From: Deltaproteobacteria bacterium
Lineage (GTDB): Bacteria > Myxococcota > Myxococcia > Myxococcales > 40CM-4-68-19
Direction of reading: 5' to 3'
NCBI GenBank assembly: GCA_025358085.1
Contig: JANYKT010000215.1
Coordinates: 1-39,522, forward strand
Length of the DNA stretch: 39,522 nucleotides
Part shown: one piece after another, positions 1 to 39,522 of the stretch
Numbering within the stretch: the first letter of the stretch is position 1
Layout: each line of letters begins with the position of its first letter
Notes under the pieces: generated by a model
Database searches by the model: none
The model's input: only the letters and a program-made list of their open reading frames with translations
Told to the model about the DNA's origin: nothing
Translations under genes and position numbers: made by a program

Positions 1-1
1 G

Positions 2-121
2 GTCGAGAACTTTTTCGCCAAGCTCAAGCAGTACCGCCGGGTCGCCACTCGCTACGAAAAGACGGCTCGCAACTTTCTCGGCTTCGCGCTTCTCGCATCG
101 AGCCTGGTGTGGCTTGCGTGA
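2..121 (+). CDS. IS5-family transposase, C-terminal fragment
   Basis: The last 39 codons of a transposase, truncated by the window edge. The peptide reads VENFFAKLKQYRRVATRYEK, then TARNFLGFALLASSLVWLA and a TGA stop. This matches the C-terminal end of IS5-family DDE transposases, where the E of the ENFFxxLK motif is the third catalytic acid and the following YRRxATRY(E/D)KxxxNF stretch is highly conserved. The enzyme cuts and joins the insertion sequence ends. The reading frame is intact as far as it can be seen, so the element may be full length to the left. Confidence 0.9.
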   Translation, partial: VENFFAKLKQYRRVATRYEKTARNFLGFALLASSLVWLA

Positions 122-137
122 GTTTGCGGACACGCCC
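122..137. repeat. Candidate IS terminal inverted repeat (right end)
   Basis: Sequence GTTTGCGGACACGCCC directly after the transposase stop, followed by TAA. Position and composition resemble the ends of IS427-type IS5 elements. The partner repeat is outside the window, so this is inferred. Confidence 0.4.
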
Positions 138-152
138 TAATCTGCTGGAACG

Positions 153-626
153 CTACGGCAGCTTGCGGCGGTGCGCGCCGGCAACGAACGTGAACTCCCA
201 TTCGTTGTAGCTTGCGGCGTCCGCGAAGCCGCGGTCGGCCACATCATCGAATTTTGCCGTCTTGAGCGGCGCGCGCTTCGAGCTGCTGGCGACGCCCATG
301 ACTCCGCCCCCGGGCGCTTTCAACAGAACCCAGTCGGCCGCGTTGGTCATCGGGTCCGGGTAAAGCTGCCTCAGATAGCGGACCTGTACCGTGGACTCCG
401 GCGCGCTGCCCAGGAGCTCGTCCAGCGTCTGCGGATAGGCGCGCCTGCGGCTGAAGTAGCGCCCGATGGCCGCGCGATACTCGTGGCCGGTCCAGAGGAG
501 CTGCGTCTCGCGGTCGCGCCGCGCCGCGGTGGCCGCGACCTCACCCGCGGCCGAGAGCAACAGGCCGATCAGCACGATCAGCGCGAGCAGCCCCACATAG
601 GTGAACCCGCGCTCACCACGAGACAT
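153..626 (-). CDS. Minor pseudopilin lacking Glu5 (GspK-like position)
   Basis: 157-residue protein with a class III prepilin signal: short basic leader (MSRGERG), cleavage after Gly7, then FTYVGLLALIVLIGLLLSAA as the hydrophobic helix. The position that is Glu5 in most pseudopilins is Gly here. In type II systems loss of Glu5 is typical of GspK, the tip subunit, although this protein is much shorter than classical GspK (about 300 residues). The C-terminal half contains a YPQTLDELL stretch and a YPDPMT motif as in GspG-type globular domains. The start overlaps the preceding pseudopilin gene by 14 bases. It is the last gene of the operon, with the IS element directly beyond it. Confidence 0.8.
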   Translation of the reverse strand: MSRGERGFTYVGLLALIVLIGLLLSAAGEVAATAARRDRETQLLWTGHEYRAAIGRYFSRRRAYPQTLDELLGSAPESTVQVRYLRQLYPDPMTNAADWVLLKAPGGGVMGVASSSKRAPLKTAKFDDVADRGFADAASYNEWEFTFVAGAHRRKLP

Positions 627-1008
627 AGGGCACCCCGCTCTCGCCCGCGCCCTCCGCGCCGCTTCTGACCTCCCGGACGCCGGTGTCGTCGGGGTCGTCG
701 GCGTTGTTCACGACGATCCACTTGTCGGCGGCCTGGACGATGGGGTCGACGGGGATGCTGCGCAGGTAGCGCTTCTCCACCAGCACCGCGAGCGTCGGTG
801 GATACTTTCCGGTGTCGCCGTAGAACTTGTCGATCGACTCGCGCAGCGTGGTCAGGTCCTGCTTCAGCACCGCTTCCCGGGCGCGCTGCAGCGAGCGGAA
901 ATAGCGGGGCACCGCGATGGTGAGCAGCGTCGCGATGATGGCCATCACCGCGAGCAACTCGAGCAGCGTGAAGCCGCGCGGTCTACCAGTCACGGTAATG
1001 CACTCCAT
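613..1008 (-). CDS. GspG/PulG-like pseudopilin
   Basis: 131-residue pseudopilin. The prepilin peptidase site is PRG|FTLLELLAVMAIIATLL, with Glu5 present, followed by an N-terminal helix and a small globular domain with YPPTLAVLVEKRYL and a PVDPI motif, as in major-pseudopilin-like GspG proteins. Such subunits are matured by the GspO peptidase and assemble into the periplasmic pseudopilus that pushes substrates through the secretin. The ATG start overlaps the end of the upstream pseudopilin gene by 26 bases; an internal GTG at 993 would give a more usual leader (MTGRPRG) and is a fair alternative start. Confidence 0.85.
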   Translation of the reverse strand: MECITVTGRPRGFTLLELLAVMAIIATLLTIAVPRYFRSLQRAREAVLKQDLTTLRESIDKFYGDTGKYPPTLAVLVEKRYLRSIPVDPIVQAADKWIVVNNADDPDDTGVREVRSGAEGAGESGVPYVSW

Positions 1009-1468
1009 TCAGCCCGGCGCGCGGCGACCGCGAGTGCACGTCGTAGACGTCGTCGCCCGGCTGCGGATCGTCCAGCGGGCTGGCGTAGGATCGCAGCCCC
1101 CAGGTCTCCGCGGCCGGCGCGGTGGCGTCGGGGAAGAACGGATCGCGCGGCAGGCGCCGCAGGAAGTAGATCTTCACGCCCTCCTTGGCGCTGGCCGCGT
1201 CGTCGACGCCGTCGACCAGCGCTACCAGATTTGGTGGATAGCCGGTCTTGTCGAGCTCCTTCTTGATGCGGCCGGTGTCAAACGCCGTCTTATAGGCGTC
1301 GATGGCGCCCCGGATGGTGCGCAGCGAGGCGCGCAGCTCGCTCTCCCGTTCGCGCTGGTAGATGAGCTGCGCCGACGGGACGACCGCCGTGGCCAGCAGC
1401 GAAATGATCGCCACCGTGATGACCAGTTCGATGATGGTGAAGCCGCGGTTGCGCATGCCCTCGGTCAT
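983..1468 (-). CDS. GspG/PulG-like pseudopilin
   Basis: 161-residue pseudopilin with a short leader (MTEGMRNRG) and the processed helix FTIIELVITVAIISLLATAV containing Glu5. The globular part has the usual GspG layout: an alpha helix with repeated basic and acidic residues (RERESELRASLRTIRGAID), a GYPPNLVALVDGV segment and an LPRDPFFPD turn. It overlaps the secretin stop codon as ATGA, so translation is probably coupled. It is one of four pseudopilins in the operon, counting gspG at the other end. Confidence 0.85.
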   Translation of the reverse strand: MTEGMRNRGFTIIELVITVAIISLLATAVVPSAQLIYQRERESELRASLRTIRGAIDAYKTAFDTGRIKKELDKTGYPPNLVALVDGVDDAASAKEGVKIYFLRRLPRDPFFPDATAPAAETWGLRSYASPLDDPQPGDDVYDVHSRSPRAGLNGVHYRDW

Positions 1469-4029
1469 TTCCCGACGGCGATCTTGAGCGGTGTGGCCTG
1501 GGTCGTCGCCACCGCCGTGCCGTCCTCGCCGACCAGCACGACCTGGGTCGCGATGGTGACCACCGGCCGGGCCGCGACCACCCGAAAGCGCAGGTCGATC
1601 AGGCTTCCACCGCCTGCGACCGGGGCCCCGCCGCTGCCGGCGAGCTCGAGCTGCACCCCGCCCGGCCGCATCTCGACCTTTGGTGTTTCGCCGGAGGGCG
1701 CGAGATCGCCCGGCTCGGCGCTGACGAGCTGCAGCGCCACGGCGTCGAAGCCCACCTGCGTGCGGATGCGTCCGAGCGGCGAGGTCGAGGTGAGCTTGAC
1801 CGAGACGCTGATCTCGTCGCCGACCTTGGCCGTATCGGGGCCCTCGATGGTGACCTTCGGACCGGTGTCGGGCGCTCCGGCGTTCGCGTCGGGTGCGGCA
1901 ACATCCGCGGCTTTGGTCGAGGCGGCCACCTTCGCATCGGGTGCGGCCTTAGCGTCGGGCGCTGCCTTCGCATCGGGTGCGGCCTTCCCGTCGGGCGCTG
2001 CCTTCGCATCAGGCGCTAGCTTCGCATCGGCCGCGGCTTTCGCTTCGGCCGCGGCTTTCGCTTCGGGCGCCAAGGCGCTCGGGCGAGGCCCCGCCGCCGC
2101 CTCGATGCGCGCGGGCACCGTACGCGGCCCGCTCGACGCCTCCGCCGCGCCCCCCGCGCCGAACGACACGCCCCCCGCGGCCGCCGGCCCGCCGGTCACC
2201 GCGCTCGCGGGCACGGCCGCGCCACTGCCCGCGATCGGCCCCGAGCGCATCTGCGACTCGCTGCCGTACCAGAACTCGGTGGTCTCGCTCGACGGGCGCG
2301 GCTGCGCGCGGATGATCCGCGGCGTGATCGACAGCACGATCTCGTTCTTCTCGCGGCTGGTGCCGGTCGAGCCAAAGAGGCGTCCGAGGATGGGAATATC
2401 GCCGAGCCCCGGGATGTGCGTCGAGTTGCGCTGGTCGCTGTCCTGGATGAGCCCCGCCAGCACCTGCGTCTCGCCGTCCTTGAGCTCGAGCAGCGTGGTG
2501 GCGTTGCGGGTGCCGATCTCGTAGGCGAGCGTGGTGCCGCCGTTGCCGATGGGCACGCTGATCTGCTTGATGATGGAGCTGACCTCGAGCGCGACCTTGA
2601 TGGCGACGTTGCCGTCGTTGTGGATGGTGGGCTGCACCTCGAGCGACAGGCCTACTTCGATGTACTGCACGTTGCTGGTCGAGAACGCGCCGCCGACCGT
2701 TGCGCTGGTCCCGGAGGTCACCACCGGCAGCCGGTTGCCGACCAGGATCTTGGCCTTCTCACGGTTGCGCGCACGGATGCGGGGGCTCGAGAGCACGTTG
2801 GTGGCCCCGACCGTCTTCAGGAGATCCACGCTCACCCCGAGCGAAGAGACGGCGATGGTGTTCTTGTTCTGCTTGCCGAGGTCCGACAGCACCAGGCCCG
2901 CGACACCGCCGGACCCCGCCACTCCGGCGCCATTGCTGTCGGGCGGCTTGGTGGCCGAGAAGCTGAAGCTGCTCGGATAGTTGATGCCGAGTTGCTCGGC
3001 CTGGCTGTGCGTGATCTCGACGACCTCGACCTCCATGATCACTTCCGGCTCGGCCACGTCGAGCGAGGCCACCAGCTTCTCGGCCATGTGCACGTGCTCG
3101 GGCGTGTCGCGCATCACCAGCGTGCTGGTGTGCTCGTCGATGAAAAGGGTCTTGGCGCCGAGGACGGTCTTCAGCAGCGACTCGGCGTCCTTGGGCGCCG
3201 CGTTGGTCAGGTAGAAGGTGTGGACGATCTCGTCGCGGTAGTCTTTCTGCTTGGCAGCGGTGTTCGGATAGATGAGGACGATGTTCTCCGAGAGCACCTG
3301 ACGGCCGAGTTGGTTCTGCGCCAGGATCAGGTCGATTGCCTGCTCGACCGGAACCTGGCTGACGAAGATGGTGGTCTTTCCCTCGCTCGTCACCTCCTTG
3401 TCGCAGATGAAGTTGAGGCCGGTCTGGCGCGCCAGAACCTCGAACACCATTTTGGTCGGCGCGTCGCGGAACTGCAGCGACACCGGGCGGTCGTCGCGGG
3501 TCTTGAGGCGCGGGACGGTCGCGGTCGGGCCGCGCGCGAGATCGATCTTCGAGAGCAGCGCGCTCGCCGCCGCGAAGCCCGGGTTCTCCGAGAGCACGGC
3601 GTGCACCTCGATCTCGGCGGCGTCGAGCTGCTTCGCGGTGAAGAGCCGCGCCGCCTTCTCGGTGCGCTCCGCGTGGCGCCGGTCAGCCTGCACCGCATCG
3701 AGCCCGCGCAGCACCCGGTCGTTGCCCGGCTCCAGCGAAAGCGCGCGCCGGTAGCTCCTGGCGGCGCTCTCGCCGTCGCCGTTGGCGCGGGCGCTGTCGG
3801 CCGCGGCGCTGAGCCTCTGCACGGCCCCTTCTTTTCGCGCGCGCAGGTCGAGCCGGACCTCCAGGTTCGAGGGGTCGCTCTTGACCGCCTGCTCCAGCAG
3901 CGCGATGGACTCCTCGTAGGCGCCGCGGTCGAACGCCCTGGCGCCCTCGCCGCGCAGGCGTTCGGTGGCGCAGCTTACGATCAGGGCGGACAGCAACAGG
4001 ACACCAACGCGCAGGCAAGACTTGCTCAA
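1465..4029 (-). CDS. gspD: Lipoprotein secretin with TPR N-terminus and C-terminal cohesin domain (GspD/PilQ/MshL class)
   Basis: 854-residue outer-membrane secretin. Cys20 in the lipobox ALIVSC marks it as a lipoprotein. Residues about 25-150 form TPR-like helices (AFDRGAYEESIALLEQAVKS; YRRALSLEPGNDRVL). A short STN-type domain (about 180-230) and an N1 domain follow. The gate and barrel region (about 330-600) carries the signatures VGNRLPVVTSG and IPGLGDIPILGRLFGS. Next comes an Ala/Lys/Asp/Pro repeat linker (about 653-700), then a cohesin-like beta-sandwich (about 715-854, VGDEISVSVKLTS...). The start is TTG: it has an AGGAG ribosome site seven bases upstream, forms a TTGA overlap with the preceding gene, and is the only start that keeps the lipobox. 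It forms the outer-membrane pore of this export system. Confidence 0.92.
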   Translation of the reverse strand: MSKSCLRVGVLLLSALIVSCATERLRGEGARAFDRGAYEESIALLEQAVKSDPSNLEVRLDLRARKEGAVQRLSAAADSARANGDGESAARSYRRALSLEPGNDRVLRGLDAVQADRRHAERTEKAARLFTAKQLDAAEIEVHAVLSENPGFAAASALLSKIDLARGPTATVPRLKTRDDRPVSLQFRDAPTKMVFEVLARQTGLNFICDKEVTSEGKTTIFVSQVPVEQAIDLILAQNQLGRQVLSENIVLIYPNTAAKQKDYRDEIVHTFYLTNAAPKDAESLLKTVLGAKTLFIDEHTSTLVMRDTPEHVHMAEKLVASLDVAEPEVIMEVEVVEITHSQAEQLGINYPSSFSFSATKPPDSNGAGVAGSGGVAGLVLSDLGKQNKNTIAVSSLGVSVDLLKTVGATNVLSSPRIRARNREKAKILVGNRLPVVTSGTSATVGGAFSTSNVQYIEVGLSLEVQPTIHNDGNVAIKVALEVSSIIKQISVPIGNGGTTLAYEIGTRNATTLLELKDGETQVLAGLIQDSDQRNSTHIPGLGDIPILGRLFGSTGTSREKNEIVLSITPRIIRAQPRPSSETTEFWYGSESQMRSGPIAGSGAAVPASAVTGGPAAAGGVSFGAGGAAEASSGPRTVPARIEAAAGPRPSALAPEAKAAAEAKAAADAKLAPDAKAAPDGKAAPDAKAAPDAKAAPDAKVAASTKAADVAAPDANAGAPDTGPKVTIEGPDTAKVGDEISVSVKLTSTSPLGRIRTQVGFDAVALQLVSAEPGDLAPSGETPKVEMRPGGVQLELAGSGGAPVAGGGSLIDLRFRVVAARPVVTIATQVVLVGEDGTAVATTQATPLKIAVGK
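1931..2070. repeat. 15-bp tandem repeat array inside the secretin gene
   Basis: About nine imperfect copies of a 15-base unit of the type TTCGCATCGGGTGCG lie head to tail. On the coding strand they encode a five-residue unit, A-P-D-A-K, shading into A-E-A-K-A at one end. The array forms the linker between the secretin barrel and the cohesin-like domain. Because the unit is a multiple of three, slippage would change linker length without a frameshift. Confidence 0.8.
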
Positions 4030-4574
4030 GGGGAGGCTCCTGCCGCGAGGGTCTGGCGGAGATTGAGCGGCAGGTAGACGAAGACGAGCTGGCCTCCGGC
4101 TGCGCTCTCGAACTGGTAGACGCCGTCGAGCCGGTCGCCGACGTGTGCGTCGATGACCCTGTCGCCGTGCGCGAGGAAGTAGACCGGCTGGTCGCCGCCG
4201 GGAGCAAAGCTGCCCACGAAGGTGAACGGGAACGGCGGCGCGACGGGCTCGGGCGGCGGCGGCGGAGGCGCAGGCGGCGGCGGTGGCGGCGCCACGTACC
4301 AGGAGTGCGGAGCAAAGAGCGCCGCGGCTTGCCTGGACGCGACGACCCGGTCCGGCGCGGGTTTGGCTGTCGAGCGCGGCGCCCGCGCGGGCTGCGCTTC
4401 CGCAGCGCCCGATGGCGGGGGCGAAGCCAAGGCCGAGGCGCCACGGGGAGCATGCCGCGCTTCGGACGCAACCGCGGAGTCGGCCGCCGGCAGCCCGACG
4501 ATGACCGCCGCCACCAGCACGCCGAAGAGCGCCAGCGACAGCAGCGCGAGCCGCATGCGGGGCGCGCCGCTCAC
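4026..4574 (-). CDS. PilP/GspC-like periplasmic linker protein
   Basis: 182-residue bitopic protein. Residues about 8-26 are a single membrane helix (LALLSLALFGVLVAAVIVG). An Ala/Pro-rich stretch with a long polyproline run follows (about 88-108). The small C-terminal beta domain (PFPFTFVGSFAPGGDQPVYF, then VGDRLDGVYQFES) resembles the homology region of GspC/PilP proteins that bridge the inner-membrane platform to the secretin. I chose the GTG at 4574 because it has a GGAG site seven bases upstream and makes the same GTGA stop-start overlap seen at neighbouring junctions; the ATG at 4556 is an alternative. It lies directly before the secretin gene, as PilP and GspC do. Confidence 0.75.
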   Translation of the reverse strand: MSGAPRMRLALLSLALFGVLVAAVIVGLPAADSAVASEARHAPRGASALASPPPSGAAEAQPARAPRSTAKPAPDRVVASRQAAALFAPHSWYVAPPPPPPAPPPPPPEPVAPPFPFTFVGSFAPGGDQPVYFLAHGDRVIDAHVGDRLDGVYQFESAAGGQLVFVYLPLNLRQTLAAGASP

Positions 4575-5206
4575 GGTCCGCTCCGGGTGAAGACCGTCAT
4601 CCGGATCTGCGCGTCGACGCTGCCGTCGGCGATGGACTTGCGCTCCAGCACGAGGTCGTTGAGCGCGACCTCCGGCATGGCGGAGAGCGTCGTGTCGATG
4701 AACGCGCGGATCTGCGGGTACGGTCCGCTCACGGGAAACGAGATCTGGTGGCGCACCACGCCGCTGGTCTTCGTAGCGTCGATCTCGTACTTGCCGGTGT
4801 CGATGGCGAGCCGCGCCTGCGTGGCCTTGGCGAAGAGCTGGCGCAGGATGGCCGGCATCTCGGCGCGCGCCGGCAGCTCGCGCCTCTCGGCGGCGGGTGC
4901 GGCGCGTTTGTCCGCGGCCGCCGCGGGCGCCTGACCCTGCGCGGCCGCGAGCCCGGCGCGGAGCGTCTCGACCTCGGCGGCGACCTTGAGGTGCGTCGAG
5001 ACCAGGAACACCGCGGCCGCCAGCAGCAGCGCGAGCCCGGCCAGGCCCGGCCGGCCCGTGCGGCCGATGGTCCAGGCGGCGCGCGGAAGCCACTCGTTGC
5101 CCAGCCGCGCCACGAGCCTGCGCCCGAGCGCGGGCGCCTTCACCTGCGCGGCAGAGCGCGCAGAGGCCTCCGGCGCAGCCGTCACGAGCCGAGGCGCGGC
5201 GCTCAC
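4571..5206 (-). CDS. PilO/GspM-like inner-membrane platform protein
   Basis: 211-residue protein with a cytoplasmic N-terminus of about 50 residues, one membrane helix (about residues 55-72, GLAGLALLLAAAVFLVSTHL), a short coiled-coil stretch (VAAEVETLRAGLAAAQGQ) and a periplasmic ferredoxin-like domain (QISFPVSGPYPQIRAFIDTT...). This is the architecture of PilO and GspM, which dimerise with PilN/GspL to form the platform ring. The start is GTG, overlapping the PilN-like stop as GTGA. Sequence identity with named family members cannot be judged here; the call rests on architecture and gene order. Confidence 0.7.
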   Translation of the reverse strand: MSAAPRLVTAAPEASARSAAQVKAPALGRRLVARLGNEWLPRAAWTIGRTGRPGLAGLALLLAAAVFLVSTHLKVAAEVETLRAGLAAAQGQAPAAAADKRAAPAAERRELPARAEMPAILRQLFAKATQARLAIDTGKYEIDATKTSGVVRHQISFPVSGPYPQIRAFIDTTLSAMPEVALNDLVLERKSIADGSVDAQIRMTVFTRSGP

Positions 5207-5724
5207 GTGTGCCACTCCGCCGTCAGCTTGATGCGCACCGGGTGGTCGGGATCGTCCTTGCGCCGCTCGTGGCTCTCGAGCATCGGGTAGCGCAGCACCG
5301 CGCTCTTCTGCAGGCGCTTGAGGTAGGCGAGTGCGTCCTGCAGCGAGTGCACCTCGGCAGTGATGCGCACGAGTTGCTTGCCCGGATCGGGCTCGACGCG
5401 CAGGAGCGAGACGCCCGCCGCGCTGTCGTGGCTGGCGGCCTCCAACTCGGCCAGCAGCCGCGTCCAGGGAATTTTGAGCTCGCGCTCGACGTCCGCGGCC
5501 TCGGCGACGCTCTTGAGCGAGTCCGGAGTGGGCGCGCTGTGGCGCGGCTTCCCCAGGGCCGAGAGCGCGGCGTCGAGCCGGTCGCGCTCCGAGAGCTTGC
5601 GGTCGAAAGCCAGCCCCAGCACGAGCGCGGCCGCGAGACCCAACGCGCACAGCGCCGCGCCGGCGACCTTTGCGCGGTGCACCTCAGCCACGAAGTCCAG
5701 GCGGACGGGACGCGGTGCCTTCAT
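5203..5724 (-). CDS. PilN/GspL C-terminal-like platform protein
   Basis: 173-residue protein with a short cytoplasmic N-terminus (MKAPRPVRLDFVAEVHRAKV; the basic LDF segment is where PilN binds PilM), one membrane helix (about 21-41, AGAALCALGLAAALVLGLAF) and a periplasmic alpha/beta domain (LLAELEAASHDSAAGVSLLR...). This layout matches PilN, or the membrane and periplasmic half of GspL. It overlaps both neighbours (ATGA upstream, GTGA downstream), consistent with stoichiometric synthesis of the M-N-O-P set. Confidence 0.7.
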   Translation of the reverse strand: MKAPRPVRLDFVAEVHRAKVAGAALCALGLAAALVLGLAFDRKLSERDRLDAALSALGKPRHSAPTPDSLKSVAEAADVERELKIPWTRLLAELEAASHDSAAGVSLLRVEPDPGKQLVRITAEVHSLQDALAYLKRLQKSAVLRYPMLESHERRKDDPDHPVRIKLTAEWHT

Positions 5725-6524
5725 GCGCGCATCCCCCGCAGCAGCGCGAGCTCGTGCACAAGTCCACCGTCGGCTGCCTCCAGCCACTCGAAACCTTTGC
5801 CCGTGCCGCCGCGCATCCAGGCCGGTGCGTCCACGAACATGCGGCAGGGCGCGCCGGCGCCGCCAGTCAGCGTGCCGAACGCGCGCAGCCGCTCGAGCTC
5901 GATCGTCGGGTCCGGCGACAGGCGCGCCAGATGGACGCGGTCCCAGCGTCCGCCGCTCAGGTGCACGGCGGACAGCGACCCGTCGTCCAACGTGACGAAC
6001 CAGGCGTCGTCTCTGGGCAGCCGCTGGCGGAAGGCGTTGAAGGCCACCACCAGTTTCGGCTGCAGCGAGAGGAGGGAGAGCCGCGCCGGCGCGAGCGTGT
6101 CCTCAAGCGCGCCGCGCAGCAGTGCCGGCATCGCGCAGGCCACGCAGGAGTGGCCTGGCGGGCCATCGGCCAGCGTCACCGCCCAGCTTGCCACCGCCTC
6201 GCCGTGCGCGTCGCTCAACACGTAGCGCGCGTGCGTGAGCCGTCCCTCCGCGTCGAGCCGGGTGGCCGTCCAAGGGACGATGGCGTAGCGCGCCCACGAC
6301 TGGTCGGCCACCACCACCCGCGCGGCGGCGCCGTGCCAGGCGGAGTCGGTCAGCACACCGGCGAGGCGCGCGAGCACCGGACCGAGGTCGCCAGCCGCGC
6401 CGGCCGACACCGCGAGCTCGGTCGCGGCGACCACGCGCGCCTTCAGCCCGCGCGCGCGGCGCACCATCGCGAGCTTGCGCGGCGCCAGGTAGATGGCGAC
6501 CTCGTCACGCCAGAGCAGTGACAC
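5721..6524 (-). CDS. PilM/GspL cytoplasmic-domain-like protein
   Basis: 267-residue soluble protein without a signal peptide or membrane helix, placed between gspE and the PilN-like gene where PilM (or the cytoplasmic half of GspL) is expected. Motifs such as VSLLWRDEVAIYLAPRKLAM at the N-terminus and WFVTLDDGSLSAVHLSGG near residue 190 suggest an actin-like/GspL fold, but no diagnostic ATP-binding motif is clear. The GTG start has a GGAGG ribosome site six bases upstream and overlaps gspE by 20 bases. The likely role is to link the ATPase to the membrane platform. Assignment is from position and general architecture. Confidence 0.6.
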   Translation of the reverse strand: MSLLWRDEVAIYLAPRKLAMVRRARGLKARVVAATELAVSAGAAGDLGPVLARLAGVLTDSAWHGAAARVVVADQSWARYAIVPWTATRLDAEGRLTHARYVLSDAHGEAVASWAVTLADGPPGHSCVACAMPALLRGALEDTLAPARLSLLSLQPKLVVAFNAFRQRLPRDDAWFVTLDDGSLSAVHLSGGRWDRVHLARLSPDPTIELERLRAFGTLTGGAGAPCRMFVDAPAWMRGGTGKGFEWLEAADGGLVHELALLRGMRA

Positions 6525-8295
6525 GATTGGCCTCCAGCAGGGTGGTCGCGCCGTGCTGCACCAGATCGAGCGCGGCGGTGCGGATGAGCTTCGAGCCGTT
6601 CGCGAGCGCGAGCTCCTTGAGCCTTCGCGCCGGCGCGCGGGCCACGATGGCCTCGCGCAGCTCATCGTTCAGCACCAGGAGCTCACCGATGGCGCGGCGG
6701 CCTTTGTAGCCGGTACCGCGGCAATGGGCGCAGCCGCGGCCGCTGCGGAAGTTCCAGCCCGCGACCGCCGGCGGCTCGAGGCCCGACTCGCCGATGAGTT
6801 CGGCCGCGGGCTGCATCGGCTCGGAGCACTGCTCGCAGATCACGCGCACCAGGCGCTGGGCGAGGATGCCGTTCAGCGCCGAGACAAACGCGTAGGCGTC
6901 GACCTGCATGTGCGCGAAGCGCCCGAGCACGTCGAAGACGTTGTTGGCGTGCACGGTGGTGAAGACGAGATGGCCGGTGAGCGCGGACTGGATGGCGATC
7001 TGCGCGGTCTCCGGATCGCGGATCTCGCCGACCATGATCTTGTCGGGGTCGTGGCGCAGGATCGACCGCAGGCCGCGCGCGAAGGTCAGGCCTTTCTTCT
7101 CGTTGACCGGGATCTGCAGCACGCCGGGGAGCTGGTATTCGACCGGGTCCTCGATGGTGACGATCTTGTCCTGGCCGGTGTTGGTCTCGCTGATGGCGGC
7201 GTAGAGCGTGGTCGTCTTGCCGCTGCCGGTGGGGCCGGTCACCAGCAGCATGCCGTAGGGCAGCGCCGACAGCCGCCGCAGCCGCCCGACCACGTCGCCG
7301 GTGAAGCCCAGCGCGTCGAGCCGCAGACCTTGCAGCTCGTCGGTGAGCGCCTGCTTGTCGAGGATGCGCAGCACCGCGTCCTCGCCGTGCACGCTGGGCA
7401 TCACCGAGACGCGGAAGTCGATGGGCCGGCCCTTGAGCGCAAGCCGGAAGCGCCCGTCCTGCGGCACGCGCCGCTCGGCGATGTCGAGCTCGCTCATCAC
7501 CTTCACGCGCGAGATCACCTGCTCGCAGAGCTCGGCGGTGCCGAGCGTGGCGACGTGCACCAGCACGCCGTCGACGCGATAGCGGACCGCGAGGCCGCCG
7601 GGCCGCGTCTCGAGGTGGATGTCGCTGGCGCCCGCCTTGAGCGCGTCGTAGACGGTCGAGTGCACGAGCTTGACCACTCGGCTCGAGTCGGCGCTGATGG
7701 AGGCGAGCGACAGGTCCTCGAGGCCGCTGTCGGCGAGCACGTCGCCTTCGTTGGCCATGGCCGCGACGTCCATCGCCCGCAGGTCCTGCTCGAACTTCGC
7801 GACGTAGGCCGTGATCTCGCCGGGCGCGGCCAGGTGCCAGGAGAGGCTGTGCGGCACCTTGAGCTCGAGCCAGCCGCGCAGCGCCAGATCGAACGGGTTG
7901 CCCAGGACCGCGAGGTGCTCAGCGCCGCGCTTGACCATCACGCAGCCGCGCTGCGCTGCTTCGGCGGGCCCGAGCAGGTCGAAGGCGGGTGCGAGCGCCA
8001 TCAGCACCGGGCCGTCGAGGACGGGATAGCGGAGCGCGGCGCCGAGCGCGCGGGCCAGCTCGTCGCCTTGGAGGCCGGTGGTTTCTGCGAGCACCGCCAC
8101 GGGCGAGCGCCCGCTTGCGGCGGCGCTCGCGACCGCGGCGCGCAGCGCCCCCTCGGCCAGCGCGGGCTCGGGGACAGGTTGCGCCGGCGTCACCGCCTCG
8201 GCGCGCGGCTCGGGCACCACCGGCTCGAGTGCCTCGAGGACGCGGCTCAGCCGGGTGACCGTCTCGGCCGGCCTGGGGCCACGCGACGCGCTCAC
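6505..8295 (-). CDS. gspE: GspE-type secretion ATPase
   Basis: 596-residue hexameric ATPase that powers pseudopilus assembly from the cytoplasmic face. It has an N1 domain (about residues 80-180, ALGAALRYPVLDG...), an N2/PAS-like domain with ASDIHLETRPGGLAVRYRVDG, a Walker A motif GPTGSGKTTT near residue 355, an Asp box and Walker B region (IMVGEIRDPETAQIAI) and a His box (TGHLVFTTVHANN). The C-terminus has the tetracysteine zinc motif CEQC (about 485-488) and CAHC (about 521-524), found in GspE and PilB but not PilT. The start is GTG with a GGGAG site, overlapping the gspF stop as GTGA. Confidence 0.95.
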   Translation of the reverse strand: MSASRGPRPAETVTRLSRVLEALEPVVPEPRAEAVTPAQPVPEPALAEGALRAAVASAAASGRSPVAVLAETTGLQGDELARALGAALRYPVLDGPVLMALAPAFDLLGPAEAAQRGCVMVKRGAEHLAVLGNPFDLALRGWLELKVPHSLSWHLAAPGEITAYVAKFEQDLRAMDVAAMANEGDVLADSGLEDLSLASISADSSRVVKLVHSTVYDALKAGASDIHLETRPGGLAVRYRVDGVLVHVATLGTAELCEQVISRVKVMSELDIAERRVPQDGRFRLALKGRPIDFRVSVMPSVHGEDAVLRILDKQALTDELQGLRLDALGFTGDVVGRLRRLSALPYGMLLVTGPTGSGKTTTLYAAISETNTGQDKIVTIEDPVEYQLPGVLQIPVNEKKGLTFARGLRSILRHDPDKIMVGEIRDPETAQIAIQSALTGHLVFTTVHANNVFDVLGRFAHMQVDAYAFVSALNGILAQRLVRVICEQCSEPMQPAAELIGESGLEPPAVAGWNFRSGRGCAHCRGTGYKGRRAIGELLVLNDELREAIVARAPARRLKELALANGSKLIRTAALDLVQHGATTLLEANRVTALA

Positions 8296-9470
8296 TTGAT
8301 GCTCCCGGCCAGCTCGAAGATGGGGAAATACATCAGCACGACGATGCAGCCGATGACGAGGCCGATCACCGTCATCATGGCGGGCTCGATCAGGCGCACC
8401 GCGATGTCGACGAAGCGCGACAGCTCTTCGTCATAGAAGGCCGCGATTCGCTCCATCATCTCGCCCATGTTTCCGCTGCGCTCGCCGACGCGGAGCATGC
8501 GCTCGGCGACCGGCGTGGTCAGGCCCTGCGGCGCGAGCGCATCGGTCAAAGACCGCCCCTCGCGCACCGCCTGCGTGGCCGAGGCAAGTCGCGGCCGCGC
8601 CGCCGCCGCCAGGAGGCCGCCCGTCATCTCCAGCGCGGTGACCATGGGCAGCCCTCCGCGCAGCAGCATGCCCACGGTGCGGTACAGCCGCGCGAGCTGG
8701 TACAGCTCGATCTGGCGGCCGATCATGGGGATGCGCGCAAACAGGCGGCCCGTCCAAGCGCGGAAGCCGGGCCGCAACACGCCGTACCCGGCGAGCGCAA
8801 CGCTGGCGAGGAAGCCGGTCAGCACCGCGAGGCCGTGCGCCTCCAGCAGCCGCCCCCACTGCATGAGCAGCTTCGACGCGAGCGGCAGATCGCCGCCCAC
8901 CTCTTCGTAGATCCCCGAGAAGCGCGGGACCACGTAGGCGACCAGGAACAGCACCACCAGCGAGCCCGCGACGAGCAGCACCGCGGGATAGATGGAAGCG
9001 CTGATCAACCGCTTCTTCAGGCGATCGATCTCCTGCTGGTAGGCGACGAAGCGCCGGAGCGCTTCGGAGATGGCGCCACTTCGCTCGCTGGCGCGCACGG
9101 TCGCCACGTAGAGCGTGGAGAAGGTGCCGGGGAACCCGGCGAGCGCGGCCGAGAGGCTCTGCCCTTCATAGAGACGCCCGCGCACTCCCTCGAGCAGGTG
9201 GCGCACCGAATCGTCGCGCTCCTTCTCGGTCAGCGCGTCGATGGCCTCAACCAGCGAGAGCCCGGCCTCGAGCAGCGCGACCAGCTCGCTGCTGAAGGAG
9301 ACCAGCGAAAGGCGCGCCCGCCGCGAGCGGGTCAGCCGCGCCGCATGAATGGCCAGCACGCGCAGCCCGCGCGCGAGCGCCTGGCGGTGCGCGTCGGCTT
9401 CATCGATCGCGTCCATCTCGTGGATGGCCGTGCCGGGACCTGCATCGAGTGTGGTGATGAGGAAGCGCAT
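8292..9470 (-). CDS. gspF: GspF-type inner-membrane platform protein
   Basis: 392-residue polytopic protein with the two T2SF repeats of the GspF/PilC family. The first spans about residues 55-180 (ELVALLEAGLSLVEAIDAL, GQSLSAALAGFPGTF, RASERSGAISEAL). The second spans about 255-385 (TVGMLLRGGLPMVTALEMTG, RVGERSGNMGEMMERI). Three membrane helices are visible near residues 160-185, 210-230 and 365-385. It couples the ATPase to pseudopilin assembly. It starts three bases after the gspG stop codon and overlaps gspE. Confidence 0.95.
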   Translation of the reverse strand: MRFLITTLDAGPGTAIHEMDAIDEADAHRQALARGLRVLAIHAARLTRSRRARLSLVSFSSELVALLEAGLSLVEAIDALTEKERDDSVRHLLEGVRGRLYEGQSLSAALAGFPGTFSTLYVATVRASERSGAISEALRRFVAYQQEIDRLKKRLISASIYPAVLLVAGSLVVLFLVAYVVPRFSGIYEEVGGDLPLASKLLMQWGRLLEAHGLAVLTGFLASVALAGYGVLRPGFRAWTGRLFARIPMIGRQIELYQLARLYRTVGMLLRGGLPMVTALEMTGGLLAAAARPRLASATQAVREGRSLTDALAPQGLTTPVAERMLRVGERSGNMGEMMERIAAFYDEELSRFVDIAVRLIEPAMMTVIGLVIGCIVVLMYFPIFELAGSIK

Positions 9471-9473
9471 GAG

Positions 9474-9929
9474 TTACCAGTTGGTCAGGTCGGCGTCCTC
9501 GCCGGTGCCGCCAGGGCGGCCGTCCTTGCCGTAGGAAAGCAAGTCGAAGTCTCCCCCGTGCGAGCCCGGCTGCAGGTAGGCGTAAGGCCGGCCCCAGGGA
9601 TCGGGCGGCACGTTCTTCTTGAGGTATGGCCCGCCCCACTTCAGCTCGCCCGTGGGCTGCACGACGAGCGCCTGCAGCCCTTCATCGCTGGTCGGATAGC
9701 GGCCGACGTCGAGGCGGAACTGATCGAGGGCCTTGTCGAGCGAGTCGATCTGCGCCCGCGCGACCTTGACCTGCGACTTGCCGACCTGCGCGAAATAGCG
9801 CGGCGCGACCAGGCCGGCGAGCATGCCGATCACAACCATGACCACGAGCAGCTCGAGCAGCGTGAAGCCGCGGTGCCAGGGCATACGCGCGCGGGCATCC
9901 CCGATTGAAGCGCCTTCGCGCCGGATCAT
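9474..9929 (-). CDS. gspG: Major pseudopilin GspG
   Basis: 151-residue major pseudopilin and first gene of the secretion operon. It has the prepilin site HRG|FTLLELLVVMVVIGMLAGLV with Glu5 present. The conserved GspG globular signatures follow: DQFRLDVGRYPTSDEGLQAL, WGGPYLKKNVPPDPWGRPY and DFDLLSYGKDG with the calcium-binding acidic loop EDADLTNW at the end. I chose the ATG at 9929 because a strong GGGGGAG site lies seven bases upstream; this gives a leader of about 22 residues, longer than usual. An internal ATG at 9884 (MPWHRG) gives the classical short leader but has no clear ribosome site. Confidence 0.95.
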   Translation of the reverse strand: MIRREGASIGDARARMPWHRGFTLLELLVVMVVIGMLAGLVAPRYFAQVGKSQVKVARAQIDSLDKALDQFRLDVGRYPTSDEGLQALVVQPTGELKWGGPYLKKNVPPDPWGRPYAYLQPGSHGGDFDLLSYGKDGRPGGTGEDADLTNW

Positions 9930-9956
9930 TGAAATGCTCCCCCCTGCTTCAACAGC

Positions 9957-9985
9957 ATCATACGACAACCTCGCCACCCGGTCCT
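9957..9985 (-). promoter_or_regulatory. Candidate promoter of the secretion operon
   Basis: On the minus strand a TATGAT hexamer (9957-9962, five of six matches to the sigma70 -10 box) lies 27 bases upstream of the gspG start. Its ribosome site falls between the two. The -35 region (about 9980-9985) is a poor match, so this would be a weak or activator-dependent promoter. Confidence 0.35.
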
Positions 9986-10008
9986 AATCGCAATCTGGCC
10001 GCGCGAGT

Positions 10009-10020
10009 CGTGAGCTCACG
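10009..10020. repeat. 12-bp perfect palindrome at the lytic transglycosylase stop codon
   Basis: CGTGAGCTCACG, a perfect palindrome overlapping the TGA at 10016-10018 and flanked on both sides by alternating CG tracts that extend the dyad imperfectly. It could be a transcript hairpin between this gene and the gspG promoter, or an operator. No U-tract follows it. Confidence 0.45.
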
Positions 10021-10666
10021 CGCGCGGGACTTGCGTCAGCCGCAGCTCGCGATACCGCCGCAGCACCGCTGGAACGTACGCGCGCGTTTCCGGATAGGGC
10101 GGAACCCGCCGGCCATGCCGCTCGACGGCGGCTTCGCCGGCGTTGTAGGCGGCCAGCGCGAGCTCGAGGTTGTTTTCGTATCGCCGCAACAGGCCGGAGA
10201 GATGGCGCGCGCCGCCGGAGATGTTCTGCTCGGGATCGAACGCGTCCGAGATCCCGTAGCGCCGCACCGTCCCTGGCAATAGCTGCATCAGCCCTCGCGC
10301 CCCGGCCCGCGACACCGCGCGCGGATCGAAGGCAGATTCGATCGCGATCACTGCGCTCAGCAGCGCGGGGTCGAGCGCGTTGCGCCGGGCAGCGCGATCG
10401 ATGAGGCCCGCATAGTCCGCCGCGCGCCCGCCCCGATGGACCTGCGGCGCGGGGAGCACGGACGCTGGTTCCGCGACACGCTCGGGTCGCGGCTCAGCGA
10501 CAAACAGCACATAGCGCTTGTCGCTGGGGACATTCGAATAGTGCACGATTCCTTGCGCGTCGACGAAGGCAAAGATGTCGGCCTTGCTCGACGGCGCGAG
10601 CAACAGCAGCAGGCACGACAGGGCCCCAGGCAACCGTTTCAGGGTCGAGCACCGCGACCGCATCAT
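10016..10666 (-). CDS. Exported lytic transglycosylase (SLT family) with DUF4124-like N-terminus
   Basis: 216-residue periplasmic peptidoglycan lytic transglycosylase. A signal peptide (about 1-29, ending SSKA) is followed by a DUF4124-like segment (DIFAFVDAQGIVHYSNVPSD). The SLT goose-lysozyme-like domain carries the catalytic Glu110 in AVIAIESAFDP, the GLMQLLPGT motif (125-133) and AAYNAGEAAVERHGRRVPPY near the end. It cleaves the MurNAc-GlcNAc bond to give 1,6-anhydro ends. It overlaps the SCO1-like gene as ATGA, so the two are translated together. Such enzymes often open the cell wall for envelope-spanning machines, which would suit a secretion operon starting 86 bases downstream. Confidence 0.9.
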   Translation of the reverse strand: MMRSRCSTLKRLPGALSCLLLLLAPSSKADIFAFVDAQGIVHYSNVPSDKRYVLFVAEPRPERVAEPASVLPAPQVHRGGRAADYAGLIDRAARRNALDPALLSAVIAIESAFDPRAVSRAGARGLMQLLPGTVRRYGISDAFDPEQNISGGARHLSGLLRRYENNLELALAAYNAGEAAVERHGRRVPPYPETRAYVPAVLRRYRELRLTQVPRA

Positions 10667-11328
10667 CGACCGGCGAGCAGCTGCTGTTTGTAGTCGCGCA
10701 CCAGGTCCTCGGGCTTCACGAATCCCTCGATGCGCATCCAGGGTTTGCCAGGCGCCGCGCGCAGCAAAGTCACCGCGTTGTGGCTCATCTTCGCGCCGCG
10801 ATACACGTCGAAGGCGCGCTGGGCTGCGACGCTCGCGGCCAGCGTGCCCGTGTAGTGCTGCCACTCCCGACCAGCGTGGAACTTGCGGGCGTATTCGCGC
10901 AGGCGCGCCGGCGTGTCCTGTTCGGGGTCGATCGAGATCGACATCAAATGCACCTTGCTGGCATCGGGACCCAGCCGGCGCTCAAACTGCGAGAATACCG
11001 AGCTCATCAGCGGGCAGATGGAACCGCAGGTCGTGAAGATGAAGTTCAGGACGATGGGCCGGCCGTCGTTCATCTCATCCTCGAGGGACACGGTCTTGCC
11101 GTCGTCGCGTACGAGGCGAATGGAGGGAACGGTGTAGTCCCGAAGCGATGTGGTCGGACCGCCGGCCGCAGCGGAGGGAGAGCCATCGGCCGCAGCCGCG
11201 GACCGGCAAGGCGCGACGAGCGCCAGCAGCGCAGCGCCGGCTAGGGAAGCCAGTCGGAGGGCGACGCCGCCTCGACACGCGTCATCGAGAATGGTGGTGC
11301 GGACTCGAAGAGTGGAGTTTGGGATCAT
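10663..11328 (-). CDS. SCO1/SenC copper chaperone
   Basis: 221-residue exported protein of the SCO/SenC/PrrC family. An N-terminal signal anchor (hydrophobic about residues 22-40) precedes a thioredoxin fold. The copper ligands are visible: Cys101 and Cys105 in TTCGSICPLM, and His183 in AKMSHNAVTLL. The family motif ISIDPEQDTP is also present. SCO proteins deliver copper to, or reduce cysteines of, CuA and other copper sites in the periplasm. Here there is no cytochrome oxidase gene nearby; the only copper proteins are the multicopper oxidases at 27811-31569, which makes them the likely clients. The ATG at 11328 has an AAGGA site; a longer in-frame start exists at 11361. Confidence 0.93.
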   Translation of the reverse strand: MIPNSTLRVRTTILDDACRGGVALRLASLAGAALLALVAPCRSAAAADGSPSAAAGGPTTSLRDYTVPSIRLVRDDGKTVSLEDEMNDGRPIVLNFIFTTCGSICPLMSSVFSQFERRLGPDASKVHLMSISIDPEQDTPARLREYARKFHAGREWQHYTGTLAASVAAQRAFDVYRGAKMSHNAVTLLRAAPGKPWMRIEGFVKPEDLVRDYKQQLLAGR

Positions 11329-11413
11329 ATCCGGTTTTCCTTTGCGACCCTGCCGTTGCAAACGAACGATAGCCTCAGGGGCTGTCCATCCCCAATCACA
11401 TAGGCGGATGGCG

Positions 11414-13078
11414 TCACGGCACCACCCACTCGCCCTCAGCGACCAGCGCCGTGCCGCCCGTATCGCGGAACCGCACGAGATAACCGCCCTTGGATGCGAA
11501 GCGCTGCCGGGCGGCGAGGGTCAGGTGCGGGTAGTAGCCGGTGATGAGCCGGTGTTCGAGCAGGTCCTGCAACTGCTCCACCAGGTACGGCCGCGCAAAA
11601 TTGTCCGCCATATGGTTCAGGACGTCCGCGAGCAGGCTGCACGCCAGGTACGTGTCCGTCTGCACCTGCTCGTCCAGCAACGGGATGTGGCGGAACGTAA
11701 ACCAGCCCAGAGGATAATTCAGGCGGACTCGCCGCTTGTCCGGAAGATCGAAGGGGTAAGTCATGCGGGCGCGCTCGCGCCAAGCCTCGGGCAAAGGCGA
11801 CTTCTCGAGCCCGCCCATCAGTCCGGAGAGGTAGACCGTCCCCGCGCCCGCGGGCACTTCGCGCAACGAGGCGACGTCGCCCGGGCGTAGCCACAGCACC
11901 AAGGCCTGGCCGCGGGCATTCTTGTGTAGCGCGGCTGCGCGCACCGCGGCCGTGACCCGGTCCGCCCGGGCATCCCTGGGGAGGACCGTGCTGTGCACCG
12001 CGACGCCGTACCCCTTGAGCTCCGCAGCCAGCGCCTGTGCCGCCGCCCCGCCGCTGTCGTCGGCTCGATAGACCTGCTCCACCGCGTCAACAGCGGAATG
12101 GTTGTCCGGCCCGAGGATGGTGCGCGCGATCAATTGCGCCTCCAACAGGACACCTTTGGAGAAGTACATCGGATAGAAATCCTGCTCCGCAACAACCGGT
12201 ACCTCGACGTTCGGCCACAGGCACGGAATGGCGTTTCGTTCGCAGAACTCGTGCACGGGCGCCCAATTGCTGCCACCGATGCCCGACAGCACCGCGTACA
12301 CGGGCTCTGCGGCTAGACGCTTGTCCAACTGCGCGCCCCAGGTGGCCGCAGGGCCCGTCAGCGTCCAGACATTCAGCCGCCAGTGCCGGTTCGCCATGTA
12401 CATGCTCTTGGCGTATTGGGTCCTTCCCGAGGTCCGCATCTGCGGAGTGGGCTTGAAGGGAAAGGAGTTCTTTTCGGCGAAGAAGTGCTCGAGCACGTCG
12501 AGCATTCCGTGGCTCTTCACGGGATCGGCATCGGGCGTGACGATGGTGGCGAAGTCCAGCAGCGTACCGGTGACGCCGGGAACCCGCCGCTGGCTGAGTT
12601 CTTTCAGGTAAGCGATCAACGCCGCCATGTCCTCGTCGCCGAGCGCGTACCGTGGCATCAGGAAACCGAGAGGCCGGCCCTCCGAGTCGACGCCTTCGCG
12701 AATGACCCGCGCAAGCGTCGCATCCGTATAGGGATCTCGATTGCCATGCACGCCCTCGACGTACGGGAGCACGGGCTCGCCGGCGTTCTGGGCACGTGAA
12801 TGGAAGAGGTATTCGGCCGCCACCGGGGGAATCGAGAGTCGTCCCTCCCTCGACCCGAGGCCGCTGTGCTGGTGGCAGTTCACGCAGGCCGCGTCGGCAC
12901 CGATGATGCCGACCCCGCCGGACTCGCGAGTCGCCGCCAGCGGCGCCCCGGATCCCAGGGTGCCGCGCAGGTAAATGGACTGCCCGGCCCCGCCGGCCGG
13001 CGTCGCGGAAGCCCAGGCGGACGGTGCCAACGCCGCAAGCAGGAAGGCGCCCGCTAGTGCCAGCCGCCAAGGAGTCAT
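11414..13078 (-). CDS. Cytochrome c fused to a type I periplasmic ligand-binding domain
   Basis: 554-residue exported two-domain protein. A signal peptide (about 1-23, ending AWA) is followed by a mono-heme class I cytochrome c domain (about 30-165). Heme attaches through CVNCH (Cys65, Cys68, His69) and the likely axial Met is Met141 in GFLMPRYAL. From about residue 170 to the end the protein resembles a branched-chain-amino-acid-type periplasmic binding protein (YAVLSGIGGSNWAPVHEFCE..., LAAELKGYGVAVHSTVLPRD, VYLSGLMGGL). No permease or ATPase gene is nearby, so a sensory, docking or electron-transfer role is more likely than transport. It starts in an ATGA overlap with the upstream LolA-like lipoprotein gene. 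The neighbouring SCO chaperone and oxidases suggest it could be the electron acceptor of the copper enzyme. Confidence 0.85.
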   Translation of the reverse strand: MTPWRLALAGAFLLAALAPSAWASATPAGGAGQSIYLRGTLGSGAPLAATRESGGVGIIGADAACVNCHQHSGLGSREGRLSIPPVAAEYLFHSRAQNAGEPVLPYVEGVHGNRDPYTDATLARVIREGVDSEGRPLGFLMPRYALGDEDMAALIAYLKELSQRRVPGVTGTLLDFATIVTPDADPVKSHGMLDVLEHFFAEKNSFPFKPTPQMRTSGRTQYAKSMYMANRHWRLNVWTLTGPAATWGAQLDKRLAAEPVYAVLSGIGGSNWAPVHEFCERNAIPCLWPNVEVPVVAEQDFYPMYFSKGVLLEAQLIARTILGPDNHSAVDAVEQVYRADDSGGAAAQALAAELKGYGVAVHSTVLPRDARADRVTAAVRAAALHKNARGQALVLWLRPGDVASLREVPAGAGTVYLSGLMGGLEKSPLPEAWRERARMTYPFDLPDKRRVRLNYPLGWFTFRHIPLLDEQVQTDTYLACSLLADVLNHMADNFARPYLVEQLQDLLEHRLITGYYPHLTLAARQRFASKGGYLVRFRDTGGTALVAEGEWVVP

Positions 13079-13944
13079 TGGGGCATCGATGCGGCCATCT
13101 CACCCGCGGAGGCGGGCGCGACGGAAGCTCCGGTCGCCGCGCGCGACTGGGGCGCTCCGCTCGGCCAGCCCCGATTTCGCGGAGGCGCAGCAGTGGGGTT
13201 CCCAAACGTCGAATCGTCCAGCGGCGCATTCAGCACCACCGCTTCTATCTGCATCCTGTCCGGCGTCGCGGCGGACCCGCCCCCGGTCGAGATCAGAAAG
13301 GGAACCTGCAACCCCTCGACACTGCGGTAGTCGCCATAGATCGCCGACACCCGACGCTGCTCGCCGCCGGGGCCTTCGACCATCCGGTCGTACCGGACCT
13401 CGAGGAACGTCTTGGCGTCAACCCAGACGTCCTCGTCGCTGCCTTGCTCCGGGTGCAAAAGGAGGTGGTAGACCTTGCGGCCTTCGATCTCGTCGAGAGC
13501 CTTCAAGGACACCGGAACGCCCTTGACGAGGTGAGCGATCAGCGGACCGTCGATTCCGTGCCCCGCTCGCGCGGAGTTCAATTCCTGCGGCGTATATGGC
13601 TGCGCTTCCGGCCGCCCGCGGGTCGGACCCAGCTTCCAGCCGTGCGCGCCGTCGAAAGCACGCAAGGACTTGTCTCCCAGCGCATTGATCTGGAGCTGCA
13701 GCCGTGTCTGATTGGGCCGCTTCTGATCCAGCGTGAAGCGCATCCGTGGCAACGCCGTATGAGCGCTCTCGATACGCCCGGTCCACACCATGGTCTGGAC
13801 CTTTCGCCACGCCTCGAGACCACCCCGTGCGGCCACGCTCCGGGCAACGATCTCGGACGCGGAGAGCTTTTGCGGGGAGCACCCTGCGGTCAGCAACGCG
13901 ACCATGAGCCCCGCGGCAATCGATGCTGCTATCACGCGATTCAT
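13075..13944 (-). CDS. LolA/LolB-fold lipoprotein
   Basis: 289-residue lipoprotein with lipobox LTAG|C at Cys22. The domain at about 30-250 has the half-barrel pattern of outer-membrane lipoprotein-sorting-like proteins: SEIVARSVAARGGLEAWRKV, AFDGAHGWKLGP, DVWVDAKTFLEVRYDR and YGDYRSVEGLQVPFLI. The last 45 residues are low-complexity, rich in Ala, Pro and Ser. It is clearly paralogous to the protein at 13985-14902, which lacks the lipobox. The ATG at 13944 has a GGAGG site seven bases upstream, better spaced than the adjacent GTG at 13947. The function is not known; the fold usually binds lipids or other hydrophobic chains. Confidence 0.75.
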   Translation of the reverse strand: MNRVIAASIAAGLMVALLTAGCSPQKLSASEIVARSVAARGGLEAWRKVQTMVWTGRIESAHTALPRMRFTLDQKRPNQTRLQLQINALGDKSLRAFDGAHGWKLGPTRGRPEAQPYTPQELNSARAGHGIDGPLIAHLVKGVPVSLKALDEIEGRKVYHLLLHPEQGSDEDVWVDAKTFLEVRYDRMVEGPGGEQRRVSAIYGDYRSVEGLQVPFLISTGGGSAATPDRMQIEAVVLNAPLDDSTFGNPTAAPPRNRGWPSGAPQSRAATGASVAPASAGEMAASMPQ

Positions 13945-13984
13945 CACCTGACCTCCAGCGGTGTCTTTGCCTGCGACGTGCGCC

Positions 13985-14902
13985 TCAAGCCTTGGGCCGT
14001 GAGAACGCGGCCGCGTCGAGCTTCGGATTCACCGCGACCTTGTCGAGGACGATCTTGTGCTTCTGCGGATAACCGTCGACGACCGTCTCGAGCACGAAGG
14101 GAATCTTCAGGCCCTGCACGGAGCGGAAGTCCCGCTGGTACACGAAGACGTTGTGCAGCTTGCCGTCCATCCGGCGGGGGGCGCCTTCGACCTTCACGTC
14201 GAGAAAGCTCTTCGCGTCGATCCAGACGTGCCGCAGCGCGCCCGCCTTGGTGGTCAGCTTGAGCTTGTAAGCCTCGCGGCCCTCGACCTTCTCCATGCCC
14301 TCCAAGGAGACCTTTTCTCCCTTCGCCTCGTAGTCGATGAGCGCGCCGTCGATGTCGCTGCTGTCGGCCTCGGCTTTCGCTTCCTCGAGCGTGAACGGCT
14401 TCACTTCGTTGTTGTTGAGATAAGGTCGCACCTTCCAGCCGTTGGTGCCGTCGTAAACCTGGACCGCGGTCTTGCCCGCGAACTCGATCTCCAGGCGCGA
14501 CTTCTTGGGGCGCTGCCTCGCCAGCTTGAAGGGCAACTGCACCTGCTTCTCGGGCTCGGTGCTGCCGGGGTCGACCGCGATCTCGCGCCGCGCCTTGCGG
14601 CTCGACGGACCGGGGCGTGACATGCGCATGCTGCGGCTGACCGAATCGCCCGCGCCAGCGTCCATCTTGCCGCTCATCGAAAGCGTCTGGACGGCCCGCC
14701 ACGCCTGCGGGCCCCCCCGCGCCGCGACGTGCTTCTGGATGATCTGCGCGATGCTCAGGCGCGAGGATTTCTTCTTGCTCTCGGCCGCGATCAGCGTCGA
14801 CGAGAAGGCCAGGCACAAGCTCACGGCCAGGAGCGCAAACTTCCTGACCCTCGCCGCCCGAACAGCGCGTCGCAAACTGCCGATGGAATTGACAACTGAC
14901 AA
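13985..14902 (-). CDS. Exported LolA-fold protein, paralogue of the adjacent lipoprotein
   Basis: 305-residue exported protein. The signal peptide hydrophobic core is VRKFALLAVSLCLAFSSTLIAAE. The mature part aligns with the downstream paralogue through AQIIQKHVAARGGPQAWRAVQ, VYDGTNGWKVRP, HVWIDAKSFLDVKVEG and QRDFRSVQGLKIPFVLET. It carries a charged insert rich in Lys and Arg (about residues 70-125). I prefer the TTG start at 14902, which has a GGAGG site six bases upstream; the ATG at 14941 gives a longer signal peptide but has only a weak site. It probably forms a soluble/membrane pair with the lipoprotein at 13075-13944. The function is unknown. Confidence 0.75.
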   Translation of the reverse strand: MSVVNSIGSLRRAVRAARVRKFALLAVSLCLAFSSTLIAAESKKKSSRLSIAQIIQKHVAARGGPQAWRAVQTLSMSGKMDAGAGDSVSRSMRMSRPGPSSRKARREIAVDPGSTEPEKQVQLPFKLARQRPKKSRLEIEFAGKTAVQVYDGTNGWKVRPYLNNNEVKPFTLEEAKAEADSSDIDGALIDYEAKGEKVSLEGMEKVEGREAYKLKLTTKAGALRHVWIDAKSFLDVKVEGAPRRMDGKLHNVFVYQRDFRSVQGLKIPFVLETVVDGYPQKHKIVLDKVAVNPKLDAAAFSRPKA

Positions 14903-14995
14903 GGCCTGCCTCCACTTTGAGATGCCAGCAAAACCAATCATCCGCCGAACAGCGATCTCACGTTCCCGGCTGCCGCTACGATCGCCGGCAACGCG

Positions 14996-15517
14996 CTAGT
15001 CGACCACCAGGCCCTGAGCGCGGAACTGCCCGATGACCACGTCGACGCGGTCGCCCTTCTTCACCGGCCGACCCTTGTTCGAGAACACCATCCAGTAAGC
15101 CTTGCCCGTCTCGGGCGCGCCGGTCTGGCGCAGTTGACCGATCTTCGACATCGTCGGCACCACCAAGCTGACGCCGGCCCGCGGGTCGATCAACGACGGT
15201 TCGTTCTTCTTCTCGTTGAGCGCCGCGGCCTTGTCCGGGTCCAGCACCCGGTAGCTGAAGCGCACGACCTCGCCCGACTCTGCCAACCTGACGGTGACGT
15301 CGTCGATGCCCCAGATCTGCTGGTAGAAGAGGCCGGCGCGACCCGCGAAGCGGCCCGGCTGGTAGGGCGACGACTTGGGAGCCTGATCCGCGGCGGATTG
15401 CTTCGTGGTGTCGGGCTTCTTTTGCGACCGCTCGGCAGCAGTGGCCCCGACGCAGCCAGCGAGCACGACGGCGAGGAACAACGCGCCCGGCAAAGAGTTC
15501 AACATGGCGCTTATCAT
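14996..15517 (-). CDS. Lipoprotein of unknown function
   Basis: 173-residue protein with a signal peptide and lipobox VLAG|C near residue 20. A polar Lys/Gln/Ser linker (about 28-50) leads to a compact domain (about 60-173): IWGIDDVTVRLAESGEVVRF, YRVLDPDKAAALNEKKNEPS, GKAYWMVFSNKGRPVKKGDR and the C-terminal VVIGQFRAQGLVVD. I do not recognise the family. The pattern of short beta strands and the phrase 'YRVLDPDKA' suggest a small all-beta domain. Two Met codons (15517 and 15505) could start it; neither has a good ribosome site. It lies between the Spy-like gene and the LolA-like genes in the same direction. Confidence 0.7.
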   Translation of the reverse strand: MISAMLNSLPGALFLAVVLAGCVGATAAERSQKKPDTTKQSAADQAPKSSPYQPGRFAGRAGLFYQQIWGIDDVTVRLAESGEVVRFSYRVLDPDKAAALNEKKNEPSLIDPRAGVSLVVPTMSKIGQLRQTGAPETGKAYWMVFSNKGRPVKKGDRVDVVIGQFRAQGLVVD

Positions 15518-15570
15518 ACCACTCGGCGGGTCACTGAGAGAAACGCGCCCCCGCGGGAACGAGTGGGCCT

Positions 15571-16089
15571 TCACCTTGACCCGCCTGCGTCCGGCACTGC
15601 CGTGGATTTGGGTCTGGTGAGCTGCATCCAATGCTCGACGTCGGGTCGCTGGGCGGTATCTGTGCCGGGTGCTGGCTTCGCCGCTTGGTACCTCAGCCTC
15701 TGCTCGTCTTTCAGCATCGCGCGGATTCGATCTCCCGTCCGGTCCAGGATGGCCCGCATGGCGTCCATGCGGTCTGCGCCAGGGATGGCCGGGTCGCCCC
15801 GGACTCGCCGGATCTGCTCGGCTTGACTCCTGAGGATTTTCCTCAACTCGTCTTGCTGCCGAGCGTCGAGGTCGAGCCCCTTCGAGAGCATCCTGACACG
15901 CTTCTCAAGTCCAGAGCGCGCGACGCGGGGCCGCGCGTTGCGCCGGGCCGGCTCAGCTTTGCGCGCTCCGGCCGCCGGTGCCACGTCGGCGTAAGCAGGC
16001 GCGCAAACAAGGCAGGCGATCACGCACAACAGTCTTGGAGAGCTGCTCCAAGGGCCTGTCTTGCTCGTCGATGATGCCGATCTGGTCAT
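15571..16089 (-). CDS. Spy/CpxP-like exported helical protein
   Basis: 172-residue exported protein. The hydrophobic signal core LLCVIACLVCAPAYA precedes a mature chain that is almost entirely helical and charged: RVRMLSKGLDLDARQQDELR, KILRSQAEQIRRVRGDP and LDRTGDRIRAMLKDEQRLRY. The 'LDLDARQQDELRKIL' segment matches the LTxxQ-type motif of the Spy/CpxP/ZraP family, periplasmic chaperones or metal-stress proteins. The ATG at 16119 lies inside a strong hairpin, so the ATG at 16089 is preferred, although it has only a weak ribosome site. Its position just after the giant oxidase gene suggests a periplasmic chaperone for these copper proteins, which is inference. Confidence 0.65.
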   Translation of the reverse strand: MTRSASSTSKTGPWSSSPRLLCVIACLVCAPAYADVAPAAGARKAEPARRNARPRVARSGLEKRVRMLSKGLDLDARQQDELRKILRSQAEQIRRVRGDPAIPGADRMDAMRAILDRTGDRIRAMLKDEQRLRYQAAKPAPGTDTAQRPDVEHWMQLTRPKSTAVPDAGGSR

Positions 16090-16101
16090 CTGGTTCGAGG
16101 C

Positions 16102-16148
16102 CAATGCCGGGCCGGGCATAGAGAATCATGCCCGGCCCGGCCGCATTG
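16102..16148 (-). terminator. Strong hairpin after the 3880-residue gene
   Basis: A perfect 14-bp stem (16106-16119 with 16128-16141, arm GCCGGGCCGGGCAT) encloses an 8-base loop and is extended by a further CAATG/CATTG pairing after a bulge. It begins immediately after the TAG at 16150-16152. There is no U-tract, so it is either an inefficient intrinsic terminator or a 3'-end stabiliser that lowers expression of the genes downstream. Confidence 0.55.
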
Positions 16149-16149
16149 C

Positions 16150-19100
16150 CTAGTTGCCCGTGTAGCCAAGCGTCTGGGTCGCCAGCGCGGCTCCAGTGTC
16201 GGTTACAGTCAGCGTCCCTGCGATCGTGTTGAGCGTGCCTGCCGGCGGCGTGTAGGTCACGTTGACCTGGCAAACCGCGCCGGCAGCCAGACCTGCTCCG
16301 CCGATCGGGCACGCGCTCGTGCCTAGATTCGCCGCGCTGTATGAGCCCGGGTTGGTCTGACCGGCGTTGACGGCGATGCTGATGCTGGCGATGACCAACG
16401 GTGCGGTGCCGCCGTTGGTGATGGTCGTCACCACGCTCTTGGCGGTCCCGGTTGCCGGGGTTGAAGTCAGCACCGTCGATCCACCACCAAACGTGACGGC
16501 CGCCTGGGTGCCGGTGCCGGTGAGAATCGCCGTCCGGTTCAGCGTGCCACCCGCCGCGTTGATCACCGTCAGCGTCGCCGCGCGACTACCCGTCGCGCTC
16601 GGGGCGAAAGTCACCCCGATCTGGCAGGTCCCGTTCGGCGCCAGCGTCACCCCGACTCCACCGGTGATGCAGGTGTCGCTCGCGATGGCGTAGTCGCTCG
16701 CGTTGGCGCCAGTCAGCGTCGCCCCGGTGTTGCTGATCGTGATCGGCCCGATACCAGTGTTCGTATACGTGAAGGCATGCGCCGCGCTGGTGGTACCCAG
16801 CGGTTGGTTCCCGAACGCCGGCGTACCGGCCAGCGTCGCGGAGGCCGACTGGCCCGTGCCGCTCACCGTGACTGCGGGCGTGGTGGCGGCGTTCGGCAGG
16901 TGCACCTGCATCGTCGCAAACCGCTGTCCAGCCATGACACCGGCCGGCGTGAAGGTCACGTTGATCGTGCAGGTCGAGCCCACGGCGATCGGCGTCGCGC
17001 AGGTGTTCGTCTGCCCGAAGCTGAGCGGGTTGAGGCCGCTGAAATCGATCGTTCCGACGGTCAGCGGTCCGACGCCCGTGTTGGTGATCGTCACCGGCTG
17101 CGCCGCACTGGTCGTGCCCAACTGCTGGGCCGCGAAGGGTGGCAGCGAGGCCGGCGACGCGCTACCCGAAGGCTGCTGAGCCGAACCGCTCAAGGAGGTC
17201 TGCAGCGGCGTCACCACGGCGCTCTGCAGGACCACGTTCAGCGCTGCGCTGCGTGGACCCTTGCTCCCAATCGGCGAGAAGGTCACGTTGATGGTGCAGG
17301 CCCCACCCACCGGGAGGGTGACCGGGAAGGTCCCGCAGGTGTTGGTCTGCGCGAAGTTGCCCGGGTTGGTACCACCGAGCGCGATACCGTTGATCGTCAG
17401 CGGCCCGATGCCCGTGTTGCTGAGCGTCAACGCCTGCGGCGCGCTGGCCGTGCCCACCTGCTGGGGGGCTGCGAACGTCACCGCCGACGGCGACAAGCTA
17501 CCCGACGGCTTTTGGGTCGTTCCGCCCAGGCCAACTTGCAGCGGCGTGGTCGCAGCTCCCGGCAGGGCGATGTTCAACGTCGACGTCGGTGTCAGCGTGA
17601 CTCCATTCGGTGTGAACATCACGTTGATCGTGCAGCGCGCACCGACCGCCAGCGTCGTCGGCAGCGTGCCGCAGGTGGTGCTGGCGATGGCGAAGTTGGC
17701 CGGGTTGGGCGCACCGAACGCGAGGTTGCCGATGGTGAGCGGTCCGGTGCCGGAGTTGCTGAGCACCACCGGCTGCGGCGCGCTGGTGGTCCCGATCTGC
17801 TGGAGCGCGAACGTCAGAGACGTCGGTGCCACCGCGCCCGAGGGCGCCGTGACCGTGAACGGCAGGCTGTTGCTAGTCCCGACAGGCGTGGTGACGTTGA
17901 CATAGTGTACCGCCAGCATAGTGAACGCATTGATGTTGAACGTCGCCTCGATCAAATTGGCGGTGACCACGGTGAAGGCGACCGTGATGTTCGTAGAATT
18001 CACTGTCACCGCAGTGGCGCCGGTCAGGTTTTTCCCGACCAGATTCACGGTGATGGTCTGGTTGCGCGTGGCTGTGTTCGGAGTGATCGAGTTTAGCGCC
18101 GGTCTGTCTTGGCCCGCGGCCTGGAATTCGATCGCGCCGATGTCGATGGCGGTCCCTATGTCCGGTCTCGGGTTTCCGAAGAAGTCGGTCGGCGGCGCTA
18201 GCTTCCCCGCCACAGTATTGGCGGTGATGAAGTCGATCGCCGGAGAACCCGCCGCTAGTGCGAAGTTGCCGAGCTGCGCGCCGGTTACCGGGCTTGTCAA
18301 TGCCAGCGGGCCCCACCGCATGTTGACCCAGTTGTTGCCCTCGTCCACGGTCGCCGACGGGGCCAGGCTGAACACGAGCGGGTTCTGGCCGCCGACCGCG
18401 CCCATCAGCTCGTTGGTTCCGGGTGGCACCTGCCAACCCATGATGCCGTTCTCAGGTGGCGTGCGCGAGCCGTTGCAGTACTGGCTGACGATGGGGCTCG
18501 TGACCGGAGCCAGGTTGTTCGAGCCGCCGTAGGGCGCAATGACGGTGAGCGCCGAATACGCCGGGGCGAACCCGTCCGCACTGTGGTTGGTCAGACCGGT
18601 GTCGCCGCGTACGCCGAGGTCCCAATAGCTCGACGGGACAACAGTCGCGGGAGCCGCGGGATCGATGGGACTGCAGCTGCCCGTAGCCGTCTGGGATCCA
18701 GCCTGCGTATTGGTGAACGCGTTGTACAGCGTCACCTGGTGCTGCTGGCTTTGGTGATTCGAGAGGAATCCGCCGCCGACGCCGATGACGAACGAGCGAT
18801 TCTGCCAAATCACGTCGTTGTACAGCAGCGGAACCGAGTAGTTGCGGCAGGACCATCCGGTGGCCGTGTTGACCCCGTGCCCTGGCGGGCAGGTGACGCC
18901 CGCGGGCATGTTTAACGCCAGCTGCACGCTGTTCCTCGCGCTCGCCAGGCCGGCCACCTGGGGGCACGAGCCTGTGCCGGTGTTCACGGTGCAGATGACG
19001 TTCTTGGTGGGGTCGACCGGCGCGCTGGCCAGCTGCGCGAACAGCGAGCCGAAGAGCGGTCCTGCCGACGCCGTGGCGTCGTTGCTGACGATGGTGTTGT

Positions 19101-22100
19101 TGACGATGTTCACGAAGAGCGCGTCCTGGAGGGAGATGCCGGCGCCGTCCCAGCCCGCGACGTTGTTGGCGATGACGTTGTTGGTGACGTTGACCGAGTT
19201 CCAAGCGGCGAAGTTGACCAAGCCGTTAGGGAAGTTGAGCACGTCGGTGCCGTTGACGTGCTGCAACCGCAGGCCGCCGCCGCTGCCGCTGCTGGCGGCG
19301 TTGCCCAGGATCAGGTTGGCGTTGATGAGCAGGCCCGGACCGGTGCCGTCGCTCGGCCCCACCGTGCCGGGCGTCGGGACGCAGTCCTGATCGTTGGTCA
19401 CGCCGCAGAGAGGATCGACGTCGGGAGCGCCCATCACCAGCACGCCTGCGCCGTTGGTGGTGATGCTGGGGTTGGTGCTCTGGTTGAAGACGACGGTGTT
19501 GTGCTCGATGGCGCCCTGCTTGATGAACCCGATGTGGGCCATGCCGCCGCCGTCGCCCGTGCTCATGTTGCCGCACACCCAGTTGTTGGTGAACTTGTAG
19601 TAGTCGGCGCCGTTGCAGATGCTGACGCCGCCCGCTCCCGCCGGGGTGGACGAGAAGAGCTGGTCGCCCATCGAGGAGTTCGAGTTCACCGCGTTGTTGT
19701 GGACGTTGACGTTCATGTTGTAGCAGAACGGCAGGGCCTGACCCGGGATGTTGGTGTTCAAGGTGGCCTCGCACGAGCCCGGGAAGGAGAGGGGCGCCAC
19801 GCCGGCCGCCTCAACGTCGACGTGCTCGCCCTGGCCGACCGTGATGCCGCCCGACATGGTTCCGGTGTTGTTGTTGACGCGGTTGTTGGCGATCTGGAGG
19901 TTGTGCGCCCAGCCGTGCACGAAGATGCCACCGCCGCCCTGGGAGCTGTTGGTCAGGCTCAGGCCGTCGATGCTCGACGGGTTGCAGTAGTAGTTGCTCG
20001 GATAAGGGTTGGTACCATCGGGGTTGCTCTCGCAATCCGACGCGGTCAGGAGGGTCACGTTGTTCGGGAACGCAGACCCTGCGCCCGTCCCGTAGGGATC
20101 CGGCGCGCCTACGCCGTTGACGCTCAAGTTCACGCCCTTGCCGAAAACGGTGACGGCGGCTCCTTCCTTCGCGCCCATCAAGCTGGGCTCGATCAGCTGC
20201 TCCGCCAGGTTGCCGTTGACGGTGCTATCCCAGGCCACCAAGCTCTCCATCGGCAGTCGGTCCACGATCATGGCCGGGTAGACGGCGCTGCCGTTCGGCG
20301 TGCCCACTAAGGTCGGGCAGCTCAGCGGGTTCGTCTTGTCCGGAGGCCGGCCGTTGGGCGTCAAGCCGAAGAGGCACGCGACCTCCAGGCGCCAGGGGTT
20401 GAGCCTGCCGGCGGGCTGCGGGTTGCCGTCAATGACGCTGGACGCTGCGCCGACGCCCTGCAGGCGGACCGGCTTCCACATCAAGACCATCTCGGTGTAC
20501 TTGCCGGCGGGAAGGATGATCATGTCGCCCGGCATCGCGGCGTCGATCGCCGACTGGATCGTCTGGCCGGTGGTCAAGAGCGTCGGCTTCTTACCGCCGA
20601 TGGTGACCGTCACCGCGTCGATCGAGGTCTTGCCGTTGCCATTCGTGATCACCAGCTGACCGCACTGCGCGGCCGAAGTACCCGTGGGCATGTACTGAGC
20701 CTGCTGCTGAACGGCGCAGGCCGGAACGCCGGAGGGCACCGTCACCGTGAGCGTCGTGTCGCTCCAACCGGTGATCGTCGCTGGGACGCCGCCGATGGTG
20801 ACGCTCGAGACGGCAGCGCAGCTCGTGCCCACGGCGGTGCACTGGCTTCCAAAGCCATAGTGGCGGGTGACCTTCGATTGATTGTACGGAGCGGCCGTGG
20901 CCGAGGGCCCGGAGTAGCCGTAGTTTTCCACGATTTGGTTGCCCAGCGCGTTGATCGTCAGCGTGCTCGCGCTGGTCACGGGCGCGTTGACCCAGGGCCC
21001 GGTGAGGTCGCTCGAAGTGACCGACGCAATGGCCGGCGTGGCATCCGGATAAGCACAGTCAGGATGGTTGAAGCCTTCCGAGAAAGCCGCCGTGGGCACG
21101 ACTGGCGTGTCGAAGTAACCGGTCTGGCCGGGCATGAACGGCAGCTCGTAGCAGAACTGGCTATAGCCGGGCTGGTACTTGGGATCGAGGCCGCCGCTCT
21201 GGGCCCAGCTGGCCGGCGGGTTCGGCGTGTCCGAGCCGGAGTCGTTCATGCACACCACCATCATGGTGGGGGCATAGCCCGTCGGGTTGGGCGGGTTGAC
21301 CTCCCAGGTCGAGTAGCTCAGGCCGTTATAGGTGCCGAACGCATCGGCGTACGTGCGGCCGACCTCGTTGCCCGACCAGTCCTTGATGGAGACCGGCAGG
21401 TTCGGAGGTGAGAACTTCTCGCCGAACTGCGGGGAGAACGGATCGAACTCACCGGTGAAGTCATCGCTGATGATGCCGGTGAAGTGCGACGCGGCGTGGG
21501 TCGAGGTGTAGATGAAGAAGTCGGTCAGCACGTTAACCTGCTCGGTCAGCGTCACCTCTTTGCGGTCGCAGAGGTTGCGAGTCGCGCCGGCGAACGGCGC
21601 CACTTCGGCCGACCCAGGAAACAGGCTCATGAAGTCGGGCACTACGCGCGCTGCTCCGGCGCACGGCCAGATCTGTGATTGGGTCTTCTGCGCGTCGTTG
21701 CCGCCGTTCGGATTCGCGCCCAGGCTCATGGTCTGGTTCTGCGGATTGTTCGGGTTGTACGCGGCGCCCACTGCGGCCTGGTCGGGCAGGATGAAGACGT
21801 TGCCGAACCCGGCGAACTGCTGCGCCACCGGCGCGATGAAGTTGTCGCCGATGAGGATGTTCTTGTCCTCCTCCTTGACCAGCTCGTAGCCCTGGGGAAC
21901 GACGACCTCGACGACATACTTGCCGGGCGGCAGCATCGGCATACCCGCGCTGCCCGGACCGAAGGAACCAGGCGTCGTGCTACCGCCGTAGCGATATGGA
22001 TCGTTGTTGTCAGGATTCGTCACGCAGGCGGTGCAGTTCGTGGCCGTCGGCTTTCCGCTATTCGGATCCATCGCGGTCACGCTGGGGAAGCTGAACATGC

Positions 22101-25100
22101 CGTCGTACGGCGCCGGCTGCAGCTGATTCCAAGTGTGCATACCGTCGTAGCACTTGAACTGGGCCTGGTACGGGAGGGGCTTGGTGTTGCCGGCTCCGTT
22201 CATGAGGAGGTCGAGCCACTCAGGCTGGTTCCTCAGCCCGTAGAAGAAGACGTCGCTGGTCGACTGGCCAGGGCAGCTGATGTTCGGAACGTAGACAGTA
22301 TTATTGAAATTAGCGTTGCAGCCGGCAGGGGTGTTCGTGCCGGTGCACGCGGTGCCGCTCTTGTCGTTGAACGAGACGGGCGTCGTTCCGTCGGCGCCGA
22401 GGCGGAAGCCCTGCGCCCAGTCGTCGAAGCTGCTGGTGTCGGTGTGGTCCACCAGCGTCAGGGTCGGAGTGACCCCGTCCGAGGTGACGCCCTCCGTGTA
22501 GAGGTTGATCCTGACGTGCGGGACCATCGGCTCCCAGCTCAGCTGGGTGAGAAACTGCGGATCATCGAACGGCCGGGTCGAGGAGTACACGACGTGGCCG
22601 TGGATGCCGCCGGTCTCGCCGGCCACGAACGGCTTCTTGCCGAACTCGAGGAAGTTGTTCTGTCCCGCGTACCCCTGCCAGCCGTAGGAGCCGAACCAGA
22701 ATGGCGGATCGATACGGCCAGTGGAGTTGTTCGTGGTCAAGCTCTTGACGGAGTTCCCGAGCGCGAACTGGGCCCGGGATGAGGTGCAGTCCGCACCCTC
22801 GGCGCAGTAGACGGCGCCCGGCACGGACAGCTCGGGCGGCAGCGGAGTCTTCTCGAAAGTATTGGCCAGGTGGTCGCCGATGTTGGAGCTGCCGCACGGT
22901 GCCTGCGCACTCATGTTTCCCAGGCACGCAGTGCCGCCCGGTGAGCTACCGTCCACGGGCCCGCCAGAGTCATAGACCACGTGCGTTCCCGTGCTCTTGA
23001 AGCGGGTGGAATCGGTCTCCACCATATACCAGCTGAACAGTGGGAAGACCTCGTTGAAGGCAGCGTAGCCGTTCAGGTCGGTGTTGTTGAAGTTCGAGAA
23101 GCTGCCATCGCGGAAGCGGATGTTGGTCGGGACCAGGGCGAGACCAGCCTTGTTGGCATCGGAGACGCCGTTGCCGTTGTCGTCGAGGAACGTCCGCGTA
23201 TAGATGTTCGCCTGCCACTGGTGCGATGCCATCTCGCCCATATGGACGAGGGAGTTGGGAACGATCGTCCCCTGGCATGCTCCCGCCAGAGTAGACCCCG
23301 CGCAGCCCAGGCCCACGGGCGTGGAGATGCCATCGACGATCTGGTCGTTCCACTGGTCGAAGACGGTGATCTTCCAGTTGCCCGCCGGGATGCCATTGAA
23401 GGCGAAATTCCCGGCACTGTCGCACCTGGTGAACGCGAACTCCGCCCCGTCCGGATCTCCCAGGCTGACGTAGCACTGGGTGAACGCGAAGCTGGTGCGA
23501 CTCCCGCTACCGTAGAGCCGCTCGTCAGGCGTGCGGCTCATGCGGGCAGTGGTGACCTGACCATCCACCTTGTTGGTGCAAGAACCGGCGGGCAGATTAG
23601 CGCAGAGGCTACCGAGGCGGTCGTTGATGACCTTGGGGTTGGCGAAGCCGATGGTGACGTGGTAACCGGCCGGACCGAACTCCTGGAAGTAGCCCGGCTC
23701 GCCGATGCGCAGGAAGGCGTCGTGACCCTTCTGGCCGTCCAGGGTGTTGGTCTGCAGCCACTCCTCGCCGCGGGCGATCCGGTCGGAGCCAGGGGTGGCG
23801 ACGACCGTGTATCGCCCCGGGTAGAGGTTGGCGACCACCGCTTGACCTGCCAGCGGCGACAGGGTGACACCGTCCGACTCGTAGGTCGGGCAGGTCACGA
23901 TCATGCTGGTGATGCCCTTCTGGCATCCCTTCGCCTGAGGATTGGCCGCACACTGGGCGGGCGTCGCCGGGAGGCCTGGCAGGAGGGCGTTTTGAGTCAC
24001 GTTCTGCGAGATCGGGCAGGCGTCGTTGCCGGTGCGCGGATCGATGGTGCCAGCCAGGCTGTTGGAGAGCGGCTGGTTGAACATGTCGTAGGTCGGTTGG
24101 CCGGTCGAGTCACCGGTGCCGCCGGCCACGTCAAAGAGGGTGACGTTGAAGCTCCCGAGGCCGGGCTCCTGCGGCGAGAGCACGTCGATGCCGCCGCCCG
24201 CGTTGTGTTCGCCGTCGAGCGGGTAGTCGTCCTGGAAGACGAACACGGACAGCTTCGCCGTCGGGTACGGGCTCGGCTGGGAGAACACCGTCACGCTCCC
24301 CTGTCCCGGAGCGATTTGCGCGCCGCCCATGCCGTGGCCGCAATGTCCAGCGGCGGTGCAATCCGGCTGGCCGCCGAATCCGGAGATGAACGGTTGGGCC
24401 GCGTCGCCCGGCAGCACGGAGATGTAGTACCGCTTGCTCGGATCCAGGTGGACCATGGTGGGGTCGGTCGTCTGCAGTCCGGCGAGCGCGCTCCCAACCC
24501 GGCAGGCGCCGTTGCCGACATCACACACGGCGGGCACTCCCCCGAGCGTCTGAAGGGACTCGCAGGAGAGCTGACCAGTGCAGCCGGTGGCCATGATAGG
24601 CATGTGGCTGGTGTGGAAGTTCGTTCCGAAGAACGGCGGGGCGCCCTCGGGCGTGACCGGCTTGCAGTTGCCCGTGGAGGTTCCCCCGGGGTTCAAGTTG
24701 AGCGAGCAGGTGGGGTCGATGAAGAACGTCCGGTCTTCCTCGATGATCCAGCGATAATCCTGTAGTCCGTTAGCGCCGATGGGCAAGGGCTGCTTGCTTG
24801 CGCCGTCGAGGATGGTGACGGTCGGGCCATTCCCAACTGGGAAGTTCAGCGTCGCCGTCGCGGTTGCAACCTTGCCCAGAGCGGTCTGAGCCGAGAAGCT
24901 GAACGTGTAGCTGCCCGCCGCGGTGACATTCGCGGTGAAGCCACCATTCGCATCGATCGACACGGACCCCGTCCCGGGGCCGCTAACACTACTCAAAGTC
25001 ACAGTCGCCGGGACCGGCTGCTGGGTCGCGGAAGCCGGGGTCGCCCCCATGATCGAGAGGGGCAGGCCCGCGCCATCCGTGCAGGTGGCCAGGAGGCCGG

Positions 25101-27792
25101 GAGGCTTGACGGCGATGTAGCTCGACACGTTTGAACTAAAAGAAAGCGGGGGAGTCGTGGAGCAGGCAACACCAGTGTCGGTGATGTTCGTCGCACCCAG
25201 GGTCACCGTCGCCGTGACGGTGGCCTTGTTGCTCGCCTGGTAGACGAACGAATCGGAGGTCGAATTCCCCGGGATGATCGTCGCCGTCGCGCTGGCGCCG
25301 GTACCGCCGCTGCCCGTGATCGTGACCGAGGGCACCGTGGTGTAGCCGCTGCCGATGTAGGTGACCGTCAGGCTGGTGATGATTCCGCCGAGATTCGCGG
25401 TCCCTGTGGCGCCGGTGCCGGTGCTGTCAGCGATGGTCACCGCGGGCGCGGCGGTGTAACCGCTGCCACTGTTGGTGACCATGACCGAGGTGATGACGCC
25501 CGTGCCGGGCGCGGTCGATGCCGTGATCGCGGCGTTGCACGTGCCGCCGCTGTCCGTGATGGTGACGGTGGGGGCGGTGGTGTAGCCGCTACCCGGGGTG
25601 GATGTGATTGTCATGCTGCCAGCAGCCGCGGTCGCCTGGACCGTGGCCGGCGTTCCGCCCGCAACATTGGGAACGCTGACAGCAACGCTCGGACTCACGC
25701 AAGTGGTGCCCGGGAGGCTGACGGAGAACGAAGCGCCATAGGCCACGACCGGCGACGCCGTCGCGGGGGTACCAGCGCCAGGGGGCGGGACGATCGTAAC
25801 GGCCGGAGCCGTATATCCGCCGCCAAAGCCTCCGGTCAGGGTCGTCGATGCGGTCCCGCCGACCGTGACGCTTCCTACGCCGTTGGTGCCGACGGTGGCC
25901 GTGGCAGTGGCCGTCGTGCCGCCCACCGTTCCCGGCGGAGCGATGGTGACGACCGGCGCCGAGTAGCCGATACCGCCGCTCCCCAAGGCCAATGAGATTC
26001 CGGCTGCGCTGGGCACGTAGGTGAACGTGCCGTTGGCATTCAGCGTCAGCTGACCGTTGATCGGTGGCGTGAGCAGTCTGGCACCGAGCACGTTGGTGTC
26101 GTTGGCGAGAACGCCCCTGGCCGGATTCGACACAGTGAGGGTCCGGCCCGCGACCATGGCGTTGTAGAAGTCATTTTTGGCGACGACGGCGCCCGCGTTG
26201 CTCGCGGCCGCTGCAGGCACGCCGCCGCCATTGACGCCGATGTATGCGAGCATGCCGCTGTCCCGATCCACGGCGTTTCCCGAGAGACTGAGCTCGCGGT
26301 CGTAGATGGGCAGGGCTGGCGCCCCGGCACTCGGGACGTTGATCATCACGTCATAGGTTTTGCCCGCCGCCATGAACACTTCGTTCTGCACCCGGGCGAG
26401 GCCTGGCAGCACGTTGCCGTCTTCGGCGATCAGCGAGAATCCAGGAGTGCCAACCGCGCCCCCGGTCGTCGGGCCGACGATCGCCGGCACGTGCATATGA
26501 AGGCCGGCGTTGACGAGGCGCACCAGCAGGTTGCCTGTCACCGGCGCAGCGCTGGTTCCCGCCGGGATCGCCGGGAAGAGCGAGTTCGTAGCGTTGGTCT
26601 TGTCGAACGAGACGCCGTTGATTAAGTAATAGAATGGCGTGTAATTGACCACGGGCGGATAGCAGGCCAATGCGCCGTTGCTGCACGTCGTGCTGTTGGT
26701 GAGGGCCAGCGCCGCCACCGCCGTGCCCCCGCTTCCAACGCCGCCTTGGAACGAGATGATCGGAGCCGCCGTATAGCTGCCCGGGGTGGTCAGAACGATA
26801 GAGGTCACCTGGCCCAGCGTTGGACTCCCAACGGTGAGATCGACAACGGCCGTCGCGATCGCGCCCGTCACGGCCCCGGTCACGCCGTTGAACAGAACAG
26901 TGGGGGGCGACGTGTATCCCGTGCCTCCGCTGACGAGCTGGATCGAGGCGACCGGCGACGAAGAGTACGGCCCGTAGGTAGCAGCCTCCTGGAATCCGAC
27001 CGTGTTGACCGCGTTGTTGACCGCGCCGTTCAGCCAGGGATCAATCTCACTGAAGACCAGCGGCAGCTCGGCATTGTACTGGACCGCCGTCGCACCCGTT
27101 CCATAGGCGGTGCCAAGAGCAGTCGCCGTGGGCGGGGCGGTGACCACCAGGACGCCGTACAGGCCCATCGGAACCTGGATCGACGGGTGCGTGCCGGACT
27201 GGATCAGGTAGGTGCCGGGATTGAGGTTGTTCCAGGAGAGCGTGGTAGCGACCGCAGATCCAGCCGCGACCTCGGTCGCGAACGACTGCACGCGATCCGC
27301 CTGTATCTTCGGAACCCACACCTTGCCGGTGTTCGTGATCGGCCAGGTCGTCCCCCTGTTCTCGTGCGCGGGGCTTTTCGCGGTCGTTCGGATCGAGCCG
27401 AGACCGCCGCCCAACTGGCCCACGATCACCAGCGAGGTGGGGATGGAGTTGGGCACCGTGGCGCCCGTCGGCGTGAACGACAGCTTATTGGTCAGGTTGA
27501 TGGTCAAGCTGGTCGTTGTGCCGGTATAAGGCACGGTTATTACGACCGGCGACCAGACGGCTGCGCTGGTGGAGCCGTTCAGCGACGAGCAGCCCGCGGG
27601 CTGCACCGTGGGCTGCGACGCGTCGCAGCTGAAGCCCCACATCGGCACGGCCGTGCCGTCTGGCAGCGCGGTCGTGGACGGCCCCGCGGACAGATTGACC
27701 GCCTGAGCGACGGACGCGCCGCTCGCGAGGAGAATGAGACCTGCCGCGATTCCCGGCTTGATCAGGAGCAACTTAAGGGTGTCAGATCGCAT
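16150..27792 (-). CDS. Giant secreted mosaic protein with degenerate multicopper-oxidase domains
   Basis: 3880-residue protein with a signal peptide (about 1-31, ending AQA). Two cupredoxin-like domains (about 32-560) resemble those of the 547-residue neighbour (shared VFSEIDP near 243, YLINGVS, AEDGNVLPG) but have lost most copper ligands; HMH at 432-434 is a remnant. An Ig-like ANDTN/GTFTYVP domain (about 565-860) is split by a block of GYT-type repeats. SdrD-like and carboxypeptidase-regulatory-like beta-sandwiches follow to about 2280 (e.g. TFLDDNGNGVSDANKAG near 1530). Then come an IPT/TIG domain (about 2307-2400), a right-handed beta-helix (about 2405-3190), a second IPT domain (about 3231-3314) and five choice-of-anchor-D (ASH) repeats to the end. 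AGGAG lies nine bases before ATG. No membrane anchor or sorting signal is visible. Probably a surface scaffold for the oxidase. Confidence 0.9.
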   Translation of the reverse strand: MRSDTLKLLLIKPGIAAGLILLASGASVAQAVNLSAGPSTTALPDGTAVPMWGFSCDASQPTVQPAGCSSLNGSTSAAVWSPVVITVPYTGTTTSLTINLTNKLSFTPTGATVPNSIPTSLVIVGQLGGGLGSIRTTAKSPAHENRGTTWPITNTGKVWVPKIQADRVQSFATEVAAGSAVATTLSWNNLNPGTYLIQSGTHPSIQVPMGLYGVLVVTAPPTATALGTAYGTGATAVQYNAELPLVFSEIDPWLNGAVNNAVNTVGFQEAATYGPYSSSPVASIQLVSGGTGYTSPPTVLFNGVTGAVTGAIATAVVDLTVGSPTLGQVTSIVLTTPGSYTAAPIISFQGGVGSGGTAVAALALTNSTTCSNGALACYPPVVNYTPFYYLINGVSFDKTNATNSLFPAIPAGTSAAPVTGNLLVRLVNAGLHMHVPAIVGPTTGGAVGTPGFSLIAEDGNVLPGLARVQNEVFMAAGKTYDVMINVPSAGAPALPIYDRELSLSGNAVDRDSGMLAYIGVNGGGVPAAAASNAGAVVAKNDFYNAMVAGRTLTVSNPARGVLANDTNVLGARLLTPPINGQLTLNANGTFTYVPSAAGISLALGSGGIGYSAPVVTIAPPGTVGGTTATATATVGTNGVGSVTVGGTASTTLTGGFGGGYTAPAVTIVPPPGAGTPATASPVVAYGASFSVSLPGTTCVSPSVAVSVPNVAGGTPATVQATAAAGSMTITSTPGSGYTTAPTVTITDSGGTCNAAITASTAPGTGVITSVMVTNSGSGYTAAPAVTIADSTGTGATGTANLGGIITSLTVTYIGSGYTTVPSVTITGSGGTGASATATIIPGNSTSDSFVYQASNKATVTATVTLGATNITDTGVACSTTPPLSFSSNVSSYIAVKPPGLLATCTDGAGLPLSIMGATPASATQQPVPATVTLSSVSGPGTGSVSIDANGGFTANVTAAGSYTFSFSAQTALGKVATATATLNFPVGNGPTVTILDGASKQPLPIGANGLQDYRWIIEEDRTFFIDPTCSLNLNPGGTSTGNCKPVTPEGAPPFFGTNFHTSHMPIMATGCTGQLSCESLQTLGGVPAVCDVGNGACRVGSALAGLQTTDPTMVHLDPSKRYYISVLPGDAAQPFISGFGGQPDCTAAGHCGHGMGGAQIAPGQGSVTVFSQPSPYPTAKLSVFVFQDDYPLDGEHNAGGGIDVLSPQEPGLGSFNVTLFDVAGGTGDSTGQPTYDMFNQPLSNSLAGTIDPRTGNDACPISQNVTQNALLPGLPATPAQCAANPQAKGCQKGITSMIVTCPTYESDGVTLSPLAGQAVVANLYPGRYTVVATPGSDRIARGEEWLQTNTLDGQKGHDAFLRIGEPGYFQEFGPAGYHVTIGFANPKVINDRLGSLCANLPAGSCTNKVDGQVTTARMSRTPDERLYGSGSRTSFAFTQCYVSLGDPDGAEFAFTRCDSAGNFAFNGIPAGNWKITVFDQWNDQIVDGISTPVGLGCAGSTLAGACQGTIVPNSLVHMGEMASHQWQANIYTRTFLDDNGNGVSDANKAGLALVPTNIRFRDGSFSNFNNTDLNGYAAFNEVFPLFSWYMVETDSTRFKSTGTHVVYDSGGPVDGSSPGGTACLGNMSAQAPCGSSNIGDHLANTFEKTPLPPELSVPGAVYCAEGADCTSSRAQFALGNSVKSLTTNNSTGRIDPPFWFGSYGWQGYAGQNNFLEFGKKPFVAGETGGIHGHVVYSSTRPFDDPQFLTQLSWEPMVPHVRINLYTEGVTSDGVTPTLTLVDHTDTSSFDDWAQGFRLGADGTTPVSFNDKSGTACTGTNTPAGCNANFNNTVYVPNISCPGQSTSDVFFYGLRNQPEWLDLLMNGAGNTKPLPYQAQFKCYDGMHTWNQLQPAPYDGMFSFPSVTAMDPNSGKPTATNCTACVTNPDNNDPYRYGGSTTPGSFGPGSAGMPMLPPGKYVVEVVVPQGYELVKEEDKNILIGDNFIAPVAQQFAGFGNVFILPDQAAVGAAYNPNNPQNQTMSLGANPNGGNDAQKTQSQIWPCAGAARVVPDFMSLFPGSAEVAPFAGATRNLCDRKEVTLTEQVNVLTDFFIYTSTHAASHFTGIISDDFTGEFDPFSPQFGEKFSPPNLPVSIKDWSGNEVGRTYADAFGTYNGLSYSTWEVNPPNPTGYAPTMMVVCMNDSGSDTPNPPASWAQSGGLDPKYQPGYSQFCYELPFMPGQTGYFDTPVVPTAAFSEGFNHPDCAYPDATPAIASVTSSDLTGPWVNAPVTSASTLTINALGNQIVENYGYSGPSATAAPYNQSKVTRHYGFGSQCTAVGTSCAAVSSVTIGGVPATITGWSDTTLTVTVPSGVPACAVQQQAQYMPTGTSAAQCGQLVITNGNGKTSIDAVTVTIGGKKPTLLTTGQTIQSAIDAAMPGDMIILPAGKYTEMVLMWKPVRLQGVGAASSVIDGNPQPAGRLNPWRLEVACLFGLTPNGRPPDKTNPLSCPTLVGTPNGSAVYPAMIVDRLPMESLVAWDSTVNGNLAEQLIEPSLMGAKEGAAVTVFGKGVNLSVNGVGAPDPYGTGAGSAFPNNVTLLTASDCESNPDGTNPYPSNYYCNPSSIDGLSLTNSSQGGGGIFVHGWAHNLQIANNRVNNNTGTMSGGITVGQGEHVDVEAAGVAPLSFPGSCEATLNTNIPGQALPFCYNMNVNVHNNAVNSNSSMGDQLFSSTPAGAGGVSICNGADYYKFTNNWVCGNMSTGDGGGMAHIGFIKQGAIEHNTVVFNQSTNPSITTNGAGVLVMGAPDVDPLCGVTNDQDCVPTPGTVGPSDGTGPGLLINANLILGNAASSGSGGGLRLQHVNGTDVLNFPNGLVNFAAWNSVNVTNNVIANNVAGWDGAGISLQDALFVNIVNNTIVSNDATASAGPLFGSLFAQLASAPVDPTKNVICTVNTGTGSCPQVAGLASARNSVQLALNMPAGVTCPPGHGVNTATGWSCRNYSVPLLYNDVIWQNRSFVIGVGGGFLSNHQSQQHQVTLYNAFTNTQAGSQTATGSCSPIDPAAPATVVPSSYWDLGVRGDTGLTNHSADGFAPAYSALTVIAPYGGSNNLAPVTSPIVSQYCNGSRTPPENGIMGWQVPPGTNELMGAVGGQNPLVFSLAPSATVDEGNNWVNMRWGPLALTSPVTGAQLGNFALAAGSPAIDFITANTVAGKLAPPTDFFGNPRPDIGTAIDIGAIEFQAAGQDRPALNSITPNTATRNQTITVNLVGKNLTGATAVTVNSTNITVAFTVVTANLIEATFNINAFTMLAVHYVNVTTPVGTSNSLPFTVTAPSGAVAPTSLTFALQQIGTTSAPQPVVLSNSGTGPLTIGNLAFGAPNPANFAIASTTCGTLPTTLAVGARCTINVMFTPNGVTLTPTSTLNIALPGAATTPLQVGLGGTTQKPSGSLSPSAVTFAAPQQVGTASAPQALTLSNTGIGPLTINGIALGGTNPGNFAQTNTCGTFPVTLPVGGACTINVTFSPIGSKGPRSAALNVVLQSAVVTPLQTSLSGSAQQPSGSASPASLPPFAAQQLGTTSAAQPVTITNTGVGPLTVGTIDFSGLNPLSFGQTNTCATPIAVGSTCTINVTFTPAGVMAGQRFATMQVHLPNAATTPAVTVSGTGQSASATLAGTPAFGNQPLGTTSAAHAFTYTNTGIGPITISNTGATLTGANASDYAIASDTCITGGVGVTLAPNGTCQIGVTFAPSATGSRAATLTVINAAGGTLNRTAILTGTGTQAAVTFGGGSTVLTSTPATGTAKSVVTTITNGGTAPLVIASISIAVNAGQTNPGSYSAANLGTSACPIGGAGLAAGAVCQVNVTYTPPAGTLNTIAGTLTVTDTGAALATQTLGYTGN
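16153..17860. repeat. Five ASH (choice-of-anchor-D) repeats at the C-terminus of the giant protein
   Basis: Five protein-level repeats of about 110 residues, each with the pattern Q-(x)-GTTSA, then a TNTGxGPLTI-like strand, N(P/A)xxF or DYAI, a cysteine pair about 15 residues apart flanking a TLxVGxxC-like segment, and INVTFTP. The first three are most alike at DNA level. The recurring cysteine pair fits an extracytoplasmic location with one disulfide per repeat. Confidence 0.75.
25262..25995. repeat. Five GYT-type repeats inserted in an Ig-like domain
   Basis: On the minus strand this segment encodes five units with a core of the form G-(S/G)-GYT-x-(A/V)P-x-VTI followed by a Gly/Thr/Ala-rich strand. 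The sequence before the block (GTFTYVPSAAG) and after it (SDSFVYQASNKATVTATVTL) reads as one Ig-like domain of the VCBS/cadherin-like type when the block is removed. Confidence 0.7.
26700..26960. repeat. Two GYT-type repeats inserted in a cupredoxin domain
   Basis: The minus strand encodes GGTGYTSPPTVLFNG... and PGSYTAAPIISFQGG..., two units of the same kind as those at 25262-25995. They sit between VFSEIDP and YLINGVS, two motifs that are only about 50 residues apart in the 547-residue neighbour. Confidence 0.65.
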
Positions 27793-27810
27793 TTTGCTGT
27801 TCTCCTGGTC

Positions 27811-29454
27811 CTAAAACGATTCGTCGATTTTGAATTCGCGGGAGTCGACCAGCATCATCATCAACATTCCGCCTGGGAAGATGTTGCTCGTCGTGATCTC
27901 GCGCTCGTTGTGGGAGTGCCACATGAAGGCGAAGCCGGCCTCACCGGAAGCTGAGTTCGCGACGGTGCCCGAGGGCCGGGTCGTGCCGGTCGTGCCGCAC
28001 GAGCCGGCGGCGGCACCGGGGCTGCATCCTGTCGCTCGGCGGGTCGCGTCTGGCCCCAGGTAAGGACTGCCGCCATACCAGGCGCCGTTGGCGAAGAGAT
28101 TCGGATCGGGCAGCGTCACCGGGCCTCCGGCCCCCACGTCGCCGAACGGGTTCGCCTGGACCGGCTTGTTGTGGTCCTGGCACCACTCGAAGTAGTTCAG
28201 TGCCGTGGGATCGGCGGTGTTGTAGCCATTGGCGTCCGGAGTGCAGGATAGCTGGGCGGCCGGGTCCGGGGACGACGGAGTGTGACCGTACATATCCCAG
28301 TTCAATCCTCTGCCCGTGAAGTAGAAGATCCCATCCATCGCCAGGCCCGGCGTGGTCGTGGTGGTGAAAAGGAGCGGCCCGGCGAGGCTGTTCGGATCGG
28401 TGGCGCTCAGGATCAGGTTGCCGTCGCGGCCCAGGATGCGCACGTGATTGCCGTGCTCGTGAAACGGGTGCTGCCAGCGACCCTGGCCGATGATGCGGAG
28501 TAGCACCTGCTCACCCGGGTGCATGTGCGGGTTGCCGTTGTAGGGCTGGTTGGGATACTGCGCCGCATAGTTCGGATCCATGTCGTCCGGCATCGAGCGG
28601 CCGTTGATCATGAAATAGGCCGGATGATAGGGCTCGGTCGGCACCTGCAAGGTGGTTTGGCAGGGGTTCCCGGTTGGATTGTTGATCTGGCAGGCAGCGA
28701 TGGCGTTGATCTGTTCCGACGCCTTGGTATGGACGTTGGGATCGATCTCGGAGAACTGGAAGAGGTACTCGCGGTCGTAGCAGGTCTTGGCGTGACCGTA
28801 GGCCGCCGTCGCGAGACGGAAATCAGTTTCGCCGTTGTTTTTCTCGGCAGCAAGATTCGAGGCAGCGATGCCCGACGTGCAGGCGGCCGGGATGGTCTTC
28901 GGTATCACGATGACCGCGCCGTAAAGGCCCATCTCCACCTGCAGGTCACCCTGGGTGCCACTGGAATAGGCGCGGGTTCCAGCGGAGGACGCGATGAACG
29001 AGTAGGTCACAGTGTTGCCAGGCGTCGCCTCACGCGTCAGCAGACCGGCGACGCCGCCGGTCGTGGTCACGTTGAACCCCGGGAAGAGGATCGACGTGTT
29101 ACCCGCCACGGCGGGAAGATTGTTAGTCAGCGTGACGGTGACGGCGTCGCCTTCCGTGACGATCAGCGTCGGCCCCGGCACCTGCATCGTCGGGCACTTC
29201 GCGCCCGTCATGGCCGGGGCAAAGCCGCTTGGCGCGCTCGTGCAACCGTAGCCCCAGGAATAGATCATTTTCCCGTCTGGCTGCGAGACATACGCCGGCT
29301 GCGCGGTCAGGTTGAAGATTGGAGCGCTGGCTCCGCCGGTGATCCCCGGCGCCGCCGCGATGGCGGCGGTCGACAGCAGCCCTGACGCAGCCATCGCGAG
29401 CAGGGAGAAAGCGCGGCAATTTGCTAACACGGATTTCGTTGGCATTGAATTCAT
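27811..29454 (-). CDS. Secreted multicopper-oxidase-type protein, half site without type 1 copper
   Basis: 547-residue exported protein with two cupredoxin domains after a signal peptide (about 1-34). The first (about 35-200) has the family start PDGKMIYSWGYGC and PGPTLIVTEGDAVTVTLTNN, but lacks copper ligands (AYSSGTQGDLQVEMG where HSH would stand). The second (about 240-540) has HPFHEHGNH (His329, His332, His334) and WHSHNERE (His513, Ser514, His515) with GGM at 528-530. Ser514 replaces the type 1 copper cysteine, so this chain can supply trinuclear-cluster ligands but no blue copper. It starts three bases after the stop of the 703-residue gene, with its ribosome site inside that gene's end. 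Probably a heteromeric partner of that protein. MCO relationship is clear; substrate is not. Confidence 0.88.
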   Translation of the reverse strand: MNSMPTKSVLANCRAFSLLAMAASGLLSTAAIAAAPGITGGASAPIFNLTAQPAYVSQPDGKMIYSWGYGCTSAPSGFAPAMTGAKCPTMQVPGPTLIVTEGDAVTVTLTNNLPAVAGNTSILFPGFNVTTTGGVAGLLTREATPGNTVTYSFIASSAGTRAYSSGTQGDLQVEMGLYGAVIVIPKTIPAACTSGIAASNLAAEKNNGETDFRLATAAYGHAKTCYDREYLFQFSEIDPNVHTKASEQINAIAACQINNPTGNPCQTTLQVPTEPYHPAYFMINGRSMPDDMDPNYAAQYPNQPYNGNPHMHPGEQVLLRIIGQGRWQHPFHEHGNHVRILGRDGNLILSATDPNSLAGPLLFTTTTTPGLAMDGIFYFTGRGLNWDMYGHTPSSPDPAAQLSCTPDANGYNTADPTALNYFEWCQDHNKPVQANPFGDVGAGGPVTLPDPNLFANGAWYGGSPYLGPDATRRATGCSPGAAAGSCGTTGTTRPSGTVANSASGEAGFAFMWHSHNEREITTSNIFPGGMLMMMLVDSREFKIDESF

Positions 29455-29457
29455 GGC

Positions 29458-31569
29458 CTATCTCCCGCCCATGCGAGTCGAGCGCGGTGTCGTCTTGAGG
29501 CTGCCAGACGATGCGGTGACGGCGGCGCCGGTGAAGGCCGCGTCAACAATGCGCACCTCGGTCATCAGCCCGCCAAAGTTCTCGGCGTCGTTCGACAAGT
29601 GATCCAGGTTCGGCGTGTAGAGGTAAAACACCTGGCCCGCCGTGTAGCCGGTCGCATCCAGGATCACGTCGAGCGATTCGCCGCCGCCGAGCGTGATCGA
29701 ATTGGTGTTGTAGTACATGTTGTTGCCGGCCTGGTCGCGCAGGAGCTTGGCGTTGTAGCCGATCACCTTCATCGGGATTCCGAGCAAGGCGAGCGTCTGG
29801 TACTCGGTGACGTCGAGGTCCGAGATGCGCAGCAGGGCCTTCTTGCCGGCGGGGATGTTGATGATCGAGTTCATCGGCTGGGAGTAGTGCGCGCTGCCGT
29901 CGCTCGTCTGCGTCACCATTGGGTCGGCTTCGACGGTATCGGGATAGCTGCGCCCGTTGAGCAGGAAGTACTTGTCCTTCATGTCGGTGAAGCCTTCGAG
30001 GTTGAAGGTCATGCCGACGAAGTGGAAGTTGGGATCGAAGCCGTGGATCTGGATCGGATACTCGACGTCGTAGTAAGTCGAGCCGTCGCCGTCGTTGTAG
30101 GCGTAGTTGCCCGTGGCCGCGCGAGTCGCGAGATTGCCGGCCGACCCGCCGATCGGCAGCGGGTTCGAGCACAAGATGTCGTTCGCGGAATTGCAGGCGG
30201 TGCGCAGATCGCCCTGCTGAATATTGAGTCCCGCGTAAAGGGAATTGTTGAGCGGCACCCGGTTCTGCCGCGGCCGCACGTAGAGTTGGCCCACCATGCC
30301 CATCTGGAGGTGCTCTGGCGGCGTGATGTGGCAGTGCCAGAAGTAGGTGCCGGCGTCGGGCGCGAGATAGTAGTAGGTGAAGCTGCTGCCGATGTTGATC
30401 GCCACCGAGGCGTCAGGCACGCCGTCGTAGAAAGAGGAGGCGTTCGGATAGCCGTGAAAGTGGATGGTGTGCTGCTCGAAGAGGTCCGGCCGCATGATCA
30501 TGCCGACGTTGCTCAGCGTCAGAAAGAACTCGTCGTCCTCGTCGATGGCCATCAGCGGCGCCGGAATGTTGCCGTTCATCACGGCAATGTCCATGAGCTG
30601 GCGCGGATCGACGTGCCCGTCGATCGACGCGATGCTCGCCGCGGTCGCGGACGTTGACGCGGTGACCTGGGCCAGGCCCGGGGTGCCGGCGACATACTGG
30701 AACGCTTGGCTGTTGGGGAATGCCAGCGTGGGATTCAGGAAGATGGTGTTTCCCGGCCCGGAACTTCCGACTGCGGTCACTTTGACAACGCCGTCGTATG
30801 GGCCGGTAGCGGGATTGGCGCCGGTGCCGGAGATGTTGACCGATTCGCCCAGCTTGAACGGCGAGGGCCGGTTCAGGATCACGGTCACCGTATTGGGGGT
30901 CACGCCGCTCGAGGCGCAGCTCGCCGCGACCAGCGAGTTGCTACAACCCTCGCTGATGTCATAGATGCTCTCGATGTTCGGGATGTCGGGCGAAAGGCCG
31001 ACGGCGCCGTTGAAGTTGAACGTCCCCAGGGTGCCGGCGGAATAGCTCGGAGTATCAGTCGCGCCGTTGGTCGTGGCCGGGTCGCCGGGCTGGAGCGGCG
31101 CCAACGGCGTCGCCAGATTTCCCGGAAAGACTGAATTGAAGACGCTGGGGAACTCGGTTCCCGGCTTGCCGGCGGCGATGTCCGCGAGTCCCGAAAGTGG
31201 GCCGAACGAGAACATATAAGTCTGCGTCCCGTCGGCCATGGTGGCATAGCCGTCGCCGCCCGAGACCTGCTGGCACTTGACGGCGCCGTTGGTGTTGGTC
31301 GAGGGAACCAAGTACCCGGCGGTGCCGGCCGAGCCACCGCACCCGTTGAGGACTGAGCACTTGTACTGGGTCGCCGCGGTGTAGGCCGGCTCGGCGCTGG
31401 TGGCCGTCGGGTCGGGATGCGTGATGGTGCTGGTCGGACATTGCACCTGGAACGACTGCGCGCCCGCGGGCAACGCGAGTAGGAACGCGAGAGTGGATAG
31501 CAAGCCCGGCGAGAGCGAGAGAGCTGCACCCCGGATTACAGCAGTAGACGTTCTCACAAGCCTGGTCAT
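29458..31569 (-). CDS. Secreted multicopper oxidase, half site with type 1 copper
   Basis: 703-residue exported protein with a signal peptide (about 1-38, LAFLLALPAGA|QS). The N-terminal cupredoxin (about 75-435) carries HTIHFHG (His367, His370, His372) and WHCHITPPEHLQMGM (His412, Cys413, His414, His420, Met425). This is a complete type 1 copper set plus four trinuclear-cluster histidines. The domain is interrupted by a small beta insertion (about 205-300). The second cupredoxin (about 480-690; KYFLLNGRSYPDT, ALLRISDLDVTEYQTLALLG) has no copper ligands. It starts with a perfect AGGAGG site at 31573-31578. It heads the three-gene oxidase operon. The trinuclear site needs four more histidines, which the next gene product supplies. 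Confidence 0.9.
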   Translation of the reverse strand: MTRLVRTSTAVIRGAALSLSPGLLSTLAFLLALPAGAQSFQVQCPTSTITHPDPTATSAEPAYTAATQYKCSVLNGCGGSAGTAGYLVPSTNTNGAVKCQQVSGGDGYATMADGTQTYMFSFGPLSGLADIAAGKPGTEFPSVFNSVFPGNLATPLAPLQPGDPATTNGATDTPSYSAGTLGTFNFNGAVGLSPDIPNIESIYDISEGCSNSLVAASCASSGVTPNTVTVILNRPSPFKLGESVNISGTGANPATGPYDGVVKVTAVGSSGPGNTIFLNPTLAFPNSQAFQYVAGTPGLAQVTASTSATAASIASIDGHVDPRQLMDIAVMNGNIPAPLMAIDEDDEFFLTLSNVGMIMRPDLFEQHTIHFHGYPNASSFYDGVPDASVAINIGSSFTYYYLAPDAGTYFWHCHITPPEHLQMGMVGQLYVRPRQNRVPLNNSLYAGLNIQQGDLRTACNSANDILCSNPLPIGGSAGNLATRAATGNYAYNDGDGSTYYDVEYPIQIHGFDPNFHFVGMTFNLEGFTDMKDKYFLLNGRSYPDTVEADPMVTQTSDGSAHYSQPMNSIINIPAGKKALLRISDLDVTEYQTLALLGIPMKVIGYNAKLLRDQAGNNMYYNTNSITLGGGESLDVILDATGYTAGQVFYLYTPNLDHLSNDAENFGGLMTEVRIVDAAFTGAAVTASSGSLKTTPRSTRMGGR

Positions 31570-31781
31570 GCGTCCTCCTGAACGCGGCTGCGAGTGCAGC
31601 CGTGCTTGACGAGCGAATAGAAATCCCGGCCTTGGCCGGCGAAATGAGATGCGGTGGCGGAAGTGGAGATGACTGCGGACGCAGCGGAGGTGAACGCGGC
31701 TCCGCACTGGCGCTGAGCGACTGAGCAGGGGAGCCCGCGCGAGCGCGTAGCGGCAAAAATTTGAGCTACTAAGGTGTTCAT
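31566..31781 (-). CDS. Possible 71-residue leader ORF overlapping the oxidase start
   Basis: A 71-codon ORF between the candidate promoter and the oxidase gene, ending as ATGA over the oxidase ATG. The peptide begins MNTLVAQIFAATRSRG and ends HGCTRSRVQEDA. It has no recognisable domain or signal peptide. Its only ribosome site is a G7 run two bases from the ATG, which is poor spacing. It could be a leader peptide that couples or attenuates oxidase translation, or chance. The oxidase has its own AGGAGG site, so coupling is not required. Confidence 0.3.
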   Translation of the reverse strand: MNTLVAQIFAATRSRGLPCSVAQRQCGAAFTSAASAVISTSATASHFAGQGRDFYSLVKHGCTRSRVQEDA

Positions 31782-31812
31782 ATCCCCCCCGGGACTAATA
31801 ACAACTGAAGAG

Positions 31813-31842
31813 ACACTACCAGTGGTGCCGTGCTGTAGTCAA
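31813..31842 (-). promoter_or_regulatory. Candidate sigma70 promoter of the multicopper oxidase operon
   Basis: On the minus strand TTGACT (31837-31842, five of six matches to the -35 box) and TAGTGT (31813-31818, the three key -10 positions) are separated by 18 bases. Transcription would start near 31805, about 235 bases before the oxidase ATG and just before the possible leader ORF. The surrounding 31790-31935 is the most AT-rich stretch of the window. A perfect palindrome GTAATTAC at 31878-31885 lies just upstream and could be an operator half. Confidence 0.4.
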
Positions 31843-31951
31843 ATGCGGCACGAGCTACTTCTGGAAATTGACACCCCGTAATTACAGCGTGTTTGTAATT
31901 GGATTTCAGTCGAGACTACTTATTAATCAATCAATCCCGATGAGTGCGCGC

Positions 31952-32040
31952 CGCGCGCCGATCACCAGGATCGAGCGCGCCGACCGTGCATTTTTTTTTG
32001 AGATCGGCGCCGCGCGACCCCGATCAGCGATCGGCGCGCG
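31952..32040. repeat. Nested inverted repeats downstream of ccmI
   Basis: A 12-bp perfect inverted repeat (31952-31963 CGCGCGCCGATC with 32029-32040) encloses a second dyad (GATCGG at 32002-32007 with CCGATC at 32020-32025), a CGATC-AGC-GATCG hairpin (32021-32033) and a run of nine T at 31991-31999. It begins seven bases after the ccmI stop. In the ccm transcript it gives strong hairpins but the homopolymer reads as A, so it is not a classical terminator. It separates the ccm operon from the oxidase promoter. Confidence 0.6.
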
Positions 32041-32046
32041 CGTCTT

Positions 32047-33411
32047 TCAGGGCCGCGACAGCACCAGGCGCAGATCGGTGCGGCCCGCTTTCACGTCGTC
32101 CATCCGCGCTCGCGGATCGGCCGGATCCCGGGTCGTAGGATCGCCATCGGCATCGAGGCGCGCCTCGATCAAGACGTGCTCGGGAAACTCCTGTCCCATC
32201 ATCGAATCGCGCTGCCCCAGCTCGAACTTGGCGGGAAAGATCGCGGGCATGCGCTTGACGGCGATGGGCGGTCCAGAGGTGGCGTGCGCGTTGCGCGCGA
32301 AGACGAAGAGGACACCTTGGGGCGTCGCGATGGACTTGAGCGCGGGCGCCAGCTCAATGACGCCCGCCACGCGCCGGCCGCCGCCCGCGGGAGCGGCGTC
32401 GCCTGCTGCGGACCTGGGCATGGGACCGCCGCCGCCCGCTGCTGACTTGGGCATGGGAAGGCGGGCGTGCGGATCGTCGCCCGCGCTTGCGGCGGCGACT
32501 TGGGCGGGCGGCGTCTCGCTCTGCAGATCGGTGAGCACGCGCGCGAGCTCGGCCGCGCGATCGGGGAACTGTCGCGACGCGTCCGCGATGGCTTTTCGCG
32601 CTTCGGGCATGCGCCCCATCCGCGCGTAGGCCATGGCCAGATAGACGCGCGCCTCAACCAGCGTGGGGTCCGCCACGGTCGCGCGCCGCAGCATCTCCAG
32701 CGCCGCGGGCGCCTGCCCCATCGCGATGCGCACCATCGCCTGGTAGGCGAGCGCGCGCGCGTTGCCAGGCTCGCGCTCGAGCACCTTCGAGGTCTCGTTC
32801 CAGACAGACATGTACTCGCGCCGCTCGACGCCGATGGCTGCCAGTGCGAGCCGCGCCTCCAGGTCCTCCGGATTTCGCTCGATGGCGGACTTGATCTCCG
32901 CGAGCTGCGCCTGGTCCTCCGGCGCGCCCGCTTGAGCGGGGAGATTGCCGGTGACCGAGCCGCCGGTCTCGCGCGGCTTCGCCGAGAGATAGACGGAGAA
33001 GCCGAGCAGCAGCACCGCGGCCGTGCTGGCGCCGCCCCAGAGGAAGCCGCGCATGGCGGGCTGCGACGGCGCTGACGGTCGAGGAGCCGGCTCGACTTCG
33101 CGCCGCGGGTGGCCGGCTTCATCGAGAGAGAGCAGCGCCCGGGCCGCCTCGAGCTCGAGCGCATAGCGCTCCTGCGCGAGCTGCGCCGGGGTTCGCTTGC
33201 CCGCGGCGTCGTCCAGCTCGAGGAGCTGTCGCAGGAGCGCGTCGCGCTTGCCGTCCAGATCGCGCACCTGCACCGTCGGCGCGCTCTCCTCGCCCGGGCG
33301 GGCGCGCCGCGCGGCTGCGAGCGCGCGCCACGCCAGCGCGCCTCCCGCGACCAGCCCGATGGCGAGGACGTAAACCGCCGGCAGCCAATCCACCGTCTGC
33401 GCCGCGTTCAT
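32047..33411 (-). CDS. ccmI: Cytochrome c maturation protein CcmI
   Basis: 454-residue CcmI/CycH-type apocytochrome chaperone. It has an N-terminal membrane helix (about 10-32), a cytoplasmic segment with RDLDGKRDALLRQLLELDDA and YALELEAARALLSLD, and a second helix (about 123-143). The periplasmic TPR domain (about 170-290; IERNPEDLEARLALAAIGVE, VADPTLVEARVYLAMAYARM) binds the C-terminal helix of apocytochromes c. A Gly/Pro/Ala-rich linker leads to a C-terminal beta domain (about 345-454; GVIELAPALKSIATPQGVLF). This two-part form is the long CcmI seen in Beta- and Gammaproteobacteria. It ends the ccm operon and overlaps ccmH as ATGA. Confidence 0.9.
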   Translation of the reverse strand: MNAAQTVDWLPAVYVLAIGLVAGGALAWRALAAARRARPGEESAPTVQVRDLDGKRDALLRQLLELDDAAGKRTPAQLAQERYALELEAARALLSLDEAGHPRREVEPAPRPSAPSQPAMRGFLWGGASTAAVLLLGFSVYLSAKPRETGGSVTGNLPAQAGAPEDQAQLAEIKSAIERNPEDLEARLALAAIGVERREYMSVWNETSKVLEREPGNARALAYQAMVRIAMGQAPAALEMLRRATVADPTLVEARVYLAMAYARMGRMPEARKAIADASRQFPDRAAELARVLTDLQSETPPAQVAAASAGDDPHARLPMPKSAAGGGGPMPRSAAGDAAPAGGGRRVAGVIELAPALKSIATPQGVLFVFARNAHATSGPPIAVKRMPAIFPAKFELGQRDSMMGQEFPEHVLIEARLDADGDPTTRDPADPRARMDDVKAGRTDLRLVLSRP

Positions 33412-33985
33412 GACCGGGAACCAGCCGGGCCGCCCGACTCGCCGCCCCGCGCGCCGGGGCCGCCCTCAATGCCGCCGGGCCAGCCGTAGGCGAGCTCGCG
33501 CACGCGGAGGACTGCCACGGCGAGGCGCGGGTCATCGGGCAGCGTGTGCCGCGAAGGGAGCTCCTCGGCCGCGGCGGGCGCCCTGCCCGTCCGCCGCAGC
33601 ACAGCGCCTACGACCAGCGCTCCGATGAGAAGCCCCGCGATCGGGCCTGCCCAGACCAGCCAGTTCACGCCGTGCAGCGTCGGCTCGAGGCGGACGAATT
33701 CGCCGTAGGAGCGCTCGAAGCCGGCGAGGATCTCCTCCTGCTGGTAACCCGCCGCAAGCTTCTCGCGGACCTCGGCTTTCATGTTGCGCGCCATAGTCGC
33801 GGGCGAGTCCGCGACCGAGAGCCCCTGGCAGACCGGGCAGCGCAGGAGCGAAGCGACGCTCTCGGTGCGGGCGTCAAGGGCCTGCCCGGAGAGGGGCGGA
33901 CCCGATGGCGGCGGCCCCGAGGTTGCCGGCCCCGAAGACGCGGGCGCGACCGACGCTAAAGCCAGGGCTAAAGTGATGACTGCCC

Positions 33986-33989
<4 letters not shown>
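33408..33989 (-). CDS. ccmH: Cytochrome c maturation thiol oxidoreductase CcmH
   Basis: 193-residue CcmH/CycL-type protein. A signal peptide and a Ser/Gly/Pro-rich spacer (about 18-35) precede the characteristic three-helix domain with LRCPVCQGLSVADS (Cys51 and Cys54), NMKAEVREKLAAGYQQEEIL and YGEFVRLEP. One membrane helix follows (about 112-132). The CPVC-type motif reduces apocytochrome cysteines before heme attachment. A C-terminal cytoplasmic tail of about 60 residues, rich in Gly and Ser at its end, is longer than usual. It overlaps ccmG and ccmI, each as ATGA. Confidence 0.93.
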
Positions 33990-34539
<550 letters not shown>

Positions 34540-34540
<1 letters not shown>

Positions 34541-36540
34541 CACGAACCTCCTTCGATGGCGGCGACTGCGGCGGGGGCCCGCGCGACGGCGGGCGCGGGA
34601 CGGCGAATGGGCAACAGCGCCACCAGCCCGCCCAGCGCCATCACCGCGGTCGCGATCCAGATCCAGCCAACCATCGGGTTGATCAGGATCAGCAGCCCGA
34701 CCGTGCCCGCCTGGTCGTCGATGTTGTGCACCGAGAGGTAGAGGTCTTCGCCCAGCGAGCTCTGCACCGCCGGCGTGCCGATGGGCTCGCGCTGGCTCTC
34801 GTAATAGGTCATGCGCGGGTACAGGGTGCCGAGCTCGCGGCCGCCGCGCTGGATGTCGAGCCGCGCGCGCACCGACTCGCGGTGCGGCTCGACCACGCGA
34901 TCCGCGCCCGCGAAGGTGAGCGTGTACGCGCCCAGGCTGGCCGACTCGCCCCGCGTGAGCTGGACCTCTTTCGATTGCTGGTTGGTGCTGGAGACGGCGA
35001 TGGAGATGATGACCATCATCGCTCCGGCGTGGACGACATAGGCGCCGAATCGCCGGCTGCCGCGGCTCTGCGATTGGCGGAACGCTTCGATCAGGCCCTC
35101 GCCGTGCGCGCGCATCCGCTGGCCGATGGGCCGGAACATCTCGCCGAGGGTGACCTGGGCGGTGAAGCCGCCGAAGAAGAGCGTCAGCAGCGTCCAGCCA
35201 TTGCGCGCGCCGAGGGCAAAACCAAGGAGCAGCAGGACCGCGGCGGTCCCGAGCGGCGGCAACAGGGCGCGCCCAAGCTGATCCCGCGTCGCCCTCCCCC
35301 ACGGCAACGCCGGCCCCACGCCCATCACGAACAAGAGCGCCACGCCGATGGGCACCGACATGCGGTCGAAGTAGGGCCGGCCCACGCTCATCTGCACGCC
35401 CTGCGCCGCCTCGACCACCAGCGGGAAGACGGTGCCGAGCAGGACGGTGAAGGTGAAGAGCACGAGCAGCAAGTTCTGCACGAGGAACATCGTGTCGCGC
35501 GAAAGCCCGCCTTCGAGCTCTCCCTCCCGTGCCAGCGCGTCCAGGCGCAGCGAGAGCAGCGCGGTCGAGAGGACCAGCGCGGCGGCGAGAAAGATCAGGA
35601 TGGTGGGACCGATGGCGCTCTGGGTGAACGAGTGGACCGAGTTGAAGACTCCGGAGCGGGTCATGAAAGTGCCCAGGATGGTGAGCAGGTACGTCGCGAT
35701 CACGAGCGTCACAGTCCAGCCCTTCAGCACTCCCTTGCGCTCGACCAGGATGGCCGAGTGGAGCGCCGCCGTCGCCGCGAGCCAAGGGAGGAAGGACGCG
35801 TTCTCGACCGGATCCCACGCCCAGTAGCCGCCCCACCCCAGCACCTCGTAAGCCCACCAGCCGCCCAGCACGATGGCGCAGGTGAGGAAGATCCAGGGCA
35901 CCAGCAGGAAGTTGCGCAGCGGCCGGATGAAGTCGTTGCCCAGCCGCCCCACCAAGAGCGCGGCGCAGGCGAGGCCGAACGGAATGGTCATCCCGACGTA
36001 GCCCGAGTAGAGGAAGGGCGGGTGGATGGCCATCAGGTAATGGTTCTGCAAGAGCGCGTTAGGGCCGGGACCGTCGGCGGCGGGGCTCGCGATGGTGGCG
36101 AAGGGCTGCGCGGGGCCGGCGAGCAGGAAGCTGAAAAAGGCGCCGCAAGCGAGCCAGACGCCGATGGCGTACGGCATGTACTCGGGAAACCGGTTGCGCG
36201 TGAGCCAGGTCGCCGCGGCCACGAAGGCCCCCATCACGAGGCCCCAGAAGAGGATGGACCCTTCCAGCGACGACCAGAGGCTGACGATGGTCACCCACGT
36301 GGGGACCGAGCGCGAGCCGACATGCGCGACGTAGCCCACGCTGAAGTCGTGCGTGAGCAGCGCGTACTCCATGGTGAGATTTGAAAGGAGCATGAACGCC
36401 GCGAACGCGTAGGCGAGCCGCCGCGCCCAGAGCGAGCCCACCGCGCTCCGCGCGCGCCCCGCCACGAACCCCACCAGCGACCCCGCGCTGGCGGAGAGCA
36501 AGGCGAGGAGGATCAGCGTTCGGCCCAGCGTCGCAATCAA
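34540..36540 (-). CDS. ccmF: Heme lyase subunit CcmF
   Basis: 666-residue polytopic protein with about 15 membrane helices and the heme-handling WWD domain, LGWGGYWAWDPVENASFLPW near residues 235-258. The conserved HPPFLYSGYVGMTIPFG and MTRSGVFNSVHSFTQSAIGP motifs contain the histidines that ligate heme. The large periplasmic loop (about 510-610; YTLTFAGADRVVEPHRESV, YPRMTYYESQREPIGTPAVQ) lies before the last helix. With CcmH and CcmI it joins heme from holo-CcmE to apocytochrome CXXCH motifs. It begins seven bases after the ccmE stop. Confidence 0.96.
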
Positions 36541-36547
36541 ATTTAGC

Positions 36548-37024
36548 CTACCTCTCCTCGAGCCCCGCGGTCGAACGCATCAGCGTCTTGATGTCTACGT
36601 TCTTGTCGGCGGGAGCTCGGTACTTGTTGTCGTGTGAGACCAACAACCGGTGGCCCTCAAAAGTTCCGCCGCGAGTCATGGTCCCTTCGACCACGACCCC
36701 GATGCGATCGCGGAAGAGCTGCGGCGGGACGCCGGTGGCGACGACGTGCACCAGCGCCGTCCCGTCGGTCACGTCGAATTCCAGGTTCGACACGCCGTCG
36801 CCGGGCTTGATCGACCCGGGCGCGACCTGGCCGCCCAGCCGGATGGTGGCCCCCACCGCCTTGTCGCCCGCGGCGCGGAGCTCTTTCGGGCCCCAGTAAT
36901 AGACGAGGTTGTCCCCGATTCCGGAGACGGAGATGGCGACGAACGCGGCGCCCGCGACGGCGACCGCACCCAGCGCGAACCACCTGGTCCGCGAGCGCCG
37001 CGCCGTTGCTGTCGGGGCGCTCAT
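36548..37024 (-). CDS. ccmE: Periplasmic heme chaperone CcmE
   Basis: 158-residue membrane-anchored OB-fold protein. One helix (about 16-35) is followed by a beta barrel (IRLGGQVAPGSIKPGDGVSN, LEFDVTDG, VVVEGTM). The heme-attachment motif reads LLVSHDNKYRAP, with His131 as the covalent heme ligand and Tyr135 nearby, corresponding to the HxxxY of the classical His-type CcmE rather than the CxxxY variant. The C-terminal tail is short. It overlaps ccmD as ATGA. Confidence 0.95.
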   Translation of the reverse strand: MSAPTATARRSRTRWFALGAVAVAGAAFVAISVSGIGDNLVYYWGPKELRAAGDKAVGATIRLGGQVAPGSIKPGDGVSNLEFDVTDGTALVHVVATGVPPQLFRDRIGVVVEGTMTRGGTFEGHRLLVSHDNKYRAPADKNVDIKTLMRSTAGLEER

Positions 37025-37161
37025 GGGACCTGCTTCATTGCGCGCTGCCGCTCGGTGCGCAGGCGAAGGAGAATGGAGCTGGCGTAAAGCCCGAGCACCG
37101 CGGCGGTCACGGCGTAGGCGGCGATGACGAACTCCCAGCCGCCCTCGATGACGCCCCTCAT
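37021..37161 (-). CDS. ccmD: Heme exporter subunit CcmD
   Basis: 46-residue single-helix protein: GWEFVIAAYAVTAAVLGLYA spans the membrane, followed by a basic cytoplasmic tail (LLRLRTERQRAMKQVP). This size, the helix and tail arrangement, and the position between ccmC and ccmE are diagnostic for CcmD, which is needed to release holo-CcmE from the CcmABC complex. Both ends overlap their neighbours as ATGA. Confidence 0.88.
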   Translation of the reverse strand: MRGVIEGGWEFVIAAYAVTAAVLGLYASSILLRLRTERQRAMKQVP

Positions 37162-37853
37162 CGAGTCACCAATGGCGGGCCGCCGTCTGGAGGCGCGAGC
37201 TCTCCGCGCAACCGCAGCGCGCCCAGCCGCGCGCGCAGCGCCACCAGGCCGGTCCAGAGAAAGAGGATGCCGATGGCGTTGATCCTCAGCGGCCAGTGGA
37301 AGGCGCTCGACACCGTGTCCGGCGTGGACTGCGCCTGGTGCAGCGAGTTCCACCACTTGACCGAGAAGTAGACGATGGGCACGTCGGCGAAGGCCACGAT
37401 ACAGGCGACCGCCGACCAGACCGCGCGCTTCATCGGGTCGGCGGCGAATGCGCGTAAGGCGAGGATGCCGCCGAAAGCAAAGACCTGCACCGCTGTCGTC
37501 GTCAGTCGCGGGTCCCAATCCCACCACACGCCCCAGGTGGGCTTGGCCCAGATGGCGCCCTGCGTGCAAAGGAGGATCGAGAGGACCACGCCCATCTCGA
37601 TGGCGGCCTCCAGCCGGTTGTCCCATTTCCAGTCGTTGGTGAAGAGGAACATCAGCGCGCAGACGAAGGCGAAGACGAGCGCGAGCATGGCGTTCCAGGC
37701 GGTCGGAACGTGCACGTACATGATGCGCTGCACGTCGCCCATGAAGATCTCGGGCGGCGCGCGCGCGAGACCCCAGTACGAGCCGGCGACGAGCAAGACG
37801 ACGCCGAGCGCCACTGACGCCAGGGAAAGCCGGCTTTGCCCCGCAGTTCTCAT
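37158..37853 (-). CDS. ccmC: Heme handling protein CcmC
   Basis: 231-residue protein with six membrane helices and the WWD motif TWGVWWDWDPRLTTT near residues 108-122. Conserved histidines lie in the flanking loops (YVHVPTAWN near 47; WWNSLHQAQST near 170). CcmC attaches heme to the histidine of CcmE. The ATG at 37853 has a GGAG site six bases upstream; a GTG nine bases earlier is a weaker alternative. It starts 14 bases after the ccmB stop and overlaps ccmD. Confidence 0.95.
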   Translation of the reverse strand: MRTAGQSRLSLASVALGVVLLVAGSYWGLARAPPEIFMGDVQRIMYVHVPTAWNAMLALVFAFVCALMFLFTNDWKWDNRLEAAIEMGVVLSILLCTQGAIWAKPTWGVWWDWDPRLTTTAVQVFAFGGILALRAFAADPMKRAVWSAVACIVAFADVPIVYFSVKWWNSLHQAQSTPDTVSSAFHWPLRINAIGILFLWTGLVALRARLGALRLRGELAPPDGGPPLVTR

Positions 37854-37867
37854 AGTCTCCACGCCAA

Positions 37868-38533
37868 TCAGTCTTCCACGACTTGGCCAAACAGAAGTCC
37901 GCCTAACGACCAGTGTATGACATCGAACAGGAAGAGCAAGGTGGCCCATGATCGCGCCTGTCCCATCGGATCGCCGAGGATCAGGAGCGAGGTCGCCTGC
38001 ACCGACGCGAGCAGCACCGGCACCACCAGCGGGAAGAGCAGCAAAGGAAGCAGGGTCTGGCGGCTGCGCGTCTGCGCGGTCATGGCAGCATAGAGCGTGC
38101 CGGGCGCGGAGAGGCCCGCGGTGCCCAGCAGCACGATCCCGAGGAGCCCCGCCAGCTGCGGCGTCGAGGCGTCGTAAAGCACGACCATCACCGGAAAGAG
38201 CGCCACGCCCAGAAGCGCGAGCAGCGCCCAGTTCGCGAGCGCCTTTCCATAGTAGAGCGCGCGCGGGCTGGCGGGCAGGAGCAGGAGTCCCTCCAGCGCC
38301 TGCTCCTCGACCTCGAGATCGAAGCTCTCGGCCAGCGAGAGCGTGGAGGCGAGCAAAAGGCCCAGCCAGAGAAAGCCCGCCGCGTGCTGGCGCAGCGCGC
38401 GCGAATCGGGCCCGACGGCGAAGCTGAAGAGGAGCAGCGTCGCGGCCCCGAAGGCGAAGATGGCGACGGCCTGCGCCCGGCCGCGCCACTGCAGCAGGAG
38501 ATCCTTGCGGAGCGCGGCGACGAGGGCGTTCAT
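37868..38533 (-). CDS. ccmB: Heme exporter permease CcmB
   Basis: 221-residue permease with six predicted membrane helices (for example AVAIFAFGAATLLLFSFAV, LLGIVLLGTAGLSAPGTLYA, LLPLLLFPLVVPVLLASVQA). The family motif FDLEVEEQALEGLLLLPASP follows the second helix. With CcmA it forms the ABC module that drives release of heme-loaded CcmE. Its start region is an imperfect duplicate of the 17 bases just upstream, described separately at 38530-38550. Confidence 0.93.
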   Translation of the reverse strand: MNALVAALRKDLLLQWRGRAQAVAIFAFGAATLLLFSFAVGPDSRALRQHAAGFLWLGLLLASTLSLAESFDLEVEEQALEGLLLLPASPRALYYGKALANWALLALLGVALFPVMVVLYDASTPQLAGLLGIVLLGTAGLSAPGTLYAAMTAQTRSRQTLLPLLLFPLVVPVLLASVQATSLLILGDPMGQARSWATLLFLFDVIHWSLGGLLFGQVVED

Positions 38534-38550
38534 CGGACGAGAGCGTTCAT
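38530..38550 (-). other. Six-codon minicistron between ccmA and ccmB
   Basis: The peptide MNALVR followed by TGA. Its ATG overlaps the ccmA stop (ATGA) and its stop overlaps the ccmB ATG (ATGA). The first five codons encode the same MNALV that begins ccmB, so this looks like a short tandem duplication of the ccmB start that still relays ribosomes from ccmA to ccmB. Confidence 0.4.
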
Positions 38551-39221
38551 GGATCGTGGACCTCGAGCTGCGCGGAGGGCCCGGAAAACTTGAGCCGGCC
38601 TTCGTCGAGCACGAGCGCGTGGTTGCACAGCGCGCGGCCGCGCTCGATCAGGTGGGTGGCCATCAGCACCGTCGCGCCCCGCGCGCGCAGGGTCCCGAGC
38701 AGGCGGTCGACGAGGAGAGAGCCTTCCGCATCGAGGTGTCCGTAGGGCTCGTCGAGCAGGACCACGCGCGCCTCGCGCTGCAGCACGGTGGCGAGCGCAA
38801 GGCGCTGGCGCATTCCGGCGGAGAAGGTCTGCACCGCGTCTCCGGCGCGTGCGGCGAGGCCGACCTGGTCGAGCAGCGCGGTCAGGTCCTCGGGCCGCGC
38901 GGTGCTCCCCAGAAATCGCGCGCGCACGGCGAGGTTCTCCAGCGCGGTGAGCGGCTCGTACAGGTGCGTGCGGTGGCCGAGCAGCGCAATGCAGCCGCGC
39001 ACCTCGTCGCGCGCGGCGCGAACGTCGTGGCCATCGATGGCGACGGTGCCGCGGTCGGGCCGCAGCGCGGTGGCGAGGACGCGCAGGAGTGTGGACTTGC
39101 CCGAGCCGTTGCGCCCGGTGACCATGGCCAGCGCGCCCTGCGGGATTTCGAAGCTTACGTCGAGCAAGGCCCAGCGACGGCCGTGGCGGCGATAGAGTCT
39201 GGCGGCCGAGACTGCGGGCAT
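38547..39221 (-). CDS. ccmA: Heme exporter ATP-binding protein CcmA
   Basis: 224-residue ABC ATPase. Walker A is GRNGSGKST (residues 36-44), the Q-loop region is CIALLGHRTHLYEPLTALEN, the signature is TFSAGMRQRLALA, Walker B is ARVVLLDEPYGHLD and the switch is ATHLIERG. It energises the CcmABCD complex. The ATG at 39221 is used; an in-frame GTG two codons upstream (39227) is possible, and neither has a clear ribosome site. It is the first gene of the ccm operon, 224 bases downstream of tRNA-Glu in the same direction. I see no convincing promoter in that gap. Confidence 0.95.
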   Translation of the reverse strand: MPAVSAARLYRRHGRRWALLDVSFEIPQGALAMVTGRNGSGKSTLLRVLATALRPDRGTVAIDGHDVRAARDEVRGCIALLGHRTHLYEPLTALENLAVRARFLGSTARPEDLTALLDQVGLAARAGDAVQTFSAGMRQRLALATVLQREARVVLLDEPYGHLDAEGSLLVDRLLGTLRARGATVLMATHLIERGRALCNHALVLDEGRLKFSGPSAQLEVHDP

Positions 39222-39445
39222 CGGCACACTGTAGTCGATGTTGAAGCCGCCGCGCGGGTTTGCCCGCCTTTTCGGCCTCTTCCTTCGAGAGCGTCATCGG
39301 GCCGAGCAGCGCTGCGGCCTCGCCCTTGATTTCGAATTGAAACCTCAGGCTGAGTAAACTCGGCCCTCGGGGATCACGCGCAAGTGCCCGCTGGGGGAGA
39401 AGCAATGGACCAGTAAGGCCGGAAGCGAGACAACGCCGGAGAAGA

Positions 39446-39521
39446 TGGCGTCCCCACAGAGATTCGAACTCTGGTTACCGCCGTGAAAGGGCGGTGTCCT
39501 GGGCCTCTAGACGATGGGGAC
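39446..39521 (-). tRNA. tRNA-Glu (anticodon UUC)
   Basis: A 76-base tRNA on the minus strand including an encoded CCA (39446-39448). The acceptor stem is GTCCCCA paired with TGGGGAC plus discriminator G. The anticodon stem-loop is CCGCC-CTTTCAC-GGCGG with TTC in the loop, and the T arm is CCAGA-GTTCGAA-TCTGG. All stems pair fully. It ends one base before the window edge. Confidence 0.97.
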
Positions 39522-39522
39522 G

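Follow-up and report, generated by a model that had tools for sequence, protein, structure and literature searches.

Two adjacent genes of a Deltaproteobacteria bacterium (Myxococcota lineage 40CM-4-68-19, assembly GCA_025358085.1) carry complementary halves of a multicopper oxidase active site, and the gene that follows them begins with a third two-cupredoxin unit lacking copper ligands. The window, i.e. the whole stretch of DNA analysed, is the 39,522-nt contig JANYKT010000215.1. The product is probably a secreted heterotrimer of A, B and C functioning as a surface metal oxidase, in which one of three ancestral sites has been kept, at the interface between the first domain of A (A-D1) and the second domain of B (B-D2). 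With somewhat less assurance, we propose that it represents a multicopper oxidase of a new class, in which two-domain subunits form an obligate heterotrimer, secreted, surface-anchored and present in many soil bacteria, and complementary ligand loss has left a single site common to two polypeptides. Descriptions of multicopper oxidases cover two-domain homotrimers and single-chain enzymes with three or six domains (PMC13151041, PMC3600357), and the proposed class would be intermediate between the homotrimeric two-domain and the single-chain six-domain enzymes.

Copper ligands of the A and B subunits

The genes encoding the two ligand-bearing subunits, and the motifs within them, are as follows.

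29458..31569, minus strand: gene A (alpha), 703 aa, signal peptide, two cupredoxin domains (open reading frame list, Pfam)
30451..30471, minus strand: HTIHFHG of gene A, residues 367-373, with type 1 (T1) copper ligand His367 and cluster ligands His370 and His372
30295..30339, minus strand: WHCHITPPEHLQMGM of gene A, residues 411-425, with cluster ligands His412 and His414 and T1 ligands Cys413, His420 and Met425
29440..29465, minus strand: A-B junction, comprising the TAG stop of A, 3 bases and the ATG of B
27811..29454, minus strand: gene B (beta), 547 aa, signal peptide, two cupredoxin domains
28450..28470, minus strand: HPFHEHG of gene B, residues 329-335, with cluster ligands His332 and His334; H329 also lies in the motif
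27898..27921, minus strand: WHSHNERE of gene B, residues 512-519, with cluster ligands His513 and His515

Open reading frames of 703 and 547 residues separated by three bases had been claimed in an earlier note on this DNA, and the open reading frame list and the junction sequence agree with it exactly; Pfam assigns Cu-oxidase domains to both proteins. The ligand residues named there were also found, including Ser514 of B in the position of the T1 Cys. In A-D1, a T1 copper set is combined with four trinuclear-cluster His, whereas in B the first domain is de-liganded and the second provides four trinuclear-cluster His. The ligands of A are conserved in 87/87 homologues, with the exception of H372 (86/87), and are invariant in an 18-row alignment reaching about 33% identity. 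Similarly, H332, H334, H513 and H515 of B are conserved in 83/83 homologues, and the B-D2 ligands are invariant in a 19-row domain-2 alignment that also reaches about 33% identity. Conservation of the two ligand sets is far beyond chance. The T1 set is absent from B and from C.

In a profile comparison (E 3e-20), each domain of A aligned with its counterpart in B. Here, HTIHFHG and WHCH of A stand opposite TSILFPG and YSSG in B, and HPFHEHG of B stands opposite YQTLALLG in A. The view that each chain has one metal-bearing and one empty domain is borne out; what had been missed is that the empty domains, A-D2 and B-D1, are recognisable de-liganded counterparts of metal-bearing ones. In all homologues examined, the D1 half-site was present only in A and the D2 half-site only in B.

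The best PDB match of A-D1 was D1 of the type-C enzyme 3g5w (E 5e-18), with ligands in register: HTIHFHG aligns to HTIHWHG, and WHCHITPPEHLQMGM to HCHVNVNEHVTMRGM. The B-D2 profile retrieved no more than four PDB sequences at E values up to 1. D2 of 2zwn (1e-3) and D2 of 3g5w (0.11) scored best, again with ligands in register; in 2zwn, HPFHEHG aligns to HAMHSHG and WHSHNERE to FHDHVDTH. 3g5w is the Nitrosomonas europaea blue copper oxidase and 2zwn a metagenome laccase. Fold comparison gave a VIA-align Z of 25.1 for both domains of A against 3g5w (rmsd 2.9, 270 aligned) and a Z of 30.4 for a homologue of B against 2zwn and 3g5w (rmsd 2.0, 268 aligned). Thus, the type-C two-domain oxidases (3g5w, 2zwn and 3gdc) are the closest PDB sequences and folds to A and B, and share with them two cupredoxin domains, a T1 site in the first domain and the ligand spacing. 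By contrast, every type-C chain bears both half-sites, whereas here the T1 site is in the N-terminal domain of A only, the half-sites are split over A and B with none in the third subunit, and the homologues add a giant surface scaffold. The description of the pair as one type-C two-domain oxidase divided over two polypeptides had to be given up, since A and B each make up a whole two-domain subunit.

Gene linkage and the third cupredoxin unit

The third unit, at the N terminus of gene C, had been overlooked in the earlier note.

16150..27792, minus strand: gene C, 3880 aa, in which a large surface scaffold is fused behind the gamma unit
26203..27699, minus strand: gamma unit of gene C, two cupredoxin domains (about residues 32-530) without copper ligands

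The scaffold contains Ig-like, SdrD_B, NosD-like repeat and choice-of-anchor Q and D regions. The gamma unit is a two-cupredoxin paralogue of B, recognised by profile only (hhalign, 99.9% probability, E 1.7e-35), and its profile alignment with A gave E 2e-13. Its second domain has a single conserved His (H434). In the distant relatives L115 and L117, gamma is a free-standing gene (352 and 386 aa).

B follows A in 76/76 testable loci and C follows in 67/67. Four loci flagged by script as lacking B beside A were rejected, B being present behind overlapping or split alignments. Among 99 relatives, all 11 genomes with A also have B; regular occurrence of one gene without the other, which would have counted against a joint site, was looked for and not found. 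No chain combining A and B was detected among 150 genomes of the order of Collimonas or among the 99 relatives, and an apparent natural fusion in L039 was rejected, the search match having run through a TAG stop. Pairwise distances of A, B and C correlate at 0.87-0.92 (71 loci). In every locus examined, the three genes are separate and each has its own signal peptide; six cupredoxin domains in one chain were encoded at none of them. The stop of A lies within TAGGAG, the ribosome-binding site of B, in 62/82 homologues, an overlap that constitutes translational coupling. An excess of TAG at the end of A (71/82) is explained by its belonging to this TAGGAG, and recoding was rejected as its cause.

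Given that neither chain alone makes a trinuclear site, that the ligands of both are invariant, that the genes are adjacent at all 76 testable loci and that the halves map to type-C halves, a heteromeric oxidase with an interfacial cluster, as originally suggested, fits the data. However, the A/B heterodimer then envisaged is replaced by an expected heterotrimer, given that A and B are complete two-domain subunits and that a third, gamma, is always present. A composite A-B site is well supported at the level of sequence and, with the half-sites split over two chains, the enzyme probably works only as a mixed assembly.

Arrangement of the subunits

In known two-domain oxidases, which are trimers, D1 of one subunit and D2 of its neighbour enclose the cluster (PMC13151041). 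AlphaFold was applied to two A-B read-through chains (stop read-through, fusion). Both models confirm the fold of each subunit, and in neither do the A and B half-sites come together. In the first (pLDDT 73.7, pTM 0.51), the A-B arrangement is undefined. The second, of a compact homologue (pLDDT 81.0, pTM 0.71), aligns with complete chains of ceruloplasmin and factor V/VIII (query TM 0.41-0.49, alignments apparently contiguous) and suggests that A-D2 lies beside B-D1, the opposite of what a shared site requires.

The likeness of this model to contiguous domain pairs of ceruloplasmin or factor VIII would favour a ring ordered A-B-C as in ceruloplasmin, in which the half-sites face the ligand-free C and the His occupy separate mono- or binuclear copper sites. 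Such a complex would bind copper or transfer electrons and would not act as an O2-reducing oxidase. We consider such an arrangement unlikely. The fusion linker and single-chain training examples would themselves favour the A-D2/B-D1 answer, so that the model is biased towards it; exactly eight multicopper oxidase cluster His are invariant, four per chain, half a cluster has no known use, and the second domain of C could supply H434 only.

Less likely again is sequential action without a shared site, with A as a T1 electron-transfer cupredoxin and B as its copper-binding partner or chaperone. Although the scaffold, cytochrome c and SCO1 neighbours described below suggest an electron-transfer chain, A retains all four cluster His besides its T1 site, and the His of B match domain 2 of an oxidase, not a chaperone. 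A homo-oligomeric trinuclear site in each chain, as might be expected from the homotrimeric two-domain relatives (PMC13151041), is highly improbable because A-D2 and B-D1 lack ligands at the cluster positions in all homologues examined. A single six-domain gene interrupted through a frameshift, a stop or misassembly, to which the common reading frame of A, B and C in the window (with TAG stops between) might point, can practically be dismissed, being refuted by the ribosome site at the junction, the signal-peptide-like N terminus of each translation and the recurrence of the separation in every relative examined, other frames included.

The heterotrimer with one A-D1/B-D2 site is thus the arrangement preferred here. 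Like the six-domain oxidases (ceruloplasmin, MnxG and algal Fox), it would have six cupredoxin domains in total and a single remaining trinuclear site, but encoded by three genes and not in one chain. It differs also from the bacterial six-domain oxidases, whose T1 site lies in domain 2 and whose cluster is formed between domains 2 and 3 (PMC3600357); the present T1 site belongs to the first domain of A, and the second domain of B supplies the partner His. A, B and gamma probably descend from one type-C two-domain oxidase with T1 copper in its first domain. Upon divergence, A would have retained the D1 half-site and T1 copper, B the D2 half-site and gamma neither, becoming the third wall of the ring and the surface anchor, such that one four-copper site of three remains.

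Neighbouring genes and related clusters

The other genes of the locus are as follows.

14996..15631, minus strand: gene D, small secreted protein, conserved after the gamma gene
13985..14941, minus strand: gene E, periplasmic protein, weakly LolA-like
13075..13947, minus strand: gene F, second copy of the E-like protein
11414..13078, minus strand: gene G, monohaem cytochrome c fused to a periplasmic-binding-like region
10663..11361, minus strand: SCO1/SenC copper chaperone (PF02630, E 1.3e-21)
6505..9977, minus strand: type II secretion genes gspG, gspF and gspE (Pfam)
1465..4029, minus strand: secretin with a C-terminal cohesin domain (Pfam)

SCO1 would help to load copper into the exported subunits, which the adjacent type II system probably secretes and C would hold at the cell surface. 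Electrons from a donor outside the cell, most likely Fe(II) or Mn(II), would enter at the T1 copper of A and travel over the Cys-His bridge to the shared cluster, which would reduce O2 to water.

According to He et al. 2017 (PMC5566968) and Keffer et al. 2025 (PMC12016527), Slit_1812-1818 of Sideroxydans lithotrophicus ES-1 comprises a tandem array of three cupredoxin genes, of which two have oxidase motifs and the third, large and adhesin-like, has none, together with SCO1, a MofC-like cytochrome and small proteins; the cluster is unexplained, is upregulated on magnetite and has similar counterparts in Paraburkholderia, Ralstonia, Anaeromyxobacter and Steroidobacteraceae. Their available text makes no mention of a divided site or of a third subunit in the large protein. 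The window likewise contains three cupredoxin genes, SCO1 and a cytochrome, and the architecture of gene G is MofC-like as described in PMC5566968. The order A-B-C-D-E-SCO1-G is the same in L119 and, apart from an ambiguous D frame, in L118. A locus from a Sideroxydans MAG, L014, falls within the family and served as a stand-in for the ES-1 sequences. By gene content, the window cluster is almost certainly the same as Slit_1812-1818. Although the gene cluster is known in iron-oxidising bacteria, no description of a divided site was found in the literature.

If true, the heterotrimer and its single composite site would account for the continued linkage of three cupredoxin genes in an unexplained cluster that iron oxidisers upregulate on magnetite. 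They would also imply that redundant sites can be lost before genes fuse, and the proposed origin of ceruloplasmin-type enzymes could then be tested on an enzyme that exists today. Oxidase searches that demand the complete motif set within a single protein would overlook or misread enzymes of this kind.

The MofA/OmpB surface oxidases are also surface-exposed and encoded beside SCO1 and a cytochrome c with a periplasmic-binding domain, but by their description are single large chains, in contrast to the three genes here; He et al. (PMC5566968) report the three-gene set to be non-homologous to MofA/OmpB. Homologues of gene D were found at L108, L113-L115 and L117-L119, and those of gene E in L118 and L119 are about 50% identical.

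Ligand motifs of genes A, B and C

The three consecutive genes considered here each encode a protein with a signal-peptide-like start.

29458-31569, minus strand: gene A, 703 aa
27811-29454, minus strand: gene B, 547 aa
16150-27792, minus strand: gene C, 3880 aa

Cu-oxidase domains (Pfam) were found in both A and B. The motifs and residue numbering given for both in an earlier note, which had proposed a heteromeric multicopper oxidase with its cluster at the A/B interface, are correct. The TAG of A is followed by three bases and then the ATG of B. Given that this stop forms part of the TAGGAG ahead of B in 62 of 82 loci, coupled synthesis of A and B is suggested.

Profile comparison of A and B paired domain with domain (E = 3e-20). 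Here, HTIHFHG and WHCHITPPEHLQMGM of A face TSILFPG and YSSGTQGDLQVEMGL of B, HPFHEHG of B faces YQTLALLG of A, and WHSH of B faces YTPN of A when counted back from the common FGG/FPGG segment. Given this pairing of ligand motifs, the surviving half-sites (four trinuclear-cluster histidines each) are, as read from the alignment, one first-domain (D1) half with the type 1 copper set in A, one second-domain (D2) half in B and none in C, whose cupredoxin unit lacked copper ligands on comparison with A and B.

Relatives of A, for which the best 80 of the 195 found in a GTDB genome scan were retained, had records named Acidobacteria, Burkholderia, Paraburkholderia, Cupriavidus, Collimonas, Granulicella and Sideroxydans, and also Gammaproteobacteria. 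H367, H370, H412, C413, H414, H420 and M425 of A were present in all 87 A homologues (H372 in 86), and H332, H334, H513 and H515 of B in all 83 B homologues; ligands remained invariant when rows of 33-48% identity were added. H329 of B varies (82/83; Phe in one locus, L098), as would be expected of a non-ligand residue. On this conservation, the motifs are not attributable to chance. The division of the ligand motifs between A and B described earlier is real.

An insertion of ~100 residues in the first domain of A (residues about 200-310) was found in some homologues (610-710 aa) and was missing from most (about 510-590 aa).

Relationship to type-C two-domain oxidases

The closest solved-structure match of A-D1 was D1 of the type-C two-domain oxidase 3g5w from Nitrosomonas europaea (E = 5e-18), with ligands in register. 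The B-D2 profile matched four entries up to E = 1, led by D2 of the metagenome laccase 2zwn (1e-3); the match to 3g5w D2 (E = 0.11) is weak taken alone. In the B-D2 alignment, HPFHEHG lay over HAMHSHG and WHSHNERE over FHDHVDTH.

Residues 1-560 of C are ~26% similar to B, and profile comparison aligned both domains (E = 1.7e-35; A versus C, 2e-13); one histidine, H434 of C, is conserved (72/76). In distant relatives (L113-L117), the order is scaffold, A, B, a short cupredoxin gene (352 aa in L115, 386 aa in L117) and D. Thus, as judged from gene order, the N-terminal gamma subunit of C is an independent unit, fused in the window to a surface scaffold of Ig-like, SdrD_B, NosD-like and choice-of-anchor Q and D domains. 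The simplest reading of these sequences is that the three subunits of a type-C trimer have diverged into separate proteins, leaving a single working site; most likely, A-B-C is a variant of the type-C two-domain oxidases that assembles as a heterotrimer.

In C, glycine-rich GxGYTxxPxV repeats span residues about 285-370 and 590-900 (about 25093-26940), with one block between the two gamma domains.

As a modelling device only, A and B were folded as one read-through chain, with the stop codon (TAG or TGA) translated as an amino acid. In the window model (pLDDT 73.7, pTM 0.51), A matched 3g5w across both domains (Z 25.1), and the chain packing matched no known arrangement. In the model of the compact homologue L115 (pLDDT 81.0, pTM 0.71), B matched 2zwn and 3g5w (Z 30.4). 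Whole-chain matches of the latter were ceruloplasmin, MnxG and factors V/VIII (TM 0.41-0.49 of query, 8-12 Å); their column counts suggest contiguous A-D2/B-D1 pairing and not the A-D1/B-D2 pairing needed for a shared site. The covalent linker favors the contiguous arrangement. Single-chain training structures also favor contiguous pairing in read-through models. Given these biases, the modelled pairing is read as no more than a lean against an A-D1/B-D2 contact; it keeps our confidence in a shared copper site at that contact of the A-B-C trimer at probable.

Linkage and gene surroundings

B directly followed A in all 76 loci with enough room, bearing out the conserved adjacency that the earlier note had put forward as a check, and C followed in 67/67. 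A strong A match occurred in 11 of 99 relatives of the window's genome, and all of these genomes also had B; one further genome had a strong B match at a contig edge. Across 71 loci, the pairwise distances of the three proteins give correlations of 0.87-0.92; shared ancestry alone also yields high values.

Downstream of C lie genes for a small secreted protein (D), two weakly LolA-like proteins (E and F), a protein with one heme motif and a periplasmic-binding-like region (G), SCO1 and a transglycosylase, followed by gspG-F-E of type II secretion and by a secretin. The order A-B-C-D-E-SCO1-G recurs in L119 and, save for an ambiguous frame for D, in L118; gspE/F/G matches lie within 10 kb of A elsewhere (e.g. 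L009, L016, L032, L038, L067, L073 and L075).

The window shares gene content with the Sideroxydans lithotrophicus cluster (He et al.), Slit_1812-1818, which is raised on magnetite (Keffer et al. 2025, PMC12016527); the latter source also describes similar ones from Paraburkholderia, Ralstonia, Anaeromyxobacter and Steroidobacteraceae. As described in these sources, two proteins carry oxidase motifs and a larger third does not (He et al.; PMC12016527); A and B fit the pair and C the third. A divided site is not stated for the cluster in the consulted passages of either source, and the Slit locus tags, looked for in full texts that include few subscription journals, turned up only in Keffer et al. 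The gene cluster was known earlier than the divided-site idea. Because of the neighboring genes and published expression, oxidase activity with Fe(II) or Mn(II) as substrate may be proposed.

E and F are adjacent, related genes (13075-14941), and only an E-like gene was seen in L118 and L119. The secretin (1465-4029) carries a cohesin domain at its C-terminus, along with low-complexity KAAPDAKAAPDA repeats. The genes directly upstream of A (32047-38489) are those of cytochrome c maturation (ccmC/E/F/G/H type) and were not seen in the conserved set.

Several genomes carry two to four A-B-C sets, as with L022 and L032 on one contig (VBMV01000053.1) and L041, L048, L062 and L074 in one genome (AB60). 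The genome that contains the window also has a broken gene A remnant (G000:C98:32023-32319; L002, L006), in which residues about 329-369 are joined to a segment resembling 584-691 and the active site is gone. Gene B of Cupriavidus metallidurans CH34, an experimentally tractable model organism for metal resistance, lies on the megaplasmid (1343425-1344927; L107) and is 61% identical.
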